This document shows, piece after piece, positions 1 through 64,000 of a DNA stretch of 64,000 bases. Under the pieces are notes generated by a model. The model had not been told where the DNA came from. It was given only the letters and a program-made list of their open reading frames with translations, and searched no databases. A program made the translations under genes and the position numbers. The first letter of the stretch is position 1. Every line of letters starts with the position of its first letter. The DNA comes from Zygnema cylindricum. Lineage: Eukaryota > Streptophyta > Zygnematophyceae > Zygnematales > Zygnemataceae. Location: NCBI GenBank assembly GCA_037447655.1, contig JBBHKE010003275.1:57501-121500 (forward strand), given 5' to 3'.

Positions 1-368
1 GCCATTAACAATATTTTAGGTTCGAGTGGTAAAATTTAGAGGCATTCATACAGTGTCATTGACACTTATAGAGATACAGGGTGTTTTGTTTTGGACAAGA
101 ATGTGATTTGAGCTTCAAAAGCCAATCTATGGTACTAACTTTATGAATTCTTTATTTCTATATCCATGCTATTTAAGCGGTGTCTAATCCAAGATGTAGA
201 CGTAAACAATCATCCGTTAACTTGTCGGTTTGCTTTGTGGAGGATGTTGCATCCATAAATTTGGCCGAATAATGATAGTAAAGGACATGGACGTCAGTTA
301 GCCATAAAAAAAAGGAGCAATATTAAACAAAAAAAAAAACAATTGAACAGAGCAAAAAGAAAGCGAAC

Positions 369-533
369 CTCATCAAATTCCACCTCAAAAGCATCAGGCC
401 ACAGAGGTGGAAGCGGAACGATCCCCTCTCCCTTCTCTCCCTTCTCTCCCTTCTCTCCCTCCTCCAGGGCCGCGAATGCCCTCCCTCCTAACAGTACGGC
501 TGCCATCAGCAGTAGGGGCGCCACTTGCGCCAT
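369..533 (-). CDS. Probable first exon of a divergent secreted protein (partial)
   Basis: An open frame on the minus strand starts at an ATG followed by GCG (Met-Ala), a common plant-type start context. It begins with a convincing signal peptide: a short N-terminus, a hydrophobic core (PLLLMAAVLLGG) and an Ala-x-Ala cleavage region near residue 21. A Lys-Gly-Glu repeat (EKG x3) and a Pro/Trp segment (PLPPLWPDAFEVEF) follow. A GT at about 367-368 after GATGAG could be a splice donor; beyond it the frame becomes hydrophobic low-complexity, which looks like translated intron. The rest of the gene would lie left of the window. It would be transcribed away from the YLPM1-like gene. I do not recognise the family; a chance ORF is possible. 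Confidence 0.35.
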
Positions 534-858
534 ATCCGCAGTCTGGCTTCCCTTCAGTTTCGAGCGACGACCTCTGTCGTACGGAACTGATTATCTATGG
601 CTCACTTCCAGAGCCATAGATAACTAGCGTCGATGTTTTCTGCGAACAATGGCGGGCGGCACCTCGCAACCGGGCGTCACCGTACCGTACGGCCAATTTC
701 CGCAATCGTACAGTCCAATAGTCCATTGATGATTGATCCGACGTTCCAACTTTCTAACCCCGAGTGGCGGAAAAAACAAAAGCACTTGCAGGGATACGCA
801 GTGTAGCGCTTCGGCTGGCATCCATCCGACGCCCTCGCCTGCTACCACGCCATTGGCC
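534..858. promoter_or_regulatory. Short divergent intergenic region / 5' leader of the YLPM1-like gene
   Basis: About 325 bases separate the minus-strand signal-peptide ORF from the chosen start of the plus-strand gene. The stretch holds a perfect palindrome (591-623). An in-frame ATG at 733 could extend the plus-strand protein by 42 residues. I preferred 859 because the CxxC...H...C motif of the family begins just after it. No clear TATA box was picked out. Confidence 0.35.
591..623. repeat. Perfect 13-bp inverted repeat with 7-nt loop
   Basis: TTATCTATGGCTC (591-603) and GAGCCATAGATAA (611-623) are exact reverse complements separated by ACTTCCA. It lies between two divergent ORFs, in the promoter or 5' leader. 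It could form a hairpin in RNA or a symmetric protein-binding site. Confidence 0.9.
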
Positions 859-2267
859 ATGAATCCGCCCTTCGCTCGCGGCTGGCCCAGCCCCGCCTGC
901 CCCGTCTGCAGAGCTCACCACCAGCCTTTCTGCACGTCTCCAGGCACCACGCACGGCCACGCTCCTCCACTTCCAAACAATTTCAGTCTTCCATCGTTGA
1001 ATCCTGTAGAAATGTATGCGACTACAGCATATGCTGGAAGATCATTAGGCGGAACTGTCAACTCTTTGTGTCCGCACTGCAATCGTTTTCATTTTCCTTT
1101 CTGTGGAGCCTCTCAAGCAGGAGGCGGCCTTAATTCAGAAAGCAAACTAAATTTGACTTCTTATCAGCAGGCAAAGGATCCACAGATAAGTCCTGCAAAT
1201 CATTTTAGTGCTCCATTTGCAGGCAGGCTGGGAACTAGTTCCGTTTCACATGGAAACGGGTCCGGACAATTATGGCATCCCTTGGAAGGCCGGGTAAACC
1301 CACCACCACCCACTCATAGCCCCCCTCAGACTGCATCTCTTCTTGGGCTCCCTCCAATACCCGGTTCCCCTTCTTTCTCTTCATTTCCTGTCCATCCACC
1401 AGAACCCCCACCGCCACCCCCACCCCCACCTCCACCTCATTCTCCCGATTTTTCACAAAGTAACAATAACAATCGTTATGTCCCTGGTGGCGGTTATAGT
1501 TCCCAAGACCCCATGCCATTTTATTTGCAGAACCAAACAAATCAAGGAATAAGCCATGGAATAAGTCAAGGATCCTCTAGCTCTCGTTATCCTCAAGGCT
1601 ATTCTCATGCATCTGTGAGCTCGTCCACTGTTGTTTCCAGTCCCAATTATTTTCCTACACAGCACCAAGGCGTGACAGTACACCAGAGTCGGTTCAATGC
1701 AGACGAACCTAACGTGCAAATGGTCAGCCATGTGCATCAAGAGGAAATCCAAACAGGAGCTTCACTTGTTAGACTTCCGCCGTCTCCCAATCCTGTGGAT
1801 GATCCAGACAGACGGAGTGGAATTCACGGGGCTCAACGTAAGTATATAGGTGTTTGCAACTGCTGTTGTGATAATGTGTGAGCATTTATGTGTGAATTAT
1901 GATGGCTGGCGCATGTCTAAACAAATGTTCGACAACCTTTTTATTTTTTTCCAAACGCGAAGACTTGTTAGAGTATGTATATGCCTTGTGGTTTAGACTT
2001 TATTTACTCAATATTTCTTGAAGGCAAAGGCTTGATTTACAAAGAACAGCATGGTGCTTTTTTTTTTGTTTTGGAAGCTTTAACTATCAGTTTAGGCATA
2101 GAATAAGATTCATGAATCATGATGGGGGATTAGTGAGACTTTCTTATGATAACCTTATAAAAATTCCATTACAATGATTTTATGTTAGCAATGCACCAAT
2201 AATTTTATAATTATCGGCTGGTTGTGGTTTGGCATGCAGACTTGTCAACAGACCAAGGGCAACAACC

Positions 2268-2321
<54 letters not shown>

Positions 2322-5300
2322 GCAGCAACAGCAACAACAACAGGAAGAAATTGACTTTCCTGACGAAGAATATATGCGACGAAGGCAGGAAGAATACGAA
2401 CGAGAGCTTCTTGAACAAGAGCAAGTCCAGGAGCATGGATCAACTGATGTTAACCGAGGTCATAGATTTGAAAGTCAAACGCAGCAGCAACAGACGCCTT
2501 CAATGGGGTATCCAAATAGTGAGCAGACAGGCTTCAGCTTTGCTCCAGACCACGCCACTGCTCCAAATTTAGTATCGAACAACAATGGTCGGTCAGGATC
2601 GCTGAATGTCGGACCGAGAGGCTCTTCAGCTTCTGGCAAACATCAAGCAGGACAGCAGATATCCGCTGAATACACAGCTGGGTACGAGAGCTCTTCTACG
2701 GGAGATTTTCGATATCAAAACGGGCCAAGACAAGTATACATGCATCTATTTGGACTTGTACTTATGTGCTTCGTCTTTTTGTTTTTTTATTTATTTCGAT
2801 GTACAGCTGACTGGAAGCTCAGCCTTGGTTGCGCACTGACTTTTGGCCATTCTGTAAAGACATGTGTACCTATTTCAGTGGGTAAAGGGATCCTTGATTG
2901 CATACAATCATTGTTCGTCTATGTAACTTTTTGCGATAAAGGCTTGCAGCAGATGTGTCCATTTTGAAGTTCGACTGTCAGAGTGCGTGAGTTTTCAACT
3001 GGGGAAGGAGTGTAAAAGCACACTTTACTGCCTCTCCACCTTTTTGTTAATGCTGGTTTTCTGATTTTTTGAAATTCAGGAGTTTCATCTGACACACTTC
3101 TGTGGTTGTTTATGAGTGCTTGGAATTGATTTCTTTTTGAGCTTTTGAATTTCTGTTGTACCAGGAGTACAGCGGAGCATTCCAGCATCCGGGACAACAT
3201 TTGGCACAACAATCTGCTACTCAGGGTCACCAGTACACACAACAATATCCATCTCAAACTGTTCAAGAACCTCCAAGGTTGATCGATGCATCGGCTGTGT
3301 TTCGTAAGCCTGGTAGGGAGGCAAGGCCATCTCGTCTGGTTGTCATTCTTCGGGGACTTCCAGGTAAGCTAATGCCTTCCTTTGTTGGTCATGCATTTAG
3401 GCAATTCGTATGTCCAGAATTGCCATACCTACGCTGAAGGTTGAGTCTTGTGTCTTTTCGATTGCTTTCAAGCTCTGGCCTGGAGAAAGGGTTATGCGAG
3501 AATGGCTTTCTTGTAACCAAGAGAAGACTTGTTTGGTGACATTGTACATGTCAATGATACTGTGTAAGTCGTGAATGTTTTTTTTCCAGGCAGTGGAAAG
3601 AGTCACCTGGCTAAAGCGTTGCGTGATGTGGAGGTCATGAATGGTGGCTCTGCTCCCCGGATTTTTGCCATGGATGACTATTTCATGACCGAAGAGGATG
3701 AAGTAAGAGCTTTTCAACGTCGCTCCAGCATTCTGTCTTAAGCTGAATATGGTTAAGTGTCTTACACAAGAAATCTACGTCTGTTTCTACGTCTGTGGAT
3801 GGTTGTTATTCTCTGCATTTGTGGAAATTGTTATTTTTAAGTATGAAAAGCTCTGTTGCAGTGGGTAGCTTAAAGTGCTGACGTCTTTGTTCTAAAGTGC
3901 GAGTTTATTTCTTCTTAGTGCTTTAGCAGTGAAAATAGTGACGTCAGACTGAAGGTCTATCAACAATGACTTTTGTGAAACCATTTTCATATCAACTGTG
4001 CCTATGCTGAAGCCTTTTTTGTATCCTAAATTGATAGAAATGTTTGACGACATTTTTAAAATTTGTGTAGCTTTGGAAGTACGAATGTGACAAAGTATAG
4101 ACTGAAAGAAATTTTTGAAGTTTTTTTCTAAGTCCTGATTTTGTCACCGTTATATTTGTCTCTATTGTTCTTTTGATGGAAATTGTGTGCATGTTTCTTC
4201 CAAAGGGGTGTCCATAATTTCAGCCTGTTCATCAGATGTGCAAACCAATTTTTTTTTCTTATATTAATGGGTATTTGGAATTCTTAGTTGTTGCGCTTTC
4301 CTGCCAGCCAAACTTCAACATTCTTGAACATGAATTTGTGAGATGCTTAAACCCAGGCGGCTGCTTTAACTAGTGTTGGGTATCGAGGGCCCCATGCCGA
4401 TATTCGATATGTACCTCATTTTGGGTACCCGATAATCGATATATCGAGGAGGTGAATATCGCGATATTTACGCGATTTATCGGTCGATAATACGATATAT
4501 TTCCTACCGCGATATATCGAAGTGGACGCTAGGTCAAAAAAAAATCAAAGCCCCCCCGTGGCGCGCCCTCAGTGTGGGGGAGGGGGGGGCGTACGATTCT
4601 CCGTTTTGTACGATTTTGTACCTTCTCCGTACGATTTTCCTTACCATATCAAGGCCTCTGACCGATCGATAATCGATATATCGAATATTGAAATTATCGC
4701 GATATGATTTTACTTGATACCCAACATTAGCTTTAACAGATAGCTACACCGCGAATCGCCTATTAGAGTAAAGAAATTAGTAGCATGGTTATTGATTACA
4801 AAGTTCAGAGCTGTTGAACAAATTAGCGTTAAGAAAACAAACAATTAGTTTAATTAACGCTACCGGCATTAAAATTGGTGTTATGACCGTGAATAGCGAT
4901 TGACAGTGTACTGGACGTCTATGTGGCCCGAACATGATTTGGAGGATTATACATTATGTCAAATCTGTCATTTTGCATGTGGTTACAGGATAACCTGATT
5001 TTGCTCGATAATTGAACATTAGTTTCTTTAAGCTACATGTGCGAACCCAGACAGAATATTGATTTATCATAGCATTGTATATTGTGTATGTATATATATG
5101 TGTGTATATATGCTGAACATCGTATATGTATAACCTCCACGGAGACTGTGCGGTAATTTTATCCGAGGAACAAAATGCTGTATGCTATCTTGTCTGGAGA
5201 AGTTACTTGCAATTTGGCAACAGTATAGGAAGATTTGCCTTTGTCTTTTCTTTCTTCTGTGTGTCCTAGTTTTTAGTCTTGAAAAGTTCCACAACATTAC

Positions 5301-8300
5301 ACCCAGTAATTTGAAATTGTCGCTACATCGCATTACATTATGTTAGTTGGCTTTTGTAATCCAACATTGGAAATGATGTGTTTACATTGGCTGATGTATA
5401 GTGAATATCGTTAGTATGGGACAGCAACCTATGCTGTTCGAAACCTTATCAACGTTCTTCCATTTGTTCTTGCGTTACTTGGACTTGATCTCAACAACCG
5501 TTTTGAATGTGGTTGAGGGAAGAAAGAAGTGAAGGGACGCCTGAAATCTTGCTGATGTGTGTTCTTGCAGATTCACTATATCTCAGGTGATGTTCTTTGG
5601 GACGATACTGTTGCTGCTATATGACATTTTGACAGAAATGTCCTAGTTCAGGACGTTTACTTTTGTTTTGCAATAGTTTTTTTTTGCAGACCATACTTGT
5701 CGAAGCATCGGACTGATACGCTTTTTTTGTGAGACATAATTTTGGGTCTTTGTTGGTTGAGATAGCAGATTCGTGGATCAATGTACTTTGGATGACTGTG
5801 ACGAGGGCTTTGTTGTCGAAACAGCCTGCTAGGTTGTTTGTTGTAGATGACTATTATTTCTGCCTGGTTGCATTTGCTGTTGTAATTGTTAATTTGCTCA
5901 AATTTCTATGGATTGCAGGAGGAACTTAAGACTGCAGGGAGTAGGAAGAGGAAATCGTCTGTTTCTGGGCCTGCTGTAATGAAGTACCAATATGAGAGTG
6001 AGATGGAAGAGGTTTGTATCAGCATTTTATCTTATTCTTCGCCTACTCCTCTTTCCCTTAGCTTCTCCCTTCCCCCCTTAATATCTTCTTTTCTATTTTT
6101 GAAACTTTCTCCCGTCCCTGCTGTTCCATTGTCCACTACCCTACACTCTCTCCACTCCTGACGGTCCTCATCAGGGTCTCATGTCAAGTCACCATTCCTG
6201 TGCCAGTCCCCCTACATTTCTTTGTTTCCCACTTGTCATTATCCATTTAGATGAATCCACCGCATCTTTTGGCTATAATTTTACGAATTCTCATGGCAAA
6301 ATTCCAAATAAGGCTTCTACGTTTAGGTCTAAGAGTTCAGTATCCAGATCCGTATAAACATAACTTTATTGTACATGGATATGTCGTGATATGTTGCGCC
6401 TGTAGAACAGTTTTGCAGTCTTTCTATCAGTTTGTTCACCCATTGCATGTATAGCTGAAAGCGAGGTATTATTATGTGTGAAATGGTGCAACCGTGTCAA
6501 GTGTTGAAAGCAGTTTTGACGATTTTGATTGACTGGGATTATGTTACTAAAAAATGCTTTTACATGTGGGAAATTTTAGTTTGCGTCCTTAAGCACACAT
6601 CACTGTTTATTTGGTTGGTTTGTTTCAAATTGTTGTGCGACATCTTTTTCAGTGCCATTTTGGGTTATCATTCCAAGTTGTTGAGGGATGTACTCCTTTG
6701 ATTAATAAGACGGCCTTCAGAAAGTGAACTGCTTGACTCGACCAAGTTAACCTCTAAATTTAATAACAAAGTATCATTGCCTTTTTTTGTTTGTTGGAAG
6801 ATGTGTAATTTCATCTGGGGTATGTTTTAATGTAAAAGCTCACCTATGCAGTATATTTTTTAAAGCTAAGAGTTAGGAAAAATACGCTTTTTCTCTAAAC
6901 TGTTTAAACCCGTATTGAAGTCCTTCTCTGGTAGGTTCAGAGGCTGCTATTGTTCATGGGCACAGAAATTCAGAGTTTTGCGCAGTATACTCTTGTCCGT
7001 ATTTTGCTACTCTTAAAACACTTTTCCCTTTCTTGATTTCCTTTTTCACGTAGATGTTTCAAATACCATTGTTTCTTTTTATGAAAACTCAGAATTGCGC
7101 ATGAAATATATTTCTAATCCTTTTAGCCTTTGATGTTAAGATGCTCTAAAGTCAAGTCATTAAGGTTGAGAATTTTAGTCAGCACTTTTTGCCAATCTTG
7201 TAAGATAGCTTTTGTCACAAAATCTTTTAATAAATGATTTACTGAATCGTTTTTACGGTGATGGTCTTGCCATGGCTTTGATTGTGAGAGAGATTCTGTA
7301 ATTCAATTTTTTTGCCTTTTTTTTTGCAGGTGTATCGGGCAAGCATGTTGCGGGCTTTTCGCAAGACTTTGGAGGAGAAGCGATTTTCTTTCATAATAGG
7401 TACCCTGCAAAAGAAACGAGGATTCTTTGATGTTCATCCATTTTATTCATTTTCTACTAGTTTTCTTATTTGAGCCAATGGCCCTCATATGCTTTCTTTC
7501 CTTGACTCAAGCTTGGCTTAATCCTGCTGTAAGATTCCTGGATTTCTGGGTAAAATGAGATCTACAAGGTCTATACACTAGCTGCATTCTGCAGCCAGTA
7601 ATATACTCGTGGTTGAGGGGCAATTACGTTTGCCCAATCGGTGAGATTTGTATATTTGCTGGGTAGCACTTGTTATGGGTTGTCGCTGATGGTGGGTTGG
7701 CTCTCACACTTTGCCTTAAAATTGTTGAGGCATTCTCTGGGCGAATTAAATTGTGTTAACACTTGCCAGCATCCTGTAGTGGATGATACTCCATATTGTT
7801 ATCCACCTTTGTGCGGTTTTCCCACAATTCCTTGCAAGCGCCGAATGGGGTCAGAGACAGAGACAGAGAGAGAGAGCGAGAGAGAGAGAGAGTATAGCAG
7901 AACCTCTTCTTACACAGGTGGGGGGGGCGCTGCGACGCATCACTGCTGTGGCCAGTGGATGACCGCCATGTGCATGTCGCTCAGTTTGCTCAGTTCTGGG
8001 CCTCCGCCAAGGTATAGCTTCCATGCTGCCACTCCATTGGCTGGCTGCAGTGCCTCGCCCTTTTAACACTCATTTGCAACTCCAGGGGTGAATTACCGGT
8101 GGTGACATGTCATTATCTTGTCTTCGCCCTTTAAAGTCATTTGCAGCTCCAGAGGTGGATTACCGTGACATGTTATTACCTTCTCTTCGCTTCAAATTTT
8201 TGACTCGCAAGCAGAGCGCGGTCCTCTAGTAGTTGTTCGAATGGAACGCTTCATGAATCATCAGAAACCGGACAGAGTTTCAGCTAGCAGTAGAAGTTAT

Positions 8301-11300
8301 GTGCAAGAACATGTGCATAAATTGATTTCATTTGTTAACCACATCTACTTTATATGGAGTGAACATTGGTTTACCACGACATTTAATATAACGTTATGTA
8401 AATCTGTGTCAACAAGTTCTTACAGGAATACCTGGGGGCTATATCTTAATGAGATTTGTGCATTTGCAGCAAATGACTTGGCCTTGTGGATGCAGCTCAT
8501 TCTCGTATAACTGCTGCCCAGTTTGCCATTAAGCAGCTTTAGTACAAGACAGATGTCTCTTTCTCAAAATGTTTTCTAGAATGTTTTTCAAATTTGCTTG
8601 AGGCATCTGGGTGTTAGTGGGGTTGTTTGAAGTTTGACAAATCCCCATATTCATTGGGATTACTACCATTTGCTCTGAAGATCGTTTTCATCTATATACG
8701 TCTATTTCTATCCGGCAATAGACCACCTGACATGCCTTTTTTTTGCTGCATGAATTAGTGAGTGTGACTTGGTGACTAACTGGATGTCTCTGTTTCTGTT
8801 TTGCCCTCCTATCCTTGTCGCCATCTTCCTCCTATCGCTGGTTCGTTTGGCTGTTTGTTTGGAGGATCAGCTCGCCGGCTATGAGGTTTATATCGCAGAA
8901 TTAGCGGCAAACAAAGATCCATGGGTATGTTTAACATGGGCATTTTTATTATTCGTACCTTGTCAGGAAGGCTTTTGGGTGGTGTGCTATGTGTGTATTG
9001 TCTGTCAGAGTGATCCGATGTATCGCGGAAAAAACTAATTATGAAAAATAAAATTTGAACTTCCATTTAAAGTATATGGTGAGTATGTGGTAGAATTTTA
9101 CTTTGAAGTCTATGGCAGTGTTTATTAATGTACAGTTTTGTTTCTCATTAGATCTTGTGTTCATGTTACTGGATTCTCAAAATGATTGTGGTGGAAAAAG
9201 TTCGTCTACTTTCACTTGAGTGCACTCTGATAACCCCATGTCATGCACGAGACTAGAGGACATTTCTGATACGAGATGATACGCAGAAGAATTTTCAACA
9301 ATGAAAGAAGGTTTAGCAATACGGGCAGATTAGATTTGGCAGTGCGAGCAGATTCAAGCGTCCCAAATTCGGGACCATATTTCATCACATGTATGAAAAT
9401 AGTATATGTGGTCAGGAGCCAATAAATGTAGGTGATCACTTATATTGGTGGTTAGGCCTCTGGTTGTAGAAAATGAATGGAATCTATTTAAGGTCGTTTG
9501 TGGTGACAATCCACCTGGATCCGCTTGATGTCAAATCCTAGCTACTGTAAAGACCAGGATTGCAAAAATATAATGGTAAGGAACTGTCGACCACTGTTTG
9601 GCGTGTGCATATGACCACATGAAGAGTCAAAATGTTACATTGGTTGTAAATTGTTGTATGGTGGTATCTTGTCAAACAGGCATGTGCCGCGCGCAACATT
9701 CATGGCTTCACGACAGAACAGGTGGATGTTATGGCTCAGCAATGGGAGCCCATTCCTTCTCACTACTTAGCTCTTGATGTCACGGTATGTTTTTTTTTTT
9801 TCCTGGTTGTTGTCTTTCCTTGAATGTGTTCCACGGGCCTTTTGTCTGTTGACAGCAGAATGTGATTGATTGGCTGTTCTTGTCGTTCTGAAATGTGCAG
9901 TCATTATTTCGGCAAGATACTCTGGAAAAAGACGATATTGTTGAGGTAAGTGATTTTGCGTGAAATGATTCAGACATAGTCTGCTGACCTCCCTGCATAT
10001 TAAAAAAGAGTTTCAGTAACTCTCAGTATTAAAATGTGCAAGTGAACTGTTTGCAATCCTGTGGCCAGTTGACATCTACGTAAATTGAAGGACATTCGAC
10101 TCACTAGTATATGCAGTTGTCAGTCACTCGGGACTTGCAAACCAATTCCTCGGGTAATTGCTAGCTTGCTCGTTTCTAAGGAAGTTTTAGGTGAGACTGA
10201 ATGAAATTCCGTTGTTCTTGAGCCATTCATTTGTTATTTCTGCTGCAACAGACATCACCCGACCTTATTACTGGCCCGCTTGTAGCTTTGCACTAAAAAG
10301 CTTCATACTGGAGAAATTGGAGGACAGGAAGGGGTTATTAATTTGCACTCGGAATTGCAGGTCGAGATGGATGCTGACGATATGGAAAGGGACATAGAAG
10401 AGGGGGGTTTGGAGGGCTCGAAGATTGTGGAGGAGACTGTTGAAGATGATGGAGAAACTCATGGCCAAAGTGAAGTTGTTGAGAAGGACCATAAAAGTAG
10501 GGAGGTGAATGAGCCTGCTGCTCTAAGTATGTGTCTGCCTTCACAGGCCCTCTTCGTTACTGAATGTGTGGAAATCTCTGGTGTGCATGGTGGGAGGGAG
10601 TGAAGAGCTTTGGATACTGCAAACTGCCATGCATGGTATTCTTTCTTTATGGTGTAAATTTGTTCGGATCTTTCTGTCCTTTCAGTTGATGGTTTTGTTA
10701 CAAATTTTCTGCTTGGGTAAGGACTGGTTCTTAAAGTTTTTATGCACTGTCAGTTTATGATATTGAAAAAGAGTAGTGTCTTTAAGAACGTGATTGTCAC
10801 CTCTGTGTTGGCTGATTGAGAGCCAGCAGGACAAACAGGCTCCTTTGCTTGGTCTTCAAGTATGAAGCCGAAAAAAGGTATTTTGAAAACTGCCGAGAGT
10901 GATGATGAGGAGGAAGAAGACAACGAGGAGAATAGTGAAATAAACCCACTTGCGGGTTTGTTACAAGCTTATTCAAAGAAGGAGCCAAAGAAGGAGACTG
11001 TGTCAAGCCAGAAAAAGCATGTAACATGGGCGGATGCAGAAGTATGTATCGAGTGAAGGTTCCCAGTCTGTTTGCATGCACTTCAGTGGCTCCAACTCTG
11101 ATTATTGACATCATGCTGTAGAAAGTGTTGGCCCTACGCCCTATCATTGTTCCAATAAGTCCTTTGAATGCGAGGTTCGTCTATGCCATTCTAGGAAAAC
11201 AATAAGATATTATGCACTCCTGGGCTTTCTTCTATCATGTGTTTCTTTCTTGATAGCTACATGTTTTCAGATGAGTTACTATGCTCACTCAGGTTTTCAG

Positions 11301-12169
11301 CGCTCCTCGCTAATGGATATCATTTTGGCATGGATTCCTGAGGGTCTATTTTTTTTGCAATAATAGATGCCATTAGTAGGTGAACTGACCAGAGTTGTGT
11401 TCTTTGGGTGGTCAATAGTCTAATTACAAGGTCTTTCATGGATCTTATTGCTAGGCCTTCCTCTATTCAGTGTGACATTTGTCTTCTCTTCAGTATGGGA
11501 CTTTTCTTCTCTTCAGTTTGACATTTGTTATCATGCCACACCTAACTGGGTAACCTTGGGGCTTGGACAGAACGACCGAGAAATAGATCATGGTTTCAAA
11601 ATTGGTGGATCGTCTGACAAGAAGCAACGGTTAATTATTGGGCCAGGAAGCGGCTATGTTATGGTAGAAATTGCACAATGGCTTTCACTTTCTCTTTTGT
11701 CTAACTAAAGCATGAAGTGTCAAGTCGGATTACTGGACGAAATATGCATTCTTTAAACTTTGGCAAGTGTTTTTCGTCCAGTGAATAATTCTCCTATTTA
11801 GTTTGAGGAACTTCAAATTTCGTGGTTCTGTATAAATTTGACTGGATCTCTCTTGGAGATTCACAATGCACGCAGTCTGATTTTGGCCTGTGGAGACCCA
11901 CCCTCTTTTAACTGTATTCATTTCGATAAACTTGTCAATGTTGATGGAAGTAAACAACAAATGTAATGCCATGTTTATGTTTTGTGCAGAGAACCAACCC
12001 ACATCGCGATGAGGTCGGGGGATTAAGTTTTGGGGGAGGGGGGAAGCTTGGGGCACGGGACATCGAGCAAAGAAAAGCATTCTCCGCACAGTTACGAGCC
12101 GAGCAAGAAGAGTTCAAATCAATTGGTTCGAGACGGCGGGAAGATGGAGGAGCTCCCGATGAAGAGTAA
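859..12169 (+). CDS. YLPM1: YLPM1-like P-loop protein, 14 exons
   Basis: Exons by GT-AG sites with matching phase: 859-1837, 2240-2733, 3165-3363, 3590-3702, 5919-6011, 7330-7399, 7956-8011, 8871-8924, 9680-9784, 9901-9945, 10361-10526, 10830-11041 (acceptor could be 10827), 11571-11663, 11990-12169. The sum is 2859 nt, 952 residues plus stop. The N-terminus has two C-x2-C...H..F-C motifs (CPVCRAHHQPFC and CPHCNRFHFPFC), a polyproline run and a 25-Gln tract. The centre has Walker A GLPGSGKS across the exon 3/4 junction, then MDDYFMTE, an Arg-rich segment, VDDR and GYEVYIAE, as in the polynucleotide-kinase-like ATPase fold of YLP-motif proteins. The C-terminus is acidic, then has GILK, HVTWADAE and LIIGPGSGY blocks found in plant homologues. 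YLPM1 proteins are nuclear and thought to bind RNA or regulate transcription. No premature stop was found. Confidence 0.88.
2269..2343 (+). repeat. CAA/CAG trinucleotide repeat coding 25 glutamines
   Basis: An almost pure CAA array, with a few CAG near its end, sits at the start of exon 2 of the YLPM1-like gene. It encodes an uninterrupted Gln tract between QGQQP and EEIDF. The array is nearly homogeneous at DNA level, so length polymorphism is likely. Confidence 0.95.
4371..4729. mobile_element. hAT-type MITE in intron 4
   Basis: This 359-bp element has terminal inverted repeats TAGTGTTGGGTATC / GATACCCAACATTA and an exact 8-bp target-site duplication GCTTTAAC at 4363-4370 and 4730-4737. 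The 8-bp duplication and TAGNGTTG-type termini are typical of hAT elements. There is no transposase ORF, so it is non-autonomous. The interior is unusually rich in ATCGATAT/TATCGATA palindromes. A scrap of the same terminus occurs at 58227. Confidence 0.88.
5077..5112. repeat. TA/TG microsatellite in intron 4
   Basis: Imperfect alternating TATA and TGTG dinucleotides inside the large intron of the YLPM1-like gene. No function inferred. Confidence 0.7.
7852..7892 (+). repeat. GA-rich microsatellite in intron 6
   Basis: Repeated CAGAGA/GAGAGA units about 65 bp upstream of exon 7 (7956) of the YLPM1-like gene. On the transcript this is a purine tract where a pyrimidine tract might be expected, but it is too far from the acceptor to replace it. 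Confidence 0.85.
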
Positions 12170-13459
12170 AAACTGACAGCAATCTTGTTATATTAAATTT
12201 CTATAGCTCCAGTTCCTGCTCTGGTACAGGTTCTGGGACGGAGTTTGTAGCTTTATTATAGTTGTTGGCTAAGTATAAATGCCAGCATGAGCTTCGGTAG
12301 TTGATAGTGCTCCTTAGTTTTTTGTCTCTTTTTTCTAGTCTTTAGGCTGACATTGGTTGTTCCCAGACAATTTTGATGGAATATTGTGAATAATATGTGT
12401 TCATTCGAATGAACATAGTGTTGTAAGTCTGTATTGTCGCATTCTACAATGTTTGTATGTTTTCACGCATATGGTGGGCTGCATTGGAAACTGTTGACTC
12501 TTTTGTCTTCAAGAATACAACTCACTAGACGTACTTGCATTTTTGAGTGCAGGTATTTTTAAGTGCAGGGATTTTAAAATATGTTGGTCGTTGGTTTGGT
12601 AGTTTTGGTAAGCTCTGGTACTTTGTTGCTGCTTTTTTGTAATTCACGTATAGTACGTGTATAGTATGGGGTAAGAATATGTATGTTTCCAATAGTCTTT
12701 GGACAGTAAACATATGGTTCACGGGGATACGACTGATGGCAAAACCGACATCGTAGTTTGTCTAATCGACGCGATGTCTATGTGTCATTGTGATTTTTCG
12801 TATTTTCCTTTCTTTTGTTTCCTTGCACTCGGATGGAATATAGGTGCGTGCTTTTGATACAGCTTATGATAGTATGCTCTGAAAGGATTACTGTTCTTTC
12901 AGCAAGTATAATGCCGCAGGTACAAATGTTAAACTGATTAGCACGAGACCATTTTACTGGTGGATTTTGAATAGTCTCGATTACAGTCGAGTGCCAAACG
13001 TGCTTATGCAACATTCAGATCAAACTAATCAACAGCGTAGAGCAAGTAAAACCAGCAGTATTTTTCAATGGGTGTTGCTACGTTTTCTTTTATTTATGGG
13101 TATCATCTCAAATGAACATAGCAGATTGCGCCAGAATCTGACCGTTCAATAGCTCAACTTTGAGATGATCGTAATGTCCGTACCGTTAATTCTATTACTC
13201 TCCACGATACGTTAATGCACAGTTATCATATCTGAATGCCTTGTCAAATGATGTGACGCGCATCACTTCAGCACATCGCTGATCGCTATTGGAGTCTACA
13301 GTAGAGCCAATCAAACCCTAAAAAATCCCTGTTACTTTGATTTCTTGTACGAAATTGCGCACAAGTTATATTTGGCGCATATACAGGAGATGTATCATAC
13401 AATATGAACGTATTTTGAGTCATTTGCTCCAAACCCGAAAGTTCAAACAATCAAGTAAC
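12170..13459. other. 3' untranslated/intergenic DNA, no gene seen
   Basis: AT-rich sequence after the stop codon of the YLPM1-like gene. It should include the 3' UTR, but I could not fix a polyadenylation site. No ORF with recognisable protein features is present. Confidence 0.6.
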
Positions 13460-13462
13460 TTA

Positions 13463-14158
13463 GGGCGTGTCCCCATGTAACCGATATTTTGAAACGTTAT
13501 TTTGGAATTTAGTGCTGATTTTACGGTGTACTTTTCAAAGTGTGCCTATGTGAATCGTTACTTGCGCGTTCATTATTTTGAATATGTGGCAGCTGTACAT
13601 GTCGCCAATACTTGCGAAACCCAAACTGCTGACATTTGTAGACGCCGACGGTCTCGGAACAAACTGCGGACATTTGTACGCCGCAAAGAGTTCCTGACAT
13701 ACTGGGACAACTGTCGACGCCGACTGTCATTTGTTGACGCCCACACGTGAACGACATAAGCAATCGCCTACGTCTACAAAATGACATTTGTAGACGCCCA
13801 CAAGTGGACAACATAAGCAAACGGACAAACAATTTTTTTTTCGTGTATTCTCCCAACTGCAAAAAAACAAATGAGACCTTTTGACGCGTGCAACCCAAGA
13901 TTTATATTCGTCAATAGGGTAGTATTTTGATTAAAAGCAGGTCACGATTTGATTTCATTGCAAGTGTGAAGATGAGCTGGAAGTGGGTCGCGATGATAAT
14001 ACTGCCAAATTGCCGTACCTTTCAAGTTCCAAGATGACGCAAAATGTATTTGAGTTTTTGCCCATTTTTCGTACGGCGTAATATTTTCAAGTAGGAAGTC
14101 CCATTTTCTGTGTAAACGACGGGAAAAAACCCTTACTTGAACACATGGGGACACGCCC
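13463..14158. mobile_element. PIF/Harbinger-type MITE
   Basis: This 696-bp element has perfect 16-bp inverted termini (GGGCGTGTCCCCATGT and its complement) flanked by TTA at 13460-13462 and 14159-14161. A 3-bp TTA duplication with GGGC-type termini is characteristic of PIF/Harbinger. No transposase is encoded. The left half contains several degenerate copies, some inverted, of a unit like CATTTGTAGACGCC, at about 13630-13805. Confidence 0.88.
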
Positions 14159-14161
14159 TTA

Positions 14162-15719
14162 GTGTTGCACATTGAAATCTCGATGACGATGTGAAATATT
14201 GAGACCGATAGCGAAAATTATTGATATCGACATTACGACTAGTGACTTGTATTTACAATTCGTACATTCCGCAGATTCCTTGCATTTTGGACATTCAAGA
14301 GTGCAGCTCCACAGAGGTCCCTTTTGCATAATACACTTGCATGAAATGCCCAAAAAATAATGAATGTGCGAATGGAGCAAATGCATTGTTTATAAAATGT
14401 GTTGACCCACTTTGCCTTTAGAATAAAAAAAACCCTAAAAACATGTTAACAATGAACAATCACAAATTCACAATTCACGTCCCTTCTTTCATTTTTTTCC
14501 GTAGAGCGAAAAGTGTACGAAGATTACAAAAAGTTCAAAATCATGAAAAATAATGAATATTCTTAGAAAAGTCAAAAAAATCACGAGTGGAACTCCTAGG
14601 CTCAGCTCCATTTAAACCTTTCTGGTTGTTTTCAAAACCACGATGAACAGCAACGATAAAGCTGTGAAAGCTTAATGATTGTGAGCAGCAGGGGGGTGTA
14701 TTTTATTAAGCGCAATCTATAAAAGAATGTACCAAATTTGCGCGTTAAAACTTGGGTGAACTTCCTTATGCGTCGCAAAAAATAAACTGATTCCCCTAAT
14801 TCGGGAATCGATCTTAAAATTAAGACAGCGTAAAAAACAAGTATTTCCGTTCTTCTCGTAGTTTTTTTATGTTTCTTTGTATCGGCGACGCGGCGCATTT
14901 TGACGACAGCAGCTAAAATTATACTCCATTTATGCAACGGAACTTGCTTTATTTGTTTTATATTGCCCTGCTTGTAATTTTTCAGTTTTGGCCATGCCAC
15001 CCCTTTTGAACCCGGACTCATAGCTTGTTCCCACCGGAAAAAAAAATCACTTCAGCAACAGACGGGCGTTCGAATAATGTACGGATTTCCGAGCACCGAC
15101 TTTTTTGTTTTCGGAAAATTTCGGAAAACCATACAAACTAACGCCACTTCCCCATCAGGCGCTGACAGTAATGTTACGGATAGGTTTATTGGCACTAATA
15201 TTTCGTTCACTTCTCCATCATTTCGTGTCAGCAATGGAATCTATCGCGCACGTGCTTTCTTTCGATTGGATGCACGTAGATTCCTGTTCTGACAGCGAGC
15301 GTCGTCAAAGATTCCAAAAGCAGAATGTCTAAAGTCGTATTCGTACAACCAGCTGCAAAATAAAATACGTGAATTTACATTTTGTACGTTGGTGTTTTGT
15401 CGTTTTACAAGCGGTGTACAATTTCTACGTTCTTGTTTTGTCGTAACCAAATCGGAACTTTGAAGACAGTAGGCGCAACAAATTCCGGTTGACGATGGAT
15501 GGTGGTGGAGGCGTCACAGTACATTCTTCAACAAACTTTTATTGGTGGTTATCGTCGTATCTGATTCCCACCTGTCTGAAGGCGCGTGGCATATGTCCGA
15601 AGGCGCGTGGCTCGTCAAGACATTTTACGTTTTACACGTCTAGCCATTTACCGGACGAAGTGACCTTTTGCTTTGAAAACTCATAATCGGACGGTCGATG
15701 TTATCGCCCAAAAGTTTGG
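14162..15719. other. Intergenic AT-rich DNA, no supported gene
   Basis: No conserved protein was found on either strand. TAGTGTTGC at about 14160 resembles a hAT terminus, but no partner end was located. The short ORFs here look like chance. Confidence 0.5.
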
Positions 15720-15870
15720 AGAATCTTGACAAATCTCCAGTAATCATGTTTAAAAAAAAAAAAAAAAAAACAGTATGGCCGTGTACGAAAATGAGCTAGA
15801 TCCGTTCTTAGTGCACTTTATCCAGTAATGAACCTCACTTTTCGCCTGATGGAGGTTCACCCTTAATTTG
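15720..15870 (+). repeat. Dispersed repeat, second copy at 57130-57290
   Basis: The segment has GGAGAATCTTGAC, a poly-A run, CAGTATGGCC, then CGCCTGATGGAGGTTCACCC. The same ordered blocks with substitutions recur at 57130-57290. This is probably the end of an unidentified non-autonomous element. Confidence 0.6.
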
Positions 15871-17470
15871 TAGTGTTATGTATCGCTAAAAAACTTATCG
15901 CAATAACACCGATACTAGTAGTAAGCGGTTATCGAACGGTAAGAGGTCGCGATATATCTGTCCGAGACCAACAAATTCTATATCGGCGATAACTTCAAAT
16001 ATATATAGTACGCATACTATAGTACTTTAAAAACTGCTATATTACATTATTTACATTATATAGCGTAGCATGCTACATATAGCAATTTTTTCCATATCTA
16101 TTTAACCGATAATTATGACGGACAGCGCAGCACGTAAACGCAGACAAATTTAAAATAATACTTCATAGTTCTAAAACTATACTATCAAAACGATAAAATT
16201 AAAATACATTGTTAAATTTGAGAATCAAACTTTTAAAAAAACCAAACGAACAAACGAACAGAGCAAAATGAATCCTCGATGTCCAATTCGTACGGATTTC
16301 AATTTTTTTACGAAAATTACGTAATATTCAATTTTATCATACTTTTTGTAAAATTCGTATAAATTTCGCTGTACGGCCATGTACAAAAACATACGGAAAG
16401 CGTAATCTTAGAAAATCCTTAATAATCTTAAAAAGTACGGAGAATTATCAGAAATATACAAAATTGTATGAAAGTGTACCCTAAAAAACATAACAGTACG
16501 AAATATCTACGGCAGACGTACTGAAATATAAGGGAACGTACGGCAATGTACCTTGGATACCCTAAAAAATCGCGTAAAATATCCCTAATATGAACGATCA
16601 TAGACAGACACTGTACGTAATTGTAAAAATATTGTACAAGTACAAAGTAAAGTACGCATTTTATTTACTTTTCTTCATCGTTTGATGCTTACCATACGTA
16701 GTATTCGTTCGTTTATACTGTGCGTAATATGCATACGAGGCATCTATGGACTGAACACATTTGTCAGACTGCGGCCACTTACATCCACCATATTTATCTG
16801 TAAGGTCCGTACACTTATCGCGGATAGTTATTGATATTGGTGTTATTGCCGATAATAACCGATAAATATCGTATTTTATCCCCCACTCTTGCCCCACTCT
16901 TCCCCCCTCCCCCCTGCCCCCCTCCTGATAGGCGTAACACAAAATTAGAGTGCAAAGTACAGCCAAAGCATTCATAACATTTGAGAGAGAGAGCCCACAG
17001 AAGCCAATGTATTCTATAGAAGTTTTCCCCATAAATAGTTATCTACCCTCTCCCTCTAAGCTGCAGTATATAGTAGTATAAATGTAACGTCACTATATCA
17101 AACCATAAAACCAAACCAAAACATTAAGTGCTTACCAAGCGCCTACCAATCAAATCGCGACTACACACGAAACTACATAGTACTGAAGTACTAAACATAC
17201 GTACACTCAAAACCAACCAAAGTAAAACCAAAACGTACACACCAAAAGACAACTAATCCTGGTCGTCGCAAAACGGAATCTACGCGTGACAAGGAATCAA
17301 CGAAACAATCTACGAGTCATAATGAATTTAAACAAATCAAGACCACGCGTTTGACGTAAAGACAAACTATTCGGTCGCGGGACAGACCGCGACGACTAAT
17401 TATAATTTTGACTCTAACAGTCTTGCTCTCAAACTTGTAATCATTATATCAATCCTAACTTAGGTCTCCC
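15871..17470. other. AT-rich repeat debris; right part is probably the 3' LTR of the oldest copia element
   Basis: The segment is rich in GTACG/TACGT words and ATCGATAT-type words like those of the hAT MITE, but no clean termini were found. Immediately to the right, minus-strand copia RNase H remnants end in a purine tract (TTTTGAGGGGAG on the minus strand, near 17470). This implies that the adjoining sequence is that element's 3' LTR, too decayed to delimit. Confidence 0.35.
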
Positions 17471-18977
17471 CTCAAAAGTATATCAAAAGCCGCGACTTAA
17501 GTCAACATATCCGCTGCTTCCTCCAACATCAAAACATACAAAACTTCAACCTCTTTTGATGCGACCAAATCTCGCACAAAATGCCATTGAACCCTTATAT
17601 GCTTTGTCTTTTTGTGAAAGACAAAATTCTTTACCAACGCCATGGAACTCATACTACAAAAAAAAAATTTTTAGACATCCAATAGAAATTCCCAATTCTC
17701 GAAGTAACTCCGTAATCTAAATCGACGCTTTAGAAGTGTGACAAGCAGCCATACACTTCCGTTCGGTCAAACTTAATGTGACAGTTGGCTGAAGTCATGA
17801 ACTCCAAGAAACTACCCCGCCGCCAAAAACAAAAACATAACCAGACGTTGTCTTTCTTGTGTCAAACTCGCTACCCCAATCTGCATCACAATATCCCACG
17901 CCCTCCAAAGACGTCCGTCCACATCGGAATATCAAACCCATATCAACCATATCTGCAAGGTACTGAAATATCCTCTTGACGGCCTCCTAATGAATCTTTT
18001 TGGGCGCCTGACAAAATTTGCTTACGACAAAAACTGCAGCCGAAATATCTGGTCACGTGGCCACACTCAAATACATCAAACTCCCAACGGCCTCACAATA
18101 GGGCACGTGGACAGTTTCCTCCTCAAATTTGTGATATTGAATTTTGGAATCAATTGGTGTCAAAAGTGACTTAGAATCCAATATGGCAAATTTTGTCTGT
18201 CCTTCTCTACAATATTGCGTTTGCGTTCAATTTAATATCACCGTTGTCACACCTTAAGACTTCCACGCCAACTATATATTGTACGTCACCCAAATTTGTA
18301 ACTTTAAAATGTAACTGTAGGTAATCTTTTAATTTCGCGATTTGCGTCAACTTATCGCATATCATCAAAAAATCATTCACATAGATGAAAAAGATTATTT
18401 GACCCCCCCCCCTCACCTTTTACATAAACTCCACAGTCTGAAACTGTTCGTACAAATCCAAATTCGATTAGGACTTTGGGCAAACGTAAGTACCAAGTAC
18501 TTGGAGCTTGCTTAAGTTCGTACAAAGACCTTCGTAGCCGCCATATCTTCCCCTCATTTGACACTACTCCCTCCGGAACTTTTATATAAACCTCCTCCTC
18601 TAAATCACCATTCAAAAACGATGTTTCTACGTCCATTTGGTGAATATGGTTTTTGCCGGCAGTGGCAATAGCAATAATCATCCTCAAAGAATCAAACTTC
18701 ACTACCGGTGCATATGTTTCCGTATAATCTACTCATTCTTGTTGTTGAAAGCTCCTACAAACTAGCAAATCCTAATGCTTCACTATTTTCCCCGATGCAC
18801 CAATTTTAGTTTTGAAAATCCACTTCGCTTCAATAGCTTTTTCACCTTTTGTTAGGCTTACCTCCTCAAGTTTTCGGTTGTCGATAATAGATTGAAGTTC
18901 CCATTCCCACGCCGGTTTCTAGTTCTTCTCCCAATCGCATGATTGTTGTGCTTCCACATACGATTGCAAATCGCCTG
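17471..18977 (-). pseudogene. pol: Degenerate copia pol (RT and RNase H), oldest layer
   Basis: Minus-strand frames with many interruptions resemble copia pol. Around 18373-18702 there is an MDVETSFLNGDLEEEVYIKVPEG block (motif typical of copia RT, HQMDVKTAFLNG). At 18207-18416 there is YVND in place of the catalytic YVDD. Near 17500-17650 are fragments of the RNase H tail with the ADML motif. The element was split by copia-1; its upstream continuation is at 24190-24352. The altered active site and stops show that it is dead. Confidence 0.7.
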
Positions 18978-18982
18978 ACATA

Positions 18983-20013
18983 TGTAACTCTGAGACCTCC
19001 ATAGGACCTCAGAGTAGGCAGCTCACACGAAGCCTCTAGGATAACCCTGACCCCTTTGTGTTTCAGCAAGAATAACTGCCACCCTGGCAGACCAAAACTC
19101 TGACCACCTTCACCCCTGTAAAGGCAAGACTCCTTTGAGTCTATAGCAAAAAGAATCTCTGAATTTGCTCCCCTGAGCTGTAAGTTATGAAGGGTCAAAG
19201 TTGACCTTTTGTACAAGAGCTCTGTGGGAGAGAGGGTCTAATCAATCAATTTTTTCTAAGTCCTATCTCTCTCTAAAACTCAACTACTGAAGTACGGCAC
19301 CAATCATAATAGTGTATCGTACATAAAGGTACATGTACCGTTGTACTTTATGTATGGATATTGTACAACATGGCCAAAAAGTCGACATATGTCATTTTTG
19401 GATTCGTTCTTGGAATCCCAGGAGATGTCGTAATCCAATGTGATTGTGCCACGTGGCAATTGACGTGACGTCAACCGCAAACCGCCAAAAACCTATTCCA
19501 CGATCTCGGCATGCTTCGTGGCCGTCCGATTAAGCCGGGTTACAATCGTGACTGTCATAAATACTTCCGCAGTATTTCTTTCGCTTTCTTTACAAAATGC
19601 GCAGTATTCGTTTCGAATGTTCCGTACGCCGTACTTTATAAACTGTATCTATGTTTAAAGATCTCGTTAAATGAAATAGACTACGTGTTAAGATTTAAAT
19701 AACTATCAAACCATACACCTCCAAGCATGATGGCAGACTAAATGGCTAAGGCTACAGGCTAAAAGTGGACTATAGGTACCCGGTTTAAATCCTGGGTCCG
19801 TCAATTTATATTTTGGTAAATCTACCAAAATCTACAACCCGTAACTCTATCTCTAATCAGCATAGGCAGCCATGGCTTTAGCTCCCTCTTCAACCTTCAG
19901 TGACTACGACAAGTGTGGGAGCTGAAGAGAGAAGTTAGAGGCAGACTGCCTCTGCTTCTTTTCTGCATTTTGCAAAACCTAGAAAATACTAAAATAACCT
20001 TTTTATTTCTACA
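18983..20013 (-). repeat. 3' LTR of copia-1 (family 1)
   Basis: The LTR has TG...CA ends, 1031 bp; on the minus strand it starts TGTAGAAATAAAAAGG and ends GAGTTACA. A minus-strand purine tract (AAAATAAGGGGAG) abuts its start at 20014. The LTR contains a tRNA-like 76-nt segment on the opposite strand. Confidence 0.92.
19728..19803 (+). other. tRNA-like cassette inside family-1 LTR (antisense to the element)
   Basis: This 76-nt segment has an A-box-like start (TGGCAGACTAAATGG) and a B-box-like GGTTTAAATCC. The outer 7 nt (TGATGGC / TCCGTCA) can form 6 of 7 acceptor pairs including one wobble. The same segment is at 23899-23974 in the other LTR. Divergent but recognisable versions occur in the family-1 LTRs at 26655-26740, 42125-42205 and 63190-63270. 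The anticodon arm is poor, so it is not a functional tRNA gene. It may be a tRNA-derived insertion fixed in the LTR. Confidence 0.5.
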
Positions 20014-20026
20014 CTCCCCTTATTTT

Positions 20027-20989
20027 CTAGTCACTCTTTATTTTAAGACCACACTTCTCCCGGCAGAAAATTAGTTTAGTGGAAGGAACAGGTTTGGTCA
20101 TCATATCAGCTACCATTTCACTATCTGGTATATACTCCAAACTGATTATTTTGTTTTCTACTTTCTCCCTAACAAAGCTAAGCCTAATGTCCATGTGTTT
20201 GGCTTTAAAGTGATGTTTAGGATTGGCAGAAATGGCAATGGCAGCCTGATTATCACAAAACACTTTTTGGACACCACTCTTAAGTTGACCAAGCTCACCA
20301 AGCAAAGACTTGACCCACATTAATTCTTTTACAGCAGAGCAAGAAGCCATGTACTCAGCCTCCATGGTGGACTGGGCAATGACCTTTTGCTGTTTGCTGC
20401 TCCAGCAGCAAGCCCCATCACCCACATACAATACATATCCAGATGTGCATCTCTTCATAGCAGCATCCCCATAGCTGGCATCACTCCAAGTGGTGATGTC
20501 AGTATTTTTCCCACCCAAATGCAACCATAGATCCCTAGTTCCTATGAGATATCTAAGGACTCTCTTAGCTACCTCCCAATCTTTCTTAGTGGGAGCATTC
20601 AGACTCCTACTTAGTACTCCTACAGCTGCGGCTATGTCCAGACAGGTAGAATTCATGAAATATATTAGGCTGCCCACTACTTGTCTATAAGGGATGGTCT
20701 GCATAAATCTTTTCTCTTCCGGGCCTACCTCATCATCTAAGATTATAACTCCCTTTTCCTCACTCCCCTCACTTCCCTTCTTTAAATCCATAGGAGTGGT
20801 ACAACTATTAGCCTTGTCCATTTGGAATTTTTCTAACATGTTTCCAATGGCCTTTTTTTGAGTTAATCTGATTATCTTTCTCTCTCTGTCCCTTTCTACC
20901 TGAATTCCCAAAATATACCTTGCTTCTCCCATATCCTTCATCTCAAATCTTCCTTCTAAATCATTTTTCAACTTATTTATTTTATCCAT
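20027..20989 (-). pseudogene. pol: Copia-1 RT C-terminus and RNase H
   Basis: A 320-residue open frame: GEARYILGIQVERD (RT end), then NSTCLDIAAAVGVLSRS, WSDASYGD and STMEAEYMA, KELMWVK, FCDNQAAIAI and KHMDIRLSFVREK, the standard copia RNase H blocks. Catalytic Asp/Glu/Asp positions appear present (SDAS, EAEY, DNQA). It ends just before the polypurine tract and 3' LTR. The frame is open here, but the element's pol is broken upstream. Confidence 0.88.
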
Positions 20990-21999
20990 AGATTTACTTC
21001 AAACAAGCAAATCATCGCAATAAATTGCAATAAAAATAATTCCTTCCTCATCTTCAAACAAATATATAGAGTGATCTGAAATGATCGGAATATATCCCAA
21101 ACCTGTAAGAAACTCATCGAGCTTCTTGTTCCATTACCTGGGCGCTTGTTTCAGCCCATACAAAGATTTGATCAATCGGCATACCTTGCTTTCCTCCCCT
21201 TGCTCCACAATTCCTTCGTGCTGTCGCATAAAAATTTCCTCTTCCAACTCTCCATGTAGGAAGGCCGTCTTGATGTCCATCTGATGCACTTCTATGTCTT
21301 CTGCAGCCGCCATACTGAGAAGTATCCGAACCGAAGGAAACCTAACGACCGGAGCAAAAGTCTCCTCGTAGTAATTCCCTCTTTTTGGGTAAATCCTTTC
21401 GCCACTAACCGAGCCTTGTAGCGCTCAATGGTGTTATCCGGGTTGAGTTTCAGCTCAAATACCCACTTACACCCAATTAGCTTTCTGTCAGGAGGACAAT
21501 CCACCAATTCCCATGTATCGGCCGCCATAATTGAGGCCATCTCCTCATTTATGGCTGTTTTCCACCGGTTTCTTTCAGGACAAGTCATTGCCTCATTATA
21601 AGTTTGAGGTTCATCGGGGTGAGACAGTTTGGTTACCTTATTGTTAACTTGTCTCTCTTGCAGTCTTTTGCTGCTTCTTCTTCCTCCCTCAAACTCCGTT
21701 GCCGGAATAGATGGTTCTCTTGGAATTTTCCGAACAGTTTCTACTTCTCCCCTATCCCTTGATTCCGGGTCGATTTCCACCACGTCTTCCGCTTCGGTTG
21801 GAGTTAATACAAGGGGTTCCACACTTGGGTCCTTCTCGATCTGATCCGTACCTGCAAGATCATCATCTTCTTGAAATCCTGGATAGTTAGGAAGCTGAAA
21901 GTCATCAGAATTTTCTGACTCAAATCTGATCTTGACTGTCCTTGTATGCTTAAAGGGATCAATAGATTTTCGTTCATCCATAACCACTAGATGCTTCAC
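20990..21999 (-). pseudogene. pol: Copia-1 integrase tail and reverse transcriptase, frameshifted
   Basis: From 21999 leftward come an acidic linker, NRWKTAINEEMASIMAADTW, then KWVFELKLNPDNTIERYKAR and VAKGFTQKEGI, all typical of the copia RT N-terminus. A frameshift follows near 21370. The next RT blocks (HQMDIKTAFLHGE, LYGLKQAPR) are readable in another frame to about 21120. The active site reads YCDD rather than YVDD, followed by an in-frame stop near 21000. No functional RT can be made from this copy. Confidence 0.85.
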
Positions 22000-22014
22000 T
22001 AGAATAATATCCTC

Positions 22015-23172
22015 TCATTTGAGATCATAGACTCTATATCCTTTTACATCTTCATCATATCCTAGTAGATATCCTGGTTTTCCTTTTGGGTCTAACTTCC
22101 AGTTTGACCGATCTGTGTCTAAACTGAACACTTGACTACCGAAAACCTTTAAGTGTGAAACATCTAGTTTTCGGCCTGTCCATCTCTCATTAGGTGTTTG
22201 GCCTTTTACTGGTGAAGTAAGAACTCTATTTTTGAGATAATTTGCACAGTTCATTGCTTCGGCCCAAAACTTCTTTCCTATCTTCTTATCCGACAGCATA
22301 CTCCTAGCACTATCACTCAGTGTTCTATTTAATCTTTCAGCTATACCATTCTGCTCAGTATTTTCAGGAACTGTCTTTTGGTGTTGCACTCCATCTTCTC
22401 TCAAAAAATCCTCAAACTGGTTAGAGGTATACTCTCCACCATTGTCACTCCTTACTCTCTTGATTGAGGTTTCATGGAGTTTTTCACTCCATGCTTTATA
22501 TTGTTTAAAGCATTCTTGAGCCTTTGACTTATTTTTCAAAAAATACACCCTGGAATACCGAGACCAATCATCAGTGATAGTCATCATAAATCTCTTTCCC
22601 CCGGGTGATGGCACTCTGGCCGGCCCCCAAATATCTGTGCGTACTAAATCTAGAATCTTTTCTCCCTTATAGGTTGCAGTTTTTGGGAAGGGTAACCTGT
22701 GTGCTTTACCTTGAGCACATCCACTACAATCACTTAGATTCTCACTTTCACCGAACTGAATCCCTTCCACTACTCCCATCTTTTTCATCTCTCTTAACTT
22801 ATCTAGATTCACATGGCCAAGCCTCTTATGCCACAACATTATATCATGAACACCAGCATAATAAAGTTTCTTCTTTTCATTGCTTAAAATCAGCCTAAAT
22901 ATCCCTTGGCTACCTTTTTCAGCAGTGAAATAAACTTCCTCCTCAAAGCTAGCAGTAAAGACTCTTTTCCTAGTGCTAGTATGAAAACCCTTATCATCTA
23001 AAACAGACGTAGAGATGAGGTTTTTGTTCAGCTCAGGAATAAACAACACATCGGAGAATGTAACTATAGATGTCTTTCCTTCTACTAACACTTTTAGATC
23101 TACCGATCCTACAAGAGTAGTAGTGACTATCCTCCCATCCCTCTCTCTCTCTTGTAACTCTGAGACCTCCAT
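22015..23172 (-). pseudogene. pol: Copia-1 integrase with truncated protease, fused to the 5' LTR
   Basis: This 385-residue frame has its first residues encoded by the LTR itself. Then come VLFIPELNKNLISTSVL (end of the protease region), a zinc-binding HHCC set (HKRLGHVNLDKL...CSGCAQGK), and a DDE core: D in DIWGPARVP, D in RSDNGGEYTS, E in EQNGIAERLNRT. The C-terminus has the GKPGYLLGYD and KGYRVYDLK motifs. A stop separates it from the RT frame. The start lies inside LTR sequence, so this is a deletion junction rather than a natural gene start. Confidence 0.88.
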
Positions 23173-24184
23173 AGGACCTCAGAGTAGGCAGCTCACACGA
23201 AGCCTCTAGGATAACCCTGACCCCTTTGGGTTTCAGCAAGAATAACTGCCACCCTGGCAGACCAAAACTCTGACCACCTTCACCCCTGTAAAGGCAAGAC
23301 TCCCCTGAGTCTATAGCAAAAAGAATCTCTGAATTTGCTCCCCTGAGTAGTAAGTTATGAAGGGTCAAAGTTGACCTTTTGTACAGGAGCTCTCTGGGAG
23401 AGAGGGTCTAATCAATCAAATTTTTCTAAGTCCTATCTCTCTCTAAAACTCTATCTTCTGAAGTACGGCACCAATCATAATAGTGTATCGTACATAAAGG
23501 TACATGTGCCGATGTACTTTATGTACGGATATTGTACAACATGGCCAAAAAGTCGACACATGTCATTTTTGGATTCGTTCTTGGAATCCCAGGAGATGTC
23601 GTAATCCAATGTGATTGTGCCACGTGGCAATTGACGTGACGTCAACCGCAAACCGCCGAAAACCTATTCCACGATCTCGGCATGCTTCGTGGCCGTCCGA
23701 TTAAGCCGGGTTACAATCGTGACCGTCATAAATACTTCCGCAGTATTTCTTTCGCTTTCTAAACAAAATGCGCAGTATTCGTTTTGAATGTTCCGTACGC
23801 CGTACTTTATAAACTGTATCTATGTTTAAAGATCCTGTTAAATGAAATAGAATACGTGTTAAGATTTAAATAACTATCATACCATGCACCTCCAAGCATG
23901 ATGGCAGACTAAATGGCTAAGGCTACAAGCTAAAAGTGGACTATAGGTACCCGGTTTAAATCCTGGGTCCGTCAATTTATATTTTGGTAAATCTACCAAA
24001 ATCTATAACCCGTCACTCTATCTCTAATCAGCATAGGCAGCCATGGCTCTAGCTCCCTCTTCAACCTTCAGTGACTACGACAAGTGTGGGAGCTGAAGAG
24101 AGAAGTTAGAGGCAGACTGCCTCTGCTTCTTTTCTGCATTTTGCAAAACCTAGAAAATACTAAAATAACCTTTTTATTTCTACA
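23153..24184 (-). repeat. 5' LTR of copia-1 (family 1)
   Basis: A 1032-bp LTR with TG...CA ends, nearly identical to 18983-20013. No primer-binding site follows it; the sequence passes straight into pol. The tRNA-like cassette is at 23899-23974. Confidence 0.92.
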
Positions 24185-24189
24185 ACATA

Positions 24190-24352
24190 TTATCGCATAA
24201 TAATTGCTATAAGAGGAAATCTTCCTCCCTAGCCACCGAAACATAATAATAAGAATTTTCAATATTCCCTTTACCGTCAAAAGAAAGACAAGCCTTATTT
24301 TCCCGCATAATCCTCATCGGCTCAAATTCTTTCTCCTCCTTTGCAAGTCCTT
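24190..24352 (-). pseudogene. Upstream fragment of the oldest copia element
   Basis: It continues the minus-strand copia remnant of 17471-18977 on the other side of copia-1. Readable protein is short and interrupted. Assigned mainly because the ACATA duplication joins the two pieces. Confidence 0.45.
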
Positions 24353-24482
24353 TGCAATTCTGAGACCTCCATAGATCCTTAGATTGGGCGGCTCACACAA
24401 AGCCCCTAGGATAACCCTGACCCCTTTGTATTTTAACAAGAATAAATGCCACATTCGCAGACAAAAAAATTGACCACCTTCA
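24353..24482 (-). repeat. Family-1 LTR, left part (split by copia-2A)
   Basis: It starts TGCAATTCTGAGACCTCC, matching the end of the copia-1 LTR, and breaks off at ACCACCTTCA. The homologous LTR sequence resumes at 37930, after copia-2A. Confidence 0.82.
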
Positions 24483-25392
24483 TGTTGTTTTTAAAAACTT
24501 TATCCTCGGTAGATAGACCTGTGAGGGGAGATTTGTAACTTAGAATATTTTTGGATTAAGGATGGTGTAATACTTACCTTAAATAGTGTAACAGTGTAGA
24601 AGTTACTCTAAGAGCAATTGTACGGTCACATAGACACGCGTAAACATTTCAGACTATGCAGGAAGTGCGGAATGGACCTGGACACATCACATCGATCGGA
24701 CAAGTGAATTGGGGAAATTGGGCGGACAGAAAGTGAACCGAACATGTGTGAATTCAAATGTGAAAGATAAATAGCACACATTGATTAAGATCAGACTGAT
24801 AACGGAAAATTGAATGGGGACCATGGATGACGAGGTGATTCGTAAGCAACCCACATATTCATACAAAATATACCACATCGAGATGGACGCATCTACAGTT
24901 GCTGACTATGCAAGCAACATTTGGTGTACGATATCAATTTGTGAATACTTGATAGAACAAGATTTTGTAGCTTAGTGGATTAGCAAATAGTGTTTCACTA
25001 TTCAGTTTTAGGCTAGTTGCAATTTGGTTTTTGGAAGTACATTAGCGTACTTTGTCGTACTACAGTACAGTACCATTATTACGGATACTGACTGCTGATT
25101 GGCTGATGAGCTTTAGACATTCTTTCAGTGTATAAAGTTTAGGACTTAAAAAAAAATTGGTATCTAGTTTTGGGAAAATGGGAAATTTAAAGGCATTTTT
25201 TGGGAAACTTGCATCTCTCATATCTTATGGTTTACAAGATCATTTATATTGTACATGTGGGAATTAACAGTGTGTGTACTAGTTTGTGTGTGTGCCAATT
25301 CTTGGGGTAATTGGATTTGTGAGTTAGGTTTTACAGTGTGTCAAAAGTTGTTGTTTGTAAGGAATTCTTGTAAAGCTTCTGCTTAAACAACA
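24483..25392 (+). repeat. 5' LTR of copia-2A
   Basis: A 910-bp LTR with ends TGTTGTTTTT...AAACAACA, homologous to 36908-37929. It lacks about 55 bp near its right end that, in related LTRs, holds the gag start codon. Confidence 0.87.
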
Positions 25393-25403
25393 GGTTATGG
25401 GCA
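25393..25403 (+). promoter_or_regulatory. Primer-binding site of copia-2A (initiator tRNA-Met, internal)
   Basis: GGTTATGGGCA directly follows the LTR end. Drosophila copia uses GGTTATGGGCC-type sites that pair with the anticodon region of initiator tRNA-Met, so a half-tRNA primer is the likely mode. Confidence 0.7.
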
Positions 25404-25751
25404 TGTCTCTAAGAATTCTTGTTTTTACTCGACAGAAATATGCTTACTGGGCAAACATGGTTGAGTCTTACTTTGAAATTGCAAGTTTATTGTAAATTTT
25501 GGATGGATCACTTGATGAAGCTGAACCAACTTGGGCAAAGAAGAATTCGCAAGCTCGAAATGCTCTCAAACTATGTCTTTTGGAGAATATGGTTATGTCA
25601 CGAATCAAGATGAAGAAGGCGATTGACATTTGGAAATCACTTAAGGCGTCTTATGAGAAGGCGAATGTTCAAGAGGAACTTCTGTTGGAAGGAGAAATCT
25701 GGGACTACAAATATTTCGGGGGAACAATGGCCGAGTATATAGATAACTTCA

Positions 25752-26922
25752 TGAAACTGTGTATGCTCCATTGCCCACAGAATCACGGATCCAAAAGAAG
25801 CTAATATAGATAGTGCCAACTCCAAGTTGATATAAACCCAAAGGATTGACCCCTTAACAATCAGAACCTCATTAAAGCTTCACCCTTGTGAAATAAGACT
25901 TTCTGTGTGCTCAGTTTCACCACAAAATGAAAAGTTAGAATATGAGTTTTGGACACATTCACCCACTTTGACTTTCCCTTAGAAATGCGGCCACTTTGGC
26001 AGGCAAAAACTCTGACCGGCTACACCCCTGTGTAGCGTGGACTTCCGTGAGTCCGCAACCAAAAGAATCACTGAAAATGGTCATGTAAATTGATAGATAT
26101 GAATGGTCAAAGATGACCCTTTTGTATAGGAGCTCTATCAAAGAGAGGCTGCTACCTACTAAATTTTCTAAGTCTTATCTCTCTCTAAAACTCTATCTAC
26201 TAACGTTTGGCACCAATCGAATTACTGTGTCGTACAGAAAAGTACAGGTGCCGGTGTACTTTCTGTACGGCCATCGTACGACATGGCCAAAATGTCGACA
26301 CATGTCATCTCCAGATTCGTTCACGTAATCCCTGGAGATGACGCGATCCAATGTCATTTTGCCACGTTTCATCCTATGTGGCGATGACCTCAAACCGCCG
26401 CAATCTTCTTCCGCGATCTTGGCATCCTTTCCGGCCTTCCGATCGAAACCAGGTTTTGATCGTAGTCGTCATAAATACGTGCGCAGTATTTGTTTCGCGT
26501 TCGAAACAAATGCGCGGTATCCGTTTTATAACCTTACCGTACTCCGTAATATTTTTAACTGTATCTATGCACTAAGTATTTATTGCTGTTAAACGAATTA
26601 GTATACGTGTTAATATTTATATGTTTATCAAACAAATCATATCGAATCACTAGTTCTAGACTTAACGGATAAAGCCGACGTCTACGGGTGTCTTGACGGA
26701 CATCAGGTACCACGATCAATTCCTGGGTTCGTCAAGTATATTTTGGTAAGTCTAACTAACTTATCCCCTGTCTTATCTAGAGAGCTCAGGCAGCCATGGC
26801 TCTAGCTCCCTATCCAACCTTCAGTGACTACAACAAGTGTGGGGGCTTGGAGAGGGGAGTTAGAGGCTGCCTATGTCTTTTTCTATGCTATTATAGACCT
26901 ATAAAATACACAAATATCAACA
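25752..26922 (-). repeat. Solo LTR, family 1 subtype b
   Basis: An 1171-bp LTR with TG...CA ends flanked by an exact CTTCA duplication (25747-25751 and 26923-26927). It is inserted in copia-2A gag. Minus-strand orientation follows from comparison with the LTR that precedes a primer site at 42978. Its internal region is gone, presumably by LTR-LTR recombination. The same subtype is at 44862-44909 plus 63046-64000. Confidence 0.9.
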
Positions 26923-26990
26923 CTTCAGAGCTCTAATTGATGCTTATGCTTGTGCTGGTGGCTCTTTCCATGAGTTCCAGTAGGTTGCTT

Positions 26991-27060
26991 TGATCATTAG
27001 AGGTCTTCCTAGCAGTATGAAAGATTGATCATTAGAGGTCTTCCTAACATTTTGAAAGAT
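26991..27060 (+). repeat. 35-bp tandem duplication in copia-2A gag
   Basis: Two adjacent copies starting TGATCATTAGAGGTCTTCC at 26991 and 27026, diverged at a few bases. In the ancestral protein it would duplicate the IIRGLP segment. Confidence 0.85.
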
Positions 27061-27358
27061 GCGTGTGCTAAACTGAAAAAGCATGATAAAGCTAGCTGGA
27101 CACTTCAATTAGCTATTAATTTTAGTCTAGAAGAGCAGTCTACGTCAAATATCCTTAATAGAGAGAAGCAAGTAGAGGCATTTAGCACAGATTTTGATAG
27201 GAAATGTCAGTTTAACCAGCAGAGAAATCAGTTTAATAAGCAAATGAATCAGTTTAACCCGAATTAGAGTCAGTTCAAATAGTTTAATCATGGGTAGAAT
27301 AGACAATCTTTTATTGTTTTTTTTTATTGTTGAAAGAAAGGTCATTGATATAGGTACT

Positions 27359-28166
27359 TGTTGTCTTTTTGGAAAGATTTCAGTCTCAGAGCAGCGCAGC
27401 AGCGCAACTGCTATACGGAAGAGCAGCGCAGCTGCTATACAGCAGAGCTGCGCAGCAGCAGAGCAGCGCAGCAGCGAAGCTGCGACACAGACAGGACAAA
27501 CGCAGCTGCGGTTACTTTGGATAAGATCCGTACGGACAACGCAGCTGCTACTATCTTGGATATGATTCGGTGTAGGACACCGCAGCCGCGGGTGATGTAA
27601 ATGTGATCCGGTACGGGACAACGCAGCTGCGATTGATATGAATCTAGTCAACGGACGAGATTCATAAGAGTATCACAAGTGACTTAGCCGACAAGTATTT
27701 GTACAAACACTTAATCTAGATTCTGAGTAATATTGACTGTACAATGATAGATTGGGTTGGCACGATCAAGGACACGTAGATCTCAGTAGGTGGGTTGATT
27801 TTGGACGTACCTCTCAGGTACACTGTTATCGACGGTATTACACCGAAAGTATAAGACTTAGGACTTACAACATTTTTATGTATCCAGACTTCCAAGTAGT
27901 AAAACTGCAGACAGTTTTTGGGAAACTTCTGAGTATTATATCTTGAGTGTTATTGGGTCAATTGTGCTGAAACTTTGGGAGTTGTCAGTGTTTATGCTAC
28001 TCTATATTCTTATAGAGTTTTGTGAGATTTGGATGCTTGTATAAGAATTGGTGAGCACTTAAGATCAGCTGTTTGGTTGGATTCTTGATAGCTTCTGAGA
28101 GTGTATCATGTCTACTTCTTCTACTATTGGTGCTCCTCCACCTGCGCCGGTGGTTGTAGAACAACA
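27359..28166 (+). repeat. 5' LTR of copia-2B
   Basis: An 808-bp LTR with inverted TGTTGT...ACAACA ends. The left part holds GCAGC/CAGCTG-rich repeats (27390-27490) and then about three degenerate ~55-bp units, each with an ACAACGCAGCTGC-like core (27495-27640). The gag start codon (28108) lies inside it. Confidence 0.9.
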
Positions 28167-28782
28167 GGTTATGGGCCTGTCATCAAGAATTCCTATCTTT
28201 TCCGGGGATAAGTATGTTTATTGGGCGGATATGGTGGAGACACATTTTGAAAATATCAATCTTTTGGATATATTGGATGGTTCTTTGGATGAATCTGATC
28301 CGTCATGGTCTAAGAAAAATACGCAGGCTCGTTCTATTTTGAAATTTTGTATATCTGAGGACTTAGCTATGTCTCGGATAAAAATGAAAAAAGCAATTGA
28401 TATCTGGAAATCAATTAAAAGTGATTATGAAAAGGCTAATGTTCAGGAAGAACTTTTGTTGGCTGGAAAAATTTGGGACTATAAGTACACTGGCGGTACA
28501 ATGGCTGAATATTCTAACAAATTTCGTATTCTTGTAGATGCACATGCTTGTGCCGGTGGGGTATTTCCTCAATTTCAACAGGAAGCATTGCTCATGAGGG
28601 GTCTCCCTCGTAGTATGAAAGGAGCATCTGACATGCTCAAACAGAAAGATAAAGCTAGCTGGACTTTACAGTTAGCGATCAATATTTTATTAGAGGAGGA
28701 AGCTATATCTACCATCCTCAATGTTGAGCAAGTAGAGGCTTTTAATTCAGAATTTGGAAAGAAAGGTCAATTTAATCATTAA
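28108..28782 (+). CDS. gag: Copia-2B gag (premature stop before the zinc knuckle)
   Basis: A 224-residue Gag of the UBN2/copia type: GDKYVYWADMVETHFE, DGSLDESDPSWSKKN, MSRIKMKKAIDIWKS, YEKANVQEELLLAGKIWDYK, MRGLPRSMKG and KASWTLQLAIN. The ATG lies within the 5' LTR, 59 nt before its end, so the frame reads through the primer site (encoding VMGL). A TAA at 28780 ends it. The same frame continues open to 29038 with a CCHC knuckle (CFYCSERGHGYKFC), so one mutation separates it from a longer Gag. Gag would form the particle and bind RNA. Confidence 0.85.
   Translation: MSTSSTIGAPPPAPVVVEQQVMGLSSRIPIFSGDKYVYWADMVETHFENINLLDILDGSLDESDPSWSKKNTQARSILKFCISEDLAMSRIKMKKAIDIWKSIKSDYEKANVQEELLLAGKIWDYKYTGGTMAEYSNKFRILVDAHACAGGVFPQFQQEALLMRGLPRSMKGASDMLKQKDKASWTLQLAINILLEEEAISTILNVEQVEAFNSEFGKKGQFNH
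28167..28177 (+). promoter_or_regulatory. Primer-binding site of copia-2B (initiator tRNA-Met, internal)
   Basis: GGTTATGGGCC immediately follows the LTR end ACAACA. It matches the Drosophila copia site that pairs with the anticodon region of initiator tRNA-Met. It lies inside the gag reading frame. Confidence 0.78.
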
Positions 28783-29063
28783 AGTAATCAGTTTACCCAA
28801 TTCAGACAGTTTAATCTGGGGGGAAATAGAAAATCAAACAATGCATGTTTTTATTGTAGTGAGAGAGGTCATGGATACAAATTCTGTCCTAAACTTAGAC
28901 AAGCTAACGATTCATGTTTATACAGGCCGGGATGGCAACAAAGTCAGTTTTACAAAAGCTTCACGAGGCCTACACCTCGTGAAATGCACTGTTTTCAGCT
29001 TCTTCATCACTCCAAGACGAAACTCTGACATTTTCTGAGGAGGACGACACAGATCAATTCGCT

Positions 29064-30164
29064 ATGGCGGCAGCAATGGAAGGCGCAAAGGACCCTGGAT
29101 GGATTATGGATACAGGAGCGTCAGCGCATATGTGTTGGAACAAGGACATCTTCAAAAATCTGAAAGCCACGCCGGAGAAAAATATTTATTATGCTTGTGG
29201 AATGAGTGTCCAAACTCGTGCAATGGGTGATGTGTCCTTGCTAGTTGATGTGGATGGAAAAGCAATTGAAAGGACTCTTCACAATGTCTTATTTGTGCCT
29301 GACTTTAAGAAAAATCTGTTTTCTACGTCGTTGGTTGAGAGTAAAGGCTTTGAAGTAAGTTTGAAAAACGGTCGGCAGGTTGTTAGCAAAAACGGCAAGG
29401 TTGCAGTTACAGGTACTAGAGATAGTAGCAAGATGTATCGCATGGATATGGCTAATACAAAAGAAAATGATGTTTTGTACTCCGGTGTTTTGCACTCAGA
29501 TGAGTTGTGGCATAAAAGATTAGGCCATGTCAACTATGATAGTTTGAAGAAAATGGTTGTTGCTGGAAAGATAGAGGGTGTATCAATCACAGATGGGCCG
29601 GTCAAGACTTGCGATGGTTGCGCTTTAGGCAAAATCCACAAATTGCCATTTCCTAAGAAGTCTGAGCATCGGTCGACGAAACTTTTACAACAAATTCCTT
29701 CGGATGTCTTTGGTCCGGCGAAGGTTCCTTCTGCCGGAGGGATGAAATATATGGTCACCTTCACAGATGATTTCTCCAGGTTTACAAAAGTTTACTTCAT
29801 GAAGGAGAAGAGTGAAGTGTTTGGTCACTTCAAACACTATAAAGCATGGGCTGAAAAACTTCATAATACATTTATTTTACAGCTCAGATCGGACAATGGT
29901 GGTGAATATACATCAAAAGAGTTTGAAACCTTTTTACTCGAGGAAGGCATTAGTCATCTATTGACTGTTCCATATTCACCGGAACAAAATGGGGTGTCGG
30001 AAAGACTGAATAGAACTCTTACAGAAAGCTCTAGATCTATGCTTGCAGATAAAAATGTGGATCCGAAATTTTGGGTTGAGGCTCTAAATTGTGCAGTTTA
30101 TATTAAAAATAGGATAGGATCAAGATCGGTAGACACAACTCCTTACGAAAATCTGGACAGGTAG
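29064..30164 (+). CDS. pol: Copia-2B protease and integrase
   Basis: A 366-residue frame. Aspartic protease active site DTGASAHM is near residue 17. The integrase zinc site is HKRLGHVNYDSL...CDGCALGK. The DDE core is D in PSDVFGPAKVP, D in RSDNGGEYTSKEF and E in PEQNGVSERLNRT, all intact. These enzymes would mature Gag-Pol and insert the cDNA. A frameshift separates the frame from gag, and it ends by frameshift/stop at 30164 before the GKR/FVF integrase tail. The natural product would be a single Gag-Pol polyprotein. Confidence 0.9.
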   Translation: MAAAMEGAKDPGWIMDTGASAHMCWNKDIFKNLKATPEKNIYYACGMSVQTRAMGDVSLLVDVDGKAIERTLHNVLFVPDFKKNLFSTSLVESKGFEVSLKNGRQVVSKNGKVAVTGTRDSSKMYRMDMANTKENDVLYSGVLHSDELWHKRLGHVNYDSLKKMVVAGKIEGVSITDGPVKTCDGCALGKIHKLPFPKKSEHRSTKLLQQIPSDVFGPAKVPSAGGMKYMVTFTDDFSRFTKVYFMKEKSEVFGHFKHYKAWAEKLHNTFILQLRSDNGGEYTSKEFETFLLEEGISHLLTVPYSPEQNGVSERLNRTLTESSRSMLADKNVDPKFWVEALNCAVYIKNRIGSRSVDTTPYENLDR

Positions 30165-30553
30165 CAAACCAGATGTTAGCCATTTGAAGGTCTTTGGTAG
30201 TCAATGCTATATATTGGATACGTCTACAGATAGATGAAAAATGGAACCGAAGGGATTACCGGGTATTCTGTTAGGATATGATGATCACTCGAAAGGTTAT
30301 AGAGTCTTTGTGTTTTAAAGACAGAAAATAGTTGTAGCTAGAAACATCATTGTTAAGGATGAACTAGACTCCATAGATTTATTTCACATGACAGAGCAGC
30401 AAAAGCAACAAAAAGTACAGGAGTATGTCATCTTAGATTGCATGCAGGAAATTGTCCCGCAGATTCCACAAACTCTGGTAATGACTCCGGAAACAGACTC
30501 TCTCCAACTTCCTCACCAACTTCGGGTCCAGACGGACCAAGATTAGTCAATAC

Positions 30554-30626
30554 ACACGGATCGCAACCAGCGCAATCAGCTAGACACGGATCGCAACCAG
30601 CGCAATCAGCGCAATCAGCGCAATGC
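30554..30626 (+). repeat. Tandem 30-bp and 9-bp repeats in copia-2B linker
   Basis: ACACGGATCGCAACCAGCGC occurs twice (30554 and 30584) and is followed by GCAATCAGC units. It lies in the poorly conserved linker between integrase and RT. Confidence 0.85.
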
Positions 30627-30732
30627 GCGACATCCGAGGATCTCAGCCTCAGAATTTCCGGGGGGAAGAAGATCAAGCAGTCGCCTGCAAGCAAGCTCTC
30701 ACTTTGCCTACTCGGCACTCTCAGGGGAGCCC

Positions 30733-31488
30733 TTGACCATCCAAGAGGCCTTCTCAACACCAGAGCGGAATCACTGGATTGAGGCGGCAAACGACGAAAT
30801 GAAGTCGATCATGGAGGCTCAAACATGGGAGCTCGTGGACCTTCCTCCAGACCGAAAAGCGATCGGCAGCAAATGGGTATTCAAGGTGAAGTTAAATCCC
30901 GATAACACCATTGAACGCTATAAGGCCAGGCTTGTGGCAAAGGGGTACAATCAAAAGGAAGGAATCGATTTTGAAGAAGCATTTTCTCCGGTTGTAAGAT
31001 TTCCAACAGTTAGGATTTTGCTGTCCCTAGCTGCTATAGAAGATATGGAAATTCATCAGATGGATGTAAAAACGGCCTTTTTGCATGGAGAACTAGAAGA
31101 GACCATTTACATGCAGCAGCCTGAAAAGTATGTGGAACCAGGAAAAGAGCACTTAGTATGCAAGTTGCTAAAATCTTTGTACAGCCTAAAACAGGCCCCG
31201 AGACAGTGGAATATAAAGCTTGATGAATTCCTGACTAGTCTAGGATTTCAAAGGATAAGTTCTGATCACTCTGTCTACGTTCTAAAGGGTGAAAATGGGA
31301 TAGTGTATATAGCGGTATATGTAGATGATTTGCTATTAATTAGCAAATCAATGGCTGAAATTAACAAAATCAAAACTGCTCTAAACTCACGGTTCGAGAT
31401 GAAAGACCTCAGTGAAGCAAAATATATTTTGGGTATCCAGGTAGAGAGGGACAGAAATAAGAAAATAATAAAATTGACTCAAAAATAG
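30733..31488 (+). CDS. pol: Copia-2B reverse transcriptase
   Basis: A 251-residue frame covering the RT domain: ERNHWIEAANDEMKSIMEAQT, KWVFKVKLNPDNTIERYKAR, RFPTVRILLSLAA, HQMDVKTAFLHGELEE, LYSLKQAPRQWN, and the catalytic YVDDLLL near residue 198, followed by LSEAKYILGIQVERD. All core motifs are present. It ends at a TAG (31486-31488); the same protein resumes in the next frame as RNase H. Confidence 0.9.
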   Translation: MTIQEAFSTPERNHWIEAANDEMKSIMEAQTWELVDLPPDRKAIGSKWVFKVKLNPDNTIERYKARLVAKGYNQKEGIDFEEAFSPVVRFPTVRILLSLAAIEDMEIHQMDVKTAFLHGELEETIYMQQPEKYVEPGKEHLVCKLLKSLYSLKQAPRQWNIKLDEFLTSLGFQRISSDHSVYVLKGENGIVYIAVYVDDLLLISKSMAEINKIKTALNSRFEMKDLSEAKYILGIQVERDRNKKIIKLTQK

Positions 31489-31500
31489 GCTATTGGAAAC

Positions 31501-32304
31501 ATGCTAGATGAGTACGGAATGCGGGGGGCAAAAGGATGTTTAACTCTAATGGAGTTTCGGCAGAAGTTAGAGGGAGAAGAGACAGAACCAGGTGTCATTG
31601 TTAGCGAGTATTTAGAATCAGGAGAGGATGATCCTATGGCAATAATACCTTATAGCCAGATAGTGGGAAGCTTAATATACTTCATAAACTGTACCCGTCC
31701 TGACATTGCTGCAGCAGTCGGGGTACTGAGTAGGAGTCTAGAAAATCCGAGAAAATCTGATCTGGATGCAGCAAAGAGAGTCTTAAGATATTTGGCAGGA
31801 ACTAAAGATCTCAAACTCACTCTAGGCGGAGGAGAAGTCAAGCTGCAAACATGGAGTGATGGAAGCTATGGCGACATGCCAAGCCGGAAATCTACCACGG
31901 GATTCGTTCTACAAGTTGGGAACGGTACTTGCTGCTAGAGCAGCAAACTTCAAAAGGTGACAGCATAGTCGACAATGGAGTCGGAATATATGGCACCAAG
32001 CTCGGCCCTCAAAGAACTCTTATGGGTAAAATCCATGTTACAAGAACTAGGATACATGCAAGTTGGTCCGCAGGTGATTTGGTGTGATAACCAGGCTGCC
32101 ATTGCCATTGCTTCTAACCCGAGTCATCACTTCAAAAGCAAGCACATGGATGTACGATTACACTTTGTAAGAGAAAAAGTGTTCTCTAGAGTGATTAAAT
32201 TATGTTACTTACCAGATGCAAAAATGATTGCTGATATGCTCACTAAAGCTCTTCCTGCTCCTAAGCTGAAGTATTGTAGGGAAGCAGTGGGATTAAGTGA
32301 ATAG
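31501..32304 (+). pseudogene. pol: Copia-2B RNase H, interrupted by stops
   Basis: Two collinear frames, 31501-31938 and 31975-32304. The first has SLIYFINCTRPDIAAAVGVLSRS and WSDGSYGD and ends at a TAG in CC*SSKLQ. The second has STMESEYMAPSSALKELLWVK, IWCDNQAAIAIASNPSHH, KHMDVRLHFVREK and ADMLTKALPAPK. Two stop codons (near 31937 and 31968) split it. Both parts are otherwise well conserved and stop at 32304, before the polypurine tract. Confidence 0.87.
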
Positions 32305-32367
32305 CTATTTGCTATACTGCGACACTGTGGTAGTTTATCACCGCAGCTGCGCTGGTATACTGATTCT

Positions 32368-32382
32368 AAAGCTTTAGGGGAG
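32368..32382 (+). promoter_or_regulatory. Polypurine tract of copia-2B
   Basis: AAAGCTTTAGGGGAG directly precedes the TG of the 3' LTR. The same tract occurs before the LTRs at 36908 and 39966. It would prime plus-strand DNA synthesis. Confidence 0.8.
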
Positions 32383-33186
32383 TGTTGTCTTTTTGGAAAG
32401 CTTTCAGTCTCAGAGCAGCGCGGCAGCGCAACTGCTATACGGAAGAGCAGCGCAGCTTCTATACAGCAGAGCTACGTAGCAGCAGAGCAGCGCAGCAGCG
32501 AAGCTGCGACACAGACGGGACAAACGCAGCTGCGGTTACTTTTGATAAGATCCGTACGGACAACGCAGCTGCTACTATCTTGGATATGATTCGGTGCAAG
32601 ACACCGCAGCCACGGGTGATGTAAATGTGATCCGGTACGGGACAACGCAGCTGCAATTGATATGAATCTAGTCAACGGACGAGATTCATAAGAGTATCAC
32701 AAGTGACTTAGCCGACAAGTATTTGTACAAACACTTAATCTAGATTCTGAGTAATATTGAGTGTACAATGATAGATTGGGTTGGCACGATCAAGGACACG
32801 TAGATCTCAGTAGGTGGGTTGATTTTGGACGTACCTCTCACGTACACTGTTATCGACGGTAGAACACCGAAAGTATAAGACTTAGGACTTACAGCATTTT
32901 TATGTATCCAGACTTCCAAGTAGTAAAACTGCAGACAGTTTTTGGGAAACTTATGAGTATTATATCTAGAGTGTTGTTGGGTCAATTGTGCTGAAACTTT
33001 GGGAGTTGTCAGTGTTTATGCTACTCTATATTCTGATAGAGTTTTGTGAGATTTGGATGCTTGTATAAGAATTGGTGAGCACTTAAGAGCAGCTGTTTGG
33101 TAGGATTCTTGATAGCTTCTGAGAGTGTATCATGTCTACTTCTTCTACTACTGCTGCTCCTCCACCTGCACCGGTGGTTGTAGATT

Positions 33187-33400
33187 GGCACGTGAAGCCG
33201 GTCCAATACGGGGTAGAATATGGAATATCCATACTCGGGCCGCCCGTAAGAAAAGGGTACGGACCCGCCAGTCTCTACATCGAGCTGGTGGCACTGTGGC
33301 AGTGCGTTCGCAGCTGAAGTGAAAGGTCCCAGGTTCGAACCCTGGCCGGCTCAATTTTTCCAAGTGTGGGACATGCCGAATCTCGGATTTCTAAGAAATC
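33187..33400 (+). mobile_element. Probable SINE-like insertion at the end of the copia-2B LTR
   Basis: Sequence absent from the partner LTR, containing a complete tRNA cloverleaf (33282-33353). The flanking LTR bases are too short to confirm a target duplication. No protein is encoded. It could instead be a template-switch product acquired during reverse transcription. Confidence 0.5.
33282..33353 (+). tRNA. tRNA-like cloverleaf, anticodon CTG by position (probable pseudogene or SINE head)
   Basis: A 72-nt fold with a 7-bp acceptor stem (GAGCTGG/CCGGCTC, one G-U), a 4-bp D stem (GCAC/GTGC), a 5-bp anticodon stem (TTCGC/GTGAA, one G-U), a 5-nt variable loop and a 5-bp T stem (CCAGG/CCTGG) with loop TTCGAAC. 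The anticodon loop is AGCTGAA, so position 33 is G instead of the universal U. The anticodon would be CTG (Gln). The missing U33 and the retroelement context argue against a working gene. Confidence 0.5.
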
Positions 33401-34519
33401 TAACAGTACTGACCTAAACTGAGAAAGGCAAATGAGATAGGTTTATATCGGCCAGGTTGGCAGCAAAGTCAATTTAACTAGGGCTTTTTTGGTCATCAGT
33501 TACAAAACAACTCATTGTTTTCTTCATCTGTCACTTAGGAAGATGAGTCTTTGACCTTCAATGAGCAAGATAAATCTGAGTTATTTGCCATGGCGGCAAC
33601 AATGGAAGGCTCAAAGGACGTCGAATGGATCATGGGCACAAGGGCATCGGCCCACATGTGTTGGAACAAGGGATTTTTTACCAACTTGAAGACAACACCT
33701 GCAAAGAATATCTACTATGCTTGTGGCATGAGTGTCCCGCCTTGTGCTGAGGGTGATGTTGCATTGCTGGTTGATGTAGGAGGAAAGTCTATAGAGAGAA
33801 CACTTCATAATGTCTTATATGTTCCGGACTTCAAAAAGAATCTGATTTCTAATTCTTTGGTTGATAGCTAAGGTTTTTAGGTCACCCTTAAGGGGGTAGG
33901 CAGGTTGTAAACAAGCTAAGAAAGATAGCTCTGACACGAACTAGAGATGAGAGCAAAATGTATCGCATGAACATGGCTGTTTCTAAGGAAAATGATGTTC
34001 TCTACTCTGGTGTAATATAAGCAAATGAATTATGGCATAATAGGCTAGGATATGTTCACTATGACAATTTGACAAAAATGGTGCAAGCTTGGAAAGTAGA
34101 AGGTGTTTTTCTCACAGATAAGCTAGTTAAAACTTGTGATGGCTGCTCCTTAGGAAAGATACATAAATTGCCATTTCTATAGGAAACAAATCATAGATCG
34201 ACAAAAGTCTTGCAGCCAATTCACTCGGATGTTTTGGCACCTGCTCAGGTGCCCTCTACTAGGGGGGTTTGTTTTATCATAATATTTACAGATGACTTCT
34301 CCAGATTCACTAAAGTTTACTTCATGAAAGATAAGAGTGAAGTGTTCCAACACTTCAAACACTACAAAGCTTAAGTGGAAAAACTGTATGGTGTTCCGAT
34401 TTTGGAACTCAGATCGGACAATGGAGGAGACTATATATCATAAGAGTTCAAAAATTTTATACTGGATGTGGGTATAAGTCGCTAGCTCATTGTTCCTTAC
34501 ACTCCTCAACATAAAGGTG

Positions 34520-34587
34520 TTTCGGAAAGATTTAACAGAATCATTACAGAATGTTTCGGAAAGATTAAACAGAATCATTAGAGAATG
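34520..34587 (+). repeat. 34-bp tandem duplication in copia-2A integrase
   Basis: Two adjacent copies beginning TTTCGGAAAGATT at 34520 and 34554, covering the ERFNRI segment after the catalytic Glu region. Confidence 0.85.
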
Positions 34588-36371
34588 TGCTAGATCTATG
34601 TTAGCAGATAAAAAAAGAGATTTGAAATTATGGGTTGAGGCCCTAAACTATGCAGTTTATATCTAAAATAGAATTGGCTCTAGGTCGGTCAGTACTACAC
34701 CCTTTGAACTTTGGACCGGTAGAAAGGTTGATGTTAGTCATTTCAAATATTTTGGAAGTAAATGCTTTGATTTGAACACATCACCAAATTCTTGGAAAAT
34801 GGAACCGAAAGGTTTACCGCGTATTCTTATGGGGTATGATGATAGTTCCAAAGGCTACAGAGTATATGTATTTGATAGGCAAAATTAATTGTATCTAGAA
34901 ACATCATTATTAAAGATGAGGAAGATTCAATAGATCTATTTACCATGACAAAAAAACAGGCGTAGGAAAAATCAGAAGAATATGTCATTTTTGATACAAA
35001 GAGAACATTTTATTTTCCAGCAGCTCAACTTCTTTTACAGATCCGATGTCTTCGGATACTCACGTCCCTCTTCAGAATCAGATGGAACAGGCCGAACCGA
35101 TCGAAGAGCAACAACAACAAGTCAGAAGACAAACAAGAAACGCAGACATCCATCGGTCTCCGCCACAGAATTTCCGCGGGGAAAGAGATCTAGCAGCCGC
35201 CTTCAGTTAAGTTCCCACTTTGCTTACTCTGCTAACCCATGAGAACCTCAGACCATTCGTGAGGCCTTCTTATCTCCCGAAAGAACTCACTGGATTGAGG
35301 CGGCAAATGACGAAATTAAGTCCCTAATGGAGGCTCAAACGTGGGAGTTGGTTGATCTTCCTCCAGACCGGAAAGCCATCGGCAACAAATGGGTTTTCAA
35401 AGTAAAACTAAACCCAGATGGCACCTATGAAAGGTACAAAGCTAGTCTTGTTTCCAAAGGCTATAATCACAAAAAAAGAATTGACTTTGAGGAGACCTTC
35501 TCTCCAGTGGTAAGGTTTCCAACTGTCAAAATTTTGCTTAGTTTAGCTGCTATTGAAAACATGGAAGTGCATCAAATGGACGTTAAGAAAGCTTTCTTTC
35601 ATGTAGAGCTCGAAGATACTATTTATATACAGCAACCAGAAATGTATGCAGAGAAAGAAAAACAAAAGTTAGTCTGTAACCTGATGAAATCTTTGCATAG
35701 GCTGAAACAAGCCCTAGACAGTGGAACCTGAAGTTAGATGAGTTCCTCACTAAACTAGGCTTTAAAAGAATCAGTTTAGACCATTCTGTGTATGTTCTAC
35801 AAGGTGAAGATGGAATAGTGTACATTGCTGTGTATGTAGATGATATGCTGCTTATCATCAAATCCATGGATAAAATAAATAGGATTAAAACAACTTTGAA
35901 TTCCAGGTTTGAGGTGAAAGATCTCGGTGAAGCCAAATAAATCTTGTGATACAAGTAGATAGAAATAGTAGTAAAAGACAGATCATGTTAACTCAAAAAG
36001 AGGTTATAAGTTCCATGCTTGAAAAATTTGATATGAAAAAAGCTAAACGATGTGTCACTCCTATGGAATACAGACAGAAATTAGAAGGAGTTGATTCTGA
36101 ATTAGGCATTTTAGTTGATGAGAGTCTAGATTTAGGGAAGGAGGATTTCATGGCCTCAAAACCATTCAGGCAGTTAGTAGGTAGCCTTATATATTTTATG
36201 AACTGTACGAGACCTCATATAGCAGCAGCTGTTGGTGCACTAAGTAGAAGTCTTAAGAATCCGAAAAAGACAAACTGAGAAGCTGCAAAAAGAGTTCTAA
36301 GGTATCTTACAAGGACCTAAAATCTTAAACTGGTCCGTGGAGGTGGAGAAGTCAAACTGAAGACCTGGAGC

Positions 36372-36503
36372 GATGCGAGTTATGGCGACATGCCCAGCAG
36401 GAAATCAACCACTGGATTCGTTCTACAAATTGGAAATGATGCGAGTTATGGCGACATGCCGAGCAGGAAATCAACCACTGGATTCGTTCTACAAATTGGA
36501 AAT
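36372..36503 (+). repeat. 66-bp tandem duplication in copia-2A RNase H
   Basis: Two almost identical copies starting GATGCGAGTTATGGCGACAT at 36372 and 36438. Twenty-two codons are duplicated in frame. Confidence 0.9.
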
Positions 36504-36907
36504 GGAACCTGCTGCTGGAGCAGCAAACTTTAGAAAGTTAGCGCCCAATCAACCATGGAGTCTGAATATATGGCAGGAAACTCTGCCCTCAAAGAACTCC
36601 TGTGGGTAAAGGCACTTCTGCAGGAGTTGGGACACATGCAATCTGGTCCTCAAGACATCTGGTGTGACAATGAAGCAGCAATTGCCATTGCCTCTAACCC
36701 CATCCACCACTTTAAGAGTAAGCACATAGATGTCAGACTGCATTTTGTCCGTGAAAAGGTGCTTGCAAAGGTCATTAATTTATGATAATTTCCGGATGAA
36801 AATATAGTTGCAGACATGCTAACTAAAGCTCTATCTGCACCTAAATTATAGTTTTGCAGACACGCTGTTGGACTTAGTGAGTAACTAAGTTTAAAGCTTT
36901 AGGGGAG

Positions 36908-37929
36908 TGCTGTTTTTAAAAGCTTTATCCTTAGTAGATAGAGCTGTGAGGGAAGATTTGTAACTTGGAATATTTCTGGATTAAGGATGGTGTAATACTT
37001 ACCTTAAATAGTGTGACAGTGTAGAAGTTACTCTAAGAGTAATTGTACGGTCACATAGACCTGCGTCAACATTTCAGACTATGTAGGAAGTGCGGAATGG
37101 ACCTGGACACATGGCATCTATCCGACAAGTGAATTCGGGAAATCGGGCGGGCAGAAAGTGAACCGGACATTTGTGAATACAAATGTGAAAGTTAAATATA
37201 AAATGTTGATTACGATCAGACTAATGGCTGGAAATTGAGTGGGGACCACGGATGAAGAGGTGATTCGTAAGCAGCTCAGATATTTGTACAAAATAAACCA
37301 CAGCGGGCTGGACGCATCTACAGTTGCAGACTAAGGAAGCAACATTTGGTGTACAATATCAATTTGTACATACATGATAGAACATGATTTTGTACCTTAG
37401 TCCAATTTCTCAGTGACTGCGACAAGTTTGAGAGTTGGAGAGAGAAGTTAGAGATAGACTGCCTCGACTTCTATATTTCTTTTCAGACCTAGAAAATACT
37501 AATAAAACCATTAGTTTCTACAACATTAGCGTACTTTGTTGTACTATAGTACAGTACCACTAGTAAGGATTTTGACTCCAGATTAACTAACAAGCAGTAG
37601 ACATTCTTTTAGTGTATAAATTTAGGACTTAGAAAAATTTTGGTATCCAGTTTTGGGAATATCGGAAATTGAAAGGCAATTTTTAGGAAATTTGCAGCTC
37701 TTATAGATATGGTTTAGTGGATGATTTATGCTGTAATTTTGGGAATTATTAGTGTGTTTACTATTTTTTGTGTGTGCCAATTACTGGGGTAATTGGATTT
37801 GTGAGTTAGGTTTTACAGTGTGTCAAAAGTTATTGTTTGTAAGGAATTATTGTAAAGCTTCTGCTTAAGTATGTCTACTTCTACTACTACTGCTACAGCT
37901 CCACCTGCATTAGTTATCATAGAAAAACA
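36908..37929 (+). repeat. 3' LTR of copia-2A
   Basis: It follows the polypurine tract AAAGCTTTAGGGGAG. It starts TGCTGTTTTTAAAAGC and ends GAAAAACA. Near its right end it keeps an ATG followed by Ser/Thr codons, equivalent to the LTR-borne gag start of copia-2B and missing from its own 5' LTR. Confidence 0.87.
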
Positions 37930-38293
37930 CTTTACCCTGTGAAGACAAGACTCCTTTAAGTCGATGGCAAAATGAATCGCTGAATTGCTCCATTGAGCAG
38001 TAAGCTATGAATGGTTAAAGATGACATTTTATGCCGGAGCTCTTTCAGAGAGAGGCGGCTACCATCTTATTTTTGTATGTCCTAACTCCCTCTTTAAACC
38101 CTATACTGTTGACGTACATCACCAATTAAAGTACGGTATCGTAGTGAAAGGTATAGGTGCCGGTATACTTTTTGTACGACCATTGGACGACATGGCCATT
38201 TTGGGGAAGAATTGCACATCTAGATTCATTTTCATACTCTTTGGAGATGCCGCAATCGCCACGTGTCGTCTGTTGTCCATAGCCTATTTCAGC
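37930..38293 (-). repeat. Family-1 LTR, right part (split by copia-2A)
   Basis: It resumes the LTR interrupted at 24482: CTTTACCCTGTGAAGACAAG corresponds to the same point in the copia-1 LTR. It runs to about 38293, where another LTR fragment begins, so its outer end is lost. Confidence 0.75.
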
Positions 38294-38860
38294 CATGGGT
38301 TACTCTCTGAAGCACCACGGACTACCCCCAAAACAGTTGTGTTTCAGACAGCACAGATTACTCAACAATAAACAAAATCACCTCAAACTGCACCAATATG
38401 CAAAATACTAAGTAAAAGCCAAATCCACCAAGGAATCTAGAAGATATAAGCTCCTAAATTTCCAAAAAATAACTGACAACTTTATAAACTATCCAGGTAG
38501 ACTTCTCACATAACTCTACAAAGAAAACAGAATAGACTTAAAACGACACACACATATAATTTCTAGATCATAGAATAACTTCACAAAATTTCACATGAAA
38601 CATGAATGAGAGTGATCACACTAACAAGTCAAAGTTGCAAAAAAACTGTCTGCCATTGCTTTGATAAACTTGACTGTGATGATGAAAATAATTTAAGTCC
38701 TACAAGTTATAATCAGAGAGTTCACTACTGAATGTACAGTGGCAAACCAGCCGTACTTTATCTACCAGCTTCCTCTATTAATGTAAGCATACCTGAATAA
38801 TTCGAGGTATGTTGGAAAGAATTAATCTACACTAATAAACTAATTAACAAAAGGTCAAAT
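38294..38860 (-). repeat. Fragment of a copia-2-type LTR, reverse orientation
   Basis: The reverse complement shows the order of segments in the right half of copia-2 LTRs, for example GAAATTTAGGAGCTTATATCTTC matching GAAACTTCTGAGTATTATATCTT. Both ends are indistinct. Confidence 0.5.
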
Positions 38861-39029
38861 CATTGTTCAACCAAATATTTACACCGATACCTCCGTAAAA
38901 TATGCGTACTAAGCCGCAACTTGCTTTGTCGCTTGTAGACAAAACCACGTAGTGAACCCACATCACATAAGTACGGTCCACTCGATAATACGTCATAAAA
39001 AAACCGCGATCCCTTGAAAACACCGGCGG

Positions 39030-39738
39030 ATTAGAGTCAAGGGAGGATGATCCAATGACACTAATACCTAAAAGACAAATAGTGGGAAGTTTAATATATT
39101 TCATGAACCGTACCCGCCCTAATATTGTTGCAACATTTGGAGTACTAAGCAGAAGTCTAGAAAATCCGAGAAAATCTGACCGTGATGCAGCAAAAAGAGA
39201 TGCAGCAAGAAGAGTCTTAAGATATCTGGTAGGAACCAAAGACCTTAAACTCACACTAGATGGAGGAGAAGTGAAGCTACAAACATGGAGTGATGCAAGC
39301 TATGACGATATGCCAAGCCGGAAATCCACTACGGAATTCGTTTTGCAAATTGGGAACGGGACTTGGTGCCAGAGCAGCAAACTTCAAAAGGTCACGGCAC
39401 AATCGACAATGGAGTCAGAATACATGGCAGCAAGCTCGACCCTCAAAGAACTCTTATGGGTAAAATCCATGTTGCAAGAATTGGGATACATGCAGGTTGG
39501 TCCACAGGTGATCTGGTGTGATAACCAAGCTGCCACTGTTATTGCCTCTAACCCGAGTCACCACTTGAAGTGTTAGCACATGGATTCAAAATTACATTTT
39601 GTGAGAGAAAAATAATATTTTTGGGTGATTAAGTTATGTTTTTTGCTAGATGCAAAAATGATTGCCGATATGCTCACTAAAGCTCTTCTTGCTCCTAAGC
39701 TAAAATATTGTAGGGATATAGTGGGACTAGGCTACTAG
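39030..39738 (+). pseudogene. pol: Copia-2-type RNase H remnant
   Basis: It begins at SREDDPMTLIPKRQIVGSLIYF and includes TRPNIVATFGVLSRS, WSDASYDD, STMESEYMAASSTLKELLWVK, IWCDNQAATVIAS and ADMLTKALLAPK. A short internal duplication (GATGCAGCAAAAAGA) and stops after position 39570 break it. No RT precedes it, so the upstream element was lost. It leads into the tandem repeats and LTR at 39966. Confidence 0.85.
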
Positions 39739-39885
39739 CTGAGTTGCTACATTGCCATGTTGCGTTCGTCCGACATCAGAATGCAGTGGGACTAGGTGAC
39801 TAGCTAAGTTACGACATTGCCATGCTGCGCTCCGACGTAGTGGGACTACGTAACTAGTTGATTTGCTGCGCTGCTATGCTGCCAT
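39721..39885 (+). repeat. Three imperfect tandem units between RNase H and polypurine tract
   Basis: Units start GTGGGACTAG or GTGGGACTACG at 39721, 39786 and 39840 and share CTAGCT and TGCTAC/TTGCCATGCTGCG motifs. They are unequal in length (about 65, 54 and 45 nt). The stretch is non-coding. Confidence 0.75.
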
Positions 39886-39965
39886 ACTGCTCTAGTTTGA
39901 CAACGCAAATGAGCTGCTTCACATTGCAGCTGCGCTGATACGCTGAGTCTAAAGCTTTAGGGGAG

Positions 39966-40929
39966 TGCTAATTTTGGAAAGTTTTACGTCTCAATAAAAT
40001 TAGTCGATAGCAAAAAGATAGTAAAATATAGCCGAAAGGGACACTTGTTGTCACTTAAAGGCAAAACAAGTATTTCGGAATTGTACCGACATACACATAT
40101 GTGTGTCACTCATTAAACAAAACGGCGCAGGTGCAATGGAGATAAGACAAAACAATTGCGACGCAGATGGAACAAAGCACCTGCAATACAGACGGGGCAA
40201 AGCAGTTGTGATTACTTTGAATATGATTTAGTACAGGACAATGCAGCTCCGACGAAGTTGCGGTGATGTTGAATGTGATCTGGAACGGGACAACGCAACT
40301 GCGGTTGATATAAATCGAGTCAATGGACGAGATTCATAAGTTGATCACAGCTGATTTGTTGGCAGGTGTTTTCCCAACATCTGAATGGATGTATCCGGAC
40401 AATTGTAACCAAGCCGACAACAATTAATTGAACAATCACTAAGTGTTGATCTCTCAGCAACATTGATTGTATAGTAACAGATGAACTTTAGCGTGACTAG
40501 GAGTACTTAGATCTTAGTGACAGTTTAGTTCTTCGACGTATCTCTCACGAATACTTGTATCAAAGGTACAAAACTATGTAATTGGACAACTAGGAGTAGA
40601 AACTTACTACGAGAATAAGACTTAGGGCTTAGAACATATTATGTTTCAGACTTCGAGACTGTGTAATCTGCAAGTTGTTTTTAGGAAACTTCGGAGTTGT
40701 ATATCTTGGTGTATTTTGAATCAATTAGGCAAAAACTTTGGGAGTTGTCAGTCTGTGTGTTATTCCATATTGTGGTATAGTTTAAAGTAGTTTGGACCTT
40801 TGTAACAAATTTGGTGAGCTGTAGAAAACAACTGTTTGATAGGATTCTTGGTAAGATTCCGTTAGTGAATTATGTCTACTTCTACTACTACTGCTGCTGC
40901 TCCCCTGCTTTAATTGTTGTGGAACAACA
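39966..40929 (+). repeat. Copia-2-related 3' LTR
   Basis: It follows the polypurine tract CTAAAGCTTTAGGGGAG, starts TGCTAATTTTGG and ends GTGGAACAACA. It retains CAGCTG-like repeats and an ATG plus Ser/Thr codons near its right end (about 40872). The sequence right after it (AGTTAGGGCC) resembles a mutated primer site. Confidence 0.8.
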
Positions 40930-40940
40930 AGTTAGGGCCC

Positions 40941-41660
40941 TCACCCTCTATAATCGGTTGAATAACCAAAAGAGTATGATTTAGCTGCAACGCCCTCAAA
41001 GCTGCGGCTGCCTCTCATATTAAACCGCATATTGAGCGGCTTGATCAAAGGTGAATTACATTCCGTAAGTCCGAGTGAGATGACTTTATATAAATCATTT
41101 CGATTGATATGGAAACTGTCAAATAATTTCTTAATAGCTTCGGCATCTGACATTAGGTCTTGTAAAGCTTGGCGTAAAGTCTCCATGCGAGCACGTAAGG
41201 CGAGAGTGGTTTCACCTGGTTTACTTGTGAAATTCATTAATTCTTTCACTTGATTGGGATTTTGCATGCGATACTCTGCTTCTAAGAGATTGAACATGAC
41301 GAAAAGTAGATCTCGCAAAGGTATTCTCATACCTGATCCTGTTGAGAAAGCAGCACGCGCGAGTACGGCATATTGCCGAGGAATTTCCGCGACGGCGGGA
41401 ATAAAGACATTACCTTGGGCATCTAGGACCTCGCGAAAATCAGATTGGAATGGAAAATCCACTTGCCCTATGACCTCTAGTGTACAATCAAAAGGAGGGG
41501 AAAATTCTGTCATCGCGAGTATAGCATCATACTTGTGGGAATATAATATAAGGGCCCAGCCTCTGAGGTACCCACCAAGAAGAGAGGATTTTACACGAAG
41601 ATCAAAATGTTTTTGATAGGGAAATGCCAAGTCAGGCATTTCGGTATCATAAAACATACG
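40941..41660 (-). CDS. Isolated gag-like ORF fragment of an unidentified retroelement
   Basis: An open minus-strand frame of about 240 codons; its annotated start runs on to 41747 through antisense copia sequence, so I set the right limit at the copia junction. Segments such as ELMNFTSKPGETTLALRARM and ETLRQALQDLM resemble the helical Gag of gypsy-like elements (a Pro-Gly-Glu turn followed by an Arg-rich helix). It ends at a TGA at 40941. There is no methionine near the junction that I would trust, and no zinc knuckle. Open reading through 720 bp amid decayed copies suggests recent capture or selection. The family is not recognised. Confidence 0.5.
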   Translation of the reverse strand, partial: RMFYDTEMPDLAFPYQKHFDLRVKSSLLGGYLRGWALILYSHKYDAILAMTEFSPPFDCTLEVIGQVDFPFQSDFREVLDAQGNVFIPAVAEIPRQYAVLARAAFSTGSGMRIPLRDLLFVMFNLLEAEYRMQNPNQVKELMNFTSKPGETTLALRARMETLRQALQDLMSDAEAIKKLFDSFHINRNDLYKVISLGLTECNSPLIKPLNMRFNMRGSRSFEGVAAKSYSFGYSTDYRG

Positions 41661-41661
41661 A

Positions 41662-41924
41662 ATATACGGAGAAGTTTTTGGGCATGAGCTATGAATTGTG
41701 CCAATTATCTCAAAAATAGATTCCTTACCTCGGTTGTAAAAGAACAAACACTTTATGAAAGATGGACCGGAAGAAAACCTGACATTTCAAACTTAAAGGT
41801 GTTCGGAAGTCAAATGTTTAGTCTAAACACACAAAAATCTGATTCGAAGTTAGATGCAAAAGGAAAGCCGAGATATTTAGTAAAGTATGATGAAAATGGA
41901 AAAGGATATAGAGTTTATGATCTT
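41662..41924 (+). pseudogene. pol: Copia family-1 integrase C-terminal fragment
   Basis: Reading MNCANYLKNR, ERWTGRKPDISNLKVFGSQMF, KGKPRYL and KGYRVYDL, it matches the copia-1 integrase tail. One stop precedes MNCANYL. It is cut on the left by the gag-like insertion and on the right by a family-1 LTR. Confidence 0.85.
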
Positions 41925-42977
41925 TGTAGAAATTGATGGTTCTTTTAGTATTTTCTAGGTCTAAAATAAGCGCAGAAAAAGAAGCCGAGGCAGTCTTTCT
42001 CTAACTTCTCTCTCCAACTCTCACACTTGTTGCAGTCACTGAGAAGTTGGAGAGGAAGTTAGTGTCCTGGCTGCCTATGCTATCTAGAGATTTATGGGGT
42101 AGTAAAGTAGTTGATTTACCAAAAAGAAAGTTGTCGCCTAACGGATTTGATCCTGGTACCTACGGATAGGTAATGTCGCCGATAGCCGGTAGCCTCATCC
42201 ATTTAGTCTAAGATTAGTGGTAGACGATATAGAGTTTAATAAATATATAAACGTTAACATATAGGCTAATTCATTTAACAACAACTCTATACGGGATACA
42301 TAGATGATTATTATAGTAAGTGATGAAAAGTACGGATTACAAATACGAAGAATAAATAAGTACCGCGCATTTGTTTCGATAACGAAACAAATACTTCGCA
42401 AATATTTATGACGGCTATGATTGAAATCGACATTCAATCGAACGGCCAGAAAGAATGTCGAGATCGCGGAAGAAGATTTCGGCAGTTTATAGTCGCACCC
42501 ACATCGGATGACACGTGGCACCACGACATTGGATTTCGACATCTCGAAGGATTTCGAAAACGAATCCAGAAAAGACACGTGTCGACATTTTGGTCATGTC
42601 GTACAATGTTCGTATATAAAGTGCACCGGCAGCTGTACCATTTTGCACAGTACAATAATATGATTGGTGCCGTACGTCAGTAGATAGAGTTTTAGAGAGA
42701 GATAGGACTAAGAAAAATTTGGTGGATAGGACCCTCTCTCCGTGAGAGCTTGTGTACAAAAGGTCAACTTTGACCCTCCATAACTTACTGCTCAGGGGAG
42801 CAAATTCGTTTTGTTATCGACTGAAGGGAGTCTTGCCTTCACAAGGGTGAAGGTGGTCAAAGTTTTTGTTTGCCAGGGTTGTAGTTATTCATGCTGAAAG
42901 ACAAAGGGGTCAGGGTTATCTTAGAGGCTTCGTGTGAGCTGCCTACTTTGAGGTCCTATGGAGGTCTCAGAGTTTTA
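41925..42977 (+). repeat. 5' LTR of copia-3 (family 1)
   Basis: It starts TGTAGAAATTGATGG and ends CAGAGTTTTA (canonical CA lost), homologous to the copia-1 LTRs. The primer site follows at 42978, which fixes the plus orientation of this LTR family. It contains the antisense tRNA-like cassette at about 42125-42205. Confidence 0.87.
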
Positions 42978-42988
42978 GGTTATGTGCC
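42978..42988 (+). promoter_or_regulatory. Primer-binding site of copia-3
   Basis: GGTTATGTGCC directly after the LTR, one base different from the initiator tRNA-Met internal site of copia-2B. Confidence 0.7.
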
Positions 42989-43139
42989 CAACATCTAGGG
43001 TGCCCATATTCAATGGAGCTGGCTACATATACTAGGAAAGTATGATGAGGAAGCTCTATGTGAGAAACGGTTTTGGGGAATAGTGAGTGGACGGGTGAGA
43101 CGTCAATCCAGTCTTGGGATACCTCCATGGTTTACACGA

Positions 43140-44060
43140 GGCTGATTTACTAGAGATGCAGATCCATCTTCAACGGAGGAGACAAAGGAAGAAGAGGTGG
43201 TGGACAAAGGAAAGGAGAAGGAGACAACCACACCAGTAGCAACTGGTTTGGCATTCATGTCACCTATTTTGAGGAACGAGGAGAATGATACTGATACCTG
43301 GGACTTCAACAGAATGGCAGCAAAGCACTTCATCCTCCACCATCTTACTCAAGGACTTGCATGTCTTCATTTGCAGGTAGAAAGGGCATTCGATCTTTGG
43401 ATGGCTCTCATAGAGATGTACCGAAATGGTACGATTCAGCAACAACAGTTGGTTGATCAGAAAGTTAACGTGTGTGTATACCAAAGGGGGGAAGATGTTG
43501 GATTTTTGAAATGAGCTTGCTACACTTTTCATGGAGCTAGAGTGTGTTGAAAAAGATTTTAGTGAAAAAGAAAAGGTTAATTGTTTACTGATGAAGTTAC
43601 CCAATGAGTTCGAGAACATAGTCAACCGTGTGCAGGACTTGCCGGACTCAAGGTGGATATGGAACTCAGTGGTAGGGATGATTCTCGTTTGGGAGAATAC
43701 GATTGAGATCCGAAGAGGAGTAAAGAGTGGGCAAGCCTTCGCAGCTGCGACCGATTGGAGGAACTACGATTCCCGGAAACCCGTCGGAAACTATGGATGG
43801 AGGGAGAAAAAAAATCAAAAGGACGAGTTAGGACTAAGGGCTCCCAAAGGTTTATGCCATTTTTGTAAAAAATCGGGGCACTATATGGCAAAGTGCACTA
43901 AGCTAACCGAGCTTCGGCTAAAAGAGGGGCAGACAGGTGGAACCCTGAGAGGAAAGAAAAAGGCCTTTGTGACACAGGTACATGAGGTGAAGTCCGAAGA
44001 CAGCACGATGAGCTCATATTGGATGAGGAGTTGGAAGCGACAAACGAGGTAGAAATTCCA
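43140..44060 (+). pseudogene. gag: Copia-3 gag with CCHC zinc knuckle
   Basis: Open pieces at 43197-43514 and 43531-44052 give a family-1 Gag. It has an acidic start, WDFNRMAAKHFILHHLTQGL, FDLWMALIEMYR, a frameshift near 43510, then KEKVNCLLMKLPNEFENIVNR, a basic linker and the knuckle CHFCKKSGHYMAKC. This supplies the gag that copia-1 has lost. The frame changes before the protease at 44061. Confidence 0.85.
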
Positions 44061-44861
44061 CGAAAGCAGAAATGTGCTTTCGGTGGATTGAAAGGTGAAG
44101 CATGCTGGATTGTAGATTCAGGTGCCTCCATGCACATGTGTAAGGATAAACACCTATTCACTAAGATAAGAAAGATTCTTATCGTAGAGATAGAGTACGA
44201 GAATGCGAGGATAGTCACTACTACTCTTTTAGGATCGGTAGATCTGAAAGTGTTAGTAGAAGAAAAGACTCCCATAGTTACATTCTCCGATGTATTGTTT
44301 ATTTCCGGAGCTAAATAAAAACCTCATCTCTACGTCTGTATTAGATGATAATGTTTTTGATACAACCACTAGGAAATGAGTCTTTACTGCTAGTTTTGAG
44401 GAGGAAATCTATTTCATTAATGAAAAAGGTACCCAATGGATATTTAGGCTGATTTTAAGCAATGAAAATAAAATTTATTATGCTGGTGTTCATGATATTA
44501 TGATGTGGCATAAGAGGCTTGGGCATGTGAATCTAGATAATCTAAGAGAGATGAAAAAGATGGGAGTAGTGGAAGGGATTCAGTTCAGTGAGAGTGAGAA
44601 TCTAAGTGATTGTAGTGGATGAGCTCAAGGTAAAGCACACAGGTTACCCTTTCCCAAAACAACCACCTATAAGGGAGAAAAAAATCTAGATTTAGTACAC
44701 ACAAATATTTGGGGACCGGTCAAAGTGCCCTCACCGCGGGGGAAGAGATTTATGATGACTATCACTGTTGATTGGTCTCAGTATTCTAGGGTGTATTTTT
44801 TGAAAAACAAATCAGAAGCTCAAGATTATTTTAGACAATATAGAGCATGAAGCCAAAAACT
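44061..44861 (+). pseudogene. pol: Copia-3 protease and integrase N-terminus, truncated
   Basis: 44019-44318 carries the protease active site in WIVDSGASMHMC and VTFSDVLFI. A frameshift follows, then NKNLISTSVLDD, HKRLGHVNLDNLREMKK and GKAHRLPFPK, with several stop codons. It breaks off in the integrase core at 44861, where a family-1b LTR begins. The remainder would lie beyond the right edge of the window. Confidence 0.85.
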
Positions 44862-44909
44862 TGTTGATATTTGGGTATTTTCTAGGTCTTTACTAGATAG
44901 AAAGAGAGT
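44862..44909 (+). repeat. Family-1b LTR, left end (split by the gypsy composite)
   Basis: TGTTGATATTTGGGTATTTT... is the start of the LTR subtype seen in reverse at 25752-26922. It stops at AGAGT (44905-44909) and resumes with AGAGT at 63046. The LTR itself is inserted in copia-3 integrase. Confidence 0.82.
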
Positions 44910-45124
44910 TGTCGAGCGTGCCTAGGAACCGCGAGGTCCAGGTAATATGTCCAAGGAGGTGTGCATGTGAAACCTGCAATCCACCCTAAATGCTGATGCT
45001 TCCTCGGATCCATGATAATGCCCATCTCTGTTCATTACCCCCCCCCCCCCCCCCCCCCCCTTTGGATATGCATAGATAGTAAAGAGGACTGGAGTGGAAA
45101 AGAAAAGTACCCTGTACCCCCCCA
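44910..45124 (-). repeat. Extra LTR start (U3) beyond the 3' LTR
   Basis: This repeats 46319-46525, the first part of the LTR on the minus strand, including the long C run on the plus strand. It is separated from the 3' LTR by 6 nt (GATTAG). It ends at TGTCGAGCG, one arm of an LTR-internal palindrome. Confidence 0.85.
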
Positions 45125-45130
45125 GATTAG

Positions 45131-46525
45131 TGCTACTCCGCTGGAAGCCCACGAAATGCCACACTCCCAACTACTCTCCAAAGAATAGGAAGGAAATGAG
45201 AGTCGTCCAATCTTTTCCGCAAAAACTCCGGACAAACCTAAAGATGACCACAAGAGTGTGCAAATAACTCCCACGCAGAAATATAGAAATAACAAATATC
45301 GGCTTTTCAGATTAAACAATATCACCTTGCCCCAGAGAATGGAATTAAAGATAGAAATGAATGATAATGGTGAAGCGAATTCACATTCCTCGGAGTGCAA
45401 CGATGACCAAACTCGGCAGAAGAAAACCTCTCCTAATGGCCCCGAAGTCAGGTTTGAGTCTCCCTCACCCCTCCCGGTTCCACCGCAAGGATCCGACAAG
45501 ACTATTCTTAGTTTCAAACAGCGAAAGTCCAAACCGCCCAAAGAGGAGATAGTGCCAACTACCCACCCGTGCTACCGTCTCCATAAAAGACAATCCAAAA
45601 CAAAGATGGCAATAGAGTCAACAACACAATGCAACCGTTCTCCAACAGAATGATTGATTTAATTCTCTGGGGGTTTTCTTAGGAGACAGTACTGAAAAAG
45701 CAATCTGTCTCCTTCGGCCCCAAGTGCCTTATACAACAAGAGTTTGTCCTACTGCAAGTTCCAAAGTCAAAGCAAGGTTGACAAGCCTATCAGCGGCCAG
45801 CAATTGTTATCGTACTGACATAAGACAAAACAGACTCTATTACACTCAGGGCTAAAGATTAGACAACTGGTACTGGCTGGATTAGCGGCCGAAGGTCCTA
45901 CTATAATACACAAAATGGAAACAAAGTTGTGACTTGACGTGAAACCGCCTAACTTTGTCCCAACGTCATAAATGCTTTGCCCTGTGGTTGGGCCTGAACT
46001 AACATCATACTGACAGCTAACAGTAGGATCTACAGGATAATCCCAAATGTTACGTGTTGTTCTTTAAGGTATCCCTCTACTAGAGCTACAAAGAACACAC
46101 ACTATAATGGGGCATACACTTTGCACCGGACTAACTCCTCAGTTCGACCTCCGTTTAAGGTGAACTAAATTGCGTAGTGTTCCAGGATGAAAATATAAAG
46201 ATCTGATCCGGCTGATGGTCACTCTTCCTTCTCCGTACCCTAGAGTCCGTACAAAGTGGAATGAAGCCCCGGAACTCCTGGGAGTGCAAATGTGCCGAAG
46301 ATGCACACGCGCTTGACAGTTGTCGAGCGTGCCTAGGAACCGGGAGGTCCAGGTAATATGTCCAAGGAGGTGTGTATGAGGAACCTGCAATCCACCCCAA
46401 ATGCTGATGCTTCCTCGGATCCATGATAATGCCCATCTCTGTTCATTACCCCCCCCCCCCCCCCCCATATGCATAGATGGTAAGGAGGACTAGAGTGGAA
46501 AAGAAAAGTACCCTGTACCCCCCCA
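45131..46525 (-). repeat. 3' LTR of the DNMT gypsy element
   Basis: A 1395-bp LTR; on the plus strand it runs TGCTACTCCG...TACCCCCCCA, so it is TG...CA in either direction. The inner boundary is set by the polypurine tract at 46530, the outer by comparison with the LTR/primer-site boundary at 56215. The LTR contains a palindrome (arms CGCTTGACA and TGTCGAGCG around 46310-46329), a long C homopolymer (plus strand) and the promoter segment at 45682-45733. Confidence 0.83.
45682..45733 (-). promoter_or_regulatory. Predicted TATA box and self-priming R region of the gypsy LTR
   Basis: On the minus strand TATAAGG (45733-45727) lies about 21 nt upstream of a hairpin-forming segment with arms GGAGACAG and CTGTCTCC (45712-45682). 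A start site 25-32 nt below the TATA would fall at 45709-45702, inside that segment. The segment is complementary over about 25 nt to the sequence just after the LTR (56214-56190). Confidence 0.6.
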
Positions 46526-46529
46526 GATT

Positions 46530-46542
46530 CCCCCCCCCCTCT
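46530..46542 (-). promoter_or_regulatory. Polypurine tract of the gypsy element
   Basis: On the minus strand AGAGGGGGGGGGG, four nucleotides (AATC) before the LTR's TG. A 7-bp inverted repeat (CTTAGTC/GACTAAG, 46541-46560) lies immediately upstream. The tract would prime plus-strand synthesis. Confidence 0.7.
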
Positions 46543-46573
46543 TAGTCCCACGTGACTAAGAGGATTAGACAGA

Positions 46574-46885
46574 TTAGCCGCCAAACTCGTAGTCCCCACA
46601 GAACCACGGATTTGCGGGTTGAGAGCGGGGCTCCCAATTTAGAGGTAGACAATTGTCATGCCACCCTTGGTGACAGTGTTCACACACCAACAAGAGGTTG
46701 GGTACGGAGGACACATGGCAGGCAGAGGAACAGGCTGGAGGGTCTGCAAAATAAGTGAGATGGAAAATGGGTTCATCCTCTAACCCTCGCAGATGGCAAG
46801 GGGCCACATTGATCTGATTTTCTTTAATTTTGCAGGGCATCCTTCCCCTCCAAGGTAAGAACCCCTTTGTTTGAGACCCCCACAA
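46574..46885 (-). pseudogene. pol: C-terminal PHD-like zinc finger of the gypsy integrase
   Basis: A 103-residue frame following the integrase in another frame. After an IKENQINVAPCHL segment comes a zinc-finger pattern: C52-x3-C56, C68-x2-C71, H76-x2-C79, C96-x2-Y99. The core CEHCHQGWHDNC and NPWFC closely match PHD fingers (Cys4-His-Cys3), which read histone H3 tails. The last Cys is replaced by Tyr (TAC, one transition from TGC), so this copy has probably lost its final zinc ligand. Its place at the end of integrase, where chromoviruses keep a chromodomain, suggests a role in choosing integration sites. A RING or other treble-clef finger is the alternative. Confidence 0.65.
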
Positions 46886-47605
46886 CTTTCAGAATCACCC
46901 GTCCGGCCGAAATGTCCGAAGTATCCTTCTTCTCTTGCATGCGATACACAAAATCCGCGGGCACAAATCGACGTGGCCGGGGGACATAATTGCCGCTCCG
47001 TTGTTGGGAATACTAGAGTTGATCTCTGTGCTGAGCAGCCTATAAATTGCCCATGGCCAGAGGTATTTCCCGCTGCCCGGTCGGCAATCGGTTTTTCTAG
47101 AATACCCCGGTTGTCCATCTTCGGAAGAACAACCGCCTGAGCCGACGCAGCCCCTGGTAGGATGGGATGTCGGCCGAATAGAATGAAGTAAGGGCTATAG
47201 GAGTGGAGAGATGCCTGCCTGCTGAACTTGTACCCCATGGCAATCCAAGGCACCTGTGTGTCCCACTCCCCCAAATCCTCTTCAACCACATATTTCCGTA
47301 GTGACCGCTTCACTGTCTCTACGCACCTCTCGACCAAGCCCTCGGCTTGGGGGTGGTCTCGACTAGTCAACGTGTGGTCAATGAGGCACTTCTGCAGAAG
47401 GTTAGAAAATTCTCCGGCAAACTCGGACCCCTGATCGGTCAGAACTTCGGCCGGTGCTCCAAATTGAGACAACACTCTCTGCAAGAATGCTTCCGCGATT
47501 ACTTTGGACTCCTTTCGGGAAGAACCACCAATTCAATCCACTTAGAGAAGTGTTCAATCATGACCAGAACAAAACGGTTCCCCCTCTGGCTAGTGGGAAG
47601 TGGTC
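46780..47605 (-). pseudogene. pol: Gypsy integrase catalytic core, frameshifted
   Basis: 46780-47484 reads VLSQFGAPAEVLTDQGSEFA (second catalytic Asp), RDHPQAEGLVERCVETVKRS (Glu) and the tail SPYFILFGRHPILPGA. The first Asp lies just upstream, in frames broken by a stop at 47606 and a frameshift near 47510. Downstream of ILEKPIADRAAGNT the frame shifts again, and the basic C-terminal region continues towards the PHD-like segment. Integrase would join the cDNA to the target. This copy is non-functional. Confidence 0.85.
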
Positions 47606-48532
47606 CTAGTAGATCAGATCTAGTGACCATCTGTAAAACATCCCCCGGATGGGGAGAGAGTGAAGCTCAGTTCCACCCTTTTTGTCAAAAGTTGCTTTTA
47701 CCTGGTCACAAGAAGGGCACGTTTGCACCACACGATTGACCTGGGCCCGCAACCCATACCACCAATACGACCATGTGACTAACGAGGTGGTTCGTTTCTG
47801 TCCAAAGTGCCTGCATTGCTGGTGAAGCCGAACAATGAGCTTTTCCCGATTTGCTGGAGGAGGAACCACTTTCCTTGTCCCATTGGCCCATTTCCGGAGA
47901 AGGCTGCCTCGGTCCCATTCATAAGCCGCCATTCGGTTTTGAACACGGGACAATTGACTTCCGGCAAGGTGGGATAGAGGAGAGCCATTTTGGATAGATT
48001 GGACGGAATCGCTGTCATTCCATATATCTTTCCAGCCGGCTCCAATGGAGGCCTGCCCCTCTACATCTGCAGCAAAAGTTGACAGTTCTCCTTCGGCCCG
48101 AGGCAGCCAAATAAAAGTAGAGGAAGCCCGGATAAGTCCAAGGCTGAGCTCAGAGTCTTCGTCATGTCGCGCCCTTGTAGAGCCTCTGGTGGAAGGGTCC
48201 GGATTCCTGCTGAGTCCGTCGGCATTCCCATGAATCTCCCCGGCTCTATGGATGATGCTGAAATCATATTCCTGCAAGATGAGAACCCATCTGGCCAGCT
48301 TTCCAATTAACTTACTGTTCTCCATGATCCATTTGAGGGGCTGGTGATCCGTAATAAGGGTGAAGTGTACTCCATAAAGGTAAGGCCGAAAGTGCTGGAT
48401 GGCCCAAACCGCAGCGAGTAATTCCCCATGGTAACTGCTGTAATCCCCCTCGGCTCTGTTATTATTCCGGCTTGCGTAGGAAACTACATACTCAGCCCCT
48501 GCGTCGTCCAATTGAGCCAAAAGTGCTCCCAA
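47606..48532 (-). CDS. pol: Gypsy RNase H and integrase zinc domain
   Basis: A 308-residue open segment in the same frame as RT. RNase H blocks: ALLAQLDDAGAEYVVSYASR, YSSYHGELLAAVWAIQHFR and TDHQPLKWIM, then IHRAGEIHGNADGLSR. The integrase HHCC domain follows: H in LHQQCRHFG (two His) and TCPSCDQVK (two Cys). It ends at a stop at the beginning of the integrase core (DLIY). The first residue is not a true start; the segment is internal to a Pol polyprotein, cut from RT by one TAA. Confidence 0.88.
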   Translation of the reverse strand: MGALLAQLDDAGAEYVVSYASRNNNRAEGDYSSYHGELLAAVWAIQHFRPYLYGVHFTLITDHQPLKWIMENSKLIGKLARWVLILQEYDFSIIHRAGEIHGNADGLSRNPDPSTRGSTRARHDEDSELSLGLIRASSTFIWLPRAEGELSTFAADVEGQASIGAGWKDIWNDSDSVQSIQNGSPLSHLAGSQLSRVQNRMAAYEWDRGSLLRKWANGTRKVVPPPANREKLIVRLHQQCRHFGQKRTTSLVTWSYWWYGLRAQVNRVVQTCPSCDQVKATFDKKGGTELHSLPIRGMFYRWSLDLIY

Positions 48533-48571
48533 TCCGAACCTGCTCCAATCTGTATAAAGGAAAAAAGGCCG

Positions 48572-49408
48572 TTAGTGATCGGGCATCCGGAGCACAGGAT
48601 ACTGTTTGAGGGAATCCTTCAGGAATTGGAACGCTATCTGCAGTTCTTCCTTCCACTGCCACTCCTGTTCCTTTCGCAACAATTGGTTCAATGGCTGAGC
48701 GTGGCTACTGAATTCAGGAATAAACCGCCGGTAATAGTTGGCAAGGCCTAGGAAAGTACGAAAAGCAGAAATGTCCTGCGGGGGTGGAAGAGCGTCTAGG
48801 GCTGCCACCTTAACCATGTGGGGACCCACTGTCCCGGGAGTCACCTCATGATCCAGATAAATAATTTTCTGCACCCCAAAGATGCCCTTCCCCGGGTGAC
48901 ACTTCAAGCCCGCTGCTTGGAGTGCCCGGAGAACGATCTGTATGTGCTCCAAGAGTTCTTCGAATGTCTTGGAGAAAATGATAACATCGTCGATATAACA
49001 CCGTGTGAAATCAATTCCCCGGAGAGCCTCGTCCATGGCCCGTTGGAATTTGGCAGGTGCATTCTTGAGGCCAAATGGCATGTACAGCCATTCATATAGC
49101 CTAGATCCGACCCAAAAAGCAGTCCTCTCTCGGTGTTTTGGCTCCATTGCAATCTGGTGGAATCCATTTTTCATATCCAAAGTAGAGTAAATGGTGGCCC
49201 CAACAAGAGAGTCGAAAATCTCTTCCGGGGTAGGCATAGGATAACGGTCGGAGACAGTCGCCGCGTTGAGCTTCCGATAGTCCCCACACATCCAGAAATC
49301 TACAGTTTTTCCAGAGGAGTCTTTCTTTGGCGGGAGCACGGTTGGTGAGGCAAACCCATGTAGTCCTGTACTCTCCTGAACCAGTCCAGCTTCCACCAAA
49401 GTCTGCAC
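48572..49408 (-). CDS. pol: Gypsy reverse transcriptase
   Basis: A 278-residue frame with all Ty3/gypsy RT blocks: GFASPTVLPPKKDSSGK, CGDYRKLNAATVSDRYPMPT, STLDMKNGFHQIAM (first catalytic Asp), FGLKNAPAKFQRAMDEAL, YIDDVIIFS (catalytic pair near residues 140-141), GLKCHPGKGIFG and FLGLANYYRRFIPEFS. It makes cDNA from the element RNA. It lies in the same frame as the DNMT-end/linker segment upstream (past a TAG at 49451-49453) and RNase H downstream (past a TAA at 48572-48574). Confidence 0.92.
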   Translation of the reverse strand: MQTLVEAGLVQESTGLHGFASPTVLPPKKDSSGKTVDFWMCGDYRKLNAATVSDRYPMPTPEEIFDSLVGATIYSTLDMKNGFHQIAMEPKHRERTAFWVGSRLYEWLYMPFGLKNAPAKFQRAMDEALRGIDFTRCYIDDVIIFSKTFEELLEHIQIVLRALQAAGLKCHPGKGIFGVQKIIYLDHEVTPGTVGPHMVKVAALDALPPPQDISAFRTFLGLANYYRRFIPEFSSHAQPLNQLLRKEQEWQWKEELQIAFQFLKDSLKQYPVLRMPDH

Positions 49409-49450
49409 CTTTGAAGTGATGAACTCCTTCTCCTTGAAACTGAGAGGGTA

Positions 49451-50158
49451 CTATTTCTGCCAAACAGTAGCCGTCTCGTCGATCAGGTCAATCCGAAAAG
49501 GAGTTCCCTTATAGATCCCTACATCTGTGTCAGACCAGGCGAACACCTGCGAATTCTCTTCTAACAGCTTGGAGAGCCGGGCCTTTTGCTGTGGGTCTAG
49601 CTGTTCACCTAGAGTCCAGTCCATCTTCCCGGGTTCCACTGCCGCCAATGCTTCTGGTGGTCTCCCCAAGAGAGAGATGTCGAAGTTCAACTCTACCAGT
49701 GGGTCTCTCCTTTGTTCCGCTGTTAAAACGCTGCTGCTGACAACTTCCTCTAGGCTGTCATGTTCTGAGACTCCGTTCCCCCCCACTAAGGAAACTCCTG
49801 GGTCCAGTGTGCCATTGCTCCCCCCCACTGAGGAAGTTCCTGGGAATTTGGTGAATGTGAATTTTTCCCTTCTTGTCTCTCTCCCTCCCTCAAGCTTTAG
49901 AGTTGCTTGCATAGCCAACAACTGTGGAGCTTGAAGGTATGTTGTCCCTGATTGTGGAGACTGAAGGCTGGAGAATGCAAGAGAATGTTTCAGCACCCAG
50001 GAAATTGCATTTAAATCCATGCTTTGTCCGATTAAACTGCACCTTTTTGAAGCCGATACCCCTGGCGCAGTTGTGGCTCTTTGTTGAAACCCCATTGCTT
50101 GTTCCCGTTCTGTAAAATTCGGCGCTGTCCACGTGGCGGTTGTACCGTCAAAGATCAT
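49451..50158 (-). CDS. pol: DNMT C-terminal motif X region and linker to RT
   Basis: A 235-residue frame. Its first 60 residues contain TEREQAMGFQQR and LIGQSMDLNAISWVL. They resemble the C-terminal end of C5-methyltransferase catalytic domains (REr...GF then IGnsm...), so the DNMT continues here after a frame change near 50160-50313. A low-complexity linker follows with duplicated VGG(S/N)G motifs. Then comes the RT approach (LSKLLEENSQVFAWSDTDVG, a Ty3/gypsy hallmark) ending at a TAG. The frame is shared with RT. It shows that the DNMT is embedded in pol between protease and RT. Confidence 0.75.
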   Translation of the reverse strand: MIFDGTTATWTAPNFTEREQAMGFQQRATTAPGVSASKRCSLIGQSMDLNAISWVLKHSLAFSSLQSPQSGTTYLQAPQLLAMQATLKLEGGRETRREKFTFTKFPGTSSVGGSNGTLDPGVSLVGGNGVSEHDSLEEVVSSSVLTAEQRRDPLVELNFDISLLGRPPEALAAVEPGKMDWTLGEQLDPQQKARLSKLLEENSQVFAWSDTDVGIYKGTPFRIDLIDETATVWQK

Positions 50159-50312
50159 TCCTGGTGCACCCTTCCAGTAAGCGTGGCTGTTAGGAAAAGA
50201 TACCAGAGGTTGGGAGGGCCCTGCATGGATACCCAGGCTTATTACAACAGAAGAAGGGTGCTTTGTCGGCTGTGATCACCAGCGTGGCCATTCGCCCCGG
50301 TCGGAGAATCTG

Positions 50313-51092
50313 TTAAACCGTGATGTTGGGATCCGTAACCTGTGTTCTCAACAGCTGTTGGAGGATTGGAAGAGGAACCAAGTTGGTCCAATATGCCCGA
50401 ACTCTGTGGGCTCTCGATCCAATCTGAGCTGCATCAAAAACTATGGGAGTCCCTAGAACCTTGGTCATTTGGTTCCAGCTGTTGACCACATGTTTTCTCT
50501 TATCATCTGTGGGGTGAACGTTTTCCAAGATGTACCCCACTGGTGTGTCCTGGCGTTCGTGTAACCCTATTATTAGTCTGGTCATTTGGAAGAAAGTTCT
50601 GCTACGGACGTCCTGGTGTCCTCGGCCCTGTCCTGCTAACGAATACCCCTGGCATGGCCATCCAGCGACCACAAGGTCTACCTTTCCGAGCTTTTCCACA
50701 TGGGACTCCGTGATATTATCCATATTCTGGGGAAGCGTGCGATGAGAGTTAGACATGGCGGACACCGGGAGTTGCTGTGGGTAAAGTTGGTGCAGCTGTT
50801 GCAGGCGGTACTCACTGACTGCACGGGCGTCCAAGTCAATCTTGACTGCCGAGTAAGTTTCTATTTGGTATCTAGCTTTCAGGACGGCTTCCTGATCGGA
50901 ACTAATGCCAGAAAATAGGGATATAATCCTAAGTCCTGAAAGCGGGATTTGTAGTGACACCACTTGTCGGTTAAAGTCTTTCCCTTTGTTAGGAGCCGTT
51001 GGAAGTTCCGACCTGGGGACTTTTGTTGCTCCGGGTGATATTGCAACCAAGCTCCTGTCCACTTCCAGCCGAAGTGTGGCCATCTGTACCAA
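50313..51092 (-). CDS. C5 cytosine-DNA methyltransferase domain in gypsy pol
   Basis: A 259-residue frame with ordered C5-methyltransferase motifs: I (LRIISLFSGI, residues 54-63; cofactor binding), IV (GWPCQGYS, catalytic Cys147), VI (YILENV, Glu190) and VIII (SRAHRVRAYWTN, residues 226-237). Motif X lies in the next frame. The GRGHQDVRS segment after motif IV and the AHR-x-R...W-x-N form of motif VIII recall DNMT3/DRM enzymes more than DNMT1 or CMT. It would transfer methyl from S-adenosylmethionine to cytosine C5. It is in the same frame as the protease, parted by one TAG (51138-51140), so it is part of Pol. It ends at a TAA (50313-50315). Catalytic residues are intact, but stops and a frameshift probably disable this copy. 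Confidence 0.87.
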   Translation of the reverse strand: MVQMATLRLEVDRSLVAISPGATKVPRSELPTAPNKGKDFNRQVVSLQIPLSGLRIISLFSGISSDQEAVLKARYQIETYSAVKIDLDARAVSEYRLQQLHQLYPQQLPVSAMSNSHRTLPQNMDNITESHVEKLGKVDLVVAGWPCQGYSLAGQGRGHQDVRSRTFFQMTRLIIGLHERQDTPVGYILENVHPTDDKRKHVVNSWNQMTKVLGTPIVFDAAQIGSRAHRVRAYWTNLVPLPILQQLLRTQVTDPNITV

Positions 51093-51137
51093 TCGGTTCT
51101 GATACTCCCTTTCCCATTGCTTGGAAATAGGGAATTG

Positions 51138-51884
51138 CTAGATAGAATCAGCGATATCGTTAGAGTATTTGAACAGCTCCGAGGGGGTTGAGGCAGAGTA
51201 GACAGGATAGCATCCAGACACCGGAACAGTCGTTTTTCCCCGGTTCCACAAATCCAAGGGGACCACCACTTTTGTTCCTTCCGGATCCTCAGGGTCATAG
51301 ACTGTAACTTGTTCTTTCCATACGCTCAACTCCATGTTCAACCTTGTCCACGTAGCCATACCCAGCAAAATTTCAAATTGCTTACCTTCCACCACTAGGA
51401 AGGGAAGCCGAATCTGCTCGTGCTGGCCTGCGTCGTCAACAAATTCGATTTCCATGGCTTTTATGATCCCATATACTGGTTGGCTGCCACTGCTGACTGT
51501 GCTCAAGCATATGTTACTTGGACAGATTTTTGGCAGGAGTTCCTCGGGCATTTGTTTTAACGCTGATGTAGTTATTAAGTTTGGAAGAGCTCCAGTATCC
51601 ACCACTGCATCCTGGTACCCGCCGTATCTATTAAGTTTAAAATTTCCCGTCCTATTGAGAATAAGAGCCACCGAAAGGGCCTTATAATCCCTATCTGCCA
51701 TAGAGGTTTTTGGTTCTGCCGACATGAAGACTGTCTTGGGCGGTTCTTCCAACGCGACCCTTTTCCTCCTAGTGTGAATTTCTTCCCCTAATGCCTGAAT
51801 GAGGGTTTCTTCTGGCAGATTGTGGGAGGAAGCCAGCGTTTTGACATGCGTGAAGGCGTAGGGCATTAAGTGTCGTACTAGCAT
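51138..51884 (-). CDS. pol: Gypsy aspartic protease
   Basis: A 248-residue frame with the retropepsin active site in QDAVVDTGALPNLIT (Asp96), then FLVVEGKQFEILLGMATW, the usual flap and hydrophobic (ILLG) blocks. It would cleave the polyprotein. It ends with TAG, and the same frame continues into the DNMT. The N-terminal 60 residues are a Gag-protease linker. Confidence 0.87.
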   Translation of the reverse strand: MLVRHLMPYAFTHVKTLASSHNLPEETLIQALGEEIHTRRKRVALEEPPKTVFMSAEPKTSMADRDYKALSVALILNRTGNFKLNRYGGYQDAVVDTGALPNLITTSALKQMPEELLPKICPSNICLSTVSSGSQPVYGIIKAMEIEFVDDAGQHEQIRLPFLVVEGKQFEILLGMATWTRLNMELSVWKEQVTVYDPEDPEGTKVVVPLDLWNRGKTTVPVSGCYPVYSASTPSELFKYSNDIADSI

Positions 51885-52081
51885 AACTGCCGGTTTGGAG
51901 GAAGGAGGGAGAGCTTTGGGCGATGAAATGGGTGAGTCCTCGTCTTTCTGATTTCTCTTGTTCCCCCCCCCCCTGCTTCCTCACTTTCTACGTTAGAATT
52001 CCCTGTATGAGGTGTAATTGGCGGATCTGTGGACGGTCTCTCAGCTATGTATCTGTCGAACCACTCTTGATCTTGATCTGT

Positions 52082-53136
52082 TTAAGTGGTTGAATTATTT
52101 TCTTTCGGCTGTGTCTTCTTGTAATCTTCAAAACCGGGAGGAAGTTTCTTCGGAGCCGGAGGAGGCGGGTTAGTGGGCTTTAGTCCTTGTCCAATGTTAC
52201 TGTTTAGAAGGACTGCTCGCGGGGTAAAGGATAAAGGGCCGGTGGCCTTGCGACAATGGTCCTTTTGTTCCATCGATTGTTTGTCTTTTCTTTGGGATGA
52301 CGTTGTAGAGCGCAGTTGCCTGCGATTGTCCCCTACACCAACGTTCCATGCTCCGGACAGAAATGTTTTAGCATGATGAGCCTTTGGAGGCTCCATATCC
52401 CAACCCATCAGGTCATCATAATCTCCACCCAACGTGGTCTGCTGCTCCAGCTCCGCTAGCTTTTGTAGCAGTTCTTGTTTTTGTTTCTGCAGTTTCTGAG
52501 CCGGCGTAAGAGGTTGAGGAGTGCGGGCAGAGGATCTCAGTCGGAGAGCGGCTAGTTCTGTTGCCAAAGCGGGCAACTGAGTGCTCTGTTGCTGAATGAT
52601 ATGTTCCGGTGTTAGTCTGCTGGGGCCCGGTTCATTTGGAGATCGTCCCCAGGGATACAAAAGTTGCAGTGGCAGAGGATTAACGACAGTTTCCCCTTCG
52701 CTTGTAAACAAAGCATATTAAATCATCTCTTTCGAAACCCCATTTTTCCGAAAGCATTGCCCTTCTTTGTGGCCCATGAACCCACAAGCTTCACATTTTG
52801 ACCCTTCAGTAGTATACTCCCCCCTTAGCTCATTAGAGATTTGAGCGTCATCGAATTTCGGAAGTCGGATTGGTGACAACTAGGATTCAGACATTTTGGC
52901 GGTTTCAGAGCGTGGAGTAGGTTTATAGGTTTCCTTAGTGACCGGGGTCCGGACTCTTCCTCCGCTTCCTTGATTGCGTTCTTGCTGTTTCCTTGTTCTT
53001 TCCGCATGCTCCCTCTCAAACTCATTCTGCTTGATGGCGAGTTCTGGTTTGAGCTTTCGGGGGCACCTCTTCCATCCGTGACTTGCTGGTTACAGTTCAG
53101 GCAGTCGTAAAGAAAAACTTTTTCATCTCCCCCCAT
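52082..53136 (-). pseudogene. gag: Gypsy copy A gag C-terminus with two zinc knuckles, broken
   Basis: Frames 52825-53136 and 52082-52711. By comparison with copy B (58236-58860) the region holds two CCHC knuckles: one of form CLNC...GH...C near 53080 and one CEACGFMGHKEG-x-C near 52760. In copy A the first is frameshifted, and a stop near 52715 follows the second. A coiled-coil-like LQKQKQELLQKLAELEQQ segment lies at about 52450-52510. It would bind nucleic acid. Confidence 0.75.
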
Positions 53137-53304
53137 TGCAGGTTCTGGTCAGGCATCCGCTTCTTGTTTCCCCTTAAGCTTCCGCAAAGCTTGCAGTTCT
53201 GTCTGTTCGTCGTGGCTGAGCGATGTTTCCCCGACGAAACCAGCAAAGTTGGCTCTTGATTTCCCGGTAACAGCCTTTCTCGTGCCTCGCTATTAACAAA
53301 ATGA

Positions 53305-54042
53305 TCATACAATTTCATAGCAGCCAATGAAATTTCTTGAGCTGTGGGATTGCGATCGTGTATAGCTTGACTGGCACTCCAATTGTCCAGAGCTGCCTGT
53401 CCCGTTGGCCCGAAGGAATTTTTGATCAGCGACATAATATTTGGTGGCCATACCCGGTGTATCGATGGTGGACAGTTTGGTCTTCTGGTAGAGGTTGGAG
53501 AGGCGGTTGAACAGCGTCTGGGGAGTTTCATTCTTCAAACAGCGCAAGTCTTTGAACTCCTTGATGGCAGTTTCGTTCCTTTCTGTGTGAAGGAGTCTCC
53601 AAGCGTCCAGAAGAGTGGTACAGGGATTAGGATTGGCAACCATCCGGGTGGCCGCTTCGGCTGCCTGTACAGCCTGAAGGTGGTTGACATAGGCCCTGCC
53701 TTGGGCCTGAAGTTTCATATCCATGGTGAAATTGGGGGTGAGAGGAGCTGCGGCTGCGGCAGCCAGGTCGGCTGCTGCCTGAAGAGCCTCGGCGTCCAGA
53801 GCCGGATCCGATATTTTGATAGTGGGGGCCATCAACAAAGGTTGACGCTCCTTGTAATCGGCCAAAGCTCCTCCGGCTAGATAATTTACCATCATCGGAA
53901 ACAGGGTTGTTTCAAAATCTGCTGGAATGGCCCCTCCCCTGTATTTGTTGATTTCAGATTGGGTGAACGACTTCCACAACAGTTCGAAATCAGAGAAAGC
54001 GATTCCCGATCTATCTCCTCTAAAGATCCTTACGTCCCCCAT
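53305..54042 (-). CDS. gag: Gypsy copy A Gag core
   Basis: A 245-residue frame opening MGDVRIFRGDRSGIAFSDF, with FELLWKSFTQSEINKY, LAGGALADYKERQP and, near residues 155-195, the gypsy Gag core: TTLLDAWRLLHTERNETAIKE, FKDLRCLKNETPQTLFNRLS. A frameshift near 53440 moves the rest into the overlapping frame 53097-53531 (SASQAIHDRNPTAQEISLAAM and following). Copy B has the same protein at 58830-59765 without that break. It assembles particles. Confidence 0.82.
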   Translation of the reverse strand: MGDVRIFRGDRSGIAFSDFELLWKSFTQSEINKYRGGAIPADFETTLFPMMVNYLAGGALADYKERQPLLMAPTIKISDPALDAEALQAAADLAAAAAAPLTPNFTMDMKLQAQGRAYVNHLQAVQAAEAATRMVANPNPCTTLLDAWRLLHTERNETAIKEFKDLRCLKNETPQTLFNRLSNLYQKTKLSTIDTPGMATKYYVADQKFLRANGTGSSGQLECQSSYTRSQSHSSRNFIGCYEIV

Positions 54043-54390
54043 TTCTATTTCCTCCTCAGCAAGGTTGGTGAACTGTGAAGAGATGGTTCGGTTGGGCTAA
54101 CAAACTGAACCGGTGAATTACCCCTGGATCTGTGTCGTCTGGCTCAGGCTCGCCTCCTTCTCCAGTAGAGGGAGCGGTCTGACGAGAGATGGCACTCCCC
54201 CCCATTGAGGAAGTTCCGGTTACTGGTGGGATAGTGAGATGACCAGTATCTCCCTGGAGTTCGCCTTTAGGAAACGAGGAGTTTATCACCTTGGGAAAAG
54301 CTGCTCGGAGTTCTGCTCCTCTTTACCCAGAAGAGGCCTGTTCCTCCCGGTGAAATGTTTCCACTGAGGGAATGTGGAGAATAGGTTTAG

Positions 54391-56016
54391 TCACCAGTGG
54401 TCTTCAGGGATTGGTGGAGTAAGGGATGGAGATGACCGAGGAATACGAGGGAAAGGTGTCTGTTTCTGTGTACGCTTTTTGGAGGTTTTTGGTGAAAGAG
54501 TTCCTTTGCTAGAATCAGGAGAACGTCGGTGAGGAGGAGAGTAGGCAGGAATGTCGTACTTGTAGGGTAAGACGCGTGGTCCTGGGGACCCACAGACTGC
54601 AGCGGCCGGAGAAACACAAGGCGAAGGAGAGGATGCCTGAGGTGGCGATGGAGGAGGAGTAGTACGTTCGAGGGAAATGTGTAGTCTTTGGTCTGGTTGT
54701 AGCTGCACCACGGCCTCCACGGTAGAAGATCCCTCGACCGAGACAATGGTAGGGAGATCTGTAGCCGCGGCTACCGGATTACTCGGCAAATCTGCACCCA
54801 ACCTCTTTTTGTTAGGCCTTGTTGTTTCCTCCCCTTCCCGCTGAAGAGGAGTTTCTGGTCTCGGTTTTGGTGAAGTCCACGGATCTCGCGTGACAGGGGG
54901 AGTTGCCTGATCCAGAGGTTGTACTTCCGTCGCGGGACGTGTTCTACGGGGAGGTAGTACTTGTCCAGTAAGGATTCCCCCAGATCTCCGTCTAGCCTCC
55001 CTTATCAGGATTAGCTCCTGTTCCAATGCTCACTTCCTTTCCTCTTCAAGGGCATCCCAATCTATTGCGACGGGTCCGGCCCACGCCGTAGCCTTATCCT
55101 GCGATCGTAGAATCTCAACCAATTTCTGGGTGCTGCTCACCACACCCGAGAGATCCGCAATCCCCAAACCGGGTACCTCGGGGTCCGTAGGCCTTGAACG
55201 CCATAGTCTTTCGGATGGTCGGACAACTGGTGCGGAAGGAGACATAGAACTTGGGGAAATTGAGGCAGAAGGAAAGAACGACTCTTCTTTGACTAGGGGA
55301 GCAAATTGACCTTTGCTCTCCCGATGGTTGAACCGGAAATCTCTCTTAGGCTCAGGTAACTTCCGCTTGCTACTCCCTTCCCTGGTCCTGCCCCGAGAAG
55401 TTGCTCTCCCCCTAGAAGGTCTCTTCGTAGCGATTTCCTGAGATATGGTGGGCTGCGGGTAGTAAGTTGATGGTCCTCCCTGTTGTTCTAGTGCTGAGGT
55501 TGGGGAGCCGCTCTCCGACAAACTACTGAATAACTCTACTACACCTCCCACTGGGCGTACCACCTTGGCTCGGTCTGACCTGGCCACTCGCTGCACCAAC
55601 TCCTTCTTAACCTTCAATTCATGGAGATTATGAAGGGCTAAGATTTCCTTGCGACCTGGCCGGTTAGGATCAGACAGAATCTCAGGATCTATGTATATCT
55701 CTGCTATCATTGCCTTGGACGTGGTAAAGCAACCAATTTCGGGAAGGGGACCAGAGATCCCTTCCTTGTGTGCCAACCCCTTTCTACGACTTTTAGGAGA
55801 AAGGGGCGGCCTCTCCGCCCTATCCGCTGCCGAAGCTCGGGCTGACTCGGACAGAGTTGGAAAGTTCTCGGAGGAAAAGACAGGTGGAGGTGGAGGAGAG
55901 GGTCGCCTCTCTGGCTGTGTTGGAGGAGTGTTGACTGCAACCTCCGGAGGCATCTCTCCTCTAAGAAACCACTCTATGTGTAAAGGGGAGCCAAAGGGGG
56001 GTGCTTCCTCAGGCAT
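54391..56016 (-). pseudogene. Gypsy copy A ORF1: long proline-rich region upstream of gag core
   Basis: Two collinear frames (55030-56016 and 54391-55026) parted by one stop after DWDALEEERK; copy B is open there. It starts near MPEEAPPFGSPLHIEWFLRG. The sequence is mostly disordered and Pro/Ser/Arg-rich (RPSPPPPPVF, RGRATSRGR). One conserved block is PEILSDPNRPGRKEILALHN, HELKVKKELVQRVARSDRAK, shared with copy B. No known domain recognised. It may be an N-terminal Gag extension that contacts RNA or host factors. 54043-54390 holds only broken frames of the same region. Confidence 0.65.
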
Positions 56017-56189
56017 CTGAGACTCTTCCTCTTAGGCCACCGCTTTCTGCCTCTCCTGCTCTTCTGATCTGACACCCGGAAGATCCTTATCCCGAACTTC
56101 TCCTCCCCCCATAACTGACTAGAGAAGAAGATCTAAATCCCCTTATATAAAAGTACTCCGATCTGAGCACCTATCCTCTTTAACCTAAA

Positions 56190-56214
56190 GAGACAGGTTG
56201 CTTTTTCAGTACTG
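56190..56214 (-). promoter_or_regulatory. Putative self-priming primer-binding site of gypsy copy A
   Basis: Directly after the LTR end (CA at 56215-56216, minus strand), the RNA would read CAGTACTGAAAAAGCAACC and on to CTGTCTC. It shows no match to common tRNA 3' ends that I know. It is complementary over 25 nt, with one G-U pair, to the LTR segment at 45712-45687. Confidence 0.65.
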
Positions 56215-56657
56215 TGCTACTCCGCTGGAAGCCCACTAAATGCCACACTCCCAGGTACTCTCCAAAGAATAGGAAGGAAATGAGAGTCGTCCAATCCTTT
56301 CCGCAAAAACTCCGGACAAACCCAAAGATGACCACAAGAGTGTGCAAATAACTCCCACGCATAAATATAAAAATAACAAATATCGGCTTTTCAGATTAAA
56401 CAATATCACCTTGCCCCAGAGAATGGAATTAAAGATAGAAATGAATGATAATGGTGAAGCGAATTCACATACCCCGGAGTGCAACGATGACCAAACTCTG
56501 CAGAAGAAAACCTCTCCCAATGGCCCCGAAGTCAGGTTTGAGTCTCCCTCACCCCTCCCGGTTCCACCGCAAGGATCCGACAAGACTCTTCTTAGCTTCA
56601 AACAGCGAAAGTCCAAACCGCCCAAAGAGGAGATAGTGCCAACTACCCACCCGTGCT
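56215..56657 (-). repeat. Gypsy copy A 5' LTR, truncated at the assembly gap
   Basis: It matches 45131-45573 and 61861-62303 almost base for base, then runs into the N gap. Only the last third of the LTR (minus-strand sense) remains. Confidence 0.9.
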
Positions 56658-56667
56658 NNNNNNNNNN
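56658..56667. other. Assembly gap (10 N)
   Basis: Ten undetermined bases. LTR homology ends on one side and a different LTR family begins on the other, so the adjacency of the two sides is not established by sequence. Confidence 1.
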
Positions 56668-56689
56668 CACATGGAAGACTGCACCTTCG

Positions 56690-56876
56690 GTGGGAAGAGA
56701 TTCTTTTTGCTATCGACTCAGAGGAGTCTTGCCTTCACAGGAGTCCACGTGGTCAAAAATTTTGTCTGCCAGGGTGGCAGTTATTTTTGCTTAAACACAA
56801 AGCGGTCAGGATTATCCTAAAGGCTTCTTGGAAGCTTTCCACTCTGAGGACTTATGGAGGTCTCAGAGTTTCACAC
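56690..56876 (+). repeat. Family-1 LTR 3' end fragment
   Basis: It matches the right end of plus-oriented family-1 LTRs (compare 42790-42977): GAGGAGTCTTGCCTTCACAG through GGAGGTCTCAGAGTTTCA. Confidence 0.8.
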
Positions 56877-57540
56877 ATTTATAGAGGAGGCGTGCCAGGA
56901 TGTCCAACAAGATTTTATCGTCGAACAGGGTGGCTTCCACGTCAGAAGGTACACGCCAACTGCCACATGTAACTTTATATCTTCACGTCCGTCGTGGATC
57001 GACTCTGACTTTACAAGTGGACCAAAATACGCGTCCAGTAAGGGCAAAGTGTCGTCTTGAGGATAGTCGGAGGAGACTAGCCAGGTACTGGAAACAAGGG
57101 GCGTTTGCGTCAAAAGAAAATTGGACAATGGTAATTTTCGCGAAGAAGTCTGGAGAATCTCAACGAATTTTTGGTAAACATCTTTTGTTAAAAAAAAAAC
57201 AAAAAACAGTACGGCCTAGTACGGAAAGATACTTTCTCCTGTAAACAACCCCATTTTTCGCTTGATGGAAGGTTACCCTAAGCGTTTGTTTTGCGTGCTT
57301 TGAATTGATAACAGTAAAAAAAGGTGCGAGGACAACTCAGGCGAAACATACATTGTCGCGTCCTATAGTCGACTCCATGCATCGGGTTGTAAAACGCAGT
57401 TACGTTATAACGCTATGTAACCGTAGAAATTCAATATGTTCATTCAGTTAGATTTGTATTGTATAATGAACGAAATTATAACGGACGATATTCTATGTGT
57501 ACGTTTCGTTCTGTTGTAATTTATAAATCTTTATTTCAGT
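56877..57540 (+). repeat. Unidentified repeat sharing its tail with 15720-15870
   Basis: 57130-57290 repeats the ordered blocks GGAGAATCTCAACG, poly-A, CAGTACGGCC and CGCTTGATGGAAGGTTACCC seen at 15720-15870. No coding capacity recognised. Termini not found. Confidence 0.5.
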
Positions 57541-57584
57541 CAATAGGGGTAAAAATAACTTAAGATAATTTTCCTAGTAGTCTA

Positions 57585-57990
57585 CTGTAATACTTACCTT
57601 AATTAGTGTTACAATAGCAAAAGGTACAGTAGAGTGTATCGTACTTTTGCAGGGACACGTGTCGGCGAAAGAACGTATGCAGGTTTTTTCAGAGTAGCGC
57701 CGACAGTCAGCGATACGTGTCAAAAAGTTGACGATGCGATTCACATGATCGGACGAACGGGATCTGTCCCGAGTATTCCGGAAACATATGATACAGCTCG
57801 ACGGTACCATCGTCCATCGAATTTGTTCCAACGGACGCGATTCACTTGGAACCACAAGCGTGACTCACGTAGGACCACAAGCGTGATTCGCGTGGGACCA
57901 CAAGGGACGAAGCACTCAGGTGCTTCGTACTACACGACCACATTCGGCTGGACTTTAGCGGTTACCGCTGACTAAGCATTTGGAACGTTT
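57585..57990 (+). repeat. Copia-2A-like LTR fragment with short tandem repeats
   Basis: CTGTAATACTTACCTTAATTAGTGT corresponds to the copia-2A LTR (24569 onward). Three tandem copies of a 23-24 bp unit containing GGACCACAAGCGTGA lie at 57848-57908. Boundaries uncertain. Confidence 0.55.
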
Positions 57991-58226
57991 TTTGTACGGT
58001 TAGAAATTTTTGTGTACGGTTCAATGTCTGTAAATATCTGAATAACATTAGTTTGTAGTTTAGTGTTATAAAAAAATAGTGTTCCATTAATAAGGTTTTA
58101 AGAAAAAAGTAATTAGGGTTTTTTGAGGTACAGTGACGTACGAGTAAGATGCTTTGTCGTTAGTCAAGATAATAACCTTAGTAACGGTTAACCAAATTAG
58201 TGTAGATCAGTAGATAATAATGTTGG

Positions 58227-58243
58227 GTATCGAGGTTGGGGAG
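58227..58243. repeat. hAT MITE terminus scrap at the truncation of gypsy copy B
   Basis: TAATGTTGGGTATCGAG equals the first 17 nt of the MITE at 4371 except one base. It is followed immediately by gypsy gag sequence. The rest of the MITE is absent. Confidence 0.55.
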
Positions 58244-58616
58244 TGCGGGCAGGGGATCTCAGTCGGAGAGCGGCCAGTTCTGTTGCCAAAGCGGCCAACT
58301 GAGTGCTCTGTTGCTGAATGATATGTTGTGGTGTCTGTCTACTGGGGCCCTGTTCATTGGGAGATCGTCCCCAGGGATACAAAAGTTGCAGTGGTAGGGG
58401 ATTATCGGCAGTTTCCCCTTCGCCTGTAAACAAAGCATACTGCATCATCTCCTTTGGAACTCCATTTTTCCGAAAGCATTTCCCTTCTTTGTGGCCCATG
58501 AATCCACAAGCTTCACATTTCGACCCCTCAGTAGTATACTTCCCCCTTAGCTCATTAGAGATTTTAGCGTCATCGAATTTCGGAAGTCGGTTTTGTCTCA
58601 ACTGGGATTGAGACAT
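58236..58616 (-). pseudogene. gag: Gypsy copy B gag C-terminus with CCHC knuckle, truncated
   Basis: MSQSQLRQNRLPKFDDAKIS, then the intact knuckle CEACGFMGHKEGKC and the proline/leucine-rich tail homologous to copy A 52513-52860. Gypsy homology ends at about 58236. A second knuckle CLNCNQPGHGWKRC lies just upstream, around 58790-58830, in another frame. Confidence 0.8.
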
Positions 58617-58829
58617 TTTGGCGGTTTCAGAAAGTGGAATAGGTTTATTGGTTTCCTTAGTGATTGGGGTTCGGTCTCCTCCTCCACCTCCTTGCTTGCG
58701 TTCTTGCTGTTTCCTTGTTCTTTCCGCACGCTCTCTCTCAAAATCCTTCTGCTTGATGGCGAGTTCTGGTTTGAGCTTTCGGGGGCACCTCTTCCATCCG
58801 TGACCGGGCTGGTTACAGTTCAGGCAATC

Positions 58830-59765
58830 TTAAAGAAAAACTTTTTCATCTCCTCCCATTGCAGGTTTTGGTCGGGCATCCGCTTCCTGTTTCCCTTTAT
58901 GCTTCCGCAAAGCTTGCAGTTCTGTCTGTTCGTCGTGGCTGAGCAATGTTTCCCCCGCGAAACCTGCAAAGTTGGCTCTGGATTTCCCAATAACAGTCTT
59001 TTCTCGTGCCTCGCTATTAACAAAATGATCATACAATTTCATAGCAGCCAAAGAAATTTCTTGAGCTCTGGGATTTCGATCGTGTATAGCCTGACTGGCA
59101 CTCCAATTGTCCAGAGCTGCCTGTCCCGTTGGCCCGAAGGAATTTCGAACAACGACATAATATTTGGTGGCCGTAGCCGGGGTATCGATGGTGGACAGTT
59201 TGGTCTTCTGGCAGAGGCTGGAGAGGCGATTGAACAGCGTCTGGGGAGTTTCATTCTTCAAATAGCGGAAGTCTGTGAACTCCTTGATGGCAGTTTCGTT
59301 GCTTTCTGTGTAAAGGAGTCTCCAAGCGTCCAGAAGAGTGGTACAGGGATTAGGATTGGCAAGCATCCGGGTGGCTGCTTCGGCTGCCTGTACACCTGGA
59401 GGTGGTTGACATAGGCCCTGCCTTGGGCCTGAAGTTTCATATTCATGGTGAAAGTGGGGGTGAGAGGGGTTGCGGCTGCGGCGGCCAGGTCGGCTGCTGC
59501 CTGAAGAGCCTCGGCGTCCAGATCCGGGATCCGATATTTTGATACTGGGGGCCATCAACAAAGGTTGACGCTCCTTATAATCGGCCAAAGCTCCTCCGGC
59601 TAGATAATTTACCATCATCAGAAACAGGGTTGTTTCAAAATCTGCTGGAATGGCCCCTCCCCTGTATTTGTTAATTTCGGACTGCGTAAAGGATTTCCAC
59701 AGCAGTTCAAAATCAGAGAAAGCAATTCCCGAGTTGTCCCCGGTGAAGATCCGGACGTCTCCCAT
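58830..59765 (-). CDS. gag: Gypsy copy B Gag core
   Basis: A 311-residue open frame, the most complete Gag core in the window. It has MGDVRIFTGDNSGIAFSDF, LAGGALADYKERQP, TTLLDAWRLLYTESNETAIKE, FTDFRYLKNETPQTLFNRLS and NWSASQAIHDRNPRAQEISL. A short out-of-frame stretch (PGSGRRGSSGSSRPGRRSR) replaces the Ala-rich segment of copy A, which shows two compensating frameshifts. It stops at an in-frame TAA just before the first zinc knuckle. Confidence 0.85.
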   Translation of the reverse strand: MGDVRIFTGDNSGIAFSDFELLWKSFTQSEINKYRGGAIPADFETTLFLMMVNYLAGGALADYKERQPLLMAPSIKISDPGSGRRGSSGSSRPGRRSRNPSHPHFHHEYETSGPRQGLCQPPPGVQAAEAATRMLANPNPCTTLLDAWRLLYTESNETAIKEFTDFRYLKNETPQTLFNRLSSLCQKTKLSTIDTPATATKYYVVVRNSFGPTGQAALDNWSASQAIHDRNPRAQEISLAAMKLYDHFVNSEAREKTVIGKSRANFAGFAGETLLSHDEQTELQALRKHKGKQEADARPKPAMGGDEKVFL

Positions 59766-59944
59766 TCTCCTTTCTTCTTCGGTAGGATTGGTGAACCTTG
59801 GTGACGCCTGTCCGGTCGGGCTGACAAACTGAGCCGGTGAGATTGCCCCAGGATCTGCTACCTCGAGATCCGAACTGGTCCCTCCTCCAATAGGAAAGGC
59901 GGTTGTATCAGCAGTTGCTCCCGCCCCCGCTCAGGAAGGTCTTG

Positions 59945-61688
59945 CTATTGAAAAAGTTGGATAGTCGTCTGCTCCTCTATATCCAAGAGAGGCTCGTGCT
60001 TGACAGAGAACTTCCTCTTCTGATGGTATGTGAAGACGAGGTCTAGTTCCCCGGAAATGGATGACGGCGGAGAAGGTGAACACAAGAAGCTTGGAGGAGA
60101 AGGTGACTGTTTCTTGAAAGGAGTCTGCTTCCTAGGTCGCCTCTGGGAATCTTCGGGAGGAGGAGTTCCAGAACTAGAGGATGGCGAACGTCTGTGAGGA
60201 GGCGAGTAGACGTCAGGTTTGGAGGATGGCCGAAGTGGACCTAGTGACCCACGGACTGCTCCCGAGGGGAAGATGGATTGCGAGGGGGAAGAGGCGTGAG
60301 GTGGTGATGGGTGAGGAGTGGTAAGTCCGAGGGAAATGTGTAGTCTCCGGTCGGGTTCTAGCTGCACCACGGCCTCCACGGTGGAAGATCCCTTGACCGA
60401 GACAAATGTAGGGAGATCTGTAGCCGCAGCTACCGGATTACTCGGCAAATCTGCACCCAACCCCTTTTTGTTAAGCCCTGTTGTTTCCTCCCCTTCCCGC
60501 TGAAGAGGAGATTCTGGTCTCGGTTCTGGTGAAGTCCGGGGATCTCGCTGACAGGAGGAGTTGCCTGATCCAGAGGTTGTACTTCCGTCGCGGGACCTGT
60601 TCTACGAGGAGGTGCTACCTGTCCACTAAGGATTCCCCCATATCTCCGTCTAGCCTTCTTATCAGGATCAACTCTTGTTCCAATGCTCTCTTCTTTTCCT
60701 CTTCAAGGGCATCCCAATCTATTGCGACGAGTCCGGCCCCCGCCGTAGCCTTATCCTGCGATCGCAGAATCTCAACCAATTTTTGGGTGCTGCTCACCAC
60801 ACCCGAGAGATCCGCAATCTCCAAACCGGGTTCCTCGGGGTCCGTAGGCCCATTTTCCTTCGGATGGTCTGACAACTGGTGCGGAAGGAGATATAGAACT
60901 TTGGGAAATCGAGGCTAAAGGAAAGAACGGCTCTTCTTTGTCTAGGGGAGCAAATCGACCTTTGCTGTCCCGATGGTTGAACCGGAAATCTCTCTTAGGC
61001 TGAGGTAACTTCCGCTTGCTACTCTCTTCCTTGGTCCGGCCCCGAGAAGTTGCTCTGCCCCTAGAAGGTCTATTGGTAGCAGTTTCTTGAGATATGGTGG
61101 GCTGTTGTCGTGAAGTAGACGGCATCTCCGGTTGCTCTCGGACCAAGATGGGAGAGCCACTTTCAGACGAGCTACTCAGGATCTCCACTACTCCTCCCAC
61201 TGGGCGTATGATCCGAGCTCGTTCGCTTTTGGCAACCCGCTGCACCAGCTCCTTCTTTACCTTCAATTCATGGATATTGTGAAGGGCTAGAATCTCCTTA
61301 CGACCGCGTCGGTTAGGATCAGACAAAAGTTCAGGATCCATGTATGTCTCAACTATCGGACTTTGGATCTGGTATAACGTACCACCTCGAGAGGGTGGCC
61401 TGGGACCGCTTCCTTATGTGCCAACCCCTTTCTACGACTTTTAGGAGAAAGGGGCGGCCTCTCCGCCCTCTCCGCTGCCCAAGCTCGGGCTGATTCGGAC
61501 AGAGTTGGAAAGTTCTCGGGGGAAAAAACAGGTGGAGGTGGAGGAGAGGGTCGCCTCTCTGGCTGCGTTGGAGGAGTTTCGATTGCAACCTCCGGAGGCA
61601 TCTCTCCCCTAAGAAATCGCTCTATGTGTAAAGGTGAGCCAAAGGGGGGTGCTTCCTCAGGCATCTGAGACTCTTCCTCTTGGGCCAC
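59945..61688 (-). pseudogene. Gypsy copy B ORF1 (pieces)
   Basis: Frames 61353-61688 (starting MAQEEESQMPEEAPPFGSPL), 60772-61341, 60615-60875 and 59945-60460 are collinear with copy A ORF1 and carry the same conserved block (SDPNRRGRKEILALHN, ELKVKKELVQRVAKS). Frameshifts occur near 61350, 60880 and 60620. Copy B keeps the EEEKKRALEQELILIR junction open, where copy A has a stop. Function unknown. Confidence 0.7.
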
Positions 61689-61836
61689 CGCTTTCTGCCT
61701 CTCCTGCTCTTCCTATCTGACACCCGGAAGATCCTTATCCTGAACTTCTCCTCCCCCCATAGCTGACTGGAGAAGAAGATCTAAATCCCCTTTTAAAAGT
61801 ACTCCGATCTGAGCACCTATCCTCTTTAACCTAAAC

Positions 61837-61860
61837 AGACAGGTGGCTTTTTCAGTTCTG
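61837..61860 (-). promoter_or_regulatory. Putative self-priming site of gypsy copy B
   Basis: Same position as in copy A, directly after the LTR; minus-strand CAGAACTGAAAAAGCCACCT. It has diverged from the LTR-internal partner (62412-62442) at several positions. Confidence 0.5.
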
Positions 61861-63045
61861 TGCTACTCCGCTGGAAGCCCACTAGATGCCACACTCCCAG
61901 CTACTCTCCAAAGAATAGGAAGGAAATGAGAGTCGTCCGATCCTTTCCGCAAAAACTCCGGACAAACCCAAATATGACCACAAGAGATTGGAAATAACTC
62001 CCACGCAGAAATATAGAAATAACAAATATCGGCTTTTCAGATTAAACAATATCACCTTGCCCCAAAGAATGGAATTAAAGATACAAATGAATGATAATGG
62101 TGAAGCGAATTCACATACCCCGGAGTGCAACGATGACCAAACTCAGCAGAAGAAAACCTCTCCCAATGGCCCCGAAGTCAGGTTTGAGTCTCCCTCACCC
62201 CTCCCGGTTCCACCGCACGGATCCGACAAGACTCTTCTTAGTTTCAAACAGCGAAAGTCCAAACCGCCCAAAGAGGAGATAGTGCCAACTACCCACCCGT
62301 GCTAGGGTATCCACAAAAGACAATCCAAAACAAAGATGGCAATAGAGTCAACGACACAATGCAATCGTTCTCCAACAGAAAGATTGATTTAATTCTTTGG
62401 GGGTTTTCTCAGGAGACACTACTAAAAAAGCAACCTGTCTCCTTTGGCCCCAAGTGCCTTATACAACCAGAGTTTGTCCTACTGCAAGTTCCCAAGTCAA
62501 AGCAAGGTGACAAGCCAATCAGCGCCCAGCAATTTTTATCGTACTGACATAAGACAAAACAGACTGTATTACACTCAGGGCTAAAAATTAGACGATTGGT
62601 CCCGGCTGGATTAGCGGCCGAGGGTCCTCCTGTAATACACAAAATGGACACAAAGTTCTGACTCGACGTGAAACCGCCTAACTTTGTCCCAACGTCATAA
62701 ATGCTTTGCCCGGTGGTTGGGCCTGAACTAACATCATACTGACAGGTAACAGTAATATCTACGAGATAATCCCAAATCTTACGTGTCGTTCTTTAAGGTA
62801 TCCCTCTATTAGAGCTACAAAGAATACACACTATAAAGGAGCAAACACTTTGCACCGGACTAACTCCTCAGTTCGACCTCCGTTTAAGGTGAACTAAATT
62901 GCGTAGTGTTCCAGGATGAAAATATAAAGATCTGATCCGGCTGATTGTCCTCTTCCTTCTCCGTACGCTAGAGTCCGTACAAAGTGGAATGAAGCCCCGG
63001 AACTCCTGGGAGTGCAAATGTGCCGAAGATGCACACGCGCTTGAT
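61861..63045 (-). repeat. Gypsy copy B 5' LTR, lacking its first ~210 nt
   Basis: It matches 45131-46316 along its length. On the minus strand it begins at TCAAGCGCG, inside the LTR palindrome, instead of at the LTR start, and is followed outward by AGAGT and copia LTR. The missing start is the part found separately at 44910-45124. Confidence 0.87.
62412..62463 (-). promoter_or_regulatory. Predicted TATA box and R-region hairpin, copy B LTR
   Basis: TATAAGG (62463-62457, minus strand) and the GGAGACAG/CTGTCTCC-type hairpin segment (62442-62412) are conserved in position with those at 45682-45733, though the hairpin arms have changed. Confidence 0.5.
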
Positions 63046-64000
63046 AGAGTAGAGGCATTCTGCCTCTGACTCCCTTCTCTAAGTCCCCACACTTGTTCTA
63101 GTCACTAAAGGCTGGGTAGGGTGATAGAGTATTGCTACCTAAAGCTTTGTAGCAGACAGGTAGCAGAAAATAGATGGGTTTACCAAAGTATTGACGGACC
63201 CAGGAATTTATCTTGGAACTTGCCGTCCGCCAATATAGCCGTTAGCTTTGTCCGTTTAGTCTACGACTAGTGCTAGGACATATAGGGTTTGATAATTATA
63301 TAAATATGTACGCGTAGACGAATTCATTTAACGGCGCGAATAGCTCTTTAGTACATAGAAAAAGTTTAGAGTATTATGGTTTACGCGAAACTAATACCGC
63401 GCATTTGTTTCGACGGCGAAACAAATACCGCGCACATATTTTCGACGAGTAAGAATGAATACCGGATTTAATCGACGGCCGTGTTGGTAGCCGAGATTCC
63501 GGAAAGGCCGCCTTAGCGTTTTCTGATGCTGCCACTCCGGATGACACGTGAAAATGCGTTGGAGGATTGCGGAATCTCCAGATCGCAAGATAACAAGTTT
63601 GGATGTGACATTTGTCACTCGTATGGTCCTACCGTACAGTTGCCGTACAGAAAGTACTCCGACGCCTGTACTTTTATGTACGGTACAGTCCTGTGATTGG
63701 CGCCGTAGTTCAGTAGAAGGGGTTTAGAGAGGGACAAGGACTTAGAATATTTTTGGTAGGTAGCTGACTCTCCTAGAGAGCACCTTGTATATATGACATG
63801 ATTTGGCCAGCCATAACAATAAACTCAGTTGACCAAATTCAGTGATTCTTGTTGCTGCGGACCCAAGGGAGTCCAGGCTACACAAAGGTGTAGTCGGTCA
63901 GAGTTTTTGCTTGCCTAGGTGGCTGCATTTTTTAGGGAAAGTCAAAGTGGGTGAATGTGTCCAAATCTCATATTCTAACTTTGCATTCTGTGGTGGAACT
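63046..64000 (+). repeat. Family-1b LTR, right part (continues past the window)
   Basis: It resumes the LTR interrupted at 44909 (AGAGT repeated) and matches the reverse complement of the solo LTR 25752-26870. It contains the antisense tRNA-like cassette (about 63190-63270). The window ends at GGTGGAACT, close to the expected LTR end. Confidence 0.87.

Follow-up and report, generated by a model that had tools for sequence, protein, structure and literature searches.

Structure of the element

The window, that is, the whole stretch of 64,000 nucleotides that was analysed, carries one copy, now decayed, of what is best explained as a Ty3/gypsy-class retrotransposon present in many copies; its pol is led by a DNMT3-type cytosine methyltransferase (DNMT), and its host is probably a streptophyte alga. 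The features of the locus are as follows.

44.9–56.7 kb (−): Ty3/gypsy-class element carrying a DNMT3-like domain, recognised from its anatomy, repeats and domain matches
56214..56657 (−): A1 repeat at the element's 5′ end, interrupted by the assembly gap 56658–56667; 97.1% identity to A2 over 444 bp
52082..56031 (−): gag region in several broken frames, 90–91% DNA identity in a second copy; protein matches in other copies, no gag match in a Pfam search of this region
51138..51980 (−): aspartic protease (DTGA); Asp_protease_2 E 0.0067, below the cut-off; other copies retain this frame
51138..51140 (−): in-frame TAG, next bases CAATTC; candidate for stop-codon readthrough
50313..51137 (−): DNMT3-like C5-methyltransferase, motifs I–VIII; PF00145 E 1.3e-13, DNMT3A E 9.4e-11
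49451..50275 (−): motifs IX/X, completing the DNMT, and the linker that joins it to the reverse transcriptase (RT), in a different frame in the window copy, from alignment to uninterrupted domains
48572..49450 (−): RT (YIDD); RVT_1 E 8.1e-27
47606..48571 (−): RNase H and integrase H2C2 zinc finger; E 2.7e-33 and 9.2e-14
46780..47532 (−): DDE integrase core; rve E 2.3e-5, below the cut-off; matches in 14 of 19 loci
46574..46888 (−): C-terminal PHD finger; PF00628 25.2 bits, cut-off 24; canonical in type B (44.3 bits)
46531..46545 (−): polypurine tract preceding B1, read directly; candidate plus-strand primer
46321..46530 (−): B1 repeat, from repeat comparison
45130..46318 (−): A2 repeat, from repeat comparison
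44910..45129 (−): B2 repeat, 3′ end of the element, from repeat comparison
58232..63044 (−): another copy of this family, truncated to gag and an A repeat and without pol, in blocks 90–95% identical

According to Pfam, the domains follow the protease–RT–RNase H–integrase order of Ty3/gypsy elements, with a gypsy RT and a DDE integrase. Taken alone, the protease match of the window copy is weak, with 17.5 bits against a cut-off of 24.3, and so is that of its integrase core, with 25 bits against 32.6; in P0123, rve reaches 49.7 bits.

The methyltransferase domain

The preliminary description of this DNA placed motifs of C5-methyltransferases, in their usual order, between the DTGA protease and the YIDD RT, and all of them were found there, on the minus strand. 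A single open frame at 50313–51137 holds LFSGI, GWPCQG, ENV and AHRVR, and motifs I, IV (PC), VI (EN), VIII (RxR) and X follow one another in the window type; motif X had been assigned to another frame, which agrees with the motif IX/X stretch at 49451–50275. The Pfam DNA_methylase profile matches the 50313–51137 frame with 51.5 bits against a cut-off of 22. In a profile search against known structures, the closest solved proteins are DNMT3A/3B, with E-values of 2.7e-19 for DNMT3A, 2.9e-8 for HaeIII, 1.1e-6 for DRM2 and 1.5e-6 for DNMT2, and no DNMT1 or CMT name occurs among the 55 structure-profile matches listed. As a side check, a predicted structure of the window half, a model of low confidence (pLDDT 50), returned DNMT3A/3B in all 50 listed matches.

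The proline of motif IV is replaced by glutamate (EC for PC) in 19 of the 47 domains, including those of type B and others. In the DNMT tree, from which seven of the 47 domains were omitted as near-duplicates or short, Klebsormidium nitens falls on the same side of the branch (99/96), its position inside being poorly supported (57/64). RT trees, which omit two of 30 sequences and include 15 RT proteins added from the list of relatives, show that the DNMT has been kept in several gypsy lineages.

Copies in the genome and selection

The genome searched, to which the window itself belongs, comprises 352.8 Mb in 2,689 contigs. At least 123 scored DNA_methylase matches were obtained from the PF00145 scan (123 of 782 candidates scored; in a further scan, 40 of 448), and an RT is also present in 17 of the 19 PF00145 loci read at 10 kb. 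Two type A copies read, L009 and L010, each have one open DNMT–RT–RNase H–integrase–PHD frame. The element is thus a multi-copy family within one genome, and a single-copy chimera, which the preliminary description had considered as the contrary outcome, is ruled out by the 123 scored matches together with these two open copies. The stretch from motif VIII to motif X is free of stops in both, so the frame break there in the window copy is decay of that copy. In five of six type A pairs, dN/dS is 0.11–0.23 for the DNMT and 0.08–0.22 for the RT; the DNMT is under purifying selection. Relatives were found neither in phage records by tblastn with the RT nor in IMG/VR contigs by close-relative scans with the DNMT and the RT.

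The stop codon between protease and methyltransferase

The protease frame is in phase with the DNMT frame, as previously described, and a single TAG separates them; the frame had been regarded as broken, and this TAG is a conserved family feature rather than damage. It is found in all 50 readable junctions, belonging to three subfamilies, and reads TAG-CAA/TAA with the codon after it; L060, in which the junction was missed, was left out of the 50. One base change would open the frame at this point, and comparison between subfamilies shows synonymous positions at saturation or with dS >1. Decay is rejected because TAG is retained in every readable junction, and use as a sense codon is unlikely, the 1520-codon frame of L009 being free of TAG. 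Within type A, the constancy of TAG is not unusual, with three of 37 codons invariant across 40 copies.

The pattern suggests programmed readthrough. The context, UAG-CAA-UUC or UUG, matches five of the six bases of CAR-YYA, which is reported as essential in TMV (PMC2754532); the sixth base is C or G, not A. It may also be that TAG is not read through and merely ends Gag–PR, in which case the DNMT–RT part would come from another RNA, separate or spliced, or from re-initiated translation. The missing last base of CAR-YYA favours this explanation, which is nevertheless considered improbable, since three subfamilies preserve the frame across the stop and the residues right after TAG (QFPIS) are conserved, with no Met there in the stretches printed. 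Folding of the region downstream of TAG gave no RNA structure common to the subfamilies; a hairpin is strong in four of five A′ copies but in none of the A and A′′ copies that were folded, and is not claimed as a common signal. In type B, the one copy examined (L011) has a DNMT and no stop at the junction, so the presence of a DNMT does not in itself depend on readthrough.

Repeats, ends and target duplications

The layout A-coding-B-A-B is found in the window and in C1344, and the window, C1344, C1042, C1120 and C2344 all show B-A-B, which is common to types A and B; C1374, C1920 and C544 have A-coding-B only. In one copy, A1 and A2 are identical over 931 bp. The ends are TGTC...GACA and the internal junction is GACA-NN-TGTC. 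Both ends were sought in 16 copies, of which three were left out, since C1407 lacked a recognisable 5′ end, the 3′ end of C10 lay outside the stretch and C2298 gave no match; type B ends, except in C1344, were located by motif with mismatches allowed. Among the remaining 13 copies, exact 4-bp target duplications flank five, three of four bases match in one, and seven have none.

Since the 5′ end is A and the 3′ end is B, the same LTR does not stand at both ends, and an ordinary LTR element is ruled out by this end structure. The assignment to DIRS elements fails in another respect, as DDE-type integrase domains are present and no tyrosine recombinase was found in the pieces scanned with Pfam. 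The arrangement suggests that a DDE integrase inserts circularly permuted DNA. Alternatively, the ends would be ordinary and the 3′ B-A-B would come from tandem or nested insertions, with no unusual integration route. The seven copies without target duplication, two of which have unlike A1 and A2 (80% and 91%), are in line with such an origin, as are the three A-coding-B copies, for which no duplication was found. It is regarded as very doubtful, because B-A-B recurs in five copies of both types, in five copies the duplications lie at the outer ends, and A-coding-B-A-B is also stated for K. nitens (PMC5890265).

Proposed mechanism and role of the enzyme

Most ribosomes would stop at TAG and yield Gag–PR, and a minority would read through to give Gag–PR–DNMT–RT–RNase H–integrase–PHD, so that the DNMT would be packaged at the level of pol. 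With priming from the polypurine tract that precedes B1, reverse transcription would produce a B+A 'LTR'; the integrase may then use the B|A junction (GACA-NN-TGTC) in DNA that is circularised or permuted in some other way, so that the inserted element would read A-coding-B-A-B and be flanked by a 4-bp target duplication. By recognising a histone tail, the PHD finger probably directs where the element inserts. The DNMT would methylate cytosines, probably in CG, on the double-stranded cDNA or the fresh insert, although this is somewhat less likely than not to be its main role. Taken as a whole, the explanation comprising the decayed gypsy copy, readthrough, methylation of cDNA or insert and integration of permuted DNA is held to be rather probable.

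The ratio of observed to expected CpG is 0.62–0.68 in the type A, A′ and A′′ loci read, compared with 0.64 in the copia stretch of the window, and 0.89–1.04 in five type B loci, which are not depleted. Because the former equal copia and the latter show no depletion, there is no sign of special self-methylation, and CpG depletion is unsupported as such a sign. The equality of type A with copia accords with another explanation, in which the enzyme would target host chromatin or competing elements, or disturb host factors, and the element itself would be methylated by host enzymes; in K. nitens, moreover, the elements carry CHG and CHH methylation like other silent elements (PMC5890265). A domain inside pol would be packaged with the RT, and its retention in several gypsy lineages likewise speaks against a host target, so that this explanation is thought somewhat unlikely. 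A broader proposal, also somewhat less likely than not, is that a gypsy lineage has left the LTR plan, with its DDE integrase inserting circularly permuted DNA at the internal B|A junction to give split direct repeats and a 4-bp duplication; a leaky UAG may meter the DNMT3-led pol and the PHD finger may steer insertion; the DNMT may have moved within pol or been captured twice in green-algal evolution, many members having EC for PC.

Comparison with known elements and significance

The kind of element is already known from KnitGypsy-Dnmt3 of K. nitens (de Mendoza et al. 2018, PMC5890265), in which a Dnmt3-type domain lies in gypsy pol, the repeats are described as DIRS-like A-coding-B-A-B, and the DNMT is under purifying selection, all as here. 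The K. nitens protein P0142 (KFL_009030040) has the DNMT between protease and RT, with the same domain order and insertion point as the window element, and its DNMT is 42% identical over 62% of the query. Pol position and repeat layout together support the earlier view that the window element belongs with the charophyte captures of DNMT3 by gypsy elements. In contrast, the conserved TAG is absent from the P0142 record, and the main text of PMC5890265 mentions neither PHD nor readthrough, whereas a PHD finger and candidate readthrough are present here; since P0142 is marked partial, a PHD finger may exist in K. nitens too. According to the same source, KnitGypsy-Dnmt3 had no activity in yeast, a result that its authors consider inconclusive. 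SymbioDIRS-Dnmt3 of Symbiodinium is alike in having Dnmt3 in pol, A-coding-B-A-B repeats and more than one domain order, but has a tyrosine recombinase and a DIRS-type RT instead of a DDE integrase and a gypsy RT (PMC5890265). In gammaretroviral gag-pol, an in-frame UAG also precedes pol; here the protease precedes the stop, the DNMT follows it, and readthrough is putative.

Green-algal and metagenome relatives (P0127, P0138, P0141 and others) have a gypsy RT, a DNMT of the same group and mostly a C-terminal PHD motif, but their DNMT lies after RNase H, mostly before the integrase, and not before the RT as in the window family. Not found in the literature searched are such after-RNase-H relatives, the conserved stop between protease and DNMT, the TGTC...GACA ends with 4-bp duplications and a GACA-NN-TGTC junction, a C-terminal PHD finger, and EC in motif IV. 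The Chlamydomonas element REM1 has a PHD finger.

DNA methylation usually has retrotransposons as its targets, a view challenged by elements in which selection maintains a methyltransferase. The 123 scored DNMT matches of one more genome, together with relatives using another site in pol, suggest a widespread and old strategy, and several enzymes are available for testing. The conserved stop and the end structure make two points testable, namely the amount of enzyme per particle and a DDE integrase route to DIRS-like ends. Closterium, K. nitens and the liverwort Calypogeia are among the named entries of the 120 RT relatives listed, as are some insects and Volvox.

Methyltransferase domain in the pol of the window element

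As the preliminary description had proposed, a C5-methyltransferase (DNMT) lies inside the gypsy pol of the window element: the Pfam profile check gave PF00145 above its cut-off (E 1.3e-13) in the frame 50313–51137, and RT, RNase H and integrase are found in the same pol. Its placement of motif X out of frame with motifs I–VIII is also borne out. The features are as follows.

51138–51980 (−): protease (PR), profile score alone below the curated cut-off
50313–51137 (−): C5-methyltransferase motifs I, IV, VI and VIII
49451–50275 (−): DNMT IX/X region, in a different frame
48572–49450 (−): RT
47606–48571 (−): RNase H with H2C2
46780–47532 (−): integrase, core match alone below the curated cut-off
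46574–46888 (−): PHD finger at the end of pol

The best solved relatives of the window DNMT are DNMT3A and 3B. A profile built from 10 domains of this genome matched DNMT3A (2.7e-19), HaeIII (2.9e-8), DRM2 (1.1e-6) and DNMT2 (1.5e-6), with no chain named DNMT1 or CMT among the 55 matches listed; for the predicted structure of the window DNMT half, a low-confidence model (pLDDT 50), all 50 matches listed are DNMT3A/3B entries.

Copies, subfamilies and selection

Across the assembly containing the window (352.8 Mb, 2,689 contigs), PF00145 gave 123 scored matches out of 782 candidates, and 19 of these loci were taken at about 10 kb each. In tblastn with pieces of the window, the DNMT was found in 19/19 loci, which had been picked on it; the same loci gave matches to RT (17), RNase H (17), integrase (14), PHD (12) and PR (10), the last count missing distant proteases such as that of L011, detected by profile. 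Type A loci (the window type) show about 90% protein identity to the window, the DNMT of type A' about 48%, and type B about 39% in the DNMT and 50% in RT; A'' is a further subfamily. The frame of the window DNMT is broken, as first described, and the genome-wide check revealed copies in which it is open: in L009 and L010, both of type A, a protease frame and a TAG are followed by one frame (1520 and 1525 codons, respectively) that encodes DNMT, RT, RNase H, integrase and PHD. In L011, of type B, these five domains come after zinc knuckles and protease within one frame of 2395 codons; the PHD finger scores 44.3 bits in L011, 25.2 in the window and 21.8 in L009 (cut-off 24).

By the Nei–Gojobori method, dN/dS of the DNMT in five type A pairs is 0.14, 0.12, 0.11, 0.23 and 0.23, and that of RT in the same pairs is 0.12, 0.10, 0.08, 0.20 and 0.22. 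The sixth pair, L027/L028, shares one and the same DNMT DNA sequence but has a dS of 0.12 in RT, a pattern suggestive of exchange between copies. The DNMT value is 0.17 in one type B pair, 0.07 in two A versus A'' pairs, and 0.18 and 1.31 in A' pairs, 1.31 resulting from very few changes; dS is saturated in all remaining pairs. In comparisons across subfamilies or among diverged type B copies, dN is higher in the DNMT than in RT by a factor of 2.4 to 3.6. The DNMT is maintained by selection, yet it is evolving faster than RT.

The TAG between protease and methyltransferase

In the window, the protease frame closes with a TAG and the DNMT continues in the same frame. The TAG is present in 40/40 scored type A places and also at eight A' and two A'' junctions (the L060 region, without the junction, was left out of the count); the following codon in type A is CAA in 39/40 and TAA in L019, and 10/40 type A copies have an additional in-frame stop near the TAG. 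The type A count alone is unremarkable because 3 of the 37 codons around the TAG are invariant within this type; the stronger point is that subfamilies whose synonymous sites are saturated retain the TAG as well as the reading frame across it. The context TAG-CAA-TTC (TTG in L018) matches 5/6 bases of CAR-YYA, which has been described as essential for TMV readthrough (PMC2754532). A strong hairpin is predicted about 9 bases 3' of the TAG in four of the five A' copies folded (L015, L069, L070 and L071; z-scores −4.2 to −5.3); it is weak in L018 and was not seen when two copies each of A and A'' were folded. There is no stop at this junction in L011 or in two related proteins as recorded, P0124 (metagenome) and P0142 (Klebsormidium nitens). 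We read the TAG as a site of programmed readthrough, which would yield a DNMT-led Pol extension of Gag-PR.

Relatives and domain order

The region search returned 26 polyproteins, mainly metagenomic; the named sources are K. nitens, Haematococcus lacustris and Closterium sp. NIES-54, and a further one carries the code Chrzof1, taken here as Chromochloris zofingiensis. The DNMT lies before RT, or after PR where the record stops, in eight (P0123–P0126, P0134, P0136, P0142 and P0147) and after RNase H in 13, of which 12 have it before integrase and the record of P0148 ends first; the order is not assignable in P0128, P0130, P0131, P0140 and P0146. With these five rows excluded, one branch of the DNMT tree (99/96) separates the two arrangements, and in this unrooted tree two captures and one relocation are indistinguishable. 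In the RT tree, which includes added RT relatives that may lack a DNMT, the before-RT types are not one group (four changes). RT relatives point to a streptophyte host. The gene model of P0147, from Closterium, has copia-type domains followed by DNMT and gypsy RT, and is perhaps a nested insertion.

Motif IV in 47 domains reads PC in 25, EC in 19, CC in one and PY in one, and is absent from one truncated domain. The catalytic Cys is retained where EC replaces the usual PC, in the EC loci (L011, L012, L017 and L021–L024) and EC proteins (P0127–P0130, P0132, P0134–P0136, P0138, P0139, P0145 and P0146); in P0126 it is replaced by Tyr (GWPYQG), and this protein is probably a dead enzyme.

It has been reported that some DNMT3 members lie within streptophyte and dinoflagellate retrotransposons (PMC12344493) and that methylase-bearing retrotransposons occur in green algae and charophytes, adenine and cytosine enzymes not being distinguished (PMC6338049). 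KnitGypsy-Dnmt3 of K. nitens carries Dnmt3 in a gypsy pol, with DIRS-like repeats and Ka/Ks < 0.2; no activity was detected in yeast, a result its authors consider inconclusive, and SymbioDIRS domains were active (PMC5890265). Similarly to the window element, P0142 has its DNMT in the before-RT class; however, P0142 as recorded has no stop, whereas the window element has the TAG. The words PHD and readthrough are absent from the main text of PMC5890265, and no report of a readthrough stop, PHD finger or moved DNMT in such elements was found among the open-licence papers listed, judged mostly by title and abstract start.

Repeats, ends and integration

Self-comparison of the window gives the repeat layout A1-coding-B1-A2-B2, and a DIRS-like repeat structure is given for the K. 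nitens element in a figure legend (PMC5890265). C1344, a type B copy, has A repeats of 931 bp without any difference between A1 and A2, and its B1 and B2 are 99.6% alike. At the outer ends, A1 carries TGTC and B2 carries GACA. An exact 4-bp target duplication is present in 5/13 copies with both ends read (C1344, TTGG; C1915, CCCT; C829, AAGG; C953, whose A1 start is degraded, CACT; C2344, the low-complexity sequence AAAA), type B ends except those of C1344 having been located by a motif allowing mismatches, with the exact TGTCATGCCG chosen among several candidate places. The flanks of C449 match at 3/4 bases, and the duplication is absent in C2577, C783, C1120, C1042, C1374, C1920 and C544; among these, A1 and A2 are unlike in C1042 (80%) and C1120 (91%), and A-coding-B is the layout of C1374, C1920 and C544.

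The B1/A2 junction is GACA-NN-TGTC in 6/6 copies read, with GC as the spacer in four of them, GT in one and AC in the window, and a polypurine tract lies before B1 in the window and C1344. Plus-strand priming at this tract would make B+A the usual LTR; integration at the B/A junction of a circle with two such units would give A-coding-B-A-B, and that of a circle with one unit would give A-coding-B. We infer this circle route to both end forms; its one-unit version is disfavoured because the three A-coding-B copies lack target duplications.

CpG content and other features of the window

CpG observed/expected is 0.62–0.68 in type A, A' and A'' loci and 0.89–1.04 in type B, compared with 0.64 in the copia stretch and 0.83 at the left end of the window; this comparison gives no support to self-methylation, which had been raised as a possibility. 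Copia elements and repeated pieces are dense at 19000–44600, where ARAGORN predicts a tRNA-Gln (CTG) at 33282–33353 (+); no Rfam match reaches the gathering score in the window. Open frames rich in Pro and Gln, with no Pfam match, lie at 733–2967 (+) and are possibly a host gene.
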